Part shown: in pieces, positions 1 through 64,000 of the stretch
Layout: the number at the start of each line of letters is the position of its first letter
How positions within the stretch are numbered: position 1 is the first letter of the stretch
Origin: Methanocorpusculum sp.
GTDB lineage: Archaea; Halobacteriota; Methanomicrobia; Methanomicrobiales; Methanocorpusculaceae
NCBI RefSeq assembly: GCF_030655665.1
Contig: NZ_JAUSPQ010000003.1
Coordinates: forward strand, 62,001-126,000
Length of the DNA stretch: 64,000 nt
Reading direction: 5' to 3'
The notes under the pieces: generated by a model
The model's input: only the letters and a program-made list of their open reading frames with translations
Databases searched by the model: none
What the model was told of the DNA's origin: nothing
Program-made: the position numbers and the translations under genes

Positions 1-2
1 CT

Positions 3-746
3 CTTGGTCTGGATGTCGTCTTACTGACCGGAGATACCCATACGGTAGCTGATTCTATTGCCCGGCAGCTGTCGATCGAGAACGTGATCGCTGAAGTTAT
101 GCCGGCGGAAAAAGAAGGTCAGGTCAGAACTCTGCAGGAGGCGGGTCATCATGTCATCATGGTCGGGGACGGAATCAATGACTCACCCTCTCTTGCGAGG
201 GCCGATGTCGGTATCGCGATCGGAGCGGGTTCCGACATCGCTTTAGAATCCGCCGATTTCGTTTTAATGAAAAGTGATCCCTGGGACATCGTCTCGGCGA
301 TCCGTCTGAGCCGCGCCACGCTTCGAAACATTAAGGAGAATCTCTTCTGGGCATTCATCTACAACACGATCGGCATCCCTCTCGCAGCCGGTGTTTTCTT
401 TGTGCCGTTCGGCTGGAAACTCTCTCCCGGGTTTGCCGCTCTTGCGATGAGTCTGTCTTCCGTATGTGTGGTATTAAATGCTCTAAGGCTCAGATTTTTT
501 ACATCCGAGATCCCACCTACTTCTAAAGAGGAAACCATGAAAAAAGTACTTACTATTGACGGTATGATGTGTAACCACTGCAAAATGAATGTTGAAAAAG
601 CTCTCTCCGGAATCCCGGGAGTTGTTTCCGCGGTGGTGGATCTCAATGCCAAAACCGCTACGGTGGAACTTTCCGGGAATGTTTCCGATGAAGAGTTTAC
701 TCGGGTGATTTCCGAGTCAGGTTATACGATTCTGTCTATTAACTGA
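3..746 (+). CDS. copA: Copper-exporting P-type ATPase, C-terminal part, fused to an HMA domain (5' end outside window)
   Basis: The reading frame is open from base 3, so the start lies upstream of the window. The visible part begins in the P-domain (LTGDT), carries the hinge motif GDGINDSPSLA and ends in the last two membrane helices. The helices hold YN...PLAAG and MSLSS, which are the P1B-1 signatures for Cu+ transport. After a short linker there is a heavy-metal-associated domain with GMMCNHC as its metal site. HMA domains usually sit at the N-terminus of CopA, so a C-terminal copy is uncommon. A Met codon at 537, preceded by a purine-rich AGAGGAAA at about 527-534, begins the HMA domain exactly. 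A free CopZ-like chaperone could therefore be made from the same message. The ATPase assignment is safe; the internal start is an inference. Confidence 0.92.
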   Translation, partial: LGLDVVLLTGDTHTVADSIARQLSIENVIAEVMPAEKEGQVRTLQEAGHHVIMVGDGINDSPSLARADVGIAIGAGSDIALESADFVLMKSDPWDIVSAIRLSRATLRNIKENLFWAFIYNTIGIPLAAGVFFVPFGWKLSPGFAALAMSLSSVCVVLNALRLRFFTSEIPPTSKEETMKKVLTIDGMMCNHCKMNVEKALSGIPGVVSAVVDLNAKTATVELSGNVSDEEFTRVISESGYTILSIN

Positions 747-838
747 TAAAATCCCCAAAAATATTTACGTTTCTATTATATGTTCCAGAGCAAATAATAC
801 TATTAGATTTTTTTACCGCTTGATCGGAGGATAATTTT

Positions 839-2545
839 TTGACATTAGACTACTCTGAAGAAAATAAACGTTCGCTGTATGAAGGACTTCTTTATGGTTT
901 CAACCGGGCGGGTGAGAGTTCACCTGCAGTTGCATATTATGGAAGACACATTTCATTCAAACAGTTCATGGATGAAGTCCATGCGATTTCAGCGGCCCTG
1001 GTAAAACACGGTGTAAAAAAAGGAGATCATGTCACCATTTTCCTCCCGAACATTCCTCAGGGAGTTCTCGCTATCTATGCTGTCAACCGGATCGGCGCAA
1101 TATGCAATATGGTCCATCCCTTATCCCCTCAGGAAGATATCGACTCCGCCCTCAAACTCACAGAGAGCAAAGTAGTTCTCGCCTGTGAGATCAACGAGGG
1201 TCTCCTTTCCGGGAAAAATATCGAGGTCATCCGCTGCAGAACCTCAGGATACTTCCCGTCAAATCTGAAAGGATTTGTTCTGGACAAAGGATTCCGGTTT
1301 GTCATGCGCAAATATCCGAAAGTGCAGAACGTCGCGAAGATCACTCTTTGGAACGATCTCCTTGCTGAAGGAAAGAAGCTGATCAAATCAGGTTTCACGC
1401 TCCCCGCAGATGATGTGAAGCCGGATGATACCGCGGTGATAATGTACACCGGCGGAACGACGGGTGATTCAAAGGGTGTCATGCTCTCGAATTATGCGGT
1501 AAATTTCATCTCTATCCAGCTTCTGATCGACATAGGTGACGGCAAAACCGATGTGGGTGACGGATTTCTTGCGATCCTCCCGATATTCCACGCCTTTGGT
1601 CTGGCCGTATCCGTTCATGCGCCGCTTATCTCCGGAATGAAAACCGTTCTTGTACCCAGATTCGATCCGAAAGGATGTGCCCAGCAGATATTTTCCGAGG
1701 ATGTTCTTTTCCTTCCGGGCGTGCCGGCACTTTTCGAACGCATGTATCCCTACTTTGAAGATAAAGATCTCTCGAGGATGAAACTCATGGTCAGCGGAGG
1801 TGACCGCGTCTCCGAAGAACTGGCAAATAAGTATAATGTTCTTTTGAAGAAGTCCCATGCTGATATCCTTTTCAGGACCGGTTATGGTCTGACAGAGGCC
1901 TGCGGTGCCTGTTCCCTTGTTGGAAACGAGTATGATAAACTTCCGACGGGCTGCGTCGGGACCCCGGTCACCGGAACAAGAGTATGTGTGGTAAAACCCG
2001 GTACGACCGAGGTCGTACCTGACGGCGAGGAAGGCGAACTTTGTTTCATTGGTCCCTCGGTTATGAAGGGATATTACAAGAACGAAGAAGCCACAAAGGA
2101 CATGCTTCGTCTCCACGATGATGGAATCGTCTGGCTCCACACCGGCGATCTCGTTGTGATCAGAAAGGATGGGAACATCTGTTTCCGTTCCCGGTTTAAG
2201 AGGCTCGTGAAGGTGAATGGGTATAATGTCTATCCGACACTCATCGAGGAAGCGATGCAGGGCCACCCTGATATCAAACAGGTCTGCGCCGTTGCAACTC
2301 CCTGGAAGCTGGACCGGAAGATCAAACTGTATGTTGTTCCGGAAAAGCCGCTCGGCTCCTTTGATGCGGCAGAAGAGGAGAAGATCTTGATCGATTATGC
2401 CAAAGAGCAGATGAACCGCTGGAGTGTCCCGGTCAAAGTGGAATTCGTTTCTGAACTTCCCATGACGAAGTTTAACAAGGTGGATTACCGTCTTTTGGAA
2501 AAACAGGAACTTTCACGGGCAAACGAAAAAAAGCAGGCTGAGTAA
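839..2545 (+). CDS. AMP-forming acyl-CoA synthetase, paralogue 1
   Basis: A 568-residue adenylate-forming enzyme (ANL superfamily). The family activates a carboxylic acid with ATP to an acyl-AMP and transfers the acyl group to CoA. The phosphate loop YTGGTTGDSKGV is near residues 203-214, followed by GYGLTEACG, the hinge region WLHTGD, RSRFKRLVKVNGYNVYP, and a C-terminal MTKFNK with the likely catalytic Lys near 547. I chose the TTG start at 839 because GGAGG lies about 10 bases upstream and the N-terminus matches the two following paralogues. AT-rich DNA at 770-815 contains the likely promoter. It is the first of three tandem copies and lies 4 bases before the second. The acid substrate cannot be predicted; acetate, branched-chain or longer acids are all possible. 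Confidence 0.88.
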   Translation: MTLDYSEENKRSLYEGLLYGFNRAGESSPAVAYYGRHISFKQFMDEVHAISAALVKHGVKKGDHVTIFLPNIPQGVLAIYAVNRIGAICNMVHPLSPQEDIDSALKLTESKVVLACEINEGLLSGKNIEVIRCRTSGYFPSNLKGFVLDKGFRFVMRKYPKVQNVAKITLWNDLLAEGKKLIKSGFTLPADDVKPDDTAVIMYTGGTTGDSKGVMLSNYAVNFISIQLLIDIGDGKTDVGDGFLAILPIFHAFGLAVSVHAPLISGMKTVLVPRFDPKGCAQQIFSEDVLFLPGVPALFERMYPYFEDKDLSRMKLMVSGGDRVSEELANKYNVLLKKSHADILFRTGYGLTEACGACSLVGNEYDKLPTGCVGTPVTGTRVCVVKPGTTEVVPDGEEGELCFIGPSVMKGYYKNEEATKDMLRLHDDGIVWLHTGDLVVIRKDGNICFRSRFKRLVKVNGYNVYPTLIEEAMQGHPDIKQVCAVATPWKLDRKIKLYVVPEKPLGSFDAAEEEKILIDYAKEQMNRWSVPVKVEFVSELPMTKFNKVDYRLLEKQELSRANEKKQAE

Positions 2546-2549
2546 TATC

Positions 2550-4238
2550 ATGTCACGTCCTGTATATAGAAACGATGCAAAAACGGAACTGGAGTATTCG
2601 GATGAGACAAAACAGTCCCTGTATTCCATGTTCAACTATGGTGTGGAACATGCCGGCCGTGAGGCTGTGGCCATTCAATATTTCGATAACAGGGTCTCAT
2701 ACGGGGAACTGTATGACCTTGTCCAAACCTGTGCCGCAGGCTTTCTTGAGCACGGCGTAAAAAAAGGAGACTTTGTCACCCTTTTTCTCCCGAATATCCC
2801 GCAGTGCGTAATTGCAGTTTACGCTCTTAACAGAATTGGTGCAATATGCAATATGGTCCACCCTCTCTCACCCTTATCTGAGCTGGAGAACGCGATCAAC
2901 CTCACGGACAGTAAACTCATCCTCACCTTTGAGCTGAACGAAGGTCTTGCAGCCGGCATGGATGTCGATATCATCCGGTGCAGGACACCCGGCTACTTCC
3001 CCGCGGGTCTCAAAGGATTTGTGATGAAGACCGTGTACACCCACTCTGTCCGGAAATCAGCGAAGGCATCGGCACGGGTCACCGAGTGGACGGATCTTCT
3101 CGCAGAAGGTGAAAAGAGGCTTCTCTCAAAGCCGCTCCCTCCCTCTGATGTGAAAGCAGACGACACGGCAGTCATCATGTACACCGGGGGAACGACCGGA
3201 CCCGCGAAAGGCGTCATGATCTCGAACTGGTCGGTGAATTATGTCACGACGCGTCTTCTTCTGGAGAACGTCACGCACACCGCCCATATAGGGGACGGAT
3301 TTCTCGCGATCCTTCCGCTGTTCCATGCATTTGGTCTTGCTGTCTGTATCCAGGCCCCGCTTTCGTCAGGGATGCGGGTCATGCTTTCTCCCCGTTTCAA
3401 TGATAAAGAGTGCAGTAAACTTCTCCTGAAGGAGAAGGTCGCCTATGTGATCGGCGTGCCCGCCATGTATGAGCGGATGTATCCCCATCTGAAAGGACAC
3501 GACCTTTCCTTCATGAAACATGTGGTCTGCGGAGGCGACTGGGTGAGTCATGATCTCGCATACCGGTATAATGATATTTTAGGTAAGGACAAGGGCGGTG
3601 CGGAGTTCCGTCCAGGCTACGGTCTTACCGAAGCCTGCGGAACGTGTTCTCTTACCCGAAATCAGTATCATGCTTTTCCCGAAGGGTGTGTGGGGATCCC
3701 AGTCGAAGGAACGGACATATGCCTTGTGAAACCTGGGACCTGTGAGCCTGTTCCTGAGGGTGAAGAAGGAGAGCTGTGCATCCTGAGTCCTTCGCTGATG
3801 AAAGGGTATTATAAAAATTCGGAGGCGACGAGTGACGTTCTCAAACTCCATCCGGACGGAAACATTTGGCTCCATACCGGCGATATATTCGCCATCGGCG
3901 AAGAGGGCAATCTCTGTTTCAGATCACGTATCAAGCGTCTGGTTAAAGTGAACGGATATAATGTCTATCCTCCTCTGATCGAGGCGGCGTTCGAGGGCTG
4001 TCCGATCGTGGCAAAAGCTTGTGCAGTCGGATTTAAGTGGCGGGATGACCGGCGGATCAAACTCTTTGTGACGCTTAAGCGGAAGATGGATCATGCTGAA
4101 GCAGAAAAGCAGATCCTTGCCTATGCAAACGAGCACCTGAATCACTGGAGTGTTCCAAAGGCGGTCGTCATTCTTGACGAGATGCCGATGACAAAAATGA
4201 ATAAACTCGACTATATGGCTCTGCAGGACAGAGAATAA
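2550..4238 (+). CDS. AMP-forming acyl-CoA synthetase, paralogue 2
   Basis: A 562-residue paralogue of the preceding gene, with the same order of motifs: phosphate loop YTGGTTGPAKGV, GYGLTEACG, WLHTGD, RSRIKRLVKVNGYNVYP and a C-terminal MTKMNK. It starts 4 bases after the previous stop codon, so the two are almost certainly co-transcribed. The C-terminal motif differs from the SGK seen in many acetyl-CoA synthetases, but all three copies agree, so this is a property of the subfamily and not a defect. A T-rich run right after the stop (about 4239-4254) looks like the transcription end of the two-gene unit. The acid substrate is unknown. Confidence 0.88.
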   Translation: MSRPVYRNDAKTELEYSDETKQSLYSMFNYGVEHAGREAVAIQYFDNRVSYGELYDLVQTCAAGFLEHGVKKGDFVTLFLPNIPQCVIAVYALNRIGAICNMVHPLSPLSELENAINLTDSKLILTFELNEGLAAGMDVDIIRCRTPGYFPAGLKGFVMKTVYTHSVRKSAKASARVTEWTDLLAEGEKRLLSKPLPPSDVKADDTAVIMYTGGTTGPAKGVMISNWSVNYVTTRLLLENVTHTAHIGDGFLAILPLFHAFGLAVCIQAPLSSGMRVMLSPRFNDKECSKLLLKEKVAYVIGVPAMYERMYPHLKGHDLSFMKHVVCGGDWVSHDLAYRYNDILGKDKGGAEFRPGYGLTEACGTCSLTRNQYHAFPEGCVGIPVEGTDICLVKPGTCEPVPEGEEGELCILSPSLMKGYYKNSEATSDVLKLHPDGNIWLHTGDIFAIGEEGNLCFRSRIKRLVKVNGYNVYPPLIEAAFEGCPIVAKACAVGFKWRDDRRIKLFVTLKRKMDHAEAEKQILAYANEHLNHWSVPKAVVILDEMPMTKMNKLDYMALQDRE

Positions 4239-4401
4239 TTTCCCCCTTTTTTTTACGTAACTGGTCTGTCAGCGTTTCACAGGGAAATCCATTACCCTCT
4301 CTATGGAGGTACTCCTGCCGATAAAAAATCACTCTCGTTTGTGAGCGTATTTTTATATGACCGCCAGCTATAATATGCTACCATCCATATAATAATGGTT
4401 C
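4239..4401 (+). promoter_or_regulatory. Terminator and new promoter between synthetases 2 and 3
   Basis: This 163-base gap starts with a C/T-rich tract typical of archaeal termination. TATA-like stretches follow near 4350-4358 (TTTTATAT) and 4371-4377. Paralogue 3 therefore probably has its own promoter although it lies in the same tandem. Positions are by eye. Confidence 0.45.
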
Positions 4402-6090
4402 ATGTCAACCCGCATATATAGAAATGATTCCATCACCAAACTCGAGTATACGGATGAGACGAAGAGATCTCTCTATACCATGCTCACCTACGGTGGAACC
4501 CATGCAGGACCCGAAGCGACCGCTATTCAATATTATAATAATCATATAAGCTATCCAAGTCTGATGGACCAGGTACATGCCTGTGCTGCAGGATTTATCC
4601 TTCACGGAGTGAAGAAAGGCGATTTTGTCACGATCTTTCTCCCCAATATCCCCCAGAGTGTGATCGCAGCTTATGCAATAAACAGAATAGGTGCGATCTG
4701 CAACCTTGTTCATCCGTTGTCAACCGGGGATGAACTGCGTTATGCGGTGGAGCTTACCGAATCAAAGGTCGTTTTGACCTTCGAACTCAACGAAGAGCAC
4801 TGTTCCGATCTCAATGTAGAGGTCATCCGCTGTAAAACTCCGGCATACTTCCCTTCAGGCATAAAAGGGCGGATCATGAAAACGGTTTACAACCACACGG
4901 TTCGTCATGCCAAAAAAACCACTGGAAAAGCAAGTGAATGGGATGCGCTTCTTGCTGAAGGCCGCGAGTCCCTGAAAACCACGCCTCTCCCGCCGCACGA
5001 TGTACGGGCCGAGGACACTGCCGTTATCATGTACACCGGAGGAACGACCGGTCCCTCGAAAGGTGTGATGCTTTCCAATTCCGCCGAAAATTATCTGGCA
5101 ACCGAGCTCATCTCTGACTATGTTCAAGGCAATCCTCACATCGGCGACGGGTTCCTTGCCGTCCTTCCGATCTTCCATGCGTTTGGTTTGACCGTCTGTA
5201 TCCATACGCCGCTTGCATCAGGAATGCGGGTCCTTCTTTGTCCAAAATTCGATGCAAAAGAGTGCGCGGGTCTCATCGTCAAAGAAAAGATGGCATTTCT
5301 CTGCGGTGTTCCTGCGATGTATGAACGGATGTATCCGTATCTCAAAGGTAAGGATCTCTCCTGCGTCAAGCATCTGGTCTGCGGGGGAGACCGGGTCACC
5401 CTCGATCTCGCCTACCGGTATAACGATATTCTTGGCAGAGAACACGGCGGTGCAGAGTTCCGTCCCGGCTATGGTCTGACCGAAGCCGGAGGGGCCTGCG
5501 TCATTACTGATGTTCATTATGCCTCATTATATGAGGGCGGCGTCGGTGTTCCGTTCAAAGGAACCGAGATCTGCGTTGTCGTGCCCGGCACTACTGATGT
5601 CCTGCCAAACACCGAAGAAGGAGAGCTGTGTATGATCGGACCGGCCGTCATGACCGGATACTACAAAAATCCGGAAGAGACAGCTGCCGTTCTCCGTAAG
5701 CATGCAGACGGCCGTGTCTGGCTCCACACCGGGGACATCGTCTCTATCGGTGAAGGGGACAACATCAATTTCCGGTGCAGGTATAAGCGGCTGGTCAAAG
5801 TTAACGGCTACAATGTCTATCCGCTCATGATCGAGGCTGTCATGGAAAAATGCCCCGTCATCTCCCAGTCGTGCGCCATGGGGATCCCATGGAAGGCCGA
5901 CACACGAATCAAACTCTATGTCACTCTTTCGAAAAAGATGGATCCTGAGGCTGCAATAAAAGACATCATCGCCTTTGCGAAAGCGAATCTGAATCACTGG
6001 AGTGTTCCTGTCTCGATTTCGATCCTGGATAAAATGCCTCTTACCAAAATGAATAAAACAGATTATAAAGCACTCGAAAAACACGAGTAA
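4402..6090 (+). CDS. AMP-forming acyl-CoA synthetase, paralogue 3
   Basis: A 562-residue third copy, with phosphate loop YTGGTTGPSKGV, GYGLTEAGG in place of GYGLTEACG, WLHTGD, RCRYKRLVKVNGYNVYP and a C-terminal MTKMNK-type Lys motif (LTKMNK). The start ATG at 4402 aligns with paralogue 2; an upstream ATG at 4395 is in another frame. It looks closer to paralogue 2 than to paralogue 1, since both have length 562 and share the N-terminal R-I/V-YRND stretch. That suggests successive duplication. The separate promoter suggests different expression from the first two genes. A T-rich tract follows at about 6091-6120. Confidence 0.88.
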   Translation: MSTRIYRNDSITKLEYTDETKRSLYTMLTYGGTHAGPEATAIQYYNNHISYPSLMDQVHACAAGFILHGVKKGDFVTIFLPNIPQSVIAAYAINRIGAICNLVHPLSTGDELRYAVELTESKVVLTFELNEEHCSDLNVEVIRCKTPAYFPSGIKGRIMKTVYNHTVRHAKKTTGKASEWDALLAEGRESLKTTPLPPHDVRAEDTAVIMYTGGTTGPSKGVMLSNSAENYLATELISDYVQGNPHIGDGFLAVLPIFHAFGLTVCIHTPLASGMRVLLCPKFDAKECAGLIVKEKMAFLCGVPAMYERMYPYLKGKDLSCVKHLVCGGDRVTLDLAYRYNDILGREHGGAEFRPGYGLTEAGGACVITDVHYASLYEGGVGVPFKGTEICVVVPGTTDVLPNTEEGELCMIGPAVMTGYYKNPEETAAVLRKHADGRVWLHTGDIVSIGEGDNINFRCRYKRLVKVNGYNVYPLMIEAVMEKCPVISQSCAMGIPWKADTRIKLYVTLSKKMDPEAAIKDIIAFAKANLNHWSVPVSISILDKMPLTKMNKTDYKALEKHE

Positions 6091-6119
6091 CTTTTTTTTT
6101 CAAAATTTTATAAAAAAAA

Positions 6120-6302
6120 TTATTTTATAATTGAAGCTTTAATAGCAGTCAGTCCTGCCGCAGTCAGGTATGCAACAAAAATCAGGAACGCCGCTACATA
6201 GCCGTATGCCGCCGGAAGGACATGCGGAAGAGCGAGAAGCAGTATGGCAAATAAAATAATTGCCGAGATGCCGATAATCACATCGAGTATCCAATCTTTC
6301 AT
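6120..6302 (-). CDS. Small two-helix membrane protein, function unknown
   Basis: A 60-residue protein when started at the Met codon ending at 6302. It consists almost wholly of two hydrophobic segments: DVIIGISAIILFAILLLAL, and a second one rich in Ala, Val and Ile ending in KASIIK. The frame stays open up to about 6395, but a TATA-like CTATATATTA at 6346-6355 on this strand would put the transcription start inside that extension, which favours the shorter form. It is divergent from the HD-domain gene and convergent with the synthetase cluster. I recognise no family. Confidence 0.55.
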   Translation of the reverse strand: MKDWILDVIIGISAIILFAILLLALPHVLPAAYGYVAAFLIFVAYLTAAGLTAIKASIIK

Positions 6303-6356
6303 ATAAGTACATTGTGCGTCGTGACTCTTATCCCTTTTCATATCTAATATATAGGC

Positions 6357-6908
6357 ATGGAAAAAACCGAGGCACTCATACTCCTCAAACAACACATCAC
6401 CTCCCCCTCACTTTTGGGTCACTGTCTCTCGACTGCGGCCGTAATGAAAGGTTTGGCAACTGAGTTGGGAGAAGACGCTGTCCTTTGGGAAACAATAGGC
6501 ATCCTTCACGATATCGACTTTGAAGAAATACACGAAGATATGGAAAAGCACGGGATCATCGGATATGAGATCCTCTGGCTCGCAGGCGTCGGGGACGAGA
6601 TTGCTCTCCCGATAAAGCGTCATAATCACATGATATTCGGTTCAGACTACACAACGCCTGTCGAGATATGTCTTCAGGTCGCTGACAGCGTGTCCGGTCT
6701 GATCGTCGCCTGCGCACATGTCAAAGGGGGAAATATCACTGACGTGTCGGTGAAGACGGTCACGAAGAAATACAAGACCCCTTCGTTCGCTGCAGGATGC
6801 GACAGAAAGAGGATCGCGCTTGGCGATGCCCTCATACCGAGGGAACGGATGTATGAGATCGCCATCAATGAGATCACCGCAATAAAAGACGAACTGGGGC
6901 TGAACTAA
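6357..6908 (+). CDS. HD-domain protein (predicted metal-dependent phosphohydrolase)
   Basis: A 183-residue protein with an HD fold: H22 in the first helix (LLGHCLST), the HD doublet in GILHDIDFEE near residues 50-53, and further His and Asp residues downstream (KRHNHMIFG). HD proteins of this size hydrolyse phosphate esters, often nucleotides; the substrate cannot be read from sequence. Its stop codon overlaps the start of the next gene (TAATG at 6906-6910), so it is translationally coupled to a ThiN-type protein. A link to thiamine or nucleotide salvage is possible but unproven. Confidence 0.75.
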   Translation: MEKTEALILLKQHITSPSLLGHCLSTAAVMKGLATELGEDAVLWETIGILHDIDFEEIHEDMEKHGIIGYEILWLAGVGDEIALPIKRHNHMIFGSDYTTPVEICLQVADSVSGLIVACAHVKGGNITDVSVKTVTKKYKTPSFAAGCDRKRIALGDALIPRERMYEIAINEITAIKDELGLN

Positions 6909-7420
6909 TGTCTGCTCAAGCTCAGTCATCTGTTCTTCGCGAGCTCCAGAAAGCCCACGGAAAAATCCTCGATGTCTCGCGCTATATCATTCCGAGAGAT
7001 GACCTTGCGATCGCCTATGCGACGGTCAATTCTACCGACCAGAAAGGTGTGGCGATCGCCCGGGGAACGAGTGTCGGTTTCGGTGTTGATGAGCCGATCG
7101 TTCGGACCCTTCTTACGGTCCGGCGCTTTGACCCAAGCATTCGTTCCGCTGCATGCATCCGGTATGAAGATGATATCCTTCAAACCACGATCGAAACACT
7201 GCGGGACGTTGAAGTGTATGACCCGGAAAAGTATCCGGTAGGCATTTCGACTATGGACTGGGGTATTGCTTCTATCTGCAGAAAAGGTGTCCCGCTTGCT
7301 ATCGCCTGTGCTGAATCCTCCCGCGGACCCGGCAGGATATACCTTCTTGGGACCACTCCGGATGAAGTCGCAAACAGAATACTTATCATATCTCAACGTC
7401 TTACATATATAGACATCTGA
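6908..7420 (+). CDS. thiN: ThiN-type thiamine-phosphate synthase domain protein
   Basis: A 170-residue protein that matches the archaeal ThiN domain along its whole length. The recognisable stretches are the FGVDEPIVRTLL segment, the RSAACIRYEDD strand, the STMDWGIASICRKGVP segment, and a Gly/Pro-rich loop followed by IYLLGTTPDEV. ThiN joins the pyrimidine and thiazole phosphates to make thiamine phosphate in archaea that lack ThiE, and is often fused to ThiD or to an HTH domain. Here it stands alone, without a DNA-binding domain. It is coupled to the HD-domain gene in front and lies 9 bases before the S17e gene. A regulatory or ligand-binding role is the alternative. Confidence 0.68.
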   Translation: MSAQAQSSVLRELQKAHGKILDVSRYIIPRDDLAIAYATVNSTDQKGVAIARGTSVGFGVDEPIVRTLLTVRRFDPSIRSAACIRYEDDILQTTIETLRDVEVYDPEKYPVGISTMDWGIASICRKGVPLAIACAESSRGPGRIYLLGTTPDEVANRILIISQRLTYIDI

Positions 7421-7429
7421 GGAATACTC

Positions 7430-7624
7430 ATGGGAATCAAGCCAAGTTATATCAAATCAATGGGCATCGCCCTTCTCGAACAGCACGGAAAAAGCTTCAA
7501 TGGCAACTTTGATGACAACAAGAGAGTTGTTTCTGAAATTACCACTATTGAGAGCAAAATGATCCGTAACCGGGTCGCAGGTTACGTTACCCGCAAGGTT
7601 AACACCACTCCCGTACGCCGGTAA
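7430..7624 (+). CDS. rps17e: 30S ribosomal protein S17e
   Basis: A 64-residue basic protein with the S17e pattern: an N-terminal helix with IKSMGIALLEQHG, a central FNGNFDDNKRVVSE and a C-terminal IRNRVAGYVTRKV. The archaeal and eukaryotic S17e family is normally 60-70 residues, so it is full length. It is the last gene of a three-gene run with the HD protein and ThiN, with 9 bases between. GAGGAA at about 7421-7426 serves as ribosome binding site. T-rich tracts at about 7627-7668 probably terminate the unit. Confidence 0.9.
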   Translation: MGIKPSYIKSMGIALLEQHGKSFNGNFDDNKRVVSEITTIESKMIRNRVAGYVTRKVNTTPVRR

Positions 7625-7794
7625 CTTTTCCGGCTCAATATCTTTTTCCAACGTCTTTTCGTTATTTTATGTACTTATTGGTCTAGAGATCCGCAGGATC
7701 CCTGCACTGAAAAACAGATACGCTTTCGTCTAAAAAAAAGTTGAGAGAAATGGATCGTTCAGGGTCCGGGCAACTATAGTATATTCCTGAATTT

Positions 7795-8742
7795 TCAGAG
7801 CTGGAAAACATCTCCGTGCCCCGGGCAGATCGTCCACCGTCTTCCCTGCATCATTTCATATGCCGCATAACGCTCTGCTGCCGCTTTTTTCGAATCTTCG
7901 TTCACACTGCCGCCGGCAAGAATAGCAGGGTATCGATTGCTTCTCAGCTGTTCGGGCGTGAAGCCATCCGGATTTATCAGAATATCGCCGGTGAAGATGA
8001 GACCAAGATCATTTTCGAGAAAGATCATCGAACCTTCCACGTGACCGCCATAACCTTCGTAGATCGAAAAGGTGAGGCCTGCTGCTTTCAGGTCGCCGAT
8101 ATGTGAGAGAGGGAGCGAGTGATCGGGTTTGACCGAGTCCAGGAGGCTGATGTTTGCTAAAGATGGTGTTGTATATTTGGTCAGCATCACCACCATCTCG
8201 TAAAACGGAGCACGAGTCGGATTCTTGACCCGGTAGTTTGGAACGCCGGTCTTTTCCCGCGTGAAGTTCTCCAGACTGGTTGCATTCAGATACACGCAGT
8301 CAAAAAGATCCATCGCTCCCATATGGTCCATATCGATGTGGGTGATAAGAAGTTCGGTTTTCTTCTCGGGAAATTTGGGGTAGAGCGAGAGGACCGTCTG
8401 CTTCAGCTCTTCAGCATAACAGGGAAAACCGCTGTCGATCACCAGAAATCCTGCAGGTGTTTCCAGGATGTAGGTGTTGCTTCCGCAGGGCGGTTCGATC
8501 CTTGTGACCTGAACATCCCCGATCGCCTGTTTTGAGATTTTGGGAGTGTAGCCTGTTCCTTTGCTTTTTGCTATGAGATCTGCATACCCGCTGATAGCAG
8601 AGATTATTTTTTCCGGCTCCTCTTTACTGTGAGACTGGAGAATACCATCGGCACAATTGAGAAAATGGTCTCTCTCTTCGTCTGTAAAGGAAAACATTTT
8701 GGCTATTTTATCAGCTTTGTCGGGGGGGAACAGATTATTCAT
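7795..8742 (-). CDS. Metallo-beta-lactamase-fold hydrolase
   Basis: A 315-residue MBL-fold protein. A roughly 75-residue N-terminal helical extension precedes the fold. The strand VIDSGF is near residue 101, the metal motif reads THIDMDHMG (134-142), a second His lies in GGHVEGS (H234), FTGDI gives the bridging Asp (D253), and CPGHGD near the C-terminus supplies the last His. The canonical first motif is HxHxDH; here Asp137 replaces the second His. Several MBL subfamilies carry such changes, so it need not be inactive, but metal binding may be altered. The gene is alone, and the substrate is unknown. Confidence 0.82.
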   Translation of the reverse strand: MNNLFPPDKADKIAKMFSFTDEERDHFLNCADGILQSHSKEEPEKIISAISGYADLIAKSKGTGYTPKISKQAIGDVQVTRIEPPCGSNTYILETPAGFLVIDSGFPCYAEELKQTVLSLYPKFPEKKTELLITHIDMDHMGAMDLFDCVYLNATSLENFTREKTGVPNYRVKNPTRAPFYEMVVMLTKYTTPSLANISLLDSVKPDHSLPLSHIGDLKAAGLTFSIYEGYGGHVEGSMIFLENDLGLIFTGDILINPDGFTPEQLRSNRYPAILAGGSVNEDSKKAAAERYAAYEMMQGRRWTICPGHGDVFQL

Positions 8743-8808
8743 TGTTTACAGTAAAGGGACGGGAGATAATATGAATATTATTATCGGAAAAAAAGGGTTG
8801 TTCGAAGG

Positions 8809-8960
8809 TCAAATACAGGTGTATCCGCCATCAACAAGAGTGATCGTCCCGGCGGTATAACCTGCCTCATCGCCTTTGGGAACTCGCGTCCGACCATAAA
8901 GCATAAAGACGGCTGGAAAATACCATCTTTCCTCGCAAAAATGATCATCCTATCTCGGAT
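8809..8960 (-). pseudogene. Remnant of a short-chain dehydrogenase/reductase C-terminus
   Basis: On the minus strand, ending at the TGA at 8809-8811, the frame encodes KGDEAGYTAGTITLVDGGYT. This is the classic end of a short-chain dehydrogenase: S/D-E-A-x-Y-x-T/A-G, then the V-DGGY strand. The preceding part, ARKDGIFQP...FMVGREFPK, is in another frame; the shift occurs at about 8875-8882 in a CCCAAAGG run. No start codon or Rossmann N-terminus remains upstream. The piece is about 50 codons and sits alone between two unrelated genes, so I call it a decayed gene. A sequencing error could explain the shift but not the missing 200 residues. Confidence 0.6.
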
Positions 8961-9081
8961 GAACAGAAGTATATCATCAGATAAAAAACAGTCAAAAAAG
9001 AATAAAGAGATTCGGGTTAGAGAATTCCGGATATCTCCGGTGATCCCTGAGGTTCTCCCGTTTCTCCAGACATAAGCCGGA

Positions 9082-9747
9082 TTATGTTTCAGCTGCCTTT
9101 AAGGCGGCTGCAATCGCGGCTCTTGCTGCAGACTTTCCCTTTGATCTTTTCATACGGAACAGTTCTTCACGTTCCATTTCGTCGAGCCGCATCTTGATAA
9201 AGTTGCGGGCATCGATCAACTCCGGAATCACCTTGTATTCCAGGGCATTCACACGGCGCTTTGTACTTTCGATCTCGTCTAAGAGGCGCTTCATAGTCGT
9301 CTCAAGTTCGGCGGAGAGAATGATACACTCCACTAACTCCTCGAATGCGTCAGCAGCCTCATCGATCGCGGCGGACGTTCCAAGAACGCCGTAACCGCGG
9401 TTTGTGAGAGACTTCTTAACACTCTGGGCCTCGATCTTGGGTACAACAACTCCCATAATGTTCTTGCTTTTGAGGTTGATCACCGGGTTTTCAGATGCTG
9501 AAAACGCCGCTGATTTCACTCCGATACTTCCATCCACAGTTTCTGCGATTGCAATCATTTTCTGTGCACGTTCGTATTTTTCGGCAAGTTGATTTTTGAG
9601 ATCTTTAGCTTCCGCTAATACCTTGAAGAATTCAAGGATAAGTCCGTCGCGCTTCATTTTCAGAAGCTTATGTCCCCGCTCCGAGAGTTTGATACGCTTT
9701 TTAAGGGCGATCAGCTCGGATCTGGTAGGCTTCACGTTCAGCGCCAT
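9082..9747 (-). CDS. atpD: A-type ATP synthase subunit D (central stalk)
   Basis: A 221-residue protein with the subunit D pattern: an N-terminal basic coiled coil beginning NVKPTRSELIALKKRI, and a long second helix with RRVNALEYKVIPEL near residue 165. Subunit D forms the rotor shaft turning inside the A3B3 head. It is the last visible gene of the operon, 7 bases after the B gene. The C-terminal tail is Ala- and Lys-rich. No subunit G gene follows, unlike the ahaHIKECFABDG order of Methanosarcina. Confidence 0.95.
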   Translation of the reverse strand: MALNVKPTRSELIALKKRIKLSERGHKLLKMKRDGLILEFFKVLAEAKDLKNQLAEKYERAQKMIAIAETVDGSIGVKSAAFSASENPVINLKSKNIMGVVVPKIEAQSVKKSLTNRGYGVLGTSAAIDEAADAFEELVECIILSAELETTMKRLLDEIESTKRRVNALEYKVIPELIDARNFIKMRLDEMEREELFRMKRSKGKSAARAAIAAALKAAET

Positions 9748-9754
9748 GACTTAA

Positions 9755-11131
9755 TCACTTCCTGTAGTTCGAGTGGTACTTCTTGATCAGGTCACGGTCG
9801 ATACGCTTCTCAAGTTCGCTCTCCGGGAGCTGGGTGAACATACCCCATCCGACATCGAGTGTCTGGGCAATGGTTCTGTCCTCGTCAGATCCCTGACGAA
9901 CGAACTTATTCTCGAATGCATCGGCGAACTCTAAGAATTTCTGGTCGCGCTCTGAGAGTGCGTCTTTTCCGACAATGGCCACTAGGCCGCGGAGATCGAC
10001 ACCTTCTGCGTAACCGGAATACATCATATCAGAGACCTTCTTGTGATCGTCACGGGTCATGCCTTTACCGATACCGAGGTTCATCAGACGTGACAGAGAC
10101 GGCAGAACGTTAATTGGCGGGTAGATACCTTTACGGTGTAACTCCGGGGAAATAACGATCTGTCCTTCCGTAATATATCCGGTAAGATCGGGGATCGGGT
10201 GGGTGATATCATCACCGGGCATCGTCAGGATCGGAATCTGGGTAACAGATCCTTTCAGACCTTTGATGATACCTGCACGCTCGTAGAGAGATGCAAGATC
10301 GGTATACATGTAACCTGGATATCCACGGCGACCCGGAACTTCTTCGCGGGCTGCTCCGATCTGACGAAGTGCTTCACAGTAGTTCGTCATATCGGTCAGG
10401 ATAACCAGCACGTGGTAACCAAGCTCGTATGCAAGGTACTCTGCGGTGGTGAGTGCAAGACGCGGGGTGACCGTACGCTCGACAGCGGGGTCATCTGCAA
10501 GGTTCAGGAAAACGACTGCACGCTCAAGTGCACCGGTCCTCTCGAAGTCTGCCATGAAGTAGTTTGCTTCTTCACGGGTGATACCCATTGCAGCAAATAC
10601 TACAGCGAACTCGTCGGTGGATCCGGGAACTTTTGCCTGACGGGCGATCTGCAGAGCGATCTCGTTGTGCGGTAAACCGGCAGACGAGAAGATCGGCAGT
10701 TTCTGACCACGAACAAGGGTGTTCGTTCCGTCGATGGTGGAGATACCGGTCTGAATGAAATCTCTCGGTGTTCCACGTGCATACGGATTGATTGCTGCTC
10801 CGTTGATGTCAAGACGTTTGTCGGGGATGATAGCTGGTCCGCCGTCGATGGGTTTTCCACCGCCGGAAAGGATACGTCCGAGCATGGTCTTTGAGACCGG
10901 CATCTTGAACGTTTCACCAAGGAAACGGACACCGGTATCACGACCAAGACCGGTCGTGCTCTCATAACACTGAACAACGACTAAATCGTCGGAGGTATCA
11001 AGAACCTGACCACGTTTCATCGTGCCGTCGGCAAGAACAAGGCTGACCTGCTCTTCGTAGCTGACTGGTTCTGTCTTCTGAACAAAGAGCAGAGGTCCGG
11101 CAACTTTAGAGACTGTCTTATATTCTTTCAT
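9755..11131 (-). CDS. atpB: A-type ATP synthase subunit B (non-catalytic)
   Basis: A 458-residue regulatory B subunit of the A1 head. It starts [16 protein letters not shown], contains the PISGIGTI-like region ([12 protein letters not shown]) and [18 protein letters not shown], where a classical P-loop would lie in the catalytic subunit. It lacks GxxGxGKT, as expected for subunit [25 protein letters not shown] is the conserved C-terminal segment (shown here in part only as LTMPGDD and YITEGQI when aligning). It is separated from subunit A by 2 bases and from D by 7, so expression is tightly coupled. Confidence 0.96.
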
Positions 11132-11133
11132 GT

Positions 11134-12869
<1,736 letters not shown>

Positions 12870-12879
<10 letters not shown>

Positions 12880-13172
12880 AAATCAACACCCACCGAACGT
12901 TTTATACGCTCCCTCAGGGAGAGACCTGCCTCCTGCCCACCGATCGTCACGATGGTCGGTTTGACAGAATTTTCAATGATTACCTGCAGGCGACGCGGGA
13001 TCTGGTCAAGGTCCGTGCTTTGCAGCACAAGTATTCCGACATTTGCATCATCAAGTACCTTTGTAATGGTCTCGGCAAGTTTTTCGGGATTTTCGGCAGA
13101 GTAGGTCTTTTTGATACCAGCGAGCTGGAACCCTAAGACGAACTCCTTCTTTCCAATTACTGCGATTTCCAT
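12870..13172 (-). CDS. atpF: A-type ATP synthase subunit F
   Basis: A 100-residue protein of the usual subunit F length. It begins [20 protein letters not shown] and has the Rossmann-like fold pattern with [14 protein letters not shown] in the middle. Subunit F sits on the D shaft and contributes to the central stalk. It lies directly next to subunit C with no gap and overlaps subunit A by 10 bases. Confidence 0.94.
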
Positions 13173-14231
13173 TTACATCACCAGGTACTTTTCGAGAATC
13201 TCTGCACTAAGGCCTGCTTCTTTTCCACGGGCAATGGCACGGAGATTGGATACTTCGTACTTCTTTCTTTCGAGATACACCAGAAGCGGCGAGATTGAGA
13301 ACGGATTCCGTTTCGAAACTTTATCCATCTGATTGAGCTGTGCTGCAATCAGGGCGCTTTCGATCGAATAAATCGGTTTCTTTTCACGCATTGATTCAAG
13401 TGCATCAAGGAGCACGGTGACTTTGATCTTCTTTTTCAGCGAATCGACGACTTCATCGGTGCTTTCAACACTGCTGAGTCTTTCGAGCTCTTCAGGTTTG
13501 AAGGAACCGCCGGGGATCCAGATGTTCTGCTGGGCTGCGTTGTCGCCGCCCTGTGCACGCATTCTGAAAACACTGGTGATGTTTTTGATGTCGATTTCGA
13601 ACATGACATATTTCAGGAACGGACGTCCGCCCTTCATTCCGCCACGTGCTGCTTTGATCAGCGTTGCATAATAGTACTTGTACAACTCGTTTTCGAGTTT
13701 CCCAAATGAATGGGTCTCGAGTGCTTCGCTGAGTCCTTCGCTGAGGATCGCGGAAAGCTGCTTTATCGGCAGCTGTTCGACGATACGGTCAACTGACGAC
13801 TCGGCGACAAGCCGGTCCAGTGTTGGTGCATCGAGTGCACCGGCCGGGACAAGTACTGCACGGATCTTCCCATCGGAAAATCCGAGTTCTTTACCTCGCA
13901 GGATACTCAGAATGTTCTGTATATCCCACTTGTGCAGGTAATCACGGGTAAATCCTTTCATCTCTCCGGGAGCCAGAGCGATAACGCGCTGATACTCCTT
14001 TGCAAGGTTCCAGGACATGGCGTTTTCAATGAGATCCACACCTTTAAAGGATGCAGAGAGTTCATCGATTTCGCGTTTATACTCCAATTCCTCGATGAGT
14101 CTTGTGAACTCAGGGAGACCCATGTTCAGCATGCGAAGATATTCTTCCCGGGGGATGAGCTTCGCTTTGCGGACCCGCATGCGGGTTGAGACATAGATAT
14201 AGGGAGCAATTCCGCTCATTACCTCAGTCAT
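13173..14231 (-). CDS. atpC: A-type ATP synthase subunit C
   Basis: A 352-residue helical protein of the V/A-type subunit C (d-type) family. It starts near YIYVSTRMRVRKAKLIPREEY and ends with the ARGKEAGLSAEILEKYLV segment. The protein is the funnel that connects the central stalk to the membrane ring. It is followed immediately by subunit F and preceded by subunit E with 8 bases between. Confidence 0.94.
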   Translation of the reverse strand: MTEVMSGIAPYIYVSTRMRVRKAKLIPREEYLRMLNMGLPEFTRLIEELEYKREIDELSASFKGVDLIENAMSWNLAKEYQRVIALAPGEMKGFTRDYLHKWDIQNILSILRGKELGFSDGKIRAVLVPAGALDAPTLDRLVAESSVDRIVEQLPIKQLSAILSEGLSEALETHSFGKLENELYKYYYATLIKAARGGMKGGRPFLKYVMFEIDIKNITSVFRMRAQGGDNAAQQNIWIPGGSFKPEELERLSSVESTDEVVDSLKKKIKVTVLLDALESMREKKPIYSIESALIAAQLNQMDKVSKRNPFSISPLLVYLERKKYEVSNLRAIARGKEAGLSAEILEKYLVM

Positions 14232-14239
14232 TGTTTACC

Positions 14240-14818
14240 TCATCCGAACAATATCTCCGATGCATTTTTCAGACTTGATTCCCAGACTTCACCCATAAAG
14301 GTCTGGTATGAGAAGTCAAGTGTGAGCTGACCATCGGTACTTTGTACAACGACACCGCCTGCGATGTCGGTGATTCCTCCAAACGTAAATCCGCTCAGGG
14401 TTTTTAAACTGCTTAATGCCTCTTTTGCAGATTTTTCGTCGCGTGCGTTTGTGAAAACGACACCGACTTTGATCTGCTTGGCAGACTCTTTTAAGAGTTC
14501 GCGTACAGCTTTTGCATGTACGTCTGCCGGAAGATTAGCGATTTCCTCGGCGGCACTGCTGTAGACCTTGTCAAGAAGTTCCTTTTGTGCGTTTAAGAAA
14601 TCACGTTTCACGACCAAATTGGCGCTGGCGACTTCACGGATCATCATCCGTTCGGTCTGGATATCAGCGTCTTTTTCGGCGGCGAGACGGATCTCGTTTG
14701 CACGGAGGTTTGCTTCGTTGACGATCTCTTTAGCTTGTGCCTCAGCTGCGGCTTTTAAGCCGGCAGCTTCGCGGTCACCCTTTGCTTTGATTTCGTCTAC
14801 TACTACCTCAAGTCCCAT
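14240..14818 (-). CDS. atpE: A-type ATP synthase subunit E (peripheral stalk)
   Basis: A 192-residue protein with an Ala- and Glu-rich coiled coil over about the first 100 residues (EIKAKGDREAAGLKAAAEA and following). The C-terminal globular domain includes a GGVVVQSTDGQLTLDFSYQT-like strand region typical of the family. Subunit E pairs with H to form the two peripheral stalks that hold the A3B3 head. It lies between K and C in the standard order, 15 bases after K. Confidence 0.94.
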   Translation of the reverse strand: MGLEVVVDEIKAKGDREAAGLKAAAEAQAKEIVNEANLRANEIRLAAEKDADIQTERMMIREVASANLVVKRDFLNAQKELLDKVYSSAAEEIANLPADVHAKAVRELLKESAKQIKVGVVFTNARDEKSAKEALSSLKTLSGFTFGGITDIAGGVVVQSTDGQLTLDFSYQTFMGEVWESSLKNASEILFG

Positions 14819-14833
14819 ATCAGACTGCTCCGC

Positions 14834-15085
14834 TTAGACGAAGATCAAGAGCAGTGCGATAACGAGACCGAAGATAACGACGGTTTCCGGAAGAACGGTG
14901 AAGAGTAATGCAAGACCGAACATTCCACGGTCTTCTGCGGTTGCGCCGACTGCGGCTGCTCCGATACCCATTTCACCGATACCGGTACCGACACCGGCGA
15001 GACCTACTGCGAGACCTGCACCGATTGCGGTGTATCCAGATGCCAATGCTGTTGCTGCTTCTACTGTCATAGATTCGATTGCCAT
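14834..15085 (-). CDS. atpK: A-type ATP synthase subunit K (membrane rotor ring)
   Basis: An 83-residue proteolipid with two hydrophobic helices joined by a Gly/Ala-rich loop. The first holds AIGAGLAVGLAGVGTGIGE. The second holds LPETVVIFGL, where the Glu is the ion-binding carboxylate and the following Thr could help to bind Na+. The frame is open to 15217, but I chose the ATG at 15083-15085 because GAGGAA lies about 8 bases upstream and a longer form would overlap the I gene. A start at 15070 is also possible. Whether the ring couples to H+ or Na+ cannot be settled from these residues. Confidence 0.93.
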   Translation of the reverse strand: MAIESMTVEAATALASGYTAIGAGLAVGLAGVGTGIGEMGIGAAAVGATAEDRGMFGLALLFTVLPETVVIFGLVIALLLIFV

Positions 15086-15089
15086 TTTT

Positions 15090-17075
15090 TTATTCCTCAG
15101 AGAATTTTCGTTTAAGTCCAAAGGGCTTGTATATGATTCCTCCGCCCTGGTAGAATTTGGTAAAGAATTCGACATAGTGTAAACGAATCGGGTGTATAGC
15201 CCCACCAAGAATACCAAGAGCGACGTTGAGTGCGTGACCTAATATGAGAATTATGACACCCACGATAATCAATAGTACACCAACAACATCGAGGTTCATC
15301 GTGGCCGGAGTGATGAATAAATCAAAGGCCATGAAGTTAACCACCATTGCGATCGCCACGGATGAAAGACCAACTGCAGCAAGACGGCAGAAGGACAGCA
15401 TGTGGGAAAGCGTGTTTGTTGGGAGTTCCATCAGGTCAAGTGGGTTCTCTAATGCGACGAACACACAACCAACGATGATCATAATTGCACCTATTATTCC
15501 AGCAATGGTCGGGATTCCGACGAAAGTGGGAAGGGCAAAGGGGAACTGGCAGTATTCGTTTAAGTCAACCACACTGAAGATAAGTACCAGGATGCCCCAC
15601 AGGATTAAGTTCCAGCCAAACTGGGCCAGGATTGCTTTTGTCCGGTGGCTTCCTGGGTGATCCATTCTGTAGTGGTTGATCATTCCGAAGAAACGGCCAA
15701 CACTGATGTAAATTACACCAAGAATAACTGATATTATCAGCAGTTCGATGACTTGGGGCATCGCATGTTCCATGCCGGCACCTATTGGAAGGTGGCGGGA
15801 GAAAATGATCGAGTGCCAGGGGAGACTCATTCCAAAGACTTCACTATAGAGAAGTCCGAAGATGCTCGTTGAAATAGCTGCTCCAAGAATAATGATGAAG
15901 GCTTTCATACCCATTTCGCCCATCTTCAGTAAAGTCTTACGAAGGACGAGGGCAAGAACCAGGTATAAAAGACCGTATCCCAGATCTCCGACAATGAATC
16001 CAAAGAGTAAGGGGAACATGATCGCAAGGATGATGGTCGGGTCCAGCTCTTTGTATTTTGGACGGGAGTACAGGTCCATAAATAATTCTGCGGGCTTTGC
16101 AAATGATGGATTGTTATATTCCACCGGGATCGCTGTATCCTCAACTTCTGAGGAGTCAACGACTACATAAACGCGTTCACCAGTTGCCTGGTTAAGTGCC
16201 GCGGTGACTTTCTCCACTGTGTCGGCCGGGATCCAGCCGTCAATGACGAATGCTTCGTCAGTGGTTGCAAATCGAAGCGGTGCTTCGGCACGTTCCACAT
16301 CGCATGACAGTACTTCGTCGCAAGCGGCGAGTAAGTCTGCGTATTTTGCTTTGAGTTCAACGATCTTCGCGGTACAGTCTTCACGGACCTGTGTCTCTTT
16401 GTTCAGTTCGACAGTGTATTTCTCCACTGCAGCCTGAACGGTGCCGGATTCATCCGGCAGGGAAACACTCTGGAAACCTGTATCGGCCAGTTGTTTTTCA
16501 ACGTCTGCGGCATTTTTGCTCTCAACAAAGACGACTATGAAGTTTCCGTCTTTTCCTGCCTGATAATGTTTTTCATGCGGGACAGAGATGTCAAGGTCAT
16601 GTTCTATGGACCCTGCAAAAACCGTCAGATTCTCGTAACCCCGGTAGAGATCTAGCTCAAGGGGCACGAGGGAAAATGGTTTAAGTTCGTTGATACGCAG
16701 TTCACATTCCCTGATACGGGACTCTGCATTCGATCGCTTTACCGTGAGACTGCTCACTTCTTCATCGATTTTCGGAAGTTCGCTATCTATTGCTGCTCGA
16801 ATCGTTTCTGCAGGACGTTTCTGGACTGTGCTTTGCGTAGCTGGGGCAGTCTGGAATACGCTCTCAATTGAACGTATTTTCAGCAGGTCATTCGAGAGAT
16901 CGCCGGCGTTTCCAAAAGGAACGCCGATCTTAACTCCTTCAAAACCTTCTTTACCCTGTTCTACAAAATCGGTGATGTGGAAAATCTGGTGACGATATAA
17001 TTCGGTCACAACTGACGCCATTTGCTCTTTGCTCGCGGCAATTAACAAATGGGTCATCGGTCTAGGCTGAAACAT
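15090..17075 (-). CDS. atpI: A-type ATP synthase subunit I (membrane stator)
   Basis: A 661-residue protein of normal subunit I (a-type) length. The N-terminal half is soluble with coiled coils and begins with PRPMTHLLIAASKEQM. From about residue 340 it has seven to eight hydrophobic helices, including the conserved DLGYGLLYLV and LSHMLSFCRLAAVGLSS segments. The Arg in SFCRLA is the expected ion-path arginine. It overlaps subunit H by 14 bases and stops 4 bases before the K start, which fits the invariant H-I-K order. Confidence 0.96.
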   Translation of the reverse strand: MFQPRPMTHLLIAASKEQMASVVTELYRHQIFHITDFVEQGKEGFEGVKIGVPFGNAGDLSNDLLKIRSIESVFQTAPATQSTVQKRPAETIRAAIDSELPKIDEEVSSLTVKRSNAESRIRECELRINELKPFSLVPLELDLYRGYENLTVFAGSIEHDLDISVPHEKHYQAGKDGNFIVVFVESKNAADVEKQLADTGFQSVSLPDESGTVQAAVEKYTVELNKETQVREDCTAKIVELKAKYADLLAACDEVLSCDVERAEAPLRFATTDEAFVIDGWIPADTVEKVTAALNQATGERVYVVVDSSEVEDTAIPVEYNNPSFAKPAELFMDLYSRPKYKELDPTIILAIMFPLLFGFIVGDLGYGLLYLVLALVLRKTLLKMGEMGMKAFIIILGAAISTSIFGLLYSEVFGMSLPWHSIIFSRHLPIGAGMEHAMPQVIELLIISVILGVIYISVGRFFGMINHYRMDHPGSHRTKAILAQFGWNLILWGILVLIFSVVDLNEYCQFPFALPTFVGIPTIAGIIGAIMIIVGCVFVALENPLDLMELPTNTLSHMLSFCRLAAVGLSSVAIAMVVNFMAFDLFITPATMNLDVVGVLLIIVGVIILILGHALNVALGILGGAIHPIRLHYVEFFTKFYQGGGIIYKPFGLKRKFSEE

Positions 17076-17391
17076 GCAGTTTCTCCTTGAACCGCTCTAC
17101 GAATAGCGAAGTTGCCTGCGGGAGCTTTTTGCTTCCTGCGTTGATCAGGTTATCGGCGTCTGCCTTCCCCTGAGTAACGATAGCGGCATGCTTTGCTGTT
17201 GATACATTCCGTGCATCTAAAAGTCTCTGCTTTTTGTAATCCTCGGCAATGGTAACTGCCTTGGCAATCAGGTTGTCAGCTTCGAGTTTTGCGTTTGCAA
17301 GTGTCTGCTCGGCGGCACTCTCTGCTGCAGTGATTGTGGATTTACTTTTTGCTTCGGTTTCTTTAATGCTTTTCAGAACCTCAGTTTTCAT
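17062..17391 (-). CDS. atpH: A-type ATP synthase subunit H (peripheral stalk), first gene of the operon
   Basis: A 109-residue coiled-coil protein rich in Ala, Lys and Glu, the partner of subunit E in the peripheral stalk. It is the promoter-proximal gene. The ribosome site GAGGAGGG lies just before the ATG, one of the strongest in the window. The 3' end overlaps the start of the I gene by 14 bases. The assignment rests on length, composition and its fixed position in front of subunit I. Confidence 0.9.
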   Translation of the reverse strand: MKTEVLKSIKETEAKSKSTITAAESAAEQTLANAKLEADNLIAKAVTIAEDYKKQRLLDARNVSTAKHAAIVTQGKADADNLINAGSKKLPQATSLFVERFKEKLHVSA

Positions 17392-17395
17392 CCAA

Positions 17396-17448
17396 CCCTC
17401 CTCTCACGGCATATATTATTTGGTAACGTATATGTTTATACTTACGTT
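17396..17448 (-). promoter_or_regulatory. Promoter and ribosome site of the ATP synthase operon
   Basis: On the minus strand the sequence before atpH holds a TATA-like AAGTATAAACATATA at about 17428-17442 and a second AT-rich AAATAATATATG at about 17411-17422, followed by GAGGAGGG next to the ATG. The first would give a leader of about 20-30 bases. Nothing suggests specific regulation. Confidence 0.55.
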
Positions 17449-17599
17449 ATTTACCTCGCGCTTCCCTCTGTTTCCCCTCTCATATACGGAGAGCAGACAC
17501 GTACATCAGAAAAAAAGGACGACCGGTTTCATGAAAGGGTTTTGGGTTTTCCTTTGTGGAAACAATATCTACAAATAGATTGCCCTCCGAAAGTTTACT

Positions 17600-18391
17600 A
17601 TGAATACACCGGGGAGAAAAACCGTTTCAGTTTTGATTTTAGCTCTTTTAGTTGTTGCATCCATTCTGACGGCCGGGTGTGTGGGTCTGGTGAATCCGAC
17701 CCCGAATGAGATAATGATCCGCGGGAATGTCATCTCGGTCGACCCGACGTATGTCGACGGGGCGTTTATCTGGAAGCTTCTGCTGGATCCAAACGGCTAT
17801 GAGCCGGAGATGATCGCTGCAGTGGACGGATATCTGATTCCGGCAAATCCGGTTATCGAGCTTGGGGCGGGTATCGGAGCACTTACGGCATACATGAACG
17901 ATAAGCTGACGATGTCGGTGAATCAGGTGTCGGTCGAGCCGAATCCCTATCTGATTCCGTCGTTAGAGAATACAAAACAGGCAAACAGTCTTGGCGTGAC
18001 GTTTGTGCAGAAGGCGATCGGGTATGGGTCGGATACGGTCGCGATCTCGGTGACTTCTGATATCACGAACAACCGTATCGTACGGTCGGACGGCGTGCTC
18101 GTAAAATCCGTGGATGTGGAGACGACCACTGTTAAGAAGCTTGCTGAAAATGCGGGTTTTTCATCGAATATAACGCTCGTGATGAATATTGTCGGGTATG
18201 AGCATTCCGTTGTTCAGTATGAGGCTTTGTTCCTGAATCAGAATGTGAGCACAGTGATCGCGGCTGTGTATACCGACGGGAAGAACACGCCGGATTCGTT
18301 TTCGGAAAAGATGAAGCTGATCGGGTTTACGGAAAAGAGCCGGCAGGCTACGGTCGATAACGGATATATGGTGATGGTGTTCACGAAATAA
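17600..18391 (+). CDS. Lipoprotein with an FkbM-like methyltransferase fold
   Basis: A 263-residue protein. Residues 1-27 are a signal peptide with lipobox LTAGC, so the mature protein should be anchored outside the membrane. The rest resembles an FkbM-type class I methyltransferase: VIELGAGIGALTAYM (SAM-binding loop I), SVEPNPYLIPSLENT (the acidic residue after strand 2 with the EPNP motif), VTFVQKAIG, VDVETTTVKKL, and MNIVGYEHSVVQ, where active members have the D-x-E-G-x-E motif. The last motif has lost both acidic residues. SAM is not expected outside the cell, so this is probably a pseudoenzyme or a binding protein. It is divergent from the ATP synthase operon and convergent with SepCysS. 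Confidence is high for the lipoprotein, moderate for the fold. Confidence 0.65.
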   Translation: MNTPGRKTVSVLILALLVVASILTAGCVGLVNPTPNEIMIRGNVISVDPTYVDGAFIWKLLLDPNGYEPEMIAAVDGYLIPANPVIELGAGIGALTAYMNDKLTMSVNQVSVEPNPYLIPSLENTKQANSLGVTFVQKAIGYGSDTVAISVTSDITNNRIVRSDGVLVKSVDVETTTVKKLAENAGFSSNITLVMNIVGYEHSVVQYEALFLNQNVSTVIAAVYTDGKNTPDSFSEKMKLIGFTEKSRQATVDNGYMVMVFTK

Positions 18392-18405
18392 AAAAAGGGT
18401 GGGGG

Positions 18406-19584
18406 TTACCCCACGACCATATTATTTTCTTCGGCAATTTCGATAAACGAATCTGCCAGATATTCTGCCTGTGCAGTTGTCAGTCCATAGGTGTTGAACT
18501 TCCACTGTTTGGTGACACCCGGCATTATGCCGGTGATCCCCCGTTTGTTTAAGGCACTCGAGAGGAAGAAGCCGCGTTTTTTATGGGTTTGTGCGACTAT
18601 GTCGAATGATCCCGCTGTGTCCATTCGGGTAAGGGTGTGTTTTCTCGGATATTCCGAGGCAACTTTTGTTCCTTCGATGGAAAGCAAGGCGTCGGTAACG
18701 ATCTTGTGGTTTTTCAGTTCCTCGTCGAAGTGGTTGACCCGCTCTTTCACCCGCGGGAATGAGGCGATCAGACTGACTGCCGGGTCGCCCATGAGCGAAC
18801 AACCGAGGATCCCGACCTGTTTGATGCCGAATTTTCTTCCGGTCAGATTACCCTGGATCTTGGTTGTGCGAAGCACGATCTCTGCATACTCATCGGTGGT
18901 CGCAAGGACGCCGGACGGGGCGGGTGCCGCCATACTTTTGTGCCCGGATCCGACGACGAAATCGACGCCGAGTTTTTTGCCGTTTACCGGCAGGACCCCG
19001 ACGGTGTAAACTCCATTGTAGAGGATCGGGATATCATACTGGTGAGCTACTTTTGCAATGTTTTCGACTTCATGCATGTTTCCATACATAAAATCGACCG
19101 CATCGACAAATACCAGTTTAGGGGCATATCCGAATTCGCGTATGGCGTTTTCGATCGATTCCGCAGCTGCGTCGGCGGTGATGTGGTGATCGGGGGTCGG
19201 TTTGATTTCCCGGACGACGCCGTTCACGACCTCGACGGATAAATACGCAGTGTAATGCCCCATCCCGGTCATGATGACCGGCTCGCCTTTTCCGACGAGT
19301 GCTCCGGTCACCTCCTGGAATGCCCGCCGTGCTCCCGGAACGAGTTGGATCTGGTCCATGCCGAGCCATGCGGCTGCTTCGGTGTGGAAGTCCGCGATCG
19401 GCGGTTTAGTTACATAGTCCAGGCGGAAGGGTTTATGACAGTTGTCACAGACGGAGTAGCCGTCTCCCCATGCGATGACGGCTTTCATCGCCTCCGGGGT
19501 GAGTCTGCCGGCTGCCTGGATCGGATCAAGGTTGATCGAGGATTCTTCAACAGCACGTGTCTCTATCTGCCCGGCGCATTTCAT
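18406..19584 (-). CDS. pscS: Sep-tRNA:Cys-tRNA synthase (SepCysS)
   Basis: A 392-residue PLP enzyme that converts O-phosphoseryl-tRNA(Cys) to Cys-tRNA(Cys) with a sulfur donor, the second step of the methanogen route to cysteine. The N-terminal segment carries CDNCHKPFRLDYVTKPPI, whose Cys residues are among those known to matter in the family. The PLP lysine is in VVGSGHKSMAAPAPSG. The Cys in LGCSLMGD is also conserved. The start overlaps the stop codon of a 59-residue gene (ATGA at 19581-19584), and tRNA-Cys lies 63 bases further upstream on the same strand. Substrate tRNA and enzyme may therefore share a transcript. Confidence 0.95.
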   Translation of the reverse strand: MKCAGQIETRAVEESSINLDPIQAAGRLTPEAMKAVIAWGDGYSVCDNCHKPFRLDYVTKPPIADFHTEAAAWLGMDQIQLVPGARRAFQEVTGALVGKGEPVIMTGMGHYTAYLSVEVVNGVVREIKPTPDHHITADAAAESIENAIREFGYAPKLVFVDAVDFMYGNMHEVENIAKVAHQYDIPILYNGVYTVGVLPVNGKKLGVDFVVGSGHKSMAAPAPSGVLATTDEYAEIVLRTTKIQGNLTGRKFGIKQVGILGCSLMGDPAVSLIASFPRVKERVNHFDEELKNHKIVTDALLSIEGTKVASEYPRKHTLTRMDTAGSFDIVAQTHKKRGFFLSSALNKRGITGIMPGVTKQWKFNTYGLTTAQAEYLADSFIEIAEENNMVVG

Positions 19585-19760
19585 AGAAGTTCACCTTCGA
19601 GGATCTCAAGTTGTTTTCTGATGTTTTCGACGGTTTTTTTCGTGCGTTCCTTCTGTTCATCGTTGAGATGATGCAAAGGTGAGGTCTCCCGCAGGGTGAC
19701 CCGTATGTCGGTCAAATTAAAGAGACCGGTGAATACTGCATCTATCGCTTTTTGTGACAT
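19581..19760 (-). CDS. Small 59-residue protein coupled to SepCysS
   Basis: An open frame of 59 codons ending in the ATGA that starts SepCysS. It begins MSQKAIDAVFTGLFNLTDI, has a central TSPLHHL and ends in a charged helix from about DEQKERTKKTVENIRK to LEILEGELL. The composition is that of a small helical protein. In some archaea, accessory helical domains (SepCysE and short N-terminal SepCysS-like segments) bind SepCysS and bridge it to SepRS. The position and size fit such a helper, but I cannot prove homology. Tight coupling argues that it is a real gene. Confidence 0.6.
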   Translation of the reverse strand: MSQKAIDAVFTGLFNLTDIRVTLRETSPLHHLNDEQKERTKKTVENIRKQLEILEGELL

Positions 19761-19822
19761 TTTTCATGGAGTATCTGCATTTTTCCCCGCACAGATACGA
19801 TGCGGTTTTTTCAGAAGGGATA

Positions 19823-19894
19823 AGCCAGGTGCCTGAATTGAACAGGCGTAGAACTGCTCTGCAGGCAGTCGCGTTACCACTCCGCCAACCTGGC
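19823..19894 (-). tRNA. tRNA-Cys (anticodon GCA)
   Basis: On the minus strand the sequence folds as a full cloverleaf. The acceptor stem is GCCAGGT with ACCTGGC, the anticodon stem is ACTGC/GCAGT with loop CTGCAGA (anticodon GCA), and the T arm has GTTCAATTC. The discriminator base is T (U73), which is the main cysteine identity element. No CCA is encoded and there is no intron. It is the substrate of the neighbouring SepCysS gene. Its upstream region carries two palindromes. Confidence 0.95.
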
Positions 19895-19904
19895 ATTTCT
19901 ACAA

Positions 19905-19931
19905 TTCACAGTGTGATGTTCACAGTGTGAA
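19905..19931 (-). promoter_or_regulatory. Two tandem palindromes upstream of tRNA-Cys
   Basis: TTCACAGTGTGAT (19905-19917) and TTCACAGTGTGAA (19919-19931) follow one another with a 14-base period. The second is a perfect palindrome around a central G; the first is perfect but for its last base. They lie about 11-37 bases before the tRNA 5' end, between it and an AT-rich TATA-like stretch near 19933-19944. That position suits an operator at the transcription start. The binding protein is unknown. Confidence 0.5.
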
Positions 19932-20086
19932 TAATACATATGCGGTTTTTGTATTTAAAATTATCGGGAATTCTGCCGGGCAAAAAGTGTTTTTCGGAGC
20001 ATCGCGACCGATTTCCGGGCCGCACGCGTAGGGGTCCCCTTGTCGGTCTTTATGATAATTTACATATTCTAAAAAAAAAGAAACGA

Positions 20087-20160
20087 CGCACCGGTCGGGA
20101 TTTGAACCCGAGTCATAGGCTCCGGAGGCCCATAGGATATCCTGACTACCCTATCGATGC
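20087..20160 (-). tRNA. tRNA-Arg (anticodon CCG)
   Basis: On the minus strand, GCATCGA pairs with CCGGTGC, with one G-U pair and an A-C mismatch at the last position. The D arm is GGGT/ATCC, the anticodon stem TGGGC/GCCTA has loop CTCCGGA (anticodon CCG), and the T arm is TCGGGTTCAAATCCCGA. The discriminator base is G. No CCA is encoded. A TATA-like AATATAC lies about 25-30 bases upstream. The base 7-66 mismatch is slightly unusual but the rest is regular. Confidence 0.88.
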
Positions 20161-20205
20161 AACTGCGATAGATTGAACGCCTTAGTATATTGCACTTGAG
20201 AGTAT

Positions 20206-20865
20206 TTATACCTGGGGTGAAAGGATCGTTTTCAGATCATCAACACTCGTAGCAATGATATCCGCCCCCGCGTTTTCCAGCTCCTCTTTTGTGCCGTAGC
20301 CGAACAATACGCCGATCGAATCGATGCTAGCGTATTTCGCGCCGAGCATGTCGTGCATCCTGTCCCCGATCATGACAGTGTGTTCGAGATCGGTTATGCT
20401 GCAGCGGCCCAGAACCGAGAGGATGATCTCGCCTTTGTACGTTATCGTGTTGGCCAGATCGCTGCCGGCAATGCAGGTAAAATATTTCGCGATCCCGAAG
20501 TGTTCGAGCACGGTCTCTGCAAACTGCTCGACCTTTGCTGTTGCGACCATCAGGGTTTTGCCGTTCTCTTTAAGGGACTTCAGCAGGTCTTCGATCCCCG
20601 GAAAGACGCTGTTTTCGATGATGCCTTTTTCCCGGTAGTATTCGCGGTAATAGTCGACGGCGATCTTCGCTTCATCGCGGGAAAGACCGTAGAACTCCTG
20701 AAATGATTCGATGAGGGGCGGCCCGATGAACTTGAGCAGCTCGCTCCTGTCCGGTACCGGGATGCCGTATTTTTCGAGCGCATAGATGACGGAGTTGGTT
20801 ATGCCGAGGGCGGGGTCGGTGAGTGTTCCGTCCAGATCAAAAATAATATTGGTGTAGGTTTTCAT
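20206..20865 (-). CDS. HAD-superfamily phosphatase, phosphoglycolate phosphatase-like
   Basis: A 219-residue protein starting at the Met before KTYTNIIFDLDGTLTD. Motif I is DLDGTLTD with the nucleophile and acid Asp. A helical cap follows (residues about 15-80) with FIGPPLIESFQEFYGLS. Motif II lies in TLMVATAKVEQ, with the Lys as a motif III candidate, and motif IV is IGDRMHD. It resembles Gph-like enzymes, which remove phosphate from 2-phosphoglycolate or pyrophosphate; the substrate is not certain. The frame is open further upstream into hypD, but the HAD motif starts right after this Met. It lies 11 bases after the hypD stop and is probably co-transcribed with it. Confidence 0.85.
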   Translation of the reverse strand: MKTYTNIIFDLDGTLTDPALGITNSVIYALEKYGIPVPDRSELLKFIGPPLIESFQEFYGLSRDEAKIAVDYYREYYREKGIIENSVFPGIEDLLKSLKENGKTLMVATAKVEQFAETVLEHFGIAKYFTCIAGSDLANTITYKGEIILSVLGRCSITDLEHTVMIGDRMHDMLGAKYASIDSIGVLFGYGTKEELENAGADIIATSVDDLKTILSPQV

Positions 20866-20876
20866 ACCCGGGATCG

Positions 20877-21905
20877 TTATTTTTTCTGTTGATACTGATG
20901 CCAGATCCTGCATGCTCCTTCGTGGGAGACCATGCACGGACCGACGGGGACCCGCGGGGTGCAGGCTTTGCCGAAGAGTTTGCAGTCCGAGGGGTCGGCG
21001 AGACCTCGAAGGACCCGATCACAGATGCAGCCGTCCTTTTTGGTGATCTTTTCATAGACCAGGTCGAACTTTTTCTGGGCATCGAATGCTTCGAACTCGG
21101 GCTTCAAAACAAGACCCGAATCAGGAATGACCGGGAACCCGCGCCACTCGACGTCGGAGGGAGTGAACACGTCTTTCATCAGTTTCTGCGCTTTGACGTT
21201 TCCTTCGTAGGTCACGACGCGGGGGTAGGCGTTTTCGACTTTTGCCTCGCCGTTTTTGATCTGCTCGGCAAGCATCAGAAGGCTGAGGAGGATGTCTTCG
21301 GGTTCGAATCCGGCGACGACCTGCGGGGCTTTGAACTGTTCATATTCATGGTATCCCATGACGGCGCAGACATGGCCCGGGAGAATGAATCCGTGGAGGT
21401 CTGCTTCGCCCTGTTCCATGAGCCATTTCATTGCGGGAGGGACGAGCCTGTGAGAGACGAGGATGCTGATGTTCTCGGGCGGATTCGTGATGAGGGTCGC
21501 GGCGACGGTCGGGACGGTGGTTTCGAATCCAACAGAGATGAAGACGACTTCCTTTTCCGGGTTCTGGCGTGCGATCTCGACAGCTTTCGTTATCCCCTGG
21601 ACGATGCGGACGTCGCCTTTGACGTGTTCGAGGGAGGTCTTGGATCCGGGGACCCGAAGGAGGTCTCCGTAGGTGCAGACGATGCAGCCCCGCTCGGCAA
21701 GTTCGCATGCAGCATCTATCTCTCCCTGAGGGGTGATGCAGACCGGGCAGCCGGGTCCCATCACGATCTTCATTTGGGGAGGAAGGACGGATCGTACGCC
21801 GTATTTTGCGATGGCGGCTTCATGGGTGCCGCAGACGTGCATGATCCTGATGTCTGTATCCACTACCTCGGAGAGTTTTTTTGCAATATCCGTGCCGAGC
21901 GTCAT
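20877..21905 (-). CDS. hypD: [NiFe]-hydrogenase maturation protein HypD
   Basis: A 342-residue HypD of normal length. It carries HVCGTHE (about 23-29), GPGCPVC (50-56), SVGFETTVPT, and the C-terminal Cys-rich region DGCICDRVLRG...DCKLFGKACTPRVPVGPCMVS that binds a [4Fe-4S] cluster. HypD works with HypC and HypE to deliver Fe(CN)2CO to hydrogenase active sites. No other hyp gene is next to it. An array of hairpin repeats lies about 70 bases before its start. Confidence 0.96.
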   Translation of the reverse strand: MTLGTDIAKKLSEVVDTDIRIMHVCGTHEAAIAKYGVRSVLPPQMKIVMGPGCPVCITPQGEIDAACELAERGCIVCTYGDLLRVPGSKTSLEHVKGDVRIVQGITKAVEIARQNPEKEVVFISVGFETTVPTVAATLITNPPENISILVSHRLVPPAMKWLMEQGEADLHGFILPGHVCAVMGYHEYEQFKAPQVVAGFEPEDILLSLLMLAEQIKNGEAKVENAYPRVVTYEGNVKAQKLMKDVFTPSDVEWRGFPVIPDSGLVLKPEFEAFDAQKKFDLVYEKITKKDGCICDRVLRGLADPSDCKLFGKACTPRVPVGPCMVSHEGACRIWHQYQQKK

Positions 21906-21972
21906 ATGTATGTATATTGCACGTCACTCCACATAATCACACCTCTTTTTACTGAGAGAGGCGGGATGTCCG

Positions 21973-22066
21973 CTGGGGCGGCCTCAGCTGAGGCGGATCG
22001 ACGGCTCAGCCGGCGATCTTAGCCGAGCAAGGCTTTGCCTTGCGACCAAGTCGCTAGACTTGCGAG
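21973..22066. repeat. Hairpin-module repeat array, copy at hypD
   Basis: The stretch has constant connectors (CAGCTGAG, TAGCCGAG) alternating with perfect short hairpins. Visible hairpins are GCAAGGC-TTT-GCCTTGC and CAAGTC-GCTA-GACTTG. The same grammar recurs at about ten other places in the window, with different hairpin sequences. It lies between hypD and the pentapeptide gene. Confidence 0.8.
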
Positions 22067-22124
22067 TGGGGGGAGGAGCCCGACGCGGTGAGGAATCCTG
22101 TTCTTTAATCAATAGATGGGGGAG

Positions 22125-23615
22125 CTATTTTCCATTCGCCTGTAACTCTTTTATTTTCTGGATGAGTTGTTGTTTGAGATCGTTATCATCATCCCACCGG
22201 ATGGTATTTCTCTGGGCAATATCAAAATGGAGAGGATCTATTTCTTTATCGTACCATGATCTTTTGCATGTCTGGATAACAGGGATTTCAAGCCCGTCTG
22301 CGTATCCGGTTTCGTAATATACGCCGTGATTTCTGTATGTTAAGTCTGAGATGACAAAACGTGCATTTAGAATTCCCTCTCTAATCGTCTGCGGGATCCA
22401 GCCGTCACCGGCTTTTTCATTGACCGTGAATGCTTTCAGTTTACCGCATTTCCGACAGGCGGGTTTGATTGCATTTTCTAATGCCGAGTCGAGATCAGGA
22501 CTGTTAAATTTCATTGCAACAAAGACGTTTTTATTAGTGATGTTGAGTTTCCGTATGTTTCGTTCCAGGTGTTTTCTGAGATTTGGATGAATGAGAATTT
22601 CAGCAAGGTATGTTCCGGTGAAATCCGTTTTATCATCTATGATGACCTCTATAAACTGAGTTCCGCGGACCATCGTATATCTGAAATCAGCTCCTTCAAT
22701 ATAGGAATGATTGAATCTGGCACCATCCAAACGTGCCAAATAGAAAACTGCGTCTTCAAGTTTTGAGGAAAGGAAATCAGCTCCATCCAGACGTGCCAAA
22801 TTAAAATTCGCTCTTTCAAGATTAGAATTATTGAATATAGCACCTTTCAGTTGTGCGTTATAAAACTCTGTATCCTGAAGATATGCATCGGATAAATTAG
22901 CGTCCGTAAGATCTGCATTATTAAATTCGGTGTTCTCGAGATGTGCATGAGAGAAATGGGTGCCCTTGAGATGTGCTTCCAGAAATTTGGAGCCCTGAAG
23001 ATGTGCATTACGGAAAAAGGCTCCCTCAAGATTTGAATACATGAAATTAGCTTTCTCAATAAGTGCCTCGCTAAAATCAGTTCCGATGAGAGTTGCGTTA
23101 GAAAGATTAGCTCCTGAAAGATCTGCCTTAAAGAACGTAGCTCTCTCAATATGGACCTGATAAAAATGGGCGCCCTTGAGATGTGCAAATAAGAATTTTG
23201 CTTCGTCAAGACATCCATTGATGAAACAGGTTCCTTCAAGATGTGCACCCCTAAAATCAGCGTCCTCAAGATGTGCACCCGTAAAATCAGTACCCTCAAG
23301 ATGTGCACCAATAAAATTGGCTCCATCTTGAATTACATTGGTAAAATCTCGATATGTAAAATCTGGTCGTATAATATCAGAATCACGATCAAACAATTTC
23401 CCAATTTTTTCTGGATCATATTCCTTATCTGGAAAAATCCTCACCCATTCAGATCTCAGATATTCCTCATACCCCTGATTCCACTCATCTATCCTTTTAT
23501 TTTTAGCACACTCGATCAAAAAATCAAAACTCAGCTTATCATACAGTTCTTTCTTCGACCCATCCGGTCTTTCATCCACATCCACCATAATATCATAGAA
23601 TAGTCCTTCCCTCAT
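22125..23615 (-). CDS. Pentapeptide-repeat protein with C-terminal nucleoside-deoxyribosyltransferase/TIR-like domain
   Basis: A 496-residue protein in three parts. Residues 1-85 are a charged helical domain shared with the next gene (DERPDG...KELYDKLSF). Residues about 90-340 are A(D/N)LxX-type pentapeptide repeats that should form a right-handed quadrilateral helix. From about 363, VFVAMKFNSPDLD...VISDLTYRNHGVYYETGYADGL has the pattern of the nucleoside 2-deoxyribosyltransferase/TIR-like fold used by several prokaryotic defence effectors. A TATA-like GGTATAATAAT lies only about 5 bases before the first ATG, so the true start may be the Met at codon 10. The paralogue upstream shares the N-terminal half and the leader sequence but not the C-terminus. 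Function is unknown; a stress or defence effector is my inference. Confidence 0.75.
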   Translation of the reverse strand: MREGLFYDIMVDVDERPDGSKKELYDKLSFDFLIECAKNKRIDEWNQGYEEYLRSEWVRIFPDKEYDPEKIGKLFDRDSDIIRPDFTYRDFTNVIQDGANFIGAHLEGTDFTGAHLEDADFRGAHLEGTCFINGCLDEAKFLFAHLKGAHFYQVHIERATFFKADLSGANLSNATLIGTDFSEALIEKANFMYSNLEGAFFRNAHLQGSKFLEAHLKGTHFSHAHLENTEFNNADLTDANLSDAYLQDTEFYNAQLKGAIFNNSNLERANFNLARLDGADFLSSKLEDAVFYLARLDGARFNHSYIEGADFRYTMVRGTQFIEVIIDDKTDFTGTYLAEILIHPNLRKHLERNIRKLNITNKNVFVAMKFNSPDLDSALENAIKPACRKCGKLKAFTVNEKAGDGWIPQTIREGILNARFVISDLTYRNHGVYYETGYADGLEIPVIQTCKRSWYDKEIDPLHFDIAQRNTIRWDDDNDLKQQLIQKIKELQANGK

Positions 23616-23708
23616 GATTATTATACCTCAGAACCTGCTCAAGATGAGAATGGAATATCGGCAGAGTGAGACTTTAAATGAGACCATAAATGAGACTATA
23701 AATGAATG

Positions 23709-23747
23709 TCGCGATTATTCGTGGTGGGATTTCTCATGCATCCACAC
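23709..23747 (-). repeat. Terminal fragment of the GTGTGGA..CATGAGA repeat
   Basis: Reading the minus strand from 23747, GTGTGGATGCATGAGAAATC and then CCACCACGAATAATCGCG match the outer ends of the inverted-repeat element at 24964-25808. It is an isolated end with no matching partner nearby, between the two pentapeptide genes. The flanking 23640-23700 holds short AATGAGAC-type repeats and no gene. Confidence 0.65.
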
Positions 23748-23795
23748 CCGGAAAACATCCTTTTCTGTATGGATTCCCCGTGAAAAAAGAAGAGT

Positions 23796-24914
23796 CTATG
23801 GACTCAGATTCTGGAACATGATCGCCATTCTGGTGACTAAAGCTGCGAGAATCGTATATCCAAAAATTACCTGAATAAAGATAATGAATACGGGAAAAAG
23901 CGAAAGGGTCGTTAGATCGATGCCCAATATGCCAAAGGGAACCAGGGTCGTCTGCATGTACGCTAAGAGGAGGTCATTTCCAGAGGAAAGGATCGTTCCG
24001 TGCAGGAGATCTGCATCACGAAGTGCGAGATAGAACATCGTGAAGATAAAATTCGAAAACAAAAAGGTAAACACAATATCACGGGTACTACTGCCATAAT
24101 CGGAAATTTTCCAGAATACTTTCGCCGGTATCACGAGCATTTTATTATCTTTATACCATTCTTCCCAGCGAATCTCACGGATGTTTCGTTCGAGCTGTGT
24201 TCTAAGTCCCGGAACAATGCGGGCTGATGAGAGAGACGTTCCGGTGAAATCGGTTTTTTTATCTATGGTGTTGTTGGTAAACAGAGTATCCCCGTTCACT
24301 GTGGCCATAATGAATTTTCCTCCCTGAAGATATGCACCTGAGAAATCGGCGCCATCAAGATGCGCAGTTGTGAAATAAGTTCCATTTAGATGGGCATTCC
24401 AGAAATAAGCTCCTTCAAGATGGGTATTTATGAAACTAGCTCTATCCAAATTTGAAAATAAAAAACAGGTACCATCAAGATGCGCAGTTTTGAAATCGAT
24501 TTCCTCAAGATTTGAATGTAATAAACGGGCTCTTTCTAGATGCGCATATGAGAAATTAGCTCCTTTAAAATTTGCACAGGATAAATTGGCTCCTTCAAGA
24601 TGTATCCCTGAGAAATTGGCTCTCTCCAGAATTGCATTTTTCAAATTTTTATTTGGAAAATCAAGTCTTACAAAATCAGAACCATTATCAAACAATTTTC
24701 CCTTATTTTTCGGATCATATTCCTCATTCGGAAATAACCTCTGCCATTCTGATTTCAGATATTTCTCATACTCCTGATTCCATTCTCCAATCTTGTTATT
24801 CTGAGCACACTCAACAAGATATTCAAAACTCAGCTTATCATACAGTTCTTTATTCCACCCATCCGGTCTTTCATCCACATCCACCATAATATCATAGATT
24901 AGTCCCTCCCTCAT
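23796..24914 (-). CDS. Pentapeptide-repeat protein with C-terminal ion-channel-like membrane domain
   Basis: A 372-residue paralogue of the preceding entry. Residues 1-85 and the following pentapeptide stretch (about 90-215) match it, and the upstream sequence (TCATGATTATTATACCTCAG and beyond) is also the same. The C-terminal part is different: after a RNIREIRWEEWYKDNK linker there are two to three hydrophobic helices with a loop between, a layout like two-helix potassium-channel-type domains. The usual TVGYG filter is absent; TTLVPFGILGIDLTT occupies that place. Pentapeptide-channel fusions exist in bacteria and archaea. A membrane effector is an inference. Confidence 0.7.
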   Translation of the reverse strand: MREGLIYDIMVDVDERPDGWNKELYDKLSFEYLVECAQNNKIGEWNQEYEKYLKSEWQRLFPNEEYDPKNKGKLFDNGSDFVRLDFPNKNLKNAILERANFSGIHLEGANLSCANFKGANFSYAHLERARLLHSNLEEIDFKTAHLDGTCFLFSNLDRASFINTHLEGAYFWNAHLNGTYFTTAHLDGADFSGAYLQGGKFIMATVNGDTLFTNNTIDKKTDFTGTSLSSARIVPGLRTQLERNIREIRWEEWYKDNKMLVIPAKVFWKISDYGSSTRDIVFTFLFSNFIFTMFYLALRDADLLHGTILSSGNDLLLAYMQTTLVPFGILGIDLTTLSLFPVFIIFIQVIFGYTILAALVTRMAIMFQNLSP

Positions 24915-24963
24915 GATTATTATACCTCAGAACCTGCTCAAGATGAAAACAGGAATCGGGAGA

Positions 24964-25808
24964 GTGTGGACACATGAGATATCCCACCGCGAATAATCGC
25001 GAATCTCCGCGAATCGCATTTTTCCTGTTCCGCCCTCTTGACCTTCGGTCGCGTCACTACGCTCCGCCTAATCGGCTCCGCGTGGTCGTGACGGCGGAAC
25101 GAAAAATGCTGGAAAACCCGCGTCGCGGGTTTTCTCTTCATCAGAGATATCTTTTTATTACCTGAAAATAGAAGAGGAATTCATGGATACTGGTGTGGAT
25201 AATCTTGATATTCTCTATCCGGAAGAGGTTCGAAAAATTATCGGCTGTGCGATGACCGTGTACAATACGCTCGGGATCGGCTTTCTGGAGGGCGTGTATC
25301 ATGACGCTTTGGAGGTGGAACTCGGTTTGCAGGGCATTCCTTTTGAACACAAGAAACACCTGGATGTATTCTACAAAGGAGTGAAACTCCCCGGTTTCTT
25401 TGAGGCAGATATTGTCTGCTATGGAAAAATCATCCTTGAATTAAAAGCGATATCCCGATTGACTGAAATTGATGACGCACAACTGATCAACTATCTGAAA
25501 GCTACCGGAATCCAGGTGGGTATTCTGATGAACTTTGGGAAGAAAGGCAAACTCGACTGGAAACGGTTTGTCTACACGAACGATCTTTACTTCAAAAAGG
25601 AGAATGTACCATAATAAACAGAAGAAAACCCGCGACGCGGGTTTTCCAGCATTTTCCACGCTGGCGTTCCGGCCACGCGGAGCCGATTAGGCGCAGCGTA
25701 GGAACGCGGCCGAGGAGTGAAACGACGAGGTCAAGAAGACAGCGTAAGGAAAATGCGATTCGCGGAGATTCGCGATTATTCGCGGTGGGAATTCTCATGT
25801 TTCCACAC
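24964..25808. mobile_element. Inverted-repeat element carrying a GxxExxY gene
   Basis: Left (24964-25134) and right (25625-25808) arms are inverted copies of about 170-185 bases with high identity at both ends. Both begin GTGTGGA-xA-CATGAGA, run through the same GCGAATAATCGCGAATCTCC block and end with the 21-base palindrome AAAACCCGCG-N-CGCGGGTTTT. The inner middle is more diverged. The short CGGGA outside each end also matches in inverted order. No target-site duplication is visible. The gene inside encodes a GxxExxY protein, not a known transposase. Confidence 0.6.
25183..25614 (+). CDS. GxxExxY family protein (PDDEXK-like)
   Basis: A 143-residue full-length member of the GxxExxY family. 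The naming motif is GFLEGVY (residues about 29-35). Later come FEADIVCYGKIILELKA, a D...E-x-K nuclease-like core, and AQLINYLKATG. The family is widespread, often multi-copy, and has a PD-(D/E)xK nuclease fold, but its function is not established. GAAGAGGAA lies before the ATG. The gene sits in the centre of long inverted repeats, and its stop is followed within 10 bases by the right-hand palindrome, which could act as terminator. Confidence 0.85.
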   Translation: MDTGVDNLDILYPEEVRKIIGCAMTVYNTLGIGFLEGVYHDALEVELGLQGIPFEHKKHLDVFYKGVKLPGFFEADIVCYGKIILELKAISRLTEIDDAQLINYLKATGIQVGILMNFGKKGKLDWKRFVYTNDLYFKKENVP

Positions 25809-25856
25809 TTATCCCGTACACGAAAACGAAGTACACCCAAAAAAACGAAACCCAAC

Positions 25857-26417
25857 TTACCCGCAGTTGATGACCTCATCCTCGGTCACTACATAATCCA
25901 TCCGGGCATCGTACTCCTCCGTCGGAATACATTCCGCCTCCTGACAGGCATACGCCATCCCGATCCGGGGGATAGCCGGATTCGCTTCAAAAAAGCGGTC
26001 ATAGTATCCCGCACCGTAGCCGAGCCGGTGCCCTTTTCGGTCGAAACCGACCATCGGCACGAGGACCGCGTCGATCGAGGATGCCGGGGCGGGTCGTTCT
26101 TTCGTCAGGGGTTCCGGGACCTTGAATGTGCCCGGTTCCAGCTGATCCATCGACGTGAGATACGAGAGCCGGAGCGTATGGGTCTCCTTCTCGATGATCG
26201 GGACGAGCACGGTCTTTCCTTCTTCCAGAAGGCAGTTGATGATCACCATCGACTCGACCTCCGGATCCTTCGCCACGTAGGCAAGGATCGTCTGATAGGG
26301 TTTCAGGAGTTCCTGCAGCCGGCAGGTGATATAGTATCCCTTCTCCCGCCGGTCGCCTAAAGACAGAGCTTCGCGTCGTTCCTTAAGTATAGTGCGAAGC
26401 TCTGCTTTTGTGGTCAT
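25857..26417 (-). CDS. 5-formyltetrahydrofolate cyclo-ligase family protein
   Basis: A 186-residue protein with the family marks: an N-terminal helix with LRTILKERREALS, VPIIEKETHTLRL, DAVLVPMVGFDRKGHRLGYGAGYYDRFF as the nucleotide/folate loop (seen as GYGAGYYDRF), and a final DYVVTEDEVI. The family converts 5-formyl-THF to methenyl-THF with ATP. Methanogens use tetrahydromethanopterin, so the enzyme either serves a small folate pool or acts on a related compound. The start overlaps the arcS stop (ATGA at 26414-26417), so it is translationally coupled to the archaeosine genes. Confidence 0.85.
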   Translation of the reverse strand: MTTKAELRTILKERREALSLGDRREKGYYITCRLQELLKPYQTILAYVAKDPEVESMVIINCLLEEGKTVLVPIIEKETHTLRLSYLTSMDQLEPGTFKVPEPLTKERPAPASSIDAVLVPMVGFDRKGHRLGYGAGYYDRFFEANPAIPRIGMAYACQEAECIPTEEYDARMDYVVTEDEVINCG

Positions 26418-28039
26418 TTCCTGTTCGTTTTCCGCACGCGGACGGCAACGCCGCGGTTCGAGCGTTTCATCTCGTCCGCGCCCATCGTGGTTTTGCCGGT
26501 CGCCTGATAGCCTTCGCCGCCGACGAACACCTCGTCGCCTTCACGGATATTCGGGTCGCAGTCGGCGATTCCCGGCGCAAGGATATCTCCCTGCGGGACG
26601 AAGCCGTCCGAGATCCAGACCCGGTATCCGTTGATGTGCTTCCAGCCTTCGTGGGTCGGGCGGAGCAGACCCGTCTCCGGGTCGATCGAGAAGAGCTGGG
26701 TCTTCTTATCGTAGATCTTCTGGTTCGGGTACCGGCCTTTCGGGAGCCAGCCTTTCGTGTCGACGAGTTCGCCGAACTGCCAGAGAAGCGTGCCGCGGAT
26801 CGGATCCGTCCGGCGTTTTCTGCTTGCGCGAAGCGTGTCGTTCAGGGCACGGAGCGAGTCCTGGGAGAGCGGTTTATCGTCATTACAGGTGAACTCGAGT
26901 TCCACGCCGGCAGCCTGTGCGGCGGTCTTCGCGACCTCTTTTGCCCCGCCTTCCAGATGGCAGATGACTCTGTCATACCGGTGCTTCGTGAGGTAGGCGG
27001 TAAGGTATTCGACCAGGATCGCGGACTCTTCCTTGTCCCAGTATCCGGTCACCGGCACATCATAGTGGCCTGCCGGATAGATGAGTTCGAGTTCGCGGGG
27101 GACGACGCCTAAGGGCGAGGTCACGATCACTTCATGGGCACGGCCGTCAACCACGCGGGAGAACAGCTGATGGGATCTCGAGAGCGAGTAGGGTTTTCGT
27201 GCGGCGCACGGAAGAAGGACGCAGACATCGGTTCTTGATGGAACGAACCGGTTGATGACCCTGTCTTCGAAGAAAGCGATCTCGGCACGGGTCATCGACT
27301 CGGAGGAGTTTGCGAGGAACCGGGAGGAGCGGACGACCGGAAGGTTTGTGGCAAAGCCCGGTCTCCTGTCGACGTGTCTGAGAAGAGAGACCTGCTCGGC
27401 GTGGAGTCTGCAGCGCATCTCCATGAATTCGCGGAGCTGACCCTGTTCGATCCAGACCCTCGCAAGAGCGATCTCCTTTTCGAGAGCAAGACGGTTGTGG
27501 AGTTTCAGGTCGCCGGCTTTGCAGCCCGGGCAGTCGCAGATGCCTTTTTCCATATAGGAGGCATCGAACTCGCCTTCGGGCGTGCAGAACTTTTTCTGCA
27601 CGGTCGCAAGATCGACCGCGGTGTAGTCGAAGAGGTCGAAGCCGAGATAGATCAGCGAAGCTGCGTTCGAGGGAAGACCGCATGCGGGGGCATAGCGTGC
27701 GGCGTCCGGGGGACAGACCGCGAGCAGTTTTTCCATGTAGTCCGCATGGCGGCGTGCGTCGGAGATGACCGTGTTCCAGTTGCTGAACAGGAGCACGCTT
27801 CCCTCGACTGACTCGCTCTGCGGGTGAACGGCGGTCGGCTCTTCGCCTGCGACGAAGTATTTTTCAAACTCGGATTTGCCCGCGGACGGCGGGAGGTTTG
27901 AAAACCCGCGTTCTTTGAGCGAGGGGAAGATCGATTCGGTATCGAGCACCGCGGGCGTGCTGATGTTTTCCTCGTCGGAGAGTTTCAGGTTCCCGATCCG
28001 GGCGTTTCCGTCGCGTTTTCGTGCATCGAACAGACTCAT
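26414..28039 (-). CDS. arcS: Archaeosine synthase ArcS
   Basis: A 541-residue protein starting at the Met whose codon overlaps the tgtA stop (ATGA at 28036-28039); the frame is open further upstream but that part lies within tgtA. ArcS acts after TGT to convert preQ0 at tRNA position 15 to archaeosine. The core motif is [16 protein letters not shown] near residue 260, with CDCPGC before it, and the C-terminal PUA domain runs from about 455 with [16 protein letters not shown] and the final basic tail. It is the middle gene of a coupled operon tgtA-arcS-cyclo-ligase. Confidence 0.92.
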
Positions 28040-29481
28040 GTGATGACCTCGGCAGCGGGGAACTCGGTTCTGAAAAGTTCCGCCCATTTCTCGGTCGTAG
28101 AGATGGTGACTTTGGTGTCGGGGTTTGTGGCGAGCAGTCCTTTGAGGCCCTTGATCCCGTACTTCATCATCTCTTCGTCCCATGCGGGAACTTCGGCGGG
28201 TCCTGCGGGGAAGGTCTCGGCAAGTTCGTAGGGCAGGGGGCCGAACGGGGGCTTGAACTCGATGACCTCTTCATAGATCCGCGGTACTGGTCCGCCGGCT
28301 GCAATGAGGGAGACGTCCGCGAGTTTCACGCGGGGGATCATCTCATGGTAGTTTGCGACCTCGGTCCGGCGGCAGGATTCGCTGCCCCGGTAGAAGAACC
28401 GGCGTTTGCTGGCTCTGTCGAGGTGTTCGATCTCGTCGACCCGTTCGAGGAGTCTCCGGTAACCGTCGAGCAGTTTCGGGTGTCCTCTGCAGCGTTCGTC
28501 GACGAGTTCCCAGAGTGTTCCGTCCTGGATGGCGGCACGGATCCTCGAGATCTCGGCCATGGTGACGGCGAGGTTGTGGTAGGCGAGGAGCTTTTGTTTG
28601 TCTGGGGATTTTTTCAGCTCTTCGACGGTATGACTGCGGCAGACGGGGCAGGCGCACGGCAGTTCGCTCATCTCGTCGAGTTTGAGCGTTCCGTAGGTGG
28701 TGATATAGCGTCCTTCTTTTGCGTAAAGCGCGTAGGCGGCTGAGTCGAAGACATCGCATCCGAGCGCTGCGGCGAGGGCGAACATGGAGGGGTGGCCGGC
28801 ACCGAAGAGGTGGACACATGCCCCGGGGTTGAGTCCCTTTTTCGCGGCGATGATGACGTCGACGAGTTCGCGGTATCGGTAGCTTTCCATGAGGGGGACG
28901 ACGGCGCCGATCGGGCAGTAGGCAAAGCCCATGTCCGAGACGGTTTTCCCGGCATATTCACGGAGGTCTTCAAAGACGGCTCCCTGGACAGGACCTGAAA
29001 GGGGGGCGTCGGGACCGAAGATCTCTTTTGCCTCTTTCATTCTGGCGTTCGTGATCTCCATCTGGGCGATGACCTCTTCCCTGTCGGTGTCGGGGTGGGT
29101 GGGGATATCGAGCGGGACCCAGATGTCGCTGCCGATGTCTCTTTGGAAGGAGAGGGTCTGTTCATTCGTGATATCAACACTGCCGTAGACGGACATCTGG
29201 AAGGATCCGGAGTCGGTCATGATCAGGCCGTCGAAGTCGAGGACTTCGTGGAGACCTTTTTTGAGGGCGGGCGCTCTGAAATCTTCGCTTTTGGAGAAGA
29301 TGTAGGCGTTTGTGATGATGCCTTCGACGCCCATCTTTTTCATTTCGGAGGGCGGGATTATCTGAAGGTGAGGGTTGACGACCGGGAGGAGTGCGGGGGT
29401 TTTTATGACTTTGTCGCCGGCTTTGAGTTTGCCGACGCGGCCTGCTATGTCTTTATGGATGACTTCGAATGTTATTGCCAT
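28036..29481 (-). CDS. tgtA: tRNA-guanine(15) transglycosylase
   Basis: A 481-residue archaeal TGT, which exchanges G15 of tRNA for preQ0. The TIM barrel has [13 protein letters not shown] with the base-binding Asp, [14 protein letters not shown] with the nucleophile Asp, and [16 protein letters not shown]. The zinc site is CACPVC with a later His. It lacks a PUA domain at this size; that domain is found on the next protein, ArcS, and in many Euryarchaeota the C-terminal domains are split this way. The next gene overlaps by ATGA. AMMECR1 follows it in the window on the same strand, 3 bases upstream. Confidence 0.95.
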
Positions 29482-29484
29482 GGG

Positions 29485-30051
29485 TTATTCCTTGAATATC
29501 TGTCCTTCAAAGGTAAGAATATTGCATGATGCGCTTGTCCATGCGTCAGGGTGGAGACCGGCTTTGTTGCAGGTCTCGCGGAGGAACTCTACGGGCCCCC
29601 ATCTGTATTCGACGGCGACCTGGGGAAGGAGGAGACCGGTGTGTCCGTTCATTTCTGCGATGAGCCCGTGGCGGCCGACGATGACGGCGGCGGGGCGGCG
29701 TTCGGGGGCGCATTCGAGAAGGGTGGGCTGCGTGAGGATCGTGACTTCGACGCTGATCTCGCTGAGTTCTCCTTCGTTTACGGGGTAGAATCGGGGATCG
29801 TCGACTGCGGCATGTACTGCTGCTTCTTTAATCGCTTCGCCTAATGCCATGACAGGAAAAGGAAAGCCGATGCATCCTCTGAGGTCGCCGAATTTGGTGA
29901 GGGTGACGAAGATGCCTCGTTTTTCTGTGAAGATTTCGGTGAGCTCCGGTTCTCCATGGGGGGTTTTTCCGGTTACTGCGGACTCAGCGTAGAGTCGTGC
30001 GAGTTGAAGGGCAAGCTGGCCTTCGGTCTGACTGAGAAGATGCATAATCAT
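29485..30051 (-). CDS. AMMECR1 domain protein
   Basis: A 188-residue protein of the AMMECR1 family. The conserved core is RGIFVTLTKFGDLRGCIGFP (LRGCIG is the invariant motif), then EAAVHAAVDDPRFYPV and a C-terminal half with HGLIAEMNGHTGLLLPQVAVEYRW. The reaction is unknown; the invariant Cys and His suggest an enzyme. I chose the ATG at 30049-30051. The frame continues upstream through hairpin repeats (to 30444), which is chance. It lies 3 bases before tgtA on the same strand and may lead the archaeosine operon. Confidence 0.88.
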   Translation of the reverse strand: MIMHLLSQTEGQLALQLARLYAESAVTGKTPHGEPELTEIFTEKRGIFVTLTKFGDLRGCIGFPFPVMALGEAIKEAAVHAAVDDPRFYPVNEGELSEISVEVTILTQPTLLECAPERRPAAVIVGRHGLIAEMNGHTGLLLPQVAVEYRWGPVEFLRETCNKAGLHPDAWTSASCNILTFEGQIFKE

Positions 30052-30077
30052 GTAGGTATTGGGTGTCAAAGGTGATG

Positions 30078-30290
30078 AACTAAGTGGCGAGCCGTCCCGT
30101 AGGGGCGGCTTCAGCTGAGCAAGTTTTCGAAGGAAACTTGCGAATGCGGGTTGGATGCGAGCGAAGTGAAGCAGACGACCCGGAGGGGTGACCTTAGCTG
30201 AGGCGGGTTGGACGCTGAAAGCGGACGACCTCAGCGGAGCAAATCTTTGATTTGCGACCAAGTCGATAGATTTGCGAGCGCGGGTCACTT
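30078..30290. repeat. Hairpin-module repeat array, largest copy
   Basis: A run of alternating connectors (CAGCTGAG, TAGCTGAG, CAGCGGAG) and hairpins: GCAAGTTT-TCGAAGG-AAACTTGC, GCAAATC-TTT-GATTTGC and others, with spacer text GCGGGTTGGA. It marks the start of a 2.9-kb stretch (30052-32973) without confirmed long genes. That stretch holds repeats, candidate RNAs and one small membrane protein. Confidence 0.8.
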
Positions 30291-30323
30291 CACCGCGAAT
30301 TATATTGAAAAGGATTTGGCTGG

Positions 30324-30500
30324 GTGTGGATACATGAGAAAAAACCAACCGCGAATCGGCGCGAATCTCGCCCTTCGGGCTCTCAGAATCGGATTTGCTT
30401 CTCCTCACTTGAACCCGGCGGGTCTTATCGTCCCGCCGGTTCATCCCTCATCGGGAGCGTTCGGGCAAATCCTGTCGCCGCTCCAGCGGCTCCTGTGAGG
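30324..30500 (+). repeat. 175-bp terminal repeat, left copy
   Basis: It starts GTGTGGATACATGAGAAAAA and ends CTCCTGTGAGG. The inverted copy at 42051-42223 matches it almost throughout. Differences are concentrated in two hairpins whose arms change together: GCCGCT-CC-AGCGGC here and GGCGC-CCCA-GCGCC there. The outer end is shared with the GxxExxY element. The pair frames about 11.5 kb that include the NurA/HerA operon. Confidence 0.75.
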
Positions 30501-30529
30501 AATATTCAGAGTGTTTATTTATATGGGAG

Positions 30530-31030
30530 AGATATAGGGAGATTACCATTGGGTGGCTTTGAAAAGAAAAGATCCGCTCCCACCCAGCCGACCTTTTTCT
30601 TTTCGTGTTTTTGTGTGCTTTTCGATTTCGCGTATTGGCTTCTTTTGTATGGTACAATTCACGCAAGGCAAAGCCTTGCTCTGCTAAGGTCGTCCGCTTT
30701 CAGCGTCCAACCCGCTCATCACACGAAATGCACGAAATTCACACAAAAACACGAAAAAGAAAAAGATGAGATGGGTGGCCCTCTGAAGTACCCTCCCCCG
30801 TCCCTCGCAAGTCTATCGACTTGCTCAGCTGAGGTCGTCCGCTTTCAGCGTCCAACCCGCCCCCACACCAAAAAGCACCAAAATCAACGAAATTCACGAA
30901 AAGGGGGACAGGGGCGGAGGATTGGGAGAAATTGGGTGGCTTTGAAAAGAAAAGACCCGCTCTCACCCAGCCGATCTTTTTCTTTTTCGCGTTTTACCTC
31001 TATGAACGCAATTCTCTCTCCAAAAAATAA
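30530..31030. repeat. Degenerate direct repeats, no gene
   Basis: Two copies of GGGTGGCTTTGAAAAGAAAA (near 30551 and 30939), each followed by a CCCAGCCGA[C/T]CTTTTTCTTTT stretch, hairpin-array pieces at 30662-30720 and 30812-30862, CACGAAAT/CACGAAAA tracts, and one CACGAAAAGGGGGACAGGGG copy (30895-30919). The open frames crossing it translate the repeats and have no family signature. Confidence 0.65.
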
Positions 31031-31071
31031 CTCGAAGAAATCATTAATATACGATACTCTCCTAATAAATG

Positions 31072-31205
31072 ATTAGGGCAGCGTTTCCTTATAGGAATCG
31101 TCTGTCTCGTCAGCCCACGAAGATCTTGATGCGATTTTCATGGGCTGAACTTCCTTTCCTTTCGTATTCCGGGAAAATCGTCCCGCCTTTCTGTAGTGTT
31201 CTGTT
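31072..31205 (+). ncRNA. Candidate structured RNA, tandem copy 1
   Basis: A TATA-like TTAATATACGA (31044-31054) lies about 25 bases before an AGGG start region. Three hairpins follow: H1 31079-31104 (CAG..TTCC/GGAA..CTG), H2 31111-31147 (CAGCCCACGAA paired with TTCATGGGCTG, one mismatch), and H3 31170-31185 (CGGGA/TCCCG). A T-rich tail follows. A second copy 409 bases downstream keeps all three hairpins, with base changes that preserve pairing. Immediately upstream a 24-codon frame starting MNAILSP also lines up with copy 2. The product may thus be an RNA, a short peptide, or both. Confidence 0.45.
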
Positions 31206-31207
31206 TT

Positions 31208-31345
31208 GAGCGGGCCGACCCGTAGGGGCGGCCTTAGCTGAGGCGGATTGACGGCGCAGCCGGCGATCTTAGCGGAGCAAGTTTTCGAAGGAAACTTGCG
31301 AGCGCGGGTTGGATGCGAGCGAAGCGAAGCAGACGACCCGTAGGG
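31208..31345. repeat. Hairpin-module repeat array between the two RNA copies
   Basis: Starts GCGGGCCGACCCGTAGGGGC and continues with connectors TAGCTGAG and TAGCGGAG, the hairpin GCAAGTTT-TCGAAGG-AAACTTGC and the GAGCGAAGCGAAGC block. It is nearly identical in parts to the array at 30078-30290. It holds no gene. Confidence 0.75.
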
Positions 31346-31480
31346 TACACCTATTCCGGATCTTTTTCTTTTCGTGTTTTGGTGTGCTTTTCGATTTGGT
31401 GTTATGGATCATGAACGCAATGCCGTATACAAAAAGTAACTCAAAGAAACCATTGATATACGATACTATCCTTATAGATT

Positions 31481-31616
31481 ATTAGGGCAGCATTTCCTAC
31501 CAGGAAGCGTCTGTCTCGTCAGTCCATCGGGAATCCTAATCCTATTCACTATGGGCTGATCTTCGTTTCATTAAGTATTCCGGGAAAATCGTCCCGCCTT
31601 TCTGTAGTGTTCTGTT
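31481..31616 (+). ncRNA. Candidate structured RNA, tandem copy 2
   Basis: The second copy of the 31072-31205 element, with TATA-like TTGATATACGA at 31453-31463. H1 is 31488-31513, H2 31520-31558 (CAGTCCAT paired with ATGGGCTG), and H3 31581-31596. In H2 a C-G pair of copy 1 is a T-G wobble here, and an unpaired C-A of copy 1 is a T-A pair, so pairing is kept or improved. The preceding 24-codon frame (MNAMPYTKSNSKK...) shares stop position and length with copy 1. Confidence 0.45.
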
Positions 31617-31639
31617 TTGAGCGGGCCGACCCGTAGGGG

Positions 31640-31930
31640 CGGGCTCAGCCGATCTTTTTCTTTTAGTGTTTTGGTGTGCTTTTTGGTTTCGTGTACGGGA
31701 TTCTTTTTTGATGAGCGCATCCATCACACGAAATGCACGAAAAACACACAAAAACACGAAAAAGAAAAAGATGAGAAAGGGTGGCCCTCTGAAGTGCCCT
31801 CCCCCGTCCCCCACACGAAATATACGAACTCGCAAATCAAAGATTTGCTCGGCTGAGGTCGTCGACTTCGTCGCCAACCCGCCAACGAAATTCACGAAAA
31901 GGGGGACAGGGGTGGAAGAATGGGGGGACT
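31640..31930. repeat. Degenerate repeats, no gene
   Basis: Contains GATCTTTTTCTTTT, CACGAAATGCACGAAAAACAC, a hairpin-array piece with GCAAATC-AAA-GATTTGC (31826-31880) and a CACGAAAAGGGGGACAGGGG copy (31893-31913). The order of pieces is the same as at 30590-30920, so this is a second, shorter round of the same mosaic. Confidence 0.6.
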
Positions 31931-31993
31931 GGTAAGCTCAGAGAAAAAAGGAGCAGGCCGCCCCGATCCTCCCACCCAGCCGTGATGCCCGCG

Positions 31994-32146
31994 CTAACCC
32001 CTCCGAGCGAGGGTGATGATGACGATGCCAATAAAAATGATCACGCCGAAGAAGAGCATCATGATGATGAGTCCGGTGTCGGAGTCGACGATCTGACCGT
32101 TCGATGCGGTACTGCTTATTGTTTCGAAGAATGTAAGGGGAGCCAT
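31994..32146 (-). CDS. Small single-span membrane protein, function unknown
   Basis: A 50-codon frame. The N-terminal 23 residues are polar (MAPLTFFETISSTASNG and on), followed by one hydrophobic helix LIIMMLFFGVIIFIGIVIITL and the basic end ARRG. The polar-then-hydrophobic-then-Arg pattern is that of a real small membrane protein with its N-terminus outside. CTTAAAT at about 32170-32176 on this strand is a possible promoter. The opposite-strand frame at 31982-32218 is an acidic shadow of it. It is the only credible protein in the repeat mosaic. Confidence 0.5.
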   Translation of the reverse strand: MAPLTFFETISSTASNGQIVDSDTGLIIMMLFFGVIIFIGIVIITLARRG

Positions 32147-32187
32147 CGTATGGTTGACTTTTGTGTGAGGAGATTTAAGAGTGTTGG

Positions 32188-32312
32188 CGGGTCGGACCGA
32201 AGGGGCGGGCTCAGGTGAGGCGGGTTGGTTGCGAGCGAAGCGAAGCAGCCGACCTCAGCGGAGCAAATCTCTGATTTGCGACCAAGTCGTCCGCTTTCAG
32301 CGTCCAACCCGC
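32188..32312. repeat. Hairpin-module repeat array
   Basis: Connector CAGCGGAG, hairpin GCAAATC-TCT-GATTTGC, GAGCGAAGCGAAGC, and the frequent CGTCCGCTTTCAGCGTCCAA block. It is the last array before the NurA/HerA operon. No gene. Confidence 0.75.
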
Positions 32313-32442
32313 CCACCCGCAGCCGGTTTTCCCTCAATTTTCGTAACCTATCTCTCTGAGAGAGTGCGGGGTTTTTGCCCAATCCCGAGGCATTATCGCA
32401 CCGCGCGGTTAGGGGTATAAATATCCATGATTCAAATTTTAT

Positions 32443-32540
32443 TAGTGAGGACAGGAGATTTTGCTGAATTACTCCTGCCCGAATGATACGCCCTGGTCTC
32501 GATGATACGGATCGAGTTGGGCGGGCCAATGCTTTTTTTC
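32443..32540 (+). ncRNA. Candidate small structured RNA with its own promoter and terminator
   Basis: A strong TATA box, TATAAATAT at 32416-32424 with a purine-rich element before it, predicts a start near 32443. Hairpin 1 pairs CAGGAG (32452-32457) with CTCCTG (32472-32477). Hairpin 2 pairs CGCCC (32489-32493) with GGGCG (32519-32523) and, inside, CTCGAT (32498-32503) with ATCGAG (32511-32516) around a 7-base loop. A run of seven T follows at 32533-32539. No frame in it looks like a protein. The arrangement promoter, two perfect hairpins, T-run is what a small RNA gene would show. Confidence 0.5.
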
Positions 32541-32973
32541 TAAGACCCCTCCTCGTTGTGCTGGCGAGGTGGGGGCTGCTTTTCTGGATTGGTATGGGAG
32601 GTGTGGTATCTTATTATTGGGAAGATATGAGAAGAGATCATTTTTTCGTTTCTCGTTATCTCTATGCGAAAACACTATTTTTGTCCTCTCCAGTGAAATT
32701 ATAATCCCCTGCGGCTATGGAAGTTAATATGATAAGCAATACTGGTATTATTTAACAAAAGTTTGGTTCATATCTTGAAAATCATACTATTTACCATGTA
32801 AGTCCCAACTAAGAAAATGTACCTCGCTGATGTTCTAGACGTTATTTTCATATGTATAACTATGAATAACTCCTCAATTTTACATAAGCATATTTATATC
32901 CAGAGGATGTATTTATTTAAATATTCATTTTCCCGAATAGGTACTCGGAAATTGCATTATTGAGGTGATAAAT
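32541..32973. other. AT-rich upstream region of the NurA/HerA operon
   Basis: No convincing gene. The base composition drops to strongly AT-rich from about 32700. TATA-like CATATTTATATCC (32889-32901) and TATTTATTTAAATATTC (32908-32925) precede the operon. GAGGTGAT at 32962-32969 is a near-perfect ribosome site for the GTG at 32974. Confidence 0.5.
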
Positions 32974-34140
32974 GTGGGCGACGTACTAAAAACAATCGCA
33001 GAAAAAACAAATGGTGAAAGATATCAATCCAAAAAATACAGCCATGATGCAAGACCTCGTGCTGGTATCGAATATGATGTTGGAGATCCTATTTTCTGGA
33101 AACAAAGTGGTGAAACTGAGAAACACACTACGTCCATCAATCTTAAAAATATGGCTGATGGGATTGCAATAAATAATGAACCCTCTATTTTCAAATATTT
33201 CCTTGACGGATCTCGTCGGACCTACAAGGTGGATGACATTTCGTATGATAACAAAGTATATCCCATTATTGCCGGCCAGATTGGTATAGGGTGTTGTGTT
33301 AGAAACAACAAACGTCTGAAAAAAGAAGAGTTTTGGCGTCGTCTAGTTATTGTTTTGCCGGAAGCTGCAAGCAATGATTCATGGGGTCCTGAAAATTTTT
33401 TCAACGAGGTATTAGGTGAAGTAAACAAATCGCCGAAAATGATGGTATTAAAGGGGAAATTTAACATTCAGTTTGATAATATCCTCTATTATCGTTGGGA
33501 AAAAGATGTGAAATTGGAAGATAAAGCAATTGCATCTGTTCAAATGAAGATGTTAGATCTGGAAAAGGATCTGGTGGCAGAATTAGTTGAGAAAAATAAA
33601 TTACATCAAGATAGTTATCTAATAAAAGATGGGTCTTTGGAATATAAGATGGTTAAATCTGGTGGAAAAAATGGTAGAAATGATCTAACAAGTCAAAAAA
33701 TACGTAATAATTATAGATATGTTGTAGGGGTTTCAAAGTCATTTGACCCTACCAAAGCTCAAACAAAATCCGGAACTAACTCGGATGTCATTGCCAAGCT
33801 AAAACCATTTGAACGGACACCTGCTTTCCTGTATTCGTCGGAAATGTCTGGGGCCTCATTTATCATTTGGTATCTCAGATTACATGATTCCAAATATACT
33901 GATAATGTATTTGACGGTGTTGTCAAAGTGGAGATGGTTGTCTTAGGTTCTGATGAAGAAGTGAAACCAAAGGATTCAGATGAGATTGATATTATCTCTG
34001 CCCATCTGTTAAATGAACGAAATCCTGTTTGTTATGGAAAAGATGATAGATGGGCAAATCATATTTATCCGATTTATTTAACTGAATCATTTGTGAAAAG
34101 CAAATATCTGAGTGCTGATTTATTTATGGAATTATTTTAG
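32974..34140 (+). CDS. NurA-like nuclease
   Basis: A 388-residue protein when started at the GTG at 32974, chosen because GAGGTGAT lies 5 bases upstream. The NurA fold is suggested by DGSRRTYKVDD (the D-G-S metal motif near residue 80), YPIIAGQIGIG, the strand YVVGVSKSF, and the C-terminal RWANHIYPIYLTE...SADLF segment that resembles the NurA end. NurA is a 5'-3' exonuclease and endonuclease that works with the HerA motor on DNA ends. It is diverged from the usual archaeal repair NurA. It is followed by a HerA-like gene after 9 bases. AT-rich composition suggests acquisition. Confidence 0.7.
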   Translation: MGDVLKTIAEKTNGERYQSKKYSHDARPRAGIEYDVGDPIFWKQSGETEKHTTSINLKNMADGIAINNEPSIFKYFLDGSRRTYKVDDISYDNKVYPIIAGQIGIGCCVRNNKRLKKEEFWRRLVIVLPEAASNDSWGPENFFNEVLGEVNKSPKMMVLKGKFNIQFDNILYYRWEKDVKLEDKAIASVQMKMLDLEKDLVAELVEKNKLHQDSYLIKDGSLEYKMVKSGGKNGRNDLTSQKIRNNYRYVVGVSKSFDPTKAQTKSGTNSDVIAKLKPFERTPAFLYSSEMSGASFIIWYLRLHDSKYTDNVFDGVVKVEMVVLGSDEEVKPKDSDEIDIISAHLLNERNPVCYGKDDRWANHIYPIYLTESFVKSKYLSADLFMELF

Positions 34141-34149
34141 AGGTGTATT

Positions 34150-35802
34150 ATGAGAGTAATTGGAAGAGTAGTAGCAACGGAGAAAATACCAACAACAATG
34201 GATTCTTTCTGTTTTTGGACTGAAGAAAATCTTATTTTAAACCCGTTTGATGTTGTAGTTGTTGATCATATCAACAATAGTCAGACATTTGCAGTAATTG
34301 AGGAAATATCACATATAACTGATTCGGCAAGTTTCCTCTCAAACTATATCTCGAGTGATTTTGGAGATGTTAATGTCACTGAGGTAACTCATAGAATTGG
34401 CATGAACTATGTCAAAGCCAATGTTGTGGGAAATGATAAAAACATCTTCATCCCAGTACAAAATAATTCCCTAGTCCACCTCGCATCAAAAGACCAGATT
34501 TCTATGGCACTCGGTCTTGATGAGATAAATAACCCATTAGTTTGTGGCTATCTTGAGATGTATGAAAACGTGGATGGAAGTGAAAGGGTCACACTTCCCG
34601 TAAATATTGATTCTGCCTTCCTCATTGGTCCTGAAGGTGCCCATCTAAATATCTCTGGAATATCTGGTCTTGCGGCCAAAACTTCCTATGCTATGTTTTT
34701 AATGAAAGCCATACAGGATAAGCAGATGAGAGGTGACCTTGATGATAATGTTGCTTTTGTCTTTTTCAATGTGAAAGGGAAAGATCTGCTTGGAATTAAC
34801 GAACCCAATCCTGAAAATGACCAAAATACAGATGCTCTCTATAATATGTTGGGGATTACTCCAGAACCATTCAAGGAAGTACACTACCTTTATCCTTTCT
34901 TTAATGAAAGGACATCAAACAGCTATGTGGGTTCCGAAACATACAATCGCCAGAAAAAACTTGGAATAGCATCAAAATATAAATTTACCTATGAAGAGGA
35001 CAAAGATAGTCTCGATCTGCTCTTCTCTAACATCGACGATTCATCACAAACTATGGAGTCAATTTTGAACTATATTACGACGGACCATAGTTTTGGAAAT
35101 CTTACATCGTGGAGTCAGTTTATTGAGGAAATTGAGAAAAAATCCCAAGCTGGAAGTTCCACTGGTAGCAAAGAAATTACTGTTAATAGTTGGAGGAAGT
35201 TCACTCGCCTTATTAAAAAATCAATCAATAGGAATGAATTATTCTCAGTAAAAATCAGTGTGAATGAGGGTGAAATTCGTCTTTCTGATAAGATCAAAAA
35301 ATTGGAGAAAAATCAGGTTTATGTCGTTGATATTGCCAAATTAAACTCTGAGATGCAAGCATTTGTTTTTGGCAATGTCATAAGAGAGATTTATGATCTC
35401 CAGCTTGAAGAAGTTTGTGACAATGAAAAACACCCATCTAAGATTATTGTTTTTGTTGATGAATTGAACAAGTTTGCCTCAACAGACACACCAAAAAATT
35501 CCCCAATCTTACGACAGATTCTTGATATTGCAGAAAGAGGGCGCTCTCTTGGTGTCATCCTCTTTGGTGCGGAACAGTTCAAAAGTGCGGTCCATGATCG
35601 TGTCTCTGGAAATTGTTCTACATTTGCTTACGGAAGAACAAATGCAATTGAACTGGGAAAAACAGGATACAAATATATCCCACCAGTTTATAGAAGTATG
35701 ATGACTAGACTGAAACAAGGGGAATATATCATACAAAATCCGGTATTCAAATCTATGTTGAATATCAAATTCCCGAAACCAATTTATAAACAATTCAAAT
35801 GA
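34150..35802 (+). CDS. HerA-like hexameric ATPase/translocase
   Basis: A 550-residue protein. An N-terminal HAS-barrel-like domain (about 1-130) precedes the ATPase core. Walker A is ISGISGLAAKTS (168-179, Lys177), Walker B is IIVFVDELNKF (about 435), and the C-terminal ERGRSLGVILFGAEQF...STFAYGRTNAIE holds the arginine-finger region of HerA/FtsK-type motors. HerA pumps DNA and feeds it to NurA. AGAGGTG precedes the ATG. Together with the NurA-like gene it forms the DNA-processing half of a four-gene operon. Confidence 0.85.
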   Translation: MRVIGRVVATEKIPTTMDSFCFWTEENLILNPFDVVVVDHINNSQTFAVIEEISHITDSASFLSNYISSDFGDVNVTEVTHRIGMNYVKANVVGNDKNIFIPVQNNSLVHLASKDQISMALGLDEINNPLVCGYLEMYENVDGSERVTLPVNIDSAFLIGPEGAHLNISGISGLAAKTSYAMFLMKAIQDKQMRGDLDDNVAFVFFNVKGKDLLGINEPNPENDQNTDALYNMLGITPEPFKEVHYLYPFFNERTSNSYVGSETYNRQKKLGIASKYKFTYEEDKDSLDLLFSNIDDSSQTMESILNYITTDHSFGNLTSWSQFIEEIEKKSQAGSSTGSKEITVNSWRKFTRLIKKSINRNELFSVKISVNEGEIRLSDKIKKLEKNQVYVVDIAKLNSEMQAFVFGNVIREIYDLQLEEVCDNEKHPSKIIVFVDELNKFASTDTPKNSPILRQILDIAERGRSLGVILFGAEQFKSAVHDRVSGNCSTFAYGRTNAIELGKTGYKYIPPVYRSMMTRLKQGEYIIQNPVFKSMLNIKFPKPIYKQFK

Positions 35803-35814
35803 GGGGGCTACAAT

Positions 35815-37434
35815 ATGGTATTTGATGGAAATGTGAAATTTGGAAAGAATGTTATTGAGAATCTTACCACAGGAATGTATGAAGACTCGAAGATTATCTA
35901 TCGAGAATACATTCAAAATGCCGCTGATTCCATTGACAAAGCATTGAGAGATGGACTATATGAAGAAGATGATGAACCTAGTATAGAGATAGACATATTC
36001 CCAGATGAACGTTTGATTAAAATCACGGATAACGCCTATGGGATTAAAGCACAGGACATTGTAAAGACCTTAATTGATGTTGCTGATTCAGAAAAAGTTA
36101 AAGGAGTTGACAAAGGATTTCGTGGGATTGGAAGATTGGGTGGACTGGGATATTGTAAACTCCTTAAGTTCATCACAACGTACCCTGATGAAAACATTCA
36201 AACAACCGTAATATATGATGGGGAATTACTCCAAAAATATCTCAATGATTTCTCCATTAAGATGGATGCAGAAGAAATTCTCCAGAAAATTATAACGGTT
36301 CAAAGTGATTCATGTTCTGCTGCTTCACATTACTTTATTGTAGAACTACATGGAGTAAGGAAGGATAATGATGAGTTACTTGATCCAAACAAAATAACAC
36401 GTTATGTTTCTGAAGTTGCGCCATTAGATTATGCAAATAAATTTTATTTGAGATCAAAAATATATGAATATTTGGAAGAGAATGATCTGAAATTAACTGA
36501 TTACAGGGTCACTGTGGATGGGTTCGATGTATTACGTGACTACACCACAAAATTGTATGAAAAAGATTCTGGAGCCGATGACACTAAGAAACAATATGAC
36601 GAAATTACGCACCTTGAATTTGAAGATTTCAGAGATAATGATGGGAGATTAATTGCCTGGATGTGGTTTGGGATATCCAGATTTGATAGACAGATTCCAA
36701 TCAAATATAATCCAATGGCTGGTCTTAAACTTCTAAAAGAAAATATTCAAATCGACAATGGAGCAAAGATATCACGTTTCTTTAAAGAACCCCGCGGTAA
36801 TCTATACTTTATCGGGGAAATACACGCTGTCGACAAAGATTTAATTCCAAATGGTAGACGTGATTATTTTGAAGAAACGCCAACTCGAGTAATATTTGAA
36901 GCCAAGTTAGAAGCCTTCATCAATGATACATTATACCAGTTATATCGTGAGGCAAGTGTTGTAAAATCCATTTATCAGAGTTCTATGAAAGTTCAGGAAC
37001 TCAAGGAAGAATACGAACAAAAATCTCAAACCGGTTTTATTAATGAAACTGAACAAAAAGTTCTCATCGATGAGATTAAATCAAAAGAAGATAAATGGGT
37101 AAAAGATCGCGAAAAAGTCGAGAAGATAAAAGACAAAGCAAAAGATAATCCAATTCTTACTCAAGTAATTAATAACATCGAAAAGAAATATGATAATGAA
37201 GTTACCATATCTAAACCCTCTGAAAAAGGATTAAATGATAAAAAAATCGACAAACCTGCGAAAAAAGATCCTGAAAAACAAGAGAAAACTGTATTATTGA
37301 CGGATAAATTAACTAATTTAAGTCAAAATGAACGGAAACTGGTTGAAAGAATATATTCCGTAATCTCCAAAGTCTTAGATCCTGAAAAAAGTCAGAAATT
37401 AATCCATAAAATTCAATCAGAACTTCAAAAATAA
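35815..37434 (+). CDS. GHKL (Hsp90/MutL-type) ATPase with coiled-coil tail
   Basis: A 539-residue protein with an N-terminal Bergerat ATP site: N-box REYIQNAADSID (30-41), ITDNAYGI (G1, about 70-77) and GFRGIGRLGGLGYC (G2, about 101-114). A middle domain of the Hsp90/MORC type follows (to about 370). The C-terminal 150 residues are highly charged and probably coiled coil. GHKL ATPases dimerise on ATP and act as DNA or protein clamps. It lies 12 bases behind the HerA-like gene, and its stop overlaps the start of the radical SAM gene (TAATG at 37432-37436). A clamp or sensor for the NurA/HerA pair is inferred. Confidence 0.8.
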   Translation: MVFDGNVKFGKNVIENLTTGMYEDSKIIYREYIQNAADSIDKALRDGLYEEDDEPSIEIDIFPDERLIKITDNAYGIKAQDIVKTLIDVADSEKVKGVDKGFRGIGRLGGLGYCKLLKFITTYPDENIQTTVIYDGELLQKYLNDFSIKMDAEEILQKIITVQSDSCSAASHYFIVELHGVRKDNDELLDPNKITRYVSEVAPLDYANKFYLRSKIYEYLEENDLKLTDYRVTVDGFDVLRDYTTKLYEKDSGADDTKKQYDEITHLEFEDFRDNDGRLIAWMWFGISRFDRQIPIKYNPMAGLKLLKENIQIDNGAKISRFFKEPRGNLYFIGEIHAVDKDLIPNGRRDYFEETPTRVIFEAKLEAFINDTLYQLYREASVVKSIYQSSMKVQELKEEYEQKSQTGFINETEQKVLIDEIKSKEDKWVKDREKVEKIKDKAKDNPILTQVINNIEKKYDNEVTISKPSEKGLNDKKIDKPAKKDPEKQEKTVLLTDKLTNLSQNERKLVERIYSVISKVLDPEKSQKLIHKIQSELQK

Positions 37435-39275
37435 TGAATCGGCGTATTCTCCTCATCGAACCTAATTACAAGAATAAGTACCCACCTTTAGGTTTGATGA
37501 AAATCTCCACATATCATAAGCGGTTATCTGATGAGGTTACATTCTACAAGGGGGAGTATATTGATTTTGTTCTTGAAACAATTTACTCTAAACTTTTGGA
37601 TAAACTTACGTTTATTGATTCAACAGTTTTATGGGGTGAAAAAAAATACATTTTTCTACGTTTTCTAAAGAAGGGAACAAAAGATGATTTTCAGTATCTC
37701 TGTAAGTTAAGTGATGATATTTTCGTTTCTTCCAATTTAGAGTATTATAGAAACTATTTCAAGAACAAAAAATATTTGCAAGATCCTGAGTGGGATAGAA
37801 TTTACATAACGACACTATTTACTTTCCATTGGAAGATTACCATTGAAACAATTAATCAATTCAAACAATTGTGTAAAGATCCAACCCAAGTAATCGTGGG
37901 GGGTATTGCCGCATCTCTTCTTCCCGATGAAATAAAAAAAGAAACAGGAATTTATCCCGTTGTGGGATTACTAAATAAACCAGGACAGTTGGACAAAGAT
38001 AATGATATCATCATCGATGAACTCCCTCTTGACTATTCAATACTCTATGAGATAGAGTATGAATATCCTGAAAATGATGGATATTATGGGTATATGACAC
38101 GTGGCTGTGTCAACAAATGTGCTTTCTGCGCGGTTCCCACGTTGGAGCCAACGTATAGAGATTACATTGGAATAAAGGAACAAATTGAAAACGCAAACAG
38201 ACATTTTGGAGAGAAAAGACACTTGTTATTATTAGATAACAATGTTCTTGCTTCCAAGAAGTTCAATCAAATTATTGATGAAATAAAATCATGTGGATTT
38301 ACTAAAGGTGCCACCTATCTCGCCCCAAATGAATATGATCTCGCAATAAATGGGTTGAGACAGGGATACAATGATGCTGGATATATTAAAGAAATCATTC
38401 GTATTTATCAGAAATTAATTAAAAAATGCCCTGCAGATCACCAAAGAGAGATGTATTCCAAGTTAAGTAAACATAATCTTCTCAGCAATAATACTGCGAA
38501 AAAGGAGGAAATTCTTGGACTTGATGAATATTTCAGAACATTGTCTCCCAGGTTATCTTCCACGAGGACAAAGAGACTTCGCTATGTCGATTTTAATCAG
38601 GGGGTTGATGCTAGGTTAATGACGGACGAGAATGTGAAGAAACTTTCCGAAATCCCTATCCGTCCCCTTAGGATCGCTTTTGATTCATGGAGTGATAGAA
38701 AGTACTATGAAAATGGGGTGCGGTTGGCAGCAAAAAATGGGATAATGCATTTATCAAATTATTTGCTTTATAATTTTACGGATAAACCACTTGATCTCTA
38801 TTATCGGTTAAAATTGAATGTTGATCTATGTGAGGAATTGGGAACCCAGATTTATTCATTTCCCATGAAATATCATCCAATCAAAGATCCAGAATATTTC
38901 AAAAATCGTACATACATAGGGAGGTATTGGAATAGAAAATTCATCCGATCAGTTCAATCAGTCTTGAACGCAACAAAGGGTAAAATTAGTTCCGGCAGGG
39001 AGTTCTTTGAAGAAGCCTTTGGTCATGATGCTAAGGAGTTTGAAGAAATAATGTATATGCCAGAAACATTGGTAATTTATCGGCATTACTATCGGGATAA
39101 TGGTGTTACAGATGAATGGAGGGAGGCTTTCAATAGTTTATCCCCAATGAAATTAAGTGAAGCAAAAAAACTTATTGAGCAGAATAATTTCAACGATATC
39201 TCATCAATAACACGAGATCAAGAGCTCTTGGATCTTCTGAATTATTACACTCTCGAATACAACGAGAGTAAATAA
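37434..39275 (+). CDS. Radical SAM protein
   Basis: A 613-residue protein. The radical SAM cluster motif is RGCVNKCAFC (Cys 225, 229, 232), in CxxxCxxC spacing. The N-terminal 200 residues begin RRILLIEPNYKNKYPPLGLMKIS, similar to the cobalamin-binding-type N-terminus of many radical SAM proteins, but I see no clear cobalamin His motif. The region after the cluster keeps a (beta-alpha) barrel with DFNQGVDARLM. It is not viperin-like by these motifs. Translational coupling to the GHKL ATPase shows that it belongs to the operon. A nucleotide, nucleic-acid or protein modification is plausible; substrate unknown. Confidence 0.85.
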   Translation: MNRRILLIEPNYKNKYPPLGLMKISTYHKRLSDEVTFYKGEYIDFVLETIYSKLLDKLTFIDSTVLWGEKKYIFLRFLKKGTKDDFQYLCKLSDDIFVSSNLEYYRNYFKNKKYLQDPEWDRIYITTLFTFHWKITIETINQFKQLCKDPTQVIVGGIAASLLPDEIKKETGIYPVVGLLNKPGQLDKDNDIIIDELPLDYSILYEIEYEYPENDGYYGYMTRGCVNKCAFCAVPTLEPTYRDYIGIKEQIENANRHFGEKRHLLLLDNNVLASKKFNQIIDEIKSCGFTKGATYLAPNEYDLAINGLRQGYNDAGYIKEIIRIYQKLIKKCPADHQREMYSKLSKHNLLSNNTAKKEEILGLDEYFRTLSPRLSSTRTKRLRYVDFNQGVDARLMTDENVKKLSEIPIRPLRIAFDSWSDRKYYENGVRLAAKNGIMHLSNYLLYNFTDKPLDLYYRLKLNVDLCEELGTQIYSFPMKYHPIKDPEYFKNRTYIGRYWNRKFIRSVQSVLNATKGKISSGREFFEEAFGHDAKEFEEIMYMPETLVIYRHYYRDNGVTDEWREAFNSLSPMKLSEAKKLIEQNNFNDISSITRDQELLDLLNYYTLEYNESK

Positions 39276-39282
39276 TTTGTGT

Positions 39283-41835
39283 TTAACTATTCCAACGGTC
39301 TCTTTCTGCTTTTTCATCATATCTTGCACGAATAGCTTTTCTAAGGAGATTTGCTGGTGATAGAAAAATTTTCTCATTCTCGGTTTCTCCAATTTCCTGA
39401 ACAAGTATCATGTCGTATGTGACATCATCTAAGAAAGAAATCGGTATTGATAAATAATGATTATATTGTTTATTATTTGAATAATATTCCAGATCCCAGA
39501 TTACAAAGGTCTTTTTATCTGCAATATATCCACAGAGTAATATATCAATATCTGAGGGGAGGGAAATAGCTGATAAATTACATAGATCATAAGACATAGT
39601 TTCGGGTGAAAAGATCAAGTCTACAATACACACCTTCATTACTGGAGGATAGGGAGAATGCATTTCTAATATAATATGGTGCTTATCTTTTACTGTGAAA
39701 GAGCGTGTTGTTCGCGTACTTGTAAAGGCATTAATGAATATCTTTTGCGTCTCTGTAAATTGATTAATGAGTGAAGTTTCTTCTGATTTTTCTTTTGTGA
39801 TTTGGGCATTGTAAGACTTAAAAGTGTTCATCTCCCCTTTGGATACTGTTTCATATTGTGATATTATGATTCTTTCATCTATTTTAGTATGGTATGCATT
39901 CTCTCCTCCGTCTGCACTATAAGGTTCTAATCCCCCCTCTTTCCTCCTGAATAACTCAGATTCTTTAGTTAATACCTCATTAGGATCACACGGGAATCCT
40001 ACAACCATTTCAACGATTGTATGAAGATCATTAAATACCGCATTAAATGATCCGAGCTTCCACAAAGATTTGGATATTGATGTTAAATATCCTTCAAAGA
40101 TGAGCTTCTGTTTTTGTTTAAGAGCATCATGTGTTGCTAAAGTACGCAAACTATTGTTGAAGGTAGATCCCTGTAATAAGAAATACCGTCCATTTGCTTT
40201 TTTAACTTTAGCAGATGCATCTCCTGATTTAATCACAAGCAACTCTCCCTCAAGAGATATTGAGTAATTTGATATCAGAGAAGAACTATTGTCGTTGGCT
40301 GAATCAGCAGTGAGACTCTGTTTTCCCTCATCATGTCCCATGTCTGTAGTCATAGGGGGATTCTCAAATCCAACATCCAGGTTGATTTTTTCAGATTCTC
40401 CATCTCTAATAATAGGGAGTTCATCTTCACGAGAGAGAGATTCCAATATTGTCTCTTTTGGGAGACTAATATTTTCCTCACCCATCCCTACCCTATCACC
40501 AACGATTTCCGGTGATTGCATAACAACAGAAGACTGCAGACTTGACTTATCAAACGAAAATTTCCACACGGATTCTGCGGGTAAAACATCAAAAGTAGGA
40601 CAATCCTCCCATCTACATCCTAGAATCATTTCCAGAGCCAAAGAAAGAGAAGGGAACGTACAATTATTTGTCAAACGTAATATCGTCGAATCAAATGGAC
40701 TGAGAGCTAACTGCTGAATATTTTTTAGGGAATTACGTGTTGTCAAAACTTTATCTGAAAGACCAAGCTCCTGGCTTAGGAGAGTGGATTGAGTTTCGAT
40801 AGTGTATCCCAAAAAATTCTTCTTAATGAGAGAGACTGCATTCGGGGCAGAAATAGAAAGGGTATCCTTATCTTTGATGATCTTTACTTCAAACTCAATC
40901 ACTTCTCTCGCTTCCTCAACTACGTCAGAACTCTCCGAATTTTCTATTGAAAATAGTAGATGAAATCCATCTTCCACATAATACGCAGGCATGGATGTCT
41001 GCACTTTCTTTATGGATTTCCCAGGACTATCTATTCCACTCTCATCTGAAGACTCGCTCCGATCCACATATAGCTCCGCATAAATCTCATCCGGAACCGG
41101 CTTCTCCAACTTCCAGATGATATTCATCGGTTTTGAACCCTCATGTTTCACATACGAAACCTTCCCAAGAAAAACATAAGGGACAGACTTCCCCTCCTTC
41201 ATCTTTTGCTCACGAACAAACAAAAGAACCTGAGTTCCCATTTCTGCATGATTGATATATCTTTGACCAACAGAGGAGGTATCCGGGGTTGAGTTTTGAG
41301 ATTGCCAATGGAACTGTTCTTTATCAATAAAATAATCCTCGTAAGTCGTAGTTGAGGAATATTCATCCTCTGTCTTTTTCAGAGTGACAAAGAACAGATC
41401 CGTCTTTTTATCTGGAAGATAGATCACTCCTTCACGCATTGCAGGACGTTTTGACCAATTCCAGTAATCAAACGCAGCTAAGATCTCATTGCGAGAATAG
41501 CGAGAATACAAATCCAACACGCAGTCATAACCAAGATCTATTTTGTTCTTGAGTGGTTTCTGTTCAGTATATTGTATAGACAAATAATCGAGAAATTCTT
41601 TATATCCCTCAGTGTGCTCCCGAAGAGCTTGCACAAAGTCCATTGGATCTTTAAACCCAATTTCGTCTGGCGTATCTTGATAGAGGGAGTAATAGAACAT
41701 ATTCAGCATCGTGAAGTCATCTTCAAACAATGGATCGTTGTCAGCACGAAGCAGATGATATAAAAACGAAATATAGGCAGGAGATGAGACGTATGATAGC
41801 CTTTTCAAAGCTTTGCATAAATGCTCATCATTCAT
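39283..41835 (-). CDS. Large multidomain protein with DUF3427 region, helicase absent
   Basis: A protein of about 850 residues, convergent with the radical SAM gene (7 bases apart). After a 120-residue helical start (DEHLCKALKRLSYV), residues about 130-270 match the DUF3427 region found at the end of some phospholipase-D/DEAD helicases: DLFFVTLKKTEDEYSSTT, FHWQSQNSTPD, GQRYINHAEMGTQVLLFVREQK. The N-terminal helicase of such proteins is missing. A DUF4357-like segment (ANGRYFLLQGSTFNNSLRTL) follows near residue 570. The C-terminal 170 residues (FINAFTSTRTTRSFTV..., VIWDLEYY) have a nuclease-like look that I cannot confirm. ATGs at 41835 and 41847 are both possible. Confidence 0.7.
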   Translation of the reverse strand: MNDEHLCKALKRLSYVSSPAYISFLYHLLRADNDPLFEDDFTMLNMFYYSLYQDTPDEIGFKDPMDFVQALREHTEGYKEFLDYLSIQYTEQKPLKNKIDLGYDCVLDLYSRYSRNEILAAFDYWNWSKRPAMREGVIYLPDKKTDLFFVTLKKTEDEYSSTTTYEDYFIDKEQFHWQSQNSTPDTSSVGQRYINHAEMGTQVLLFVREQKMKEGKSVPYVFLGKVSYVKHEGSKPMNIIWKLEKPVPDEIYAELYVDRSESSDESGIDSPGKSIKKVQTSMPAYYVEDGFHLLFSIENSESSDVVEEAREVIEFEVKIIKDKDTLSISAPNAVSLIKKNFLGYTIETQSTLLSQELGLSDKVLTTRNSLKNIQQLALSPFDSTILRLTNNCTFPSLSLALEMILGCRWEDCPTFDVLPAESVWKFSFDKSSLQSSVVMQSPEIVGDRVGMGEENISLPKETILESLSREDELPIIRDGESEKINLDVGFENPPMTTDMGHDEGKQSLTADSANDNSSSLISNYSISLEGELLVIKSGDASAKVKKANGRYFLLQGSTFNNSLRTLATHDALKQKQKLIFEGYLTSISKSLWKLGSFNAVFNDLHTIVEMVVGFPCDPNEVLTKESELFRRKEGGLEPYSADGGENAYHTKIDERIIISQYETVSKGEMNTFKSYNAQITKEKSEETSLINQFTETQKIFINAFTSTRTTRSFTVKDKHHIILEMHSPYPPVMKVCIVDLIFSPETMSYDLCNLSAISLPSDIDILLCGYIADKKTFVIWDLEYYSNNKQYNHYLSIPISFLDDVTYDMILVQEIGETENEKIFLSPANLLRKAIRARYDEKAERDRWNS

Positions 41836-42050
41836 CACTCCCGCCATATAATTTGATTAGTCTGTTTTATTATGATATAAGGGTTGTTTTACTGATGATT
41901 CCCCAAAAATTAAAAAAAAACCATAATCCACACTTCATTCACACCCACATATAACCGAGGTCTCTCTCTAATCTCAAAGACTGGCATCCCTCAGCTTCCA
42001 ACTGTTATTTCTCTCCCTCGTTTTGTGATGATCAATGAAAGAACTATTTC

Positions 42051-42223
42051 CCTCACAGGAGGCGCTGGGGCGCCGACAGGATTTGCCCGAACGCTCCCGA
42101 TGAAGGGATGAGCAAGACAGCGTAGCTGGCTTGCGAAAGTGAGGAAAAGCAAATCCGATTCTGGGAGCCCGAAGGGCGGGATTCGCGCCGATTCGCGGTT
42201 GGTTTTTTCTCATGCTTCCACAC
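42051..42223 (-). repeat. 175-bp terminal repeat, right (inverted) copy
   Basis: On the minus strand it runs from GTGTGGAAGCATGAGAAAAA (42223 side) to CTCCTGTGAGG (42051 side), colinear with 30324-30500. The inner block differs: left carries a CCCGGCGGG-type hairpin, right carries CGCAAGCCAGCTACGCTGTC. The hairpin GGCGC-CCCA-GCGCC is co-varied with that of the left copy. Confidence 0.75.
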
Positions 42224-42239
42224 CCGACCTTACCCCTCT

Positions 42240-42900
42240 AGAACTTTAGCTTCAATATCCCCCATCTCTCCGCCCCTGTCCCCCTTTTCGTGAATTTCGT
42301 TGAGTTTGGTGCTTTTTGGTGTTGGGGGACGGGGGAGGGTACTAAATGGAGACCGTCCAACGAACTTTTCTCTTTTTCGTGTTTTCGTCATGTTTTCGTG
42401 AATTTCGTGTGATGAATTGTACAACCCCAAAGAATCCAATACACCGAACCGACTTACATCCACCCCCCCCAAAAAAACCCAATCGTATAAACCTGCGGGC
42501 AGTTTATCTTTCTCTTTTTCACACAAAACATTCTCGTCCAAATTCCTTCTCTCCCCATGTGACGCCTTCTATTATAAAAACCCATATTAGATCGTAATAC
42601 GTCAAAACAAACCTTAAAATATCCTCAGATCCAATAAAAAGTAGACAAAGTTCGCAAAAGGAAAAAACAATCAGCGCGGTCCGGCATACGAGTCCTGCGG
42701 GACGGTTAGCTATTTTAGGGTACGATTCGCAGCCAAATAAGTCGTCTTCCTCTGCCCACGGGCCAAACTGAAAATTTTTTCCCTTACCGAACTGATCACA
42801 AACCTTGCGGGTTCGTGACACAACGGAACTCAGGCTCTCCTAGCGGATGATCCTGAAAAATCGTACAGGCACCCATCCGGGACAGATTACCCCAGATAAG
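42240..42900. other. Repeat-rich intergenic region
   Basis: Begins with an inverted copy of the CACGAAAAGGGGGACAGGGG repeat (42268-42294) and GTGAATTTCGTG tracts to 42412. The rest (42430-42900) has no frame with a protein signature; the minus-strand frame 42519-42821 looks random. GTCCTGCGGGAC (42690-42701) is a small palindrome. I see nothing else that I can support. Confidence 0.5.
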
Positions 42901-42917
42901 AAAAAAAAACCAGTATT

Positions 42918-43142
42918 ATGTCAACATTGCAGAATGTACCACCCGTAACGACAGTCAGACTCAACACCGCCATCAAATCAGACCGCGTAAGATACCATGA
43001 ATCACTCTCCGTAAAAATTCCCACATACGGCAGACAGGGACTCGACACCGCAGCAGAAGAACAGGGACTCACCCTCTCGGAACTCACCCGCAGCATCGTC
43101 GACGAATACCTCGAAGAATACTTCAGAAACAAAAAACTCTGA
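42918..43142 (+). CDS. Ribbon-helix-helix-like small DNA-binding protein
   Basis: A 74-residue protein. ESLSVKIPTYGRQGLDTAAEEQGLTLSELTRSIVDEYLEEYF has the strand-helix-helix pattern of CopG/Arc-type repressors (basic strand, then two helices with TLSEL). Such proteins act as dimers, typically as plasmid copy-number or toxin-antitoxin repressors. GC-rich and preceded by an A-tract. It stands alone, divergent from the island. No toxin gene is adjacent. Confidence 0.65.
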   Translation: MSTLQNVPPVTTVRLNTAIKSDRVRYHESLSVKIPTYGRQGLDTAAEEQGLTLSELTRSIVDEYLEEYFRNKKL

Positions 43143-43270
43143 AGACATATCCCCTCCTTTTTTTCTAACCGCATCACCCGGGACAAAGTTCATCCGTTTC
43201 GAAGCGTCCCAAACACCCCTCCCGGATCCCTGCATCACCCTTTCACTCGCAAACTGCTGAGAATCCAGTT

Positions 43271-43326
43271 TGTATGATAATATGTTATAATATGTTATGT
43301 TATATTATGTTATATTATGATATAAC
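43271..43326. repeat. AT-rich tandem repeat (TATGTTATAA-like)
   Basis: Six irregular copies of TATGTTATA/TATTATGTTA in 56 bases. It could be an origin unwinding element or a promoter cluster. No gene lies between 43143 and 43811, and the rest of that gap (43330-43520) shows no feature I can name. Confidence 0.5.
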
Positions 43327-43528
43327 ACCCAAAAACACAGTATTTTATCTAAAAACATCCAACAACTATGTGAGGAAAACACCTCAGGAAGTGAACCAAA
43401 CAACCAACAAAAATGAAAACGTGTCTGCCCGATTCTGACTTTGAGCGAAAGAACAGGAACAGACACTATTCTATTAGACCTTTGGACTATTCAAAGTATT
43501 GAGCGTGATCAGATACCTGCCGGATGAT

Positions 43529-43789
43529 TTCATACTTCATCCTTCATCCTTCATACTTCATCCTTCACTCTTGATTCTGGAAAAAAAGATACACCGGAAA
43601 ATTTTCAGCCACACTCTCTGCCAGAGAGACGTGATGCCAAAATACTCTTGTGTTATTTCTTTCTTTCTAAAAGTATATATAGTTAACTAACGGTCTCGAA
43701 AAAAGCCAAAGAAAAAAAATCACGGGGTCATCCTCCTCCCGAAATCATACGTGAAGTATGAAGTATGAAGGATGACGGATGAAGGATGA
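43529..43789. repeat. Inverted pair of CATACTTCATCCTT repeats
   Basis: At 43529-43567, TCATACTTCATCCTTCATCC and further units of the same 7-base phrase repeat about five times. At 43751-43789 the reverse-complement phrase GAAGTATGAAGTATGAAGGA repeats. The two clusters face each other across about 180 bases. A TATA-like AAGTATATATAGTT lies at 43668-43681. Confidence 0.6.
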
Positions 43790-43811
43790 CATTCCCGGAA
43801 AAATTACAGCA

Positions 43812-44279
43812 ATGAGACAAAACGCATATCTCAACATCACACCCGAGGAGTTTGAAACCCTCGACAGCATCGCAAAAAACCTCGGCTTCGTCAGCCGCAC
43901 CGACCTCTTCACCGCCTGTGCCCATCTCCTCATCTACGGAGAAGCCACCGACGGCGAACCCTCTCTCGACCGCATCACTGAGCGGGAACTCCAAAACCTC
44001 CACGGACTCAACCAGAAGTTCCTCCTCCAGATGCAGACCTTCATCCAGATCCTCGACGACATCGCCCTCCCCGTCATCGCCATGCGGGGCATCGGGGTCG
44101 CCATAAACAATCTCGGACACGACTTCAAGATCCTCATGCTCGAACGCTGCGGCATGGTCCCCGAAGACGCGGACATCCGCGACTGGCTCAAGATCTACCA
44201 AAACACCCGCCGGGCGAAGATCATCGAATACCGGACAAAACAGTTCCAGAACATCATCACCCGGGAGGAAGACGAATGA
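43812..44279 (+). CDS. Hypothetical protein, likely plasmid/virus origin
   Basis: A 155-residue protein from the ATG at 43812. The frame is open from 43779, but that part runs through the short repeats, so I prefer the later start. The N-terminal NAYLNITPEEFETLDSIAKNLGFVSRTDLFTA resembles a ribbon-helix-helix or winged start; the middle is helical (LLQMQTFIQILDDIA), and the end is basic. No family recognised. Its stop overlaps the next start (ATGA at 44276-44279), and the following three genes overlap in the same way, which is typical of compact plasmid or viral operons. GC-rich unlike the neighbouring island. Confidence 0.6.
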   Translation: MRQNAYLNITPEEFETLDSIAKNLGFVSRTDLFTACAHLLIYGEATDGEPSLDRITERELQNLHGLNQKFLLQMQTFIQILDDIALPVIAMRGIGVAINNLGHDFKILMLERCGMVPEDADIRDWLKIYQNTRRAKIIEYRTKQFQNIITREEDE

Positions 44280-44611
44280 AGCATACTGCCAACAACAAAA
44301 AACACAACCACAACACCAACAACCAAAATACCAACAACCACGACAACCAAAACACCAGCCACACCGACACCTACACCAACGACGACGTCTCCATCACCTG
44401 TATCGCCGTCGGCACACAAGGCCAAATGATCACCACCCTCTGGATGGTCCGGATCAAAAAAACCGGCTCCGCCTACCTCTACAGCCCTGCAGAGATCGGC
44501 GAAATCATCCACAAATACGGAGGCAAAGGCTTCAAACTGGCCGTCTTCCGTGAGGCGGTGGGCACGGTCGAGATCTGGGAGATACACATCCCGAAAAAGG
44601 TGATCCAATGA
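44276..44611 (+). CDS. Hypothetical protein with Asn/His/Thr-rich N-terminus
   Basis: A 111-residue protein. Residues 1-38 are low complexity, made mostly of Asn, His, Thr and Asp (NNKKHNHNTNNQNTNN). The remaining 70 residues look folded: SITCIAVGTQGQMITTLWMV, YSPAEIGEIIHKYGGKGFKLAVFRE, ending IPKKVIQ. I recognise no family. It overlaps both neighbours by 4 bases (ATGA). Confidence 0.55.
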   Translation: MKHTANNKKHNHNTNNQNTNNHDNQNTSHTDTYTNDDVSITCIAVGTQGQMITTLWMVRIKKTGSAYLYSPAEIGEIIHKYGGKGFKLAVFREAVGTVEIWEIHIPKKVIQ

Positions 44612-45129
44612 CTGCACCCCGGCTACTTCCCGGCATCCGGCTCCAGGACCTCGTCGTCATGACCAAGCTCACATCCCGGGACTGGACCCTCGACCCTGCC
44701 AAAGGCGAGTTCATCTCGACCCGGACCGGAAAACCCATCCGGTTCCACACAAACGACGGCGGCTACCAGGTGGTCTCCGTCCGATTCCGGGGACGCCGGG
44801 TCATGGTATTGCGGCACCGTGCCGTCTACATCGCCGGAGCCTGCCGGACCTACAGTGATCTCCCGACCGACTTCGATCTCCAGGTCGACCACATAAATGG
44901 CGACCTCACCGACTGCCGGTTCGAAAACCTCCGGCTCATCACCGCACGGGAAAACAATCGTCCCCGGTCCGGGTATATGCTCAGGTTTTTCAGCAGTGAC
45001 GAGGTCGCCAGGCTTCGGGAGAGGTATGCCGCGGGTGTTTCGCCGCAGGAAATGGCCGAGGAGTACGGGGTCACGCGGGGCACGGTCTGGCGGCTCGTGA
45101 CCCGCCGCACCTATAAGGAGGTGCCGTGA
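44608..45129 (+). CDS. HNH endonuclease with C-terminal HTH
   Basis: A 173-residue protein. The HNH motif is seen in LRHRAVYIAG ... LQVDHINGDLTDCRFENLRLIT (D-H-I-N-G-D, then N-L-R), typical of phage and plasmid HNH nucleases of about this size. The last 50 residues, SSDEVARLRERYAAGVSPQEMAEEYGV, form a helix-turn-helix of the resolvase/sigma type. The NUMOD4-like N-terminus (RDWTLDPAKGEFISTRTGK) is also visible. It may be a free-standing homing-type nuclease. It starts in ATGA overlap with the previous gene. Confidence 0.8.
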   Translation: MTAPRLLPGIRLQDLVVMTKLTSRDWTLDPAKGEFISTRTGKPIRFHTNDGGYQVVSVRFRGRRVMVLRHRAVYIAGACRTYSDLPTDFDLQVDHINGDLTDCRFENLRLITARENNRPRSGYMLRFFSSDEVARLRERYAAGVSPQEMAEEYGVTRGTVWRLVTRRTYKEVP

Positions 45130-45656
45130 TGGACGAGTCTACGCTCACCCCGGTCGCCGCCCCGCTCACGTCGCTTCCGCTTACCCCGGCAGCTCTGGAG
45201 ATCCTGCTTCTCGAGTGGTGGCCGGCGTCTGAAGACGTTTTCGCCGCGGCGTACCGGTATCAGGAGTTCCTCTACTGTATGAAGGAACTCCGGCTGCTGT
45301 TCGAAGCCCGGCATAAGGAGCTGATCGCGGCGATCCGGAGCGTTGGACTCGCGTTAGCGGAGTTCCTCCTCGATATCCCGACAGACGATGTCGTGAATAC
45401 GGATCTGCTGAAGGACGAACTGCCCGATGTCTATGACGATCTGGTGTTCATCCAGGCGTCGGATGCGAAGCGGTTCATCGGTCTGAAGGCGCTGTATGCG
45501 ATCTCGGTCGAGACGGCGGGCCGTGACCGGGTGGCGAAGGTCGAGCGGGTGAATCTGCAGGATCTGAAGAAGGCTCTGCCGGCAAACGAGGCGGCGAGGT
45601 ATGTGAAGAAGGAGCCGCATGAGAGTCTTACGAAGGTGGTGCGGGCCGCGGAATGA
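45129..45656 (+). CDS. Hypothetical protein
   Basis: A 175-residue protein. I chose the ATG at 45129, preceded by the ideal ribosome site AAGGAGGTG at 45116-45124; a GTG at 45126 would add one residue. It overlaps the HNH gene stop (TGATG). The protein is mostly helical, with WWPASEDVFAAAYRYQEFLYCMKELR and a C-terminal basic part. No signature. Probably part of the same mobile-element operon. Confidence 0.6.
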   Translation: MDESTLTPVAAPLTSLPLTPAALEILLLEWWPASEDVFAAAYRYQEFLYCMKELRLLFEARHKELIAAIRSVGLALAEFLLDIPTDDVVNTDLLKDELPDVYDDLVFIQASDAKRFIGLKALYAISVETAGRDRVAKVERVNLQDLKKALPANEAARYVKKEPHESLTKVVRAAE

Positions 45657-45662
45657 TGTGGT

Positions 45663-45785
45663 ATGAGCGGGGACCTTTAGGTCCCTTAGCTGAGGCGGGT
45701 CGGACGCAAAGCGGACGACATCAGCCGAGCAAGTTTTCGAAGGAAACTTGCGAGCAAACCGAAGGTTTGCGACTGCATACCGGGG
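45663..45785. repeat. Hairpin-module repeat array in the plasmid-like block
   Basis: Contains GGGGACC-TTTA-GGTCCC, connectors TAGCTGAG and CAGCCGAG, GCAAGTTT-TCGAAGG-AAACTTGC and CAAACC-GAAG-GTTTG. It separates the operon at 43812-45656 from the next small gene. Confidence 0.75.
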
Positions 45786-45807
45786 ATGAAGAGGGGGTTC
45801 ACCCCCG

Positions 45808-46008
45808 ATGAAGCAATGGTATGAGTATCCGGAATTGCGGGACAAAGAGACGCTTCTTTGGATGCTGCGGAAAGGGATGACACGGGAGGAGATCGCGGAA
45901 GTGGTCGGGTGTCCCGAGTCGGCTGTGCGTACCGCGGAGAAGCGGCATACACTTCGAAAGCCCGTGATCATTATGTCTGAGGAGCTTCGGCGAAAGCTGG
46001 AACTCTAG
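45808..46008 (+). CDS. Small helix-turn-helix protein
   Basis: A 66-residue protein whose TLLWMLRKGMTREEIAEVVGCPESAVRTAEKRH is a clear HTH of the resolvase/winged type. It probably binds DNA as a regulator. The SD-like GAGGGGG before the start is locked in the hairpin GGGGGT-TC-ACCCCC (45793-45806), which could lower translation. It lies between two hairpin arrays. Confidence 0.6.
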   Translation: MKQWYEYPELRDKETLLWMLRKGMTREEIAEVVGCPESAVRTAEKRHTLRKPVIIMSEELRRKLEL

Positions 46009-46016
46009 GGCTTCAT

Positions 46017-46150
46017 TTTTTTGGCGGGTTGGATGCGAAGCGGAGCGAAGCAGACGACCTTAGCGGAGGCGGAGTGAGCCGACAGGCTCGCTCTTAGCTG
46101 AGCAAGTCGATAGACTTGTGAGCAAACCGAAGATTTGCGATGGTGGGTTG
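46017..46150. repeat. Hairpin-module repeat array before the Fic gene
   Basis: Connectors TAGCGGAG and TAGCTGAG, hairpins GAGCC-GACA-GGCTC, CAAGTC-GATA-GACTTG and CAAACC-GAAG-ATTTG, and the GAAGCGGAGCGAAGC block. No gene. Confidence 0.75.
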
Positions 46151-46206
46151 CGACGATGTATATTGAAAAGGAGTGGGGATGAGTGGGGATAAGTATAAGA
46201 TAGTAA

Positions 46207-46232
46207 ACTACTAATTTCATTATATTAGTAGT
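46207..46232 (+). promoter_or_regulatory. Palindromic operator over the Fic promoter
   Basis: ACTACTAAT (46207-46215) and ATTAGTAGT (46224-46232) are perfect 9-base arms around a TTCATTAT spacer that includes the TATA-like CATTATATTA. The start codon of fic follows 15 bases later. The same phrase recurs many times in the array behind the gene. The C-terminal winged HTH of the Fic protein is the natural candidate for binding it. Confidence 0.6.
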
Positions 46233-46246
46233 TGGTAGATTAGTAT

Positions 46247-47551
46247 ATGGCTGATGAAAAGAGTGCTGACCGCGATATTCTCATTAAAACTGTAAGCAAA
46301 CAGCTCACCGGTCTGAAAGGTATACTGCCACTTGAGAAGATGGGTGAATATTATACAAAAAAGGAGTTAAAGTACCGGGTACCGAAGGATCAATGGGAAG
46401 AGAACTGGGAGCTTTTAAAACTGACACGGGTATTGTTCTGCAATCATCTGCCGTATAAACCGCTGGATATCACCTATGTTCTTACGCCGGAAATCTCGCG
46501 GGAACTGCATGTGTGTGACCAGAATCTCTCTACAGTTTTTTCACAGGGTAGCAAGTCTCTGGAGTCTGCAACGGAATATATTATAGAGGCTTTGTCTGAT
46601 GAAGCGATCGCTTCGAGTAAGTTAGAAGGGGCTGTTACTACGGAGCTTGTAGCAAAGAATATGCTCCGAAAAAATATTCCTCCAAAGAATAAGGATGAGC
46701 AGATGATCGTGAACAATCATCTGGCGATGCAGTTTATCCGGGGCAAGATGGATGATATGCTGACCCCTGAGTTTATCCGGGAGGTTCAGGGTATCGTGAC
46801 GAAGGATACTCTACGGGATGAGGGTCAGTCAGGGGTTTTCAGGAATGTAAATGATGTGTATGTAAAAGATAAAGTGACCCACGAAGTGATTTATTACCCC
46901 CCGAATGCCGAGGAGATCGAGCCGATGATTGCCGCATTGTGCGATTTTGTGAATCATGACAGGAATTATCCAAATGATGGGGATTCATTTGTCCATCCGA
47001 TTATCGTGGGTATTGCGCTGCATTTTCTGATCGGCTACATCCATCCGTTTTATGATGGTAACGGGAGAACTGCCCGAACGCTCTTTTACTGGTATGTGTT
47101 GTCAAGGAAGTATGAGGTGTTTGCATATATTCCGATTTCGAAAATCATTCAGCAGGCACCGGCAAAATACCGGGATGCGTATCTGGCAACGGAGGAGGAT
47201 GATCTTGATCTGACGTATTTCATTTTGTATAATATCCGGTGCATCAGAAAGGCACGGGAGGCATTGATCCGTCACCTGAAGCTTGAGAGTAGCAGAAAGA
47301 GTAATGCAGAGAAGGCAATTTCTGTGTTGTCGGATGTGAGCAAGCGGCAGGCAGCCATCCTTACCTATATGGTTGAGTATAAGACAGAAGAATTTGGCAT
47401 TAAGGAGATCGCAGACCGGTTTTCGGTGACGTATCAGACGGCAAGGACGGATATGATGCATCTGGCGGATTCGAAGTATCTGAGTGTAAAGAAGAAAGGG
47501 AGGGCTTTTTTTTATTCAGTGCGGCCTGAGTGGTTACAAAAAATCGACTAA
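46247..47551 (+). CDS. Fic family protein with C-terminal winged helix
   Basis: A 434-residue Fic protein. The Fic core is HPFYDGNGRTAR beginning at His266, which transfers AMP or another phosphate group from a nucleotide to a hydroxyl of a target protein. An inhibitory helix motif S-x-x-x-E-G (S123 to G128 in SSKLEG) lies ahead of the core, as in class II Fic proteins, so the enzyme is likely self-inhibited. Residues from about 385 form a winged helix-turn-helix (IKEIADRFSVTYQTARTDMMHL). No separate antitoxin gene is seen. The palindrome in front and the array behind suggest that the protein binds these sites. The sequence is less GC-rich than the block before it. Confidence 0.9.
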   Translation: MADEKSADRDILIKTVSKQLTGLKGILPLEKMGEYYTKKELKYRVPKDQWEENWELLKLTRVLFCNHLPYKPLDITYVLTPEISRELHVCDQNLSTVFSQGSKSLESATEYIIEALSDEAIASSKLEGAVTTELVAKNMLRKNIPPKNKDEQMIVNNHLAMQFIRGKMDDMLTPEFIREVQGIVTKDTLRDEGQSGVFRNVNDVYVKDKVTHEVIYYPPNAEEIEPMIAALCDFVNHDRNYPNDGDSFVHPIIVGIALHFLIGYIHPFYDGNGRTARTLFYWYVLSRKYEVFAYIPISKIIQQAPAKYRDAYLATEEDDLDLTYFILYNIRCIRKAREALIRHLKLESSRKSNAEKAISVLSDVSKRQAAILTYMVEYKTEEFGIKEIADRFSVTYQTARTDMMHLADSKYLSVKKKGRAFFYSVRPEWLQKID

Positions 47552-47560
47552 TTTTTTTTG

Positions 47561-48145
47561 AATTACTAATGAATTACTAATTTGTGTAAATTTAGTAATT
47601 GGATACTTTTTACTTATATGCACTGAATGAGAAGGAGGAGGCAGAAGGCCAACTACTAATGAATTACTAATTTGTGTAAATTTAGTAATTGGATACTTTT
47701 CACTCATATGCGCTGAATGAGAAGGAGGAGGCAGAAGGCCAACTACTAATAAATTACTAATTTGTGTAAATTTAGTAATTGGATACATTTTACTCATATG
47801 CACTGATTGAGAAGGAGGAGGCAGAAGACCAACTACTAATGAATTACTAAGTTGTGTAAATTTAGTAATTGGATATATTTTACTCATATGCACTGACTGA
47901 GGAGGAGGAGGCAGAAGGCCAACTACTAATGAATTACTAAGTTGTGTAAATTTAGTAATTGGATACATTTTACTCATATGAACTGAATGGAGGGGAGGGG
48001 GGAGGGGGTAATTACTAATGAATTACTAAGTTGTGTAAATTTAGTAGTAAGCCTCATTTCCCCTTATCTGGTGTTTGGGCACATATGCGGCATATTTCCA
48101 ATTACTAATCTATTACTAATATCTGTTAAATTAGTAATTGGACCT
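47561..48145 (+). repeat. 90-bp tandem iteron array with TTACTAA palindromes
   Basis: The phrase AATTACTAATTTGTGTAAAT TTAGTAATT (split here) begins at 47571, 47661, 47751, 47841 and 47931, an exact 90-base period; a sixth degenerate copy is near 48021 and a final clean palindrome CCAATTACTAAT...ATTAGTAATTGG lies at 48098-48141. Each unit also carries GAGAAGGAGGAGGCAGAAG. The arms match the fic operator. It has no protein. The minus-strand frame at 47534-47977 only repeats the unit. Confidence 0.85.
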
Positions 48146-48316
48146 ACCTTCTTCCTGACCACCAAAAAATAGGAACGACACCCCCTCCACATACCCCCAT
48201 ATAAACCTACCTTTTTTGGTAAAAATCAACAAAAACTTTACCGCTATCCATCCACCTGACCCATAATTGTATAGAGGTTGGACGGGGCCCCAACTGATCT
48301 CGGGAAAGAAAAAACC

Positions 48317-48808
48317 ATGACAGCTGATTTCATTCAGACAGCAATCTCGAAGTCCGCAAAGCGGACTTTCACCGCAGAGTTTACGAACGCCGCCGCGTAT
48401 GATGCGATCATCGCAGAAATTACGGGCGAAGACAATCCCCTCAGCCTTGCCGAGGTCGAACTCGGTAAGCAGACCTACAAGACCTATGTCGGGTACTTTG
48501 ACCCGAACACCTCCGAGATGAACGGCAAGGTCCAGGTCACAGCCTACACTCGTGCCGAGTATTCGGCAGCAATCACCGCCCTTACCGGCAGTGCGGATCT
48601 CAAGACCGCATTCGGGAACGGCGGTACCGCGGAGACCTCCGAGATCGGTACCGAAGCCACCTGGAATGTCCGCATTTCCGCAAAGCTCGGGACCGACACC
48701 TTCCAGATCAGCCTGAATCGGGAGTCGATGACCGTCTCCGGCTATGCCGACGACGCTACCATCGCCGCGGTCGATGCCTGGGCAGACACGAAGCCGGCCC
48801 TGAACTGA
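48317..48808 (+). CDS. Hypothetical protein
   Basis: A 163-residue protein from the ATG at 48317; the frame is open to 48278 but that piece looks random. It starts TADFIQTAISKSAKRTFTAEF and has many Thr, Ala and Asp residues, with TYKTYVGYFDPNTSEMNGKVQV in the middle. The pattern of alternating strands suggests a beta-rich protein, perhaps extracellular or viral structural, but there is no signal peptide. No family recognised. It lies behind the iteron array and before another hairpin array. Confidence 0.55.
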   Translation: MTADFIQTAISKSAKRTFTAEFTNAAAYDAIIAEITGEDNPLSLAEVELGKQTYKTYVGYFDPNTSEMNGKVQVTAYTRAEYSAAITALTGSADLKTAFGNGGTAETSEIGTEATWNVRISAKLGTDTFQISLNRESMTVSGYADDATIAAVDAWADTKPALN

Positions 48809-48895
48809 GGGAGACTGGAGATGCAGATCTCCAGCCGCCTTCGGAAGCTGATCCTTGTGTTCCTCGGGTTTCTCATTATGCTTTTTGGGAAGCTT

Positions 48896-49080
48896 GTGGA
48901 GGAGGCGGGGACCTTTAGGTCCCTCAGCCGAGCAAAGTGAAGCTTTGCGAGTGGGCGGGGACCTTTAGGTCCCTTAGCCGAGGCGGACCGGTCCATAGGA
49001 CCGGTCTTAGCTGAGCAAATCTCTGATTTGCGACCAAGGCTTTGCCTTGCGAGCAGGTCCCCTCGGACCTGCTTTTTTCA
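48896..49080. repeat. Hairpin-module repeat array
   Basis: Contains two GGGGACC-TTTA-GGTCCC hairpins, CAAAG-TGAAG-CTTTG, GGTCC-ATA-GGACC, GCAAATC-TCT-GATTTGC, GCAAGGC-TTT-GCCTTGC and GCAGGTCC-CCTC-GGACCTGC, joined by CAGCCGAG/TAGCCGAG/TAGCTGAG. It gives the largest choice of distinct hairpins at one place. Confidence 0.8.
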
Positions 49081-49189
49081 ACTGCAGTTAATACTACCAG
49101 TTCGATTTTTTTTCCATCTCCGCAGACTGCGCTCACCATCACGAAAGTCACGGATCGACCACTCATTTCAGTATTACGAATTATAAAAA

Positions 49190-49263
49190 GTGTATTATTT
49201 ATATTGTACAATAATTAATATCATAACACCAATTGGGCGATACCCCAATACTCCCGGTGGAAA
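49190..49263 (+). promoter_or_regulatory. Promoter region of the ABC transporter operon
   Basis: AT-rich DNA with TATA-like TATTATTTATATTG around 49192-49205 and the 10-base palindrome ATTGTACAAT (about 49203-49212). GGTGG lies before the ATG at 49264. The palindrome could bind a metal regulator; I cannot name it. Confidence 0.4.
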
Positions 49264-50265
49264 ATGACACTCAAACACAATCTCTTTCTCGAAAAACTCC
49301 TCAAAAACATCCTCCTATTCGTGGGGGCCATGTTCCTCCTCTCTATTATCGTCTTCGTCTTCTCCCGCCTTGCACCGGGTGACCCCCTTCAGGCATTCTA
49401 CGGCGACGCAATAGAATCCATGACCACCTCTGAATTAGAGGCTGCACGGGTATACCTGGGGCTTGATGGTTCCATCTTCTCTCAATATATATCCTGGATC
49501 ACGCATGCATTATCCGGAAACTTTGGCATCTCTCTGCAGTACAAGATACCTGCCATGGATGTGATAGCACCTCTGATTGGCAACACCCTCATTCTGGGTC
49601 TCACCGCCTACCTTCTTGTATTCGCGCTTGCCATCCTCCTTGCTATTGCCTGTGCCCTCCACGAAGACACCTTCTTCGACCGGCTCGTTTGCAAAATTGG
49701 TACGATAACCTACTTCATCCCTGCCTTCTGGCTGGGTCTTGTCCTCGTTCTCATATTCAGTGTCAACCTCGGCTGGTTCCCTTCGAGCGGTGCATATGAT
49801 TACGGCATGTCAGGCAACATTCTCAACCGGATCTGGCATCTTATCCTTCCATTGACGGTAATGATCGTGACTCACATCTGGTATTACGCATACATGATCC
49901 GAAATAAACTCCTGGACGAAAACAGGAAAGACTATGTTCTTCTCGCCAAAGCGAAAGGTCTTACAAAACGTGCCATCGTCTGGAAACACTCTCTGCGAAA
50001 CGTTGCCCCCACAATCATCAATCTCATGGCGATCTCTGTCCCGCATGTACTTGGCGGGACCTACATCGCAGAAGCCGTCTTCAATTATCCGGGTATCGGA
50101 AATATGTCCGTCATAGCTGCCAAATGTCATGACTACAACCTTCTGATGTTACTGGTACTCATAACCGGGGCACTCGTCATCATAACCAGCATCGTTGCCT
50201 ATACGATCAACGAAGTCATTGATCCCAGAATGAAAGATGCGGGAGGATCAACATGGGAGAATTAG
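49264..50265 (+). CDS. ABC transporter permease, DppB/NikB type
   Basis: A 333-residue inner-membrane subunit with six hydrophobic helices. The N-terminal RLAPGDP motif and the cytoplasmic loop LLAKAKGLTKRAIVWKHSLRNVAPTI (EAA-type) are typical of the peptide/nickel family. It forms the channel with the next gene. The 3' end overlaps the next start by 13 bases. The family moves peptides, nickel or metal chelates; the context does not decide which. Methanogens need much nickel for coenzyme F430 and hydrogenase. Confidence 0.9.
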   Translation: MTLKHNLFLEKLLKNILLFVGAMFLLSIIVFVFSRLAPGDPLQAFYGDAIESMTTSELEAARVYLGLDGSIFSQYISWITHALSGNFGISLQYKIPAMDVIAPLIGNTLILGLTAYLLVFALAILLAIACALHEDTFFDRLVCKIGTITYFIPAFWLGLVLVLIFSVNLGWFPSSGAYDYGMSGNILNRIWHLILPLTVMIVTHIWYYAYMIRNKLLDENRKDYVLLAKAKGLTKRAIVWKHSLRNVAPTIINLMAISVPHVLGGTYIAEAVFNYPGIGNMSVIAAKCHDYNLLMLLVLITGALVIITSIVAYTINEVIDPRMKDAGGSTWEN

Positions 50266-51158
50266 ATTCCTCCCTGTTCGAGATCGTCGGTCCGGATTAC
50301 CGGACCTGGGAACAACCCGAGCAAAAACCTTCGCTCCTCTTTAAACTCAAACAACTTCCCTGGATCCCGATCGTCATCCTCTCCGCAATCGTTCTCGGAT
50401 GTATCTTTGCAAACTTTATCAGCAACCATGATCCCTCGATGTATTATCTCAACCACCTCAATGAAGCCCCGAACAGTGAATTCTATTTCGGAACGGACTC
50501 GCTTGGCCGGGATATCTACTCTCTCATCTGGTACGGCGGCCGGACCTCACTTCTCGTCGGTCTTCTAGGAACGGCTATGATCACGATACTCGGCATCACC
50601 TACGGATGTGTTAACGGTACTGCAGGAACATCCGGCGATATGATCATGCAGCGTTTCGTAGAACTTTTTCACAGCATCCCGACCATTCTTCTGGCGATAC
50701 TGCTGATAGCCATTATGGGAACACAGAATATCCTTACCATTTCCGTCGTTATCGCAATAACCGGCTGGTTTGCTCTTGCGAGAATCGTCAGGAGTGAAGT
50801 CAGGCAGATACGCAATAACGAATACGTCCTCGCCGCAAAGTCGATGGGGTCGAGTTTCGGGCATCTTGTCAGGGTCCATCTGATCCCGAATATCATTCCC
50901 GCGATCATGTTCGTCGTCGTATCCAGCATAAGTGCCTGTATCACCATGGAAGCTACCTTAAGTTTCCTTGGTCTCGGTCTTCCCCTTGATATCCTCTCGT
51001 GGGGCAGTATGCTCTCACTTGCCAACAGGGCGCTCCTCCTCAATACCTGGTGGGTCATCATCATTCCTGGACTGTTTCTGGTCGTGACCCTCTCCTGTAT
51101 TACGACGATCGCCAATTGTTTCCGGAAAGAAACAAACAAACGACCCAACAGATTATAA
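50253..51158 (+). CDS. ABC transporter permease, DppC/NikC type
   Basis: A 301-residue second permease. The soluble N-terminal segment (about 1-35) is followed by a membrane helix, then FGTDSLGRDIYSLIWYGGRTSL, the family hallmark, and the EAA loop YVLAAKSMGSSFGHLVRVHLIPN. It ends FRKETNKRPNR. It overlaps the upstream permease gene. Gap to the binding protein gene is about 165 bases and contains a palindrome that may separate expression. Confidence 0.9.
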   Translation: MGELDSSLFEIVGPDYRTWEQPEQKPSLLFKLKQLPWIPIVILSAIVLGCIFANFISNHDPSMYYLNHLNEAPNSEFYFGTDSLGRDIYSLIWYGGRTSLLVGLLGTAMITILGITYGCVNGTAGTSGDMIMQRFVELFHSIPTILLAILLIAIMGTQNILTISVVIAITGWFALARIVRSEVRQIRNNEYVLAAKSMGSSFGHLVRVHLIPNIIPAIMFVVVSSISACITMEATLSFLGLGLPLDILSWGSMLSLANRALLLNTWWVIIIPGLFLVVTLSCITTIANCFRKETNKRPNRL

Positions 51159-51165
51159 CTCCCAA

Positions 51166-51195
51166 AATATTACTTTTTTATAAATATGTAATATT
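51166..51195 (+). promoter_or_regulatory. Inverted repeat AATATTAC-N14-GTAATATT before the binding-protein gene
   Basis: Perfect 8-base arms at 51166-51173 and 51188-51195. The dyad lies directly behind the permease stop and ahead of the next gene; TATA-like sequence TTTATATCATATAG follows. Spacing of about 22 bases between arm centres is like that of metal regulators such as NikR. A gene-end hairpin is less likely since no T-run is in the right place. Confidence 0.45.
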
Positions 51196-51322
51196 TATAT
51201 CATATAGAATACAGATTAGTAACGTCTATTACATATTAATTTTAAAATTCGTATGATCTGAAGATGTCTGCGATGAAAGATCGGATGTGTGTATAGGAAA
51301 AATCACGAGTATTATCTCGCTT

Positions 51323-52912
51323 ATGGAAAAATCAACTATGACTAACAAACGTACTGTGGCTATTTTTGCACTCTGTATCTGTGCGGCATTGCTCCTGACT
51401 TTTTGTGCAGGATGTACAAACACTTCTGATTCGGGCAATACAGACATGAGTAATACGCTCGTGTATGCCGGAGAATCCGAAGACACGATCAACCCGCTTT
51501 TGAACAACCATGAGGAACTTCCCGATCTCATCTTTTCCGGACTGATGAAGTATTCCGGGGATGGAACGCCGGTCGTAGATTTAGCCGAGAGTTATACCTA
51601 TGACCCGAATACCATGGTCTATACCTTCCACCTCAGAAAAGGGGTGACCTGGCATGACGGCGAGCCGTTCACCGCTGATGATGTTGTATTCACCTATGAC
51701 ACCTTAGTGAATAATGAGAGGCTTTCTGCAAGTATAACCAGCAACTATCAGGATATCGAGAGCATAACTGCGCCGGATGACTACACGGTTGTCATAAAGA
51801 TGAAGGACTTCAATGCGGCGATGCCCGGGTACTTCACGATCGGCATCATCCCGAAACATCTTCTGGAAGGAAAAGACATCAACACCGACACGTTCAACCA
51901 GAACCCTGTCGGTACTGGAAGATATAAATTCGTTGAATGGGATACTGCCGGCGGTATGATCGTTCTTGAGAAGAACACGGCGTATTATGGTAAGATCCCT
52001 AACATTGATCGGGTCATCTACAAGACCGTCTCGGTTGAGAGCACCAAAGCAACGATGCTTATGACCGGAGAGGCAGATCTTGCCTGGCTGAATGCAAACT
52101 ACGCAAAAACCTTTAGAAACAATGATAAATATAAGAACATCGATTTCAAGACCGCGGATTATCGCGGGATGTCTATGGACATGGCCACCGATTTCTGGCA
52201 GAAAAACGGTGATTCTATCGGTGTTCTCAACTATGCGATCGACAAGGACGCAGTAGTAAAGAGCGTGCTTGACGGCAGAGGATTCGCGGCATACAGTCCG
52301 ATCCAGTGCAATGAATATGGAGGAAACACGGCGGCAGATATCTACTCCTACGATCTGACGAAGTTTGCCGACGAGATGGCAAAACTCGGCTGGGTCAAAG
52401 GAAGCGACGGTATCTACGAGCGGAACGGTGAAAAGTTCCACTTCACGATCCAGACCCGTGAATATGAAGAAGAGCGTGTCGATATCGCCAACCTCTGTTC
52501 CCAGATGCTGAAAGAAGCAGGCGTCGATATGGAAGTCGTTCTTGTTACGAGATTCGACTGGAAGCTTGGATACAACGGTTTCCTCGCCGGATACGCAGCA
52601 CAGTTCGATCCGGATATGAGCTATTCGAATTATGTGACTGGTGCATCCGGGAACACAATGTCCTACTCCAATCCTCAAGTAGACGCACTGCTTGAAGCCG
52701 GACGTCATGAAACCGATGACGCGAAACGTCACACGATCTATGGAGATTTTGAGGTCGCATACGCGGAGGATCCGGGTATCGTTCTTGTATCGTACCTTGA
52801 CGGAAATTATGTGAGCATCAATGGATTATCCGGTCTTGACACAACAAGAGTTCTCGGTCACCACGCAGTTGGTGTGATGTGGAATATTGAGAATTGGACA
52901 CTCAACAAATAA
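51323..52912 (+). CDS. Substrate-binding lipoprotein, peptide/nickel family 5
   Basis: A 529-residue solute-binding protein from the ATG at 51323. An ATG at 51338 is also possible. The N-terminus is a signal peptide with lipobox FCAGC, so it is lipid-anchored outside. SBP family 5 marks are NPLLNN, YTFHLRKGVTWHDGEPFTADDVVFTYD and NPVGTGRYKFVEW. The family binds peptides, nickel or nickel chelates. With two permeases, two ATPases and a methyltransferase in the same operon, a nickel chelate or a methylated ligand is possible, but not shown. Confidence 0.92.
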   Translation: MEKSTMTNKRTVAIFALCICAALLLTFCAGCTNTSDSGNTDMSNTLVYAGESEDTINPLLNNHEELPDLIFSGLMKYSGDGTPVVDLAESYTYDPNTMVYTFHLRKGVTWHDGEPFTADDVVFTYDTLVNNERLSASITSNYQDIESITAPDDYTVVIKMKDFNAAMPGYFTIGIIPKHLLEGKDINTDTFNQNPVGTGRYKFVEWDTAGGMIVLEKNTAYYGKIPNIDRVIYKTVSVESTKATMLMTGEADLAWLNANYAKTFRNNDKYKNIDFKTADYRGMSMDMATDFWQKNGDSIGVLNYAIDKDAVVKSVLDGRGFAAYSPIQCNEYGGNTAADIYSYDLTKFADEMAKLGWVKGSDGIYERNGEKFHFTIQTREYEEERVDIANLCSQMLKEAGVDMEVVLVTRFDWKLGYNGFLAGYAAQFDPDMSYSNYVTGASGNTMSYSNPQVDALLEAGRHETDDAKRHTIYGDFEVAYAEDPGIVLVSYLDGNYVSINGLSGLDTTRVLGHHAVGVMWNIENWTLNK

Positions 52913-52919
52913 TTTTTTT

Positions 52920-53936
52920 ATGGATCCGCTTTTACAACTCGAAAACCTGTCGGTGAGTTTTACTACCCCTGATGGGAAAGTCCAGGCCGTGAGAGACGTC
53001 AGTCTGGAACTAAACAAGGGCGAGATTCTAGCTATTGTTGGAGAGTCCGGATGCGGAAAGACCGTGATGTGCCAGTCGGTGATGAAACTCCTGCCGAAAA
53101 ATGCGATCATTGAATCTGGAAAGATCATTGCAGACGGTACGGATATCACGGATTTCAGCGAGAAAAAAATGCGGAAACTCCGGGGGACTCTCTTATCGAT
53201 GGTCTTCCAGGATCCGATGACGACGCTGAATCCGACAATGCCGATCGGAAAACAGATCACCGAGGCTATCCTTAAGCACCGAAAGGTGAGTAAGGAAGAG
53301 GCAAAACAACGGGCCATCGCCCTCTTAGAGCTTATCGGGATCGATAATCCGGTTGAGAGATATTCCCTTCAGCCGCATTTCTTTTCAGGAGGTATGCGGC
53401 AGAGGTGCGTTCTTGCTATAGCTCTTGCTTCGGAACCGAAGATCCTTTTTGCCGATGAACCGACAACTTCGCTCGATGTTACGGTCCAGGCGAAGATTTT
53501 GGATCTCCTGCTCGACATCCGGGACAAGACCGGGATCTCGATCGTGTTCATCAGTCATGATCTTGGCGTGGTCGCACGTATCGCGGACCGTGTTGCGGTC
53601 ATGTATGCAGGAAAGATCGTAGAGATCGGGACTGCCGAAGAGGTCTTTTATGATCCCCGTCATCCCTATACCTGGGGTTTGATGCGGGCACTTCCATCTC
53701 TTGCAAAGGAGGGGCAGCCCCTCCGTCCCATCCCCGGCATGCCGCCGCTGATGGTGAATCCTCCTCCGGGAGATGCCTTTGCAATCCGGAATGAGTATGC
53801 AATGAAGATCGATTATGATATGATGCCCCCGCTGATTGCGGTTTCGCCAACGCATTCTGCCGCCACGTGGCTGCTCGATGAACGGGCCCCAGAGGTCACT
53901 CCGCCGATCTCTCTCAAATCCGAGCGTGCCGCATGA
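52920..53936 (+). CDS. ABC transporter ATPase, DppD/NikD type
   Basis: A 338-residue ATPase from the ATG at 52920. Walker A is GESGCGKT, the signature motif is SGGMRQRCVLA, Walker B is ILFADEPTTSLD, and the C-terminal HPYTWGLMRALPSL is the family-specific tail. It drives uptake together with the next gene. Its stop overlaps the next start by 4 bases (ATGA at 53933-53936). It starts 7 bases behind the binding-protein stop, with a T-run between and no clear ribosome site. Confidence 0.93.
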   Translation: MDPLLQLENLSVSFTTPDGKVQAVRDVSLELNKGEILAIVGESGCGKTVMCQSVMKLLPKNAIIESGKIIADGTDITDFSEKKMRKLRGTLLSMVFQDPMTTLNPTMPIGKQITEAILKHRKVSKEEAKQRAIALLELIGIDNPVERYSLQPHFFSGGMRQRCVLAIALASEPKILFADEPTTSLDVTVQAKILDLLLDIRDKTGISIVFISHDLGVVARIADRVAVMYAGKIVEIGTAEEVFYDPRHPYTWGLMRALPSLAKEGQPLRPIPGMPPLMVNPPPGDAFAIRNEYAMKIDYDMMPPLIAVSPTHSAATWLLDERAPEVTPPISLKSERAA

Positions 53937-54823
53937 CTGATGATCCGATTCTTGAAGTCCGCGATCTTACCCAGTATTTCCGGATAAACCGGCAGTTGAC
54001 CATCAAAGCAGTTGACGGAATAAGTTTTTCCGTGAATGAGGGAGAGGTATTCGGCATTGTGGGTGAGACGGGCTCGGGAAAATCCACGGTTGCCCGTACG
54101 TTAATGGGTGTGAATCGGCTAACGAGCGGCGAGATCTTTTTCAAAGGGAATAAGATCTCCGATAAGGATGTGTTCCGGCAGAACAAATCGGATCTGCAGA
54201 AGAATATGCAGATCATTTTTCAGGATTCCGCAGCGGCCTTGAATCCCCATATGACTGTTGAACAGATCATTGCCGAGCCTATGACAATCAATAAGGTCAT
54301 GAAAAGTACTGAGGAGCTTGATGCCCGTATCAAAGAGACGCTGGAAAACGTCGAGCTTTCCGAGCATTACCGAACGAAGTACCCGGGAGAGCTTTCCGGA
54401 GGGCAGCGGCAGCGGGTCGCGATCGCACGGGGAATTGCGATCCGGCCCGATCTTATCATTGCAGATGAACCGATTGCATCGCTCGATATCTCCATTCAGG
54501 CCCAGATCGTGACACTGTTCCAGCATCTGCAGAAGGAACATCAGTTCACGTTCATTTTCATTGCACACGATCTTTCTCTTATCCGGTTTATCAGTGACAG
54601 GACGGCAGTTATGCTGAAGGGAAAGATCGTGGAGATGGCAGAGACGAAAGACCTGTTTGAACATCCGCTTCATCCGTATACAAAGGCACTTCTCTCATCG
54701 ATACCGGTGCCGGATCCGGATTTTGAACGGAAGAAAAAATCTCTTGAGTATGATACCTCCTCGTTTACCGGAGAGGGAACATTTTCAGAGGTTTCGAAAG
54801 GACATTTCCTTTTGGATGGGTAA
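53933..54823 (+). CDS. ABC transporter ATPase, DppF/NikE type
   Basis: A 296-residue second ATPase of the importer. Walker [10 protein letters not shown], signature [14 protein letters not shown], Walker [13 protein letters not shown], and the tail [17 protein letters not shown] are all present. It pairs with the preceding ATPase to form the heterodimer. ATGA overlap with the upstream gene; the methyltransferase gene follows after about 9 bases. Confidence 0.93.
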
Positions 54824-54832
54824 TTGATTATT

Positions 54833-55627
54833 ATGGAAGAAAGTAAACTCAAAGCAGATATCGCGGAAAATTGGAATGCAGAGTCAATGTATTATGATTC
54901 CCATGTTTCTCACGGTATAGCAACGGAAGAAGAGAAGCGTCTCTGGATGGAGGCGTTCAACGCAGTTTTACCAAAGAACGACAACCTCCGTATTCTCGAT
55001 GTAGGGTGCGGGACGGGCGCGATGGGTCTTATTCTCTCGGAGATGGGACACGAGGTGTCCGGCATCGATCTTTCGGAAGGGATGATGGGGGTCGGCCGCA
55101 GGAAAGCCGCGGAGCATGATCTTTCCATGACCTTTACCGAGGGGGATGCGGAGTACCCGCCGTTTTCGGATGATACGTTCGATGTCGTGGTCAATCGTCA
55201 TCTTCTCTGGACCCTTCCTCATCCGGCGACGGCTCTTGAAAACTGGTTCCGCATCACAAAGCCGGGAGGTGTGGTGCTGGTGATCGACGGGGTCTGGGAT
55301 GACGGATCGTCTATCACGAAAGCCCGCAGGAAGGTGAGTGATATGCTCGCACACAGTCTTGAGGCGCATCCGCACGGAAAACGAAGTTACAGCGAGGAGG
55401 TTCGTGCCGCTCTGCCGCATAAAGGCGGCGTCTCTCCTGATGTTGTGCGGACGTATTTTGCAGAGACGGGTTTAGAAGAGGTTGCATGTCTGGATCTGAA
55501 ACAGATCACGGAGAATCAGTGCAGGCAGCTTCCGTGGTATCGCAAGATCATGAAAATGAGTTCTTATTATCTGATAGCAGGGAGTAAACCGATCTGTGTT
55601 GAAGAAGAGGGCGTGCAACAGACATAA
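54833..55627 (+). CDS. Class I SAM-dependent methyltransferase
   Basis: A 264-residue methyltransferase from the ATG at 54833; a TTG at 54824 is possible. SAM-binding loop: ILDVGCGTGAMGL (residues about 43-55), then GIDLSEGMM (strand 2 acid) and DVVVNRHLLWTLPHP for motif post-II/IV. The segment WNAESMYYDSHVSHG at the N-terminus is like the UbiE/COQ5-type and corrinoid-related groups. It closes the nik/dpp-type operon. The link hints that the imported ligand, or a metallophore, is methylated, but this is inference. A T-rich tail follows. Confidence 0.85.
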   Translation: MEESKLKADIAENWNAESMYYDSHVSHGIATEEEKRLWMEAFNAVLPKNDNLRILDVGCGTGAMGLILSEMGHEVSGIDLSEGMMGVGRRKAAEHDLSMTFTEGDAEYPPFSDDTFDVVVNRHLLWTLPHPATALENWFRITKPGGVVLVIDGVWDDGSSITKARRKVSDMLAHSLEAHPHGKRSYSEEVRAALPHKGGVSPDVVRTYFAETGLEEVACLDLKQITENQCRQLPWYRKIMKMSSYYLIAGSKPICVEEEGVQQT

Positions 55628-55689
55628 ACTCCTCTTTTGCATTCCCATTCCCATGGATTTATAGACCAGCACCTCCTTCATTTTATCAT

Positions 55690-55863
55690 ATGACACAGGA
55701 TATTGAGACCATCCTCCGTACCGAAGGCATCGAAACCGCGATCACCTGCGGCAAAGCACACATGATCGCTGAAAAATACCAGATACCTTTAACCGAGATC
55801 GGCAGCTGCTGTATCAAAAACAACATCAAGATCTCTCAGTGCATGCTCGGCTGCTTCAAATAA
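55690..55863 (+). CDS. Small Cys-rich protein (57 residues)
   Basis: A 57-residue frame starting MTQDIETILRTEGIETAITC and ending SQCMLGCFK, with Cys at about 20, 40, 41, 51 and 55. The C-terminal Ile-Lys-Ile-x(2)-C-x(2)-G-C-F phrase reminds me of small archaeal and clostridial proteins ending in CQLGCF, whose role is unknown. The helical first half looks like a tiny DNA-binding or adaptor domain. It is convergent with the formate-dehydrogenase-like gene and overlaps its end by 8 bases. No ribosome site is visible; TATA-like TTTTATCATATG lies just before the start. Confidence 0.6.
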   Translation: MTQDIETILRTEGIETAITCGKAHMIAEKYQIPLTEIGSCCIKNNIKISQCMLGCFK

Positions 55864-57880
55864 TTTTCCGGATCCGCACCGGCTGCATACGTGCGGCAGC
55901 ATCCAGCGACGTATTCTGGATCAGATCGCTGCTCTGTGCATCCACATAATGTGACGGCATAAACACCGTTTTTTCGAGGATCTCATCCGTGATCCTGGCA
56001 GTTCCGCAGAGGATCTTATCTTTGGTTTCGATCTCCACCTCGTCACCCTCCGCGATCCCGAGTTCTTGTGCATCCTCCGGGTGGATCTCGATCCAGTTCG
56101 CCGTCTGCGTACTGCTCCGGGTCATCTTCCCGGTATCCCAGTGGAAGATGCACCTCCCCATCGAAAACAGAAACGGAAACTCAGGCGTCGTATTTTCGCA
56201 GGTCCGCGCCCACTCCGCAGGAATGAACCGGGCTTTCCCGTTTGCTGTCGCAAACCGTTCGGCATACAGCTGCTCACTTCCTGCTTCAGTGACGGGCCAC
56301 TGCATACCTTCCGGCCGCCCGACTTCGTCGTATGTCATTCCTGCATAGATCGGGGTCATCCGCACGATCTCGGCAAATATCTCTCCGTATGTTTTCCAGG
56401 GAAACTGCTCTGCATACCCCATCTTTTCTGCAAGAAGCGCGAGGATCTTCCAATCCTGCTTTGCCTCCCCCACGCCGTCCTGAGCTTTCTGCAGCCGCTG
56501 GACCCGGCGTTCCGTATTCGTCTGGGTCCCGTCCCTTTCTGCAAAACAGACCGCCGGAAATACGACATCGGCAAACTCCGCGGTTTCGTTCAGAAAAATA
56601 TCCTGGACGACCACGAACTCAAGATGGGAAAACGTCTCCCGGGACTCCGCCAGGTCGGGGCCGGAAAGCACGGGATTCTCGCCGAGAACATACATGGCTT
56701 TGATCTCGCCCGTGTTCTTCTGCAGACGATCCATCATTTCCGTACTGTCCAGTCCGCGGATCGGTCCGGCGATCCCCTCAGAAAACTTCCATTCCTGGGA
56801 AAACGCCGCATGGACTTTTGGATCATCGACCCGCTGATAGCCGGTAAAGTATTCGGGGAGGATCCCCATATCACAGGCTCCCTGGATGTTGTTCTGCCCC
56901 CGAAGGGGCGACATGCCGGCTCCTTTCTTTCCAACGTTTCCAGTCAGAAGCTGGAGATCTGCTATTGTCTGGATAACATCGTCACCCGCGCCAAATTTGG
57001 TGACGCCTGTAGAATAGATGATGGAACATCCTTTTGCCGAAGAGATCCATTCTGCGGCCTGGAGGATCGCCTCGGGACTGACCCCTGTTGCCTTGGATAC
57101 CTGGTCAAGACCGTATGCCGGCTGCATGATCCGGTCATAAAACGCCGCATACCCTTCGGTCCGTGCCGCGATGAACCCGGCATCTTCCCAGCCGTTTGTG
57201 CAGATTACCTGCATGATCCCGTTCAGGAGGGCGACATCCGAACCATGGTAAAACTGTATGGCCAGATCAGCGGTCGAGCCGGTGAATGTTTTTCGCGGGT
57301 CTGCGCAGATGTATTTTGCGCCGTTCTGCTGTGCCGTGATGATCGCCCGCCCTATGAGGGGGAACTGACGGAACACGTTTGAACCGAGCACGAGGATACA
57401 GTCCGATCCGGCTATGTCCGCAATACTGTTTGTCATCGCAGGATAGCCGAACGAGTCGATGAGCGGCTGGACGGTCGATGTGTGGGACAAGCGTTCGCAG
57501 TGGTCGATGTTGTTGGTTTTTAAGACGCCGCGTGCGAACTTCATCATGACATAGTTGTCTTCGTTGGATACGCGTGGGGAGGAGAGGACACCGAGTTCCG
57601 AAGGAAGGTAGGTTTTCAGATGGTCCGCAGTGTAGGCGAGAGCTTCTTCCCAAGAGACCGTTTCGAGGGTCCCGTTCTTTCTGATCATCGGACGGGTGAG
57701 ACGGTCCGGGGAATTGACGAATTCGGCGGAGGAGAGACCGCGGGCACAGAGTTTTCCGGCGTTTACCGGTGACCGGGGATAGGGATGCACGCCCCGTACT
57801 TGTCCGTTGACTACGGCTAGCGAGAGGCTGCATCCTGTTCCGCAGTAGGGACAGATGGTTCTGACCAGACGAACATCCAT
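55856..57880 (-). CDS. Formate-dehydrogenase-like molybdopterin oxidoreductase with Ser at the metal-ligand position
   Basis: A 674-residue enzyme of the FdhA type. The N-terminal [4Fe-4S] site is C10-x2-C13-x3-C17 with C45 in GKLCARG. Molybdopterin-binding motifs follow: VLGSNVFRQFPLIGR, TGNVGKKGAGMSPLRGQNNIQGACDMG and a C-terminal MP-binding domain with LFSMGRCIFHWDTGKMTRSS. In formate dehydrogenases the metal is held by Sec or Cys in a C-x-R-x-[UC]-H context; here it reads HCERLSH, so Ser132 (codon TCC) replaces it, with His133 kept. No fdhB neighbour is present. The gene is likely co-opted for another substrate, or the Ser may bind Mo/W as in DMSO reductase. Confidence 0.85.
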   Translation of the reverse strand: MDVRLVRTICPYCGTGCSLSLAVVNGQVRGVHPYPRSPVNAGKLCARGLSSAEFVNSPDRLTRPMIRKNGTLETVSWEEALAYTADHLKTYLPSELGVLSSPRVSNEDNYVMMKFARGVLKTNNIDHCERLSHTSTVQPLIDSFGYPAMTNSIADIAGSDCILVLGSNVFRQFPLIGRAIITAQQNGAKYICADPRKTFTGSTADLAIQFYHGSDVALLNGIMQVICTNGWEDAGFIAARTEGYAAFYDRIMQPAYGLDQVSKATGVSPEAILQAAEWISSAKGCSIIYSTGVTKFGAGDDVIQTIADLQLLTGNVGKKGAGMSPLRGQNNIQGACDMGILPEYFTGYQRVDDPKVHAAFSQEWKFSEGIAGPIRGLDSTEMMDRLQKNTGEIKAMYVLGENPVLSGPDLAESRETFSHLEFVVVQDIFLNETAEFADVVFPAVCFAERDGTQTNTERRVQRLQKAQDGVGEAKQDWKILALLAEKMGYAEQFPWKTYGEIFAEIVRMTPIYAGMTYDEVGRPEGMQWPVTEAGSEQLYAERFATANGKARFIPAEWARTCENTTPEFPFLFSMGRCIFHWDTGKMTRSSTQTANWIEIHPEDAQELGIAEGDEVEIETKDKILCGTARITDEILEKTVFMPSHYVDAQSSDLIQNTSLDAAARMQPVRIRKII

Positions 57881-58377
57881 GTTATTATGATAATATGTGC
57901 GGAGGATTGATATTATTCTTTATACGTCATGACGAAATCGGGTAGATGTGTTCTTCCCGTTAGGTGACCGGCAGCCTCGCCTCTGCCGGCCCGGGATCAT
58001 TGCGGGATCGTGCATCGCCGTTGTTTTCAGGATAAAGAATTCCTGAAGCAAAACTTTTTTTGCAGAAAATCTGCAGTAATGTTCCTAGTATCCGCCCCCT
58101 GTCCCCCCTTTTCGTTTTTTCGTCGTTTTTTTTGTGTATTTTGTGTATTTTGTGTGCTGAATGGTACTATCCAAAGAATCCCGCACAAAAAATCTGGTCC
58201 AAAAAGCGACCTATTCCCATCCCATTTTTACCGGTTTTGTCCTGCTCAACCCTAATCAAAAATTGAGTCAAACCTGCCAAAATTCCTATCGAACTCTCTA
58301 TTTTCGATTGAATGGAACGTTTCTCTCTTCATCTCTGAAGAAATGAAATCATTTCAATTTTGAATCAATAATGAAAG
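57881..58377. other. Intergenic region between FdhA-like gene and the RT gene
   Basis: It has one strong hairpin, CCGGCAG (57968-57974) with CTGCCGG (57983-57989), a direct repeat CGGGATC-xTTGC near 57991-58010, and an inverted relative of the CACGAAAAGGGGGACAGGGG repeat at 58092-58114 with TTTTGTGTATTTTGTGTATT. No gene is seen; three short frames on the plus strand have no signature. Confidence 0.5.
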
Positions 58378-61300
58378 TTAGATGTCAATTCCATGTCTTT
58401 TAATAGCTCGTTCTCTTTTAAATCCGGGAGGTAGGGGTTTATACCTTTTATCGTTTGCATCATATTCGTGGGATTGAAAGTTGGCTAGGGATTCAATATC
58501 CAGTTCTCCAACAATGAGAGTACTATTTTTCCCACCGCCGATCTGACCAAGATTCCTTTTTTCATGTCTTGATGGTTGTATTATTCGCGAACAACCAAAT
58601 TCAGAAGTATTTGAATAAACTACATAGCAATGCAGATCTCGGGTAACTGATTCAAGAATATCCATAAAATATGAGACATCTTTGTTCCATGAACAGGCAA
58701 TCAGAAAATCTAATTCAGACCGGAAAATTGCCCGATGCTGAATATCTGCTAATTCAAAACAGTTGTACACAGTAAACTGTGTTCCTCTCCATTCGTAAAG
58801 ATGATATATTGCATTTTCAAAACAGGGAATATCATATCCATTCTTATTGAGGTCACGAATTTCTTCTGGGGCATAATGATTTTTGATTCTCAGAGATACA
58901 CAACAGGACTTATACATATCTTTAACTTCGAAGGGAAGAAGCGCAGCAGTTAGATTATAAGCCAGTGGCTTGTTTTTACACATATCTTCTCCTTCGGGAG
59001 AGGGGAGACAAATGTGTTCTATCCCAAATACCAATCCAATCTGATGTTCACGGGTCCACATCGTTAAACTAGGTAACCATTGGGCGGGAATAGCACACTC
59101 AGGAAATACTACGAGATTACATTTTTCCTTTACAGCTGTATTCAGAATCTGAGATATCTCCAGCCATTTCTCCAGAGACAGATTATGCTCTTTTGTTGTC
59201 TCATAATTACTCGATATATCAGCATAGGGTAACTTCAGATTAACAATTCCAACACGAAGCTTTGTTAATATATCTGCATTGGAAGTGATGGTGATTTTTG
59301 TAGGATGCACATCAGATGTGATTTTGAAATTTCTTTGATGCAGAGGTTCAATATTAATATTTATCTTATCTTCATCTATTTTCGCCATCCATTGATAAAC
59401 ATCAGATTGTTTCTTTATTGCATCCTTTAGATATCCTAAGAGTTTGACTGGGTCACTATCTTTTATTTCATCTGAATCCTCTCTAGAGGTCAACCTCCCT
59501 TTTGTTTTCAAATCTTTTAGAGCATAGAATAACTGCAGTTCATGAATGTGAATGAAACGCGGCGTATTTTTTATTTTCACTTCATCAAGTTCGAGTGAGT
59601 TTGTAAACCCGGAATAGAATACATCAATGTTACAGAGATCACCGGAATAATCTTTAACATAATTCAGGAGAGGATAGGACACATGATGATGACGAAGCAT
59701 ATTTGCCTCCCTGAAACACTGGGAAAAATCATATATCCGAGTTGCTGTTGGTATTTCATCACTTACTGTTCTAGAATATGGACAATATTTATCAAAACTA
59801 TCCTCAGATAGTAATGCTAAGGCTGAAGCTAACGCTAGCTCTTCGTATTTTATTAAATCCTTCTTGACACGATACTCGAATTTATTATCCAGAGAATATT
59901 GTAAATATGAAATATTCTTTTTAATATCATAATAGATATCTTTCAATCCCTCGGGTTTTTGTGATAAAATAAATAATGTGAAGAGTTTCTCCCATGAACG
60001 AATGTAGCTAAGATAGTTTTTCCCACGTAAATCCTGGAGAAGTGTCTTAATAAACTCCTCACTATATTCGAGAGGTTTGCCGCAGATTTTTAAATGTGAC
60101 AACTGTTTAGCAAGTAAAATCGAAAATGCAGCCTGATTAATAGTTAATCTCTCAATATTTCTCAGTTTATTCGTTCCACTCTCCTCATAGACAAGATGAT
60201 ATAAGTCTGTATCACAAAGATCATTTATTGGAACCTCAGGGAGATACGTGAACACTTGAGAATTATCTTCGATAGCTTTTGTAAATAATTTCAGAAGAGC
60301 CGTTGAATGATGTGAATCTATCTGAAATATCTTTATTTTTTCATTTTGTACAATTATTCTTTTTTTAGGGACACCCTGAATTTTTATGTAATATTGGGGA
60401 CCCTGAGCATTTGATTGAGTTTTTGGGTATTTTGCAAGAATCCCTCTATCTACAAAATATTTTTTGATAACAGTCTCTAAATCAGAATTTATTATTCGTT
60501 TTGGCTGTTCATCATTGGAATATTGCGGTTGCGATATGACCAGAATAGAATCGTCGACATACCGACCATAATATCTTGGCTTTAAATCATCCAGTATTTT
60601 TTTGTCAAAATCTTTGAGATACCAGTTTGCAAAAATCTGAGATGATGGTAATCCAATTGGGAGAATTTTCTTTTGACCATTCTTACCCTTGTCCCATGTA
60701 TCTTCAGAGAAAATGCTTTGATGTGTTTTCTTTGCCTGTTCTTTGATTAAATCCGTTGATTTAATGTGAATTTTTTCAAGAATTATATTCAAATGTTCCC
60801 ATAATGTTTGTTTCTCAAGATTATTACTCGAATTGAATTTATTATTAAGACTATCTAATATTTTCTTAAAATCAATGTCAATTGAGTAAAAATAATTTGC
60901 AAAGTCAAGAGAGAAGATAAGTGTATTTTCATGATTACTTACTGCTTCCTTTGCACTTTTCATTGCATTGGATCTCCAGTCATTATATTGATTGATGTAT
61001 TTTTTGAACAAATGTGAACTATTGTCCTTATCTTTTTTCGATATCACCAAATCATGTATTCGATTTGCATAACAACAATCCCCCAATTCCTGATCCAAGA
61101 ATACACCTATCTCAGTAATCCACCATACATCCAGTATCAATAGTGGAACTGGGATGTCAAAGAAATAATTTACGCCATCAATAACATATTTAGGTGACGA
61201 ACTTACATTTGATACTGTACGTTTGGAGGGTAATTTGGACTCCTTATTATCAAAATCGACTGATTTTGGAAGTATATGACAAAAAATTTTATTTATCCAA

Positions 61301-61521
61301 CCATTAATAATCGTATTAATCTCTTCAAAATCCGATGGAATTCCAGATAATGCCATTAAAACAAGTATTATCTCTTTTTTCTCCTCTTGCCCATTCAGTT
61401 CAAAGCGTGCAAGTGTTTCCTGAGAACATAAATCAGGAGTGTAGTATATCGTTTGTTTCAGTTTTTTGTATAGGCGATTATAAAGTTCTGGAATATAATT
61501 ATCGGCATTTTTCGTAGACAC
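58378..61521 (-). CDS. Reverse transcriptase fused to a C-N hydrolase (nitrilase) domain, DRT1/UG1 type
   Basis: A 1047-residue fusion. The RT palm has SLDFANYFYSID (D206, motif A), LPSSQIFANWYL (291-302, motif B) and YVDD (321-324, motif C). A helical middle part (about 450-750) follows. The nitrilase part runs from about 753 to the end, with Glu in VVFPECAIP (about 808), Lys in IKNHYAPEE (880) and Cys in YNCFELADI (921), so the Glu-Lys-Cys triad is intact. RT-nitrilase fusions are known as defence-associated reverse transcriptase type 1. A GTG start at 61519-61521 with a TATA-like box about 29 bases upstream fits a leaderless message. It is AT-rich, and follows the exonuclease gene by 56 bases. 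Confidence 0.88.
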   Translation of the reverse strand: MSTKNADNYIPELYNRLYKKLKQTIYYTPDLCSQETLARFELNGQEEKKEIILVLMALSGIPSDFEEINTIINGWINKIFCHILPKSVDFDNKESKLPSKRTVSNVSSSPKYVIDGVNYFFDIPVPLLILDVWWITEIGVFLDQELGDCCYANRIHDLVISKKDKDNSSHLFKKYINQYNDWRSNAMKSAKEAVSNHENTLIFSLDFANYFYSIDIDFKKILDSLNNKFNSSNNLEKQTLWEHLNIILEKIHIKSTDLIKEQAKKTHQSIFSEDTWDKGKNGQKKILPIGLPSSQIFANWYLKDFDKKILDDLKPRYYGRYVDDSILVISQPQYSNDEQPKRIINSDLETVIKKYFVDRGILAKYPKTQSNAQGPQYYIKIQGVPKKRIIVQNEKIKIFQIDSHHSTALLKLFTKAIEDNSQVFTYLPEVPINDLCDTDLYHLVYEESGTNKLRNIERLTINQAAFSILLAKQLSHLKICGKPLEYSEEFIKTLLQDLRGKNYLSYIRSWEKLFTLFILSQKPEGLKDIYYDIKKNISYLQYSLDNKFEYRVKKDLIKYEELALASALALLSEDSFDKYCPYSRTVSDEIPTATRIYDFSQCFREANMLRHHHVSYPLLNYVKDYSGDLCNIDVFYSGFTNSLELDEVKIKNTPRFIHIHELQLFYALKDLKTKGRLTSREDSDEIKDSDPVKLLGYLKDAIKKQSDVYQWMAKIDEDKININIEPLHQRNFKITSDVHPTKITITSNADILTKLRVGIVNLKLPYADISSNYETTKEHNLSLEKWLEISQILNTAVKEKCNLVVFPECAIPAQWLPSLTMWTREHQIGLVFGIEHICLPSPEGEDMCKNKPLAYNLTAALLPFEVKDMYKSCCVSLRIKNHYAPEEIRDLNKNGYDIPCFENAIYHLYEWRGTQFTVYNCFELADIQHRAIFRSELDFLIACSWNKDVSYFMDILESVTRDLHCYVVYSNTSEFGCSRIIQPSRHEKRNLGQIGGGKNSTLIVGELDIESLANFQSHEYDANDKRYKPLPPGFKRERAIKRHGIDI

Positions 61522-61577
61522 AATATAAATAATCTATGCTATTCCAATATAAATCCGATGCACAGACATATGATATT

Positions 61578-62234
61578 CTACAAATTTCTCTCTTTTATAA
61601 CATCTGGTAATCTGGTGGAGGAATTGAATTCCTGAGGATAATATACAATACCTGGCAGTTTCTCTCCAATATAACCATATTTAGGATGATATCCAAATAA
61701 ATTCACATAGTCTGCCAAATCATCTTTTTCGAGGTTCATTTCATAGAATACAGCACAAAGTGCCATTACATCATCCATTGCCTGATGTGTATTTTCTACA
61801 TCATCTATATTATAATATAAAATAGCATCACTAAGCTTATGCGGGTAGGGAAATCTATCTTTAAACACAGTTAATGTGTCAATTACTCCACATTTTTGTG
61901 GAAATGAATAACCATACCGATTAAACATATTCCGTAGGAATGAGAGATCAAACTGTGCATTGTGACTGACGAATAGTATTGGACCCGGAATCCGCAACAT
62001 CAATGCAAAACGACGAGCAACTTCGCTTTCCGGTAATCCTTTCATTGATAAAAATTCCCGTGTCAATCCAGTAATCTTCTCCACCTCCGGTTCAATCTCT
62101 ACGTCATCTGGAAGTTGAACATATGCATCCATTGAAAAATCAACACCATCCGATCCGATACAAAGGGCTGCCAATTCTGTAATTCTATCTAACTCGGGAT
62201 TGCGATTTGTTGTTTCCACATCAAGTACAATCAT
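61578..62234 (-). CDS. DEDDh 3'-5' exonuclease (DnaQ-like)
   Basis: A 218-residue exonuclease from the ATG at 62232-62234, chosen since motif I follows at once (IVLDVETT, D5 and E7). SHNAQFDLSFL gives motif II (D96), and NTHQAMDDVMAL gives motif III (H150, D155). The length and spacing suit the DnaQ/polymerase III epsilon or RNase T group. It stands 56 bases before the RT-nitrilase gene on the same strand, and both are AT-rich, so they are likely one operon. Known DRT1 loci are usually described as a single gene, so the exonuclease may be an added module. Confidence 0.88.
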   Translation of the reverse strand: MIVLDVETTNRNPELDRITELAALCIGSDGVDFSMDAYVQLPDDVEIEPEVEKITGLTREFLSMKGLPESEVARRFALMLRIPGPILFVSHNAQFDLSFLRNMFNRYGYSFPQKCGVIDTLTVFKDRFPYPHKLSDAILYYNIDDVENTHQAMDDVMALCAVFYEMNLEKDDLADYVNLFGYHPKYGYIGEKLPGIVYYPQEFNSSTRLPDVIKERNL

Positions 62235-62481
62235 GTGTGAATATATCTTGGCTAAACTGGTTGGAATAGAAAATATCAATGATGAAACCATGGATGTACC
62301 TAGCATTCAATTGGGTGTGTTAGCATTAAGTTTCTTGCTAAACGCGGATAATCATTTCTTTTCCTACTTAGTAATGAAAGAAGATGGAGCATCTCACCCC
62401 TGGTCCCGAAAACCTAACTTTTCTCAAAATAATAAACCCCAGCCATTCATTAATATACAACAATCACGTATTATTGATCTA

Positions 62482-63351
62482 ATGAAAAAACTGGCAATTC
62501 TTTTCCTGATTCTTCTTGCGATCGTTTTTGCAAGCGGATGCACGAGTACTGCAGATACTTCTGATCCGGTGATCGGCACATGGATCAGTAACAGCAATGC
62601 GGCGGATGTCTTCGTCCTCAATGCCGACGGAACCGGAACCGACACGTATGAGAGCCAAAACACCACGAAAGTCTACAATGTGACCTGGGTCTATGACGGA
62701 GACTACTACCTGCTGGACTATCCGGACACGTGTACACTTTCCGCAGATGGAAAGACCCTGATCATGGATTACGGCACTGTTTTCAGCGGGGACGGTCTTG
62801 TCGGTACCTGGACCACAGAGGAAACAGAGATCATCTCTCCCGGCTTCACCGGACGCGAGTATTACTACGTCTTCGACAACCACACAGGTATTTACTACCA
62901 GAAATGTATTGAGGATCCTAACTACTCAATGATGAACGGCTTCTCGTGGAAGCAGCAGAATGACGGATCATACGTGTTCTATAACTATACCCCGGGCTAT
63001 ATCTTCGAGCTCTCGGAGGATGACACGGTCCAGACCTTCTTCGGGGACGGTCTGCATTATACCGGGAACGGTCTTGTCGGCGCCTGGAACCGCACCGAAC
63101 CGTTAGTCCTGTCTGACGGAACCATCATGCATGCAGAGCGTGTCATGAATGCCGACGGATCGGCGAAGCTTTCCTGGTATTATCAGAATGGCACGTTTTC
63201 CCACGCGTATGACCAGTATTGGGAACAGATCGACGACTATTATGTCGTTGTGGTTCCGAACTTCCTGCGTGGAGAACTTGATCTGAATGATGACGGGTCT
63301 ATGACATTTTACTACCTGGAAGCGCCGGGAATAGTTTACCATAAACAGTAA
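62482..63351 (+). CDS. Secreted lipoprotein with lipocalin-like repeats
   Basis: A 289-residue protein from the ATG at 62482. The signal peptide KKLAILFLILLAIVFASGC ends in a lipobox. The mature part holds two or three related units of about 80 residues: IGTWISNSNAADVFVLNADGTG, LVGTWTTEETEIISPGFTG and LVGAWNRTEPLVLSDGTIM, each followed by Tyr-rich strands. The pattern is of a beta-barrel or WD-like surface protein. Partner unknown. TATA-like TTAATATAC lies near 62450. It is divergent from the exonuclease and not related to the RT locus by function. Confidence 0.75.
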   Translation: MKKLAILFLILLAIVFASGCTSTADTSDPVIGTWISNSNAADVFVLNADGTGTDTYESQNTTKVYNVTWVYDGDYYLLDYPDTCTLSADGKTLIMDYGTVFSGDGLVGTWTTEETEIISPGFTGREYYYVFDNHTGIYYQKCIEDPNYSMMNGFSWKQQNDGSYVFYNYTPGYIFELSEDDTVQTFFGDGLHYTGNGLVGAWNRTEPLVLSDGTIMHAERVMNADGSAKLSWYYQNGTFSHAYDQYWEQIDDYYVVVVPNFLRGELDLNDDGSMTFYYLEAPGIVYHKQ

Positions 63352-63524
63352 ACTCAATTTCTCTCTCTTTTTATCTGCTGCTTATTCTGGAAAATCTGCA
63401 CGAACTGTTCTGCTCAAAAGTGGTGCGGGAAATGTGCATTTTTTGTATAAATTCAGAAAAATACTGGCGTATTTTAAATTTTTTCACCAGATATATTTAT
63501 CGTAGATAATGGCTATTATCTTCT

Positions 63525-63896
63525 ATGAATAAAAGTGTGTGTTTTTTAGTGATATTACTGCTATTCGCGGTATCTTTTTCAGCTGGTTGTGTTTCAACAT
63601 CTTCTCACGAAGCAACTCCCAATCCAACATCTACACAAACGCTCGTCCCTCTCGTGGATAATACGCCGGTTTCGTCAGTAACAAATACTGCTACTGCAGC
63701 CCCAACAAAAACATCCACTCCTATTGTAACAAGTACACCCACTCCTACTAAGATCGTTACATCGACAACGATTTATTATGTGAACAAGGAATCAGAGATA
63801 GTACATAAAGCCGGCTGTTCATATATCAAGGATATTTCCAATTACTTTACAGTGACAGACCCATCAGGATATCAAAAGTGTAGCAGGTGCTGGTAA
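63525..63896 (+). CDS. Lipoprotein with Thr/Pro linker and C-terminal Cys-rich domain
   Basis: A 123-residue protein. Residues 1-22 form a signal peptide with lipobox FSAGC. A linker of about 55 residues is rich in Thr, Pro and Ser (STPIVTSTPTPTK), likely glycosylated or spanning the surface layer. The last 45 residues, YYVNKESEIVHKAGCSYI...YQKCSRCW, match the small domain with H-x3-C ... C-x2-C that probably binds zinc, found in several secreted proteins. Full length for such a protein. Confidence 0.75.
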   Translation: MNKSVCFLVILLLFAVSFSAGCVSTSSHEATPNPTSTQTLVPLVDNTPVSSVTNTATAAPTKTSTPIVTSTPTPTKIVTSTTIYYVNKESEIVHKAGCSYIKDISNYFTVTDPSGYQKCSRCW

Positions 63897-63948
63897 ATTT
63901 TTTTCGTCAATTGCAATAACTCCTTATTCTGAATCCAAAAATAAGATT

Positions 63949-63982
63949 CCCCGCCGCGGGCCGCTCCCCGCCGCGGGCCGCT
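63949..63982. repeat. 17-bp direct repeat at window end
   Basis: CCCCGCCGCGGGCCGCT occurs twice in a row (63949-63965 and 63966-63982), each with the palindrome CCGCGG. It may continue past the window. Confidence 0.6.
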
Positions 63983-64000
63983 CCGCGCCGAAGTCGCGGC

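Follow-up and report, generated by a model that had tools for sequence, protein, structure and literature searches.

A transferred four-gene operon of NurA- and HerA-type proteins, a GHKL ATPase and a radical SAM enzyme in Methanocorpusculum: a candidate defence system

Results

Organization of the operon

The window analyzed here is a stretch of 64,000 nucleotides from Methanocorpusculum sp., a methane-producing archaeon (contig NZ_JAUSPQ010000003.1). At 32974-39275, on the + strand, it carries four co-directional genes encoding a NurA-type nuclease, a HerA-type motor, an Hsp90-like GHKL ATPase and a cobalamin-fold radical SAM enzyme (genes 1 to 4):

32974..34140, + strand: gene 1, NurA-family nuclease, about 388 aa (predicted fold, invariant active-site residues, PF09376 in 2/52 homologues)
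34150..35802, + strand: gene 2, HerA/FtsK-family DNA motor, 550 aa (HerA profile match, invariant motor residues)
35815..37434, + strand: gene 3, GHKL ATPase with Hsp90-type N-domain, 539 aa (HATPase_c_3, HtpG, Bergerat motifs)
37434..39275, + strand: gene 4, radical SAM enzyme with N-terminal cobalamin-binding-type Rossmann domain, 613 aa (CxxxCxxC, model fold matches)

The four open reading frames are spaced by 9 nt, 12 nt and a 1-nt TAATG overlap, and together with profiles and folds they confirm the operon, gaps and motif families of the initial annotation. Its GTG start for gene 1 at 32974 is likewise preferred over the mechanical start at 32965, since it fits the homologues better (MGDVLKTIAEKTNGE versus MGAVLKVIEKETTGVS); residue numbers of gene 1 are counted from 32965. 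The AT-rich composition noted there is real, with 31-40% GC across 33-42 kb versus about 45-60% on both flanks. The flanking repeats read as a sign of a mobile island did not hold up: those at 30-32.6 and 42-42.8 kb were rejected as element ends, since the genome and those of genus-mates contain dozens of copies; they are dispersed across the whole genus. A convergent gene encoding a DUF3427 protein does lie beside the operon (854 aa, DUF3427 match 1.8e-32), but it was rejected as a component, because the genes downstream of other operon copies differ and it shows no linkage to the operon elsewhere. In the class, homology to this protein is confined to about 260 aa, mostly within proteins of about 1050 aa.

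Protein families

The gene 1 protein itself has no Pfam match, and PF09376 (NurA) is matched by two of its 52 homologues (4.9e-5). Its predicted fold (pLDDT 88) is that of NurA, with Deinococcus NurA (7f6d_G; Z 20.6, rmsd 3.7, 290 aligned), Sulfolobus NurA (2ygk; Z 16.0) and TdpB (8wfd_G; Z 15.2) among the closest structures. The conserved acidic/His active site of the family is present as D81-G-S, E200, D222-G-S and H366, all invariant in 52 sequences. The gene 2 profile matches Deinococcus radiodurans HerA (7f6d_B) at 4.4e-51 and, weakly, the 8xau HerA of the DUF4297-HerA/Sir2-HerA comparison (1.7e-4); PADLOC HerA is matched at 2e-5. The P-loop is a variant, G-I-S-G-L-A-A-K-T, which lacks the Gly before Lys, and the Walker B motif DELN is invariant, as are K177, D437-E438, R463/R465 and Q476. 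Gene 2 thus has the Walker A/B motor and arginine finger of the HerA-NurA family, the finger residue being placed by position only.

Gene 3 matches HATPase_c_3 (4.6e-6) and, by profile, the HtpG/Hsp90 N-domain (5.3e-11), and its Bergerat residues E31, N35, D72, G76 and G101-G106 are invariant. Gene 4 carries the cysteines C225-C229-C232 (CxxxCxxC), invariant in 52 sequences. Its profile finds nothing significant among PDB sequences, and the model (pLDDT 90) has the architecture of the B12-fold radical SAM class, combining CxxxCxxC, a TIM barrel and an N-terminal Rossmann domain. The closest folds are AprD4 (Z 21.8), MgmA (20.3), OxsB (19.5), TsrM (19.5) and MiaB (19.3). To our knowledge, the substrates of these closest enzymes are small molecules, protein, tRNA and antibiotics, and none is DNA.

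Conservation and transfer

Among 84,980 species-level genomes, 503 relatives of the radical SAM protein were found (classes and possible outliers pooled). In the best 80 of these 503, 66 lie in exactly this operon, with the same order and strand; 12 others are cut by a contig end and two lack the operon. The four-gene set is therefore a strict unit, and the search for co-occurrence in the same gene order, proposed with the initial annotation, returned many genomes that keep the genes together. The four proteins co-evolve: their pairwise distance matrices correlate at 0.90-0.94, and 0/999 permutations reach values as high. Dozens of bacteria from gut and sediment carry the set with this gene order. 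Most carriers are anaerobes, gut commensals such as Roseburia and Blautia among them, and several are named cultured strains, for example Roseburia faecis M72, Acetobacterium dehalogenans DSM 11527 and Frisingicoccus caecimuris DSM 28559.

The operon is rare in archaea, with the radical SAM gene in 3/393 genomes of the phylum. The window copy falls in a clade with Bacillota (starred in the tree), and the two other archaeal copies fall in a different clade, so that the operon probably entered the archaeal order of the host at least twice, from Bacillota. Horizontal transfer is thereby supported. That the pair might be the only repair copies of the host, with no sign of transfer, had been named as a possible refutation. 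Canonical NurA is absent from the window genome, sampled genus-mates and 14 bacterial hosts, and NF040937 HerA finds no match in the window genome; a housekeeping role for the NurA/HerA pair was rejected on these grounds, and the genes are not host repair copies. The GHKL protein has no match in genus-mates. Two IMG/VR contigs (L105, L106) also carry the operon. A viral origin is not inferred, because L105 has host-like genes and an integrase-like ORF.

Genomic context of the operon and of the radical SAM-GHKL pair

In a sister species, the equivalent slot holds a Type III restriction-modification system (REase_III, 2e-190; MTase_III, 3e-202; SNF2 helicase). Neighbours of the operon in other genomes include AbiE, AbiL, AriA, integrases, relaxases and Mob proteins. 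The earlier idea of a defence operon finds support in this context; the antiviral role itself is predicted from genome comparison.

The radical SAM-GHKL pair also recurs apart from NurA-HerA, on plasmids of Alphaproteobacteria (12 records). A DGQHR protein that matches PF14072 DndB (1.4e-9) and PADLOC DpdB (5.3e-15) adjoins the pair in the annotated loci examined, most of which also have SNF2 helicase and ParB-like genes. Related loci in viral collections encode a 140-aa protein with a PD...EAK signature. In place of NurA-HerA, the alphaproteobacterial pair appears to stand with an SNF2 helicase and a PD-(D/E)xK nuclease. In one archaeon (G192), a DndB/DpdB-family gene and the radical SAM gene adjoin DrmC- and DrmB-like genes. 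With the DGQHR profile, no DndB/DpdB-family gene was found in the NurA-HerA operons examined, such genes being present in the other class only. The initial annotation had the GHKL protein as a DNA sensor or clamp and the radical SAM protein acting on a target or small molecule; because the pair recurs beside DndB/DpdB-family proteins with a different DNA-degrading module, it looks more like a DNA-marking module.

Discussion

Comparison with known systems

The classical role of HerA and NurA is in repair, and the archaeal and Deinococcus HerA-NurA end-processing complex (7f6d, 9x1m) offers the same two families and the best sequence and fold matches. It differs in lacking GHKL and radical SAM partners, whereas the pair described here is sporadic and mobile. 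Thermococcus kodakarensis NurA-HerA was reported to be unable to make 3' overhangs and has been discussed as antiviral (PMC12977600). The logic of the operon may resemble that of TdpABC, the phosphorothioation-linked system of Thermus (TdpAB structures 8wfd and 8wet), in which a HerA-type motor and a NurA-fold nuclease act as a DNA-destroying complex that is paired with a DNA-modifying enzyme. TdpABC has the sulfur-inserting TdpC where a radical SAM enzyme and a GHKL ATPase are found here; no TdpC-type phosphorothioation enzyme or PP-loop enzyme occurs in the operon, and the sequence match of gene 2 is to D. radiodurans HerA, with no TdpA-named chain among its profile matches at E<=1.

The radical SAM-GHKL pair of Alphaproteobacteria and one archaeon recalls the Dpd (7-deazaguanine) and Dnd (phosphorothioate) systems through the DndB/DpdB-family protein found with it. 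However, the class of the window has a NurA-HerA effector and no DndB/DpdB gene in the window operon, and the operon proteins match neither the TGT-like DpdA nor DndC, DndD or DndE in Pfam, NCBIfam or PADLOC. DUF4297-HerA and Sir2-HerA also join HerA to an effector enzyme, but by fold comparison the partner here is a NurA nuclease (RNase H-like fold), no DUF4297 or Sir2 partner is encoded in the operon, and two further genes are present. GHKL ATPases of the MORC/paraMORC type provide a precedent in restriction-modification operons with a nuclease and a motor; those operons contain methylases in place of radical SAM and HerA, and their description does not mention HerA, NurA or radical SAM (PMC2292703). 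No PADLOC model and no open-access paper describing the four-gene set was found, with minimal coverage of preprints.

Proposed function and alternatives

The preferred reading, which we hold in even balance between right and wrong, is a mobile anti-virus or anti-plasmid system with restriction-modification-like logic, in which NurA-HerA degrades DNA and the radical SAM-GHKL pair makes a self-mark. HerA would form a dsDNA translocase ring with NurA as the nuclease at its exit, a complex predicted from homology that together would be a processive DNA-degrading machine. As a second module, the radical SAM enzyme and GHKL ATPase would chemically modify either the DNA of the cell itself or a site licensing NurA-HerA, and foreign unmarked DNA alone would be destroyed. 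The GHKL dimer may serve as a clamp or switch gated by ATP, loading or positioning the radical SAM enzyme. As restriction-modification in the broad sense, the operon has a DNA-degrading module by homology and a putative modification part; the antiviral function is suggested by context, and DNA as the substrate, with its mark as self-mark, is inferred.

The system could function without DNA marking. The lack of DNA substrates among the closest radical SAM folds and of DndB/DpdB in the NurA-HerA operons examined counts against the marking model, as does the classical place of HerA and NurA in repair. The same operon and context data would fit a defence, on our assessment rather unlikely, in which NurA-HerA attacks free linear ends of incoming DNA, infection is sensed by GHKL, and the radical SAM enzyme either produces a viperin-like antiviral small molecule or modifies a nuclease-activating protein. 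The B12-type fold of gene 4 is unlike viperin, and the recurrence of the pair with DndB/DpdB-family proteins and another nuclease module points instead to DNA modification. In favour of this alternative, one of the top fold matches, MgmA, is a radical SAM enzyme that modifies protein, DUF4297-HerA needs no modification enzyme for its action (PMC11291478), and a GHKL domain has been proposed as a nuclease control in VcSduA (PMC12137116).

A mobile repair or end-processing unit, in which the radical SAM enzyme would repair or reverse a lesion and NurA-HerA would resect, is improbable. It draws on the end-resection activity of HerA-NurA (PMC12977600) and on related HerA genes that lie with SbcD/SbcC on bacterial plasmids, but is opposed by the patchy distribution, the hosts without canonical NurA, the slot shared with a restriction-modification system, the abortive-infection and restriction-modification families nearby, and the DndB/DpdB-family protein accompanying the pair. 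More improbable still is abortive infection by a radical SAM-GHKL unit that modifies RNA (MiaB-like, on tRNA) and to which a DNA nuclease is coupled. MiaB does rank among the top fold matches (Z 19.3), but the partners in the operon are DNA enzymes. Methylthiotransferases hold an auxiliary cluster through three further N-terminal cysteines, whereas the only invariant cysteines of gene 4 are C225, C229 and C232, and a methylthiotransferase (MiaB/RimO) was rejected on this ground.

Within the marking model, a broader and more tentative proposal, somewhat closer to wrong than right, is that the radical SAM-GHKL pair installs a new DNA mark beyond the chemistries now listed for prokaryotic immunity, as a module that bacteria and archaea have swapped among NurA-HerA, PD-(D/E)xK/SNF2/ParB and DrmB/DrmC-type restriction modules. 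The self-marks listed in a 2026 review are limited to methylation, phosphorothioation and 7-deazaguanine derivatives (PMC12904381). If the marking model is true, radical chemistry would produce the DNA modification that serves as self-mark, and methylation mapping would miss it. NurA-HerA, which is mostly investigated in repair, would have been reused as a restriction engine, and the operon would constitute an unreported immune system in up to several hundred species, most of them anaerobes and some of them gut commensals.

Gene content and conservation of the operon

The operon lies in an archaeal genome of 1.81 Mb (window, G000:C3:62001-126000) and consists of four genes whose spacings of 9, 12 and -1 nt agree with the gaps and overlap described in the initial annotation. 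The AT-rich composition was likewise confirmed, at 31-36% GC for the operon stretch vs about 45-60% on either side.

Genes of the operon (window coordinates, strand, identity)
32974-34140, +, gene 1, NurA-type nuclease
34150-35802, +, gene 2, HerA-type motor
35815-37434, +, gene 3, GHKL ATPase
37434-39275, +, gene 4, radical SAM enzyme

Gene 1 had no match in a Pfam search, and PF09376 (NurA) is matched by 2 of 52 homologues. Its AlphaFold model (pLDDT 88) resembles Deinococcus radiodurans NurA (Z 20.6, rmsd 3.7, 290 aligned), followed by Thermotoga maritima TM1739 (Z 19.0), Sulfolobus solfataricus NurA (Z 16.0), TdpB (Z 15.2) and Thermococcus kodakarensis NurA (Z 13.4). Gene 2 matches D. radiodurans HerA (4.4e-51), and gene 3 carries a GHKL domain of the Hsp90/HtpG type. 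The predicted model of the radical SAM enzyme (pLDDT 90) has AprD4, MgmA, OxsB, TsrM and MiaB as its nearest folds; the canonical three cysteines are the only ones invariant among its homologues.

A radical SAM profile scan of 84,980 species genomes returned 503 relatives, and operon layout was judged in the best 80. NurA, HerA, GHKL and radical SAM genes follow one another from upstream to downstream on one strand in 66 of these 80 loci, bearing out the expected co-occurrence in this order; a contig end cuts the operon in 12, and NurA-HerA is absent from two (L077, L088). Median spacings are 11, 12 and 0 nt (70 complete loci). The distance matrices of the four proteins correlate at 0.90-0.94 (67 sets), a level reached by 0 of 999 permutations. 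NurA-HerA-GHKL-radical SAM is a strict four-gene unit. Interrupted or split operons (8 of the 66) hold an AriA/NsnB-like ATPase and a second gene (L082:6257-8442), a second GHKL with an about 330-aa gene (L092:4637-7283, L102:7352-10004 and a resembling insert, L087:7351-10001), an opposite-strand ORF (L085) or a split gene (L034, L045, L076). Carriers belong to Bacillota, Bacteroidota, Synergistota, Planctomycetota, Deferribacterota, Spirochaetota, Ignavibacteriota, Aminicenantes, Cloacimonadota and Lentisphaerota, although some MAG bin labels may be wrong.

A recurrent pair, an about 224-267-aa protein and a second GHKL ATPase, adjoins the radical SAM gene at L052:11915-14143, L063, L068, L073, L085, L088 and L108.

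Horizontal transfer and genomic context

In the archaeal class, strong GHKL relatives occur only in G165 and G054, both of which have all four genes of the operon in unchanged order. The radical SAM profile matches three genomes in a 393-genome phylum sample, and the GHKL match is absent from other genomes of the genus. In a quick tree, the radical SAM enzyme of the window, on a long branch, clusters with Bacillota (support 95), and those of G165 and G054 with a different Bacillota sequence (100); at least two entries of the operon into this archaeal order are therefore likely. PF09376 was not found in the host genome, sampled genus-mates or 14 bacterial hosts; as a family model it has little sensitivity for so divergent a group of NurA proteins, and these searches therefore bear on canonical repair NurA. 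Given the absence of a GHKL match in other genomes of the genus and of PF09376 NurA in the genomes searched, the operon NurA and HerA are not housekeeping copies. The possibility raised initially, that they are the host's only repair copies with no sign of transfer, does not hold.

The complete genome G024 belongs to the same genus; there, the flanking blocks stand about 10 kb apart and enclose different cargo: the equivalent slot (L156, G024:C1:1219500-1237500) is occupied by a restriction-modification pair of Type III (PADLOC 2e-190 and 3e-202) together with an SNF2 helicase (PADLOC C3a139, 5e-229). Operon neighbours in other genomes include AbiE, AbiL, AriA, integrase, relaxase and Mob families, which serve as supporting context and not as an enrichment test.

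Other genes of the window (coordinates, strand where assigned, identity)
39283-41847, -, protein of 854 aa (DUF3427 domain at 71-259)
46247-47551, +, Fic-domain protein (PADLOC SoFic, 6e-43)
58378-61521, -, reverse transcriptase, 1047 aa (PADLOC RT_UG5-nitrilase, DRT group, 1.5e-210)
61578-62306, DEDDh exonuclease-like gene adjoining the RT_UG5-nitrilase gene

The DUF3427 domain is separate from its usual helicase, and the remainder of the protein has weak matches only (MTaX1, PDC-S14). A tandem array of 5-6 copies of a 90-nt unit, 86-98% alike over a 50-nt core, occupies 47561-48059. Intergenic dispersed repeats at 30087-32315 and 42046-42417 recur in dozens of copies in this genome and several genus-mates.

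A second class of radical SAM-GHKL loci

Twelve plasmid records contain both radical SAM and GHKL homologues (tblastn). On the annotated plasmid loci examined, a gene for a DGQHR protein, which matches PF14072 DndB and PADLOC DpdB, is followed by the radical SAM gene and then by the GHKL gene. Most of the annotated loci also have a helicase of the SNF2 type along with a ParB-like gene, as well as a pair formed by a PIN-like gene and a second GHKL. The radical SAM homologue of the archaeon G192 is shorter and adjoins DndB/DpdB-family, GHKL, DrmC-like and DrmB-like genes. Because the plasmid and G192 loci pair radical SAM-GHKL with other modules, these two genes form the constant part and the DNA-attacking module varies. 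Related viral-collection loci encode a protein of 140 aa bearing a PD...GEAK signature, read from this motif as a putative PD-(D/E)xK nuclease.

Further arrangements were observed. An archaeal cluster (L013:8663-18957) contains GHKL, DndB/DpdB-family, radical SAM, DrmC-like and DrmB-like genes and a 1109-aa unknown protein. On two viral-collection contigs (L118:8411-12660, L120:8312-12615), a radical SAM relative lies between 248-266-aa and 411-415-aa genes, an arrangement that both contigs conserve. Bacterial plasmids of Chloroflexota, Streptomyces and Cyanobacteria (L020-L023) encode HerA with SbcD and SbcC homologues, a roughly 330-390-aa gene preceding HerA in most.

Proposed function

TdpABC is a phosphorothioation-linked system of Thermus in which TdpAB stands next to the modification enzyme TdpC. 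The placement of NurA-HerA beside radical SAM-GHKL is reminiscent of this arrangement, as is the fold likeness of gene 1 to TdpB. We propose that radical SAM-GHKL is a putative DNA-marking module, with DNA as its putative substrate, and that NurA-HerA would act as the restriction engine, mainly because the former stays constant while the attack module changes. In the best rival explanation, the radical SAM enzyme acts on a protein or a small molecule and NurA-HerA is triggered in another way.

Several precedents concern the components. The T. kodakarensis NurA-HerA complex is reported to be incapable of making 3' overhangs, and antiviral roles have been discussed (PMC12977600). Restriction-modification operons are known to contain GHKL ATPases (PMC2292703), and control by a GHKL ATPase has been proposed for a Shedu-family nuclease (PMC12137116). 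PADLOC 2.0.0 has no model matching genes 1 and 4 and matches genes 2 and 3 weakly or partially only. No description of the four-gene set was found in the open-access papers searched, and an earlier listing as a candidate in preprints or newer defence catalogues is possible. We rate the operon as belonging with HerA-effector or restriction-modification-like defence; it could prove categorically new if DNA modification is confirmed. The known modifications in such systems are methylation, phosphorothioation and 7-deazaguanine derivatives (2026 review, PMC12904381), to which radical SAM DNA modification, if true, would be an addition.
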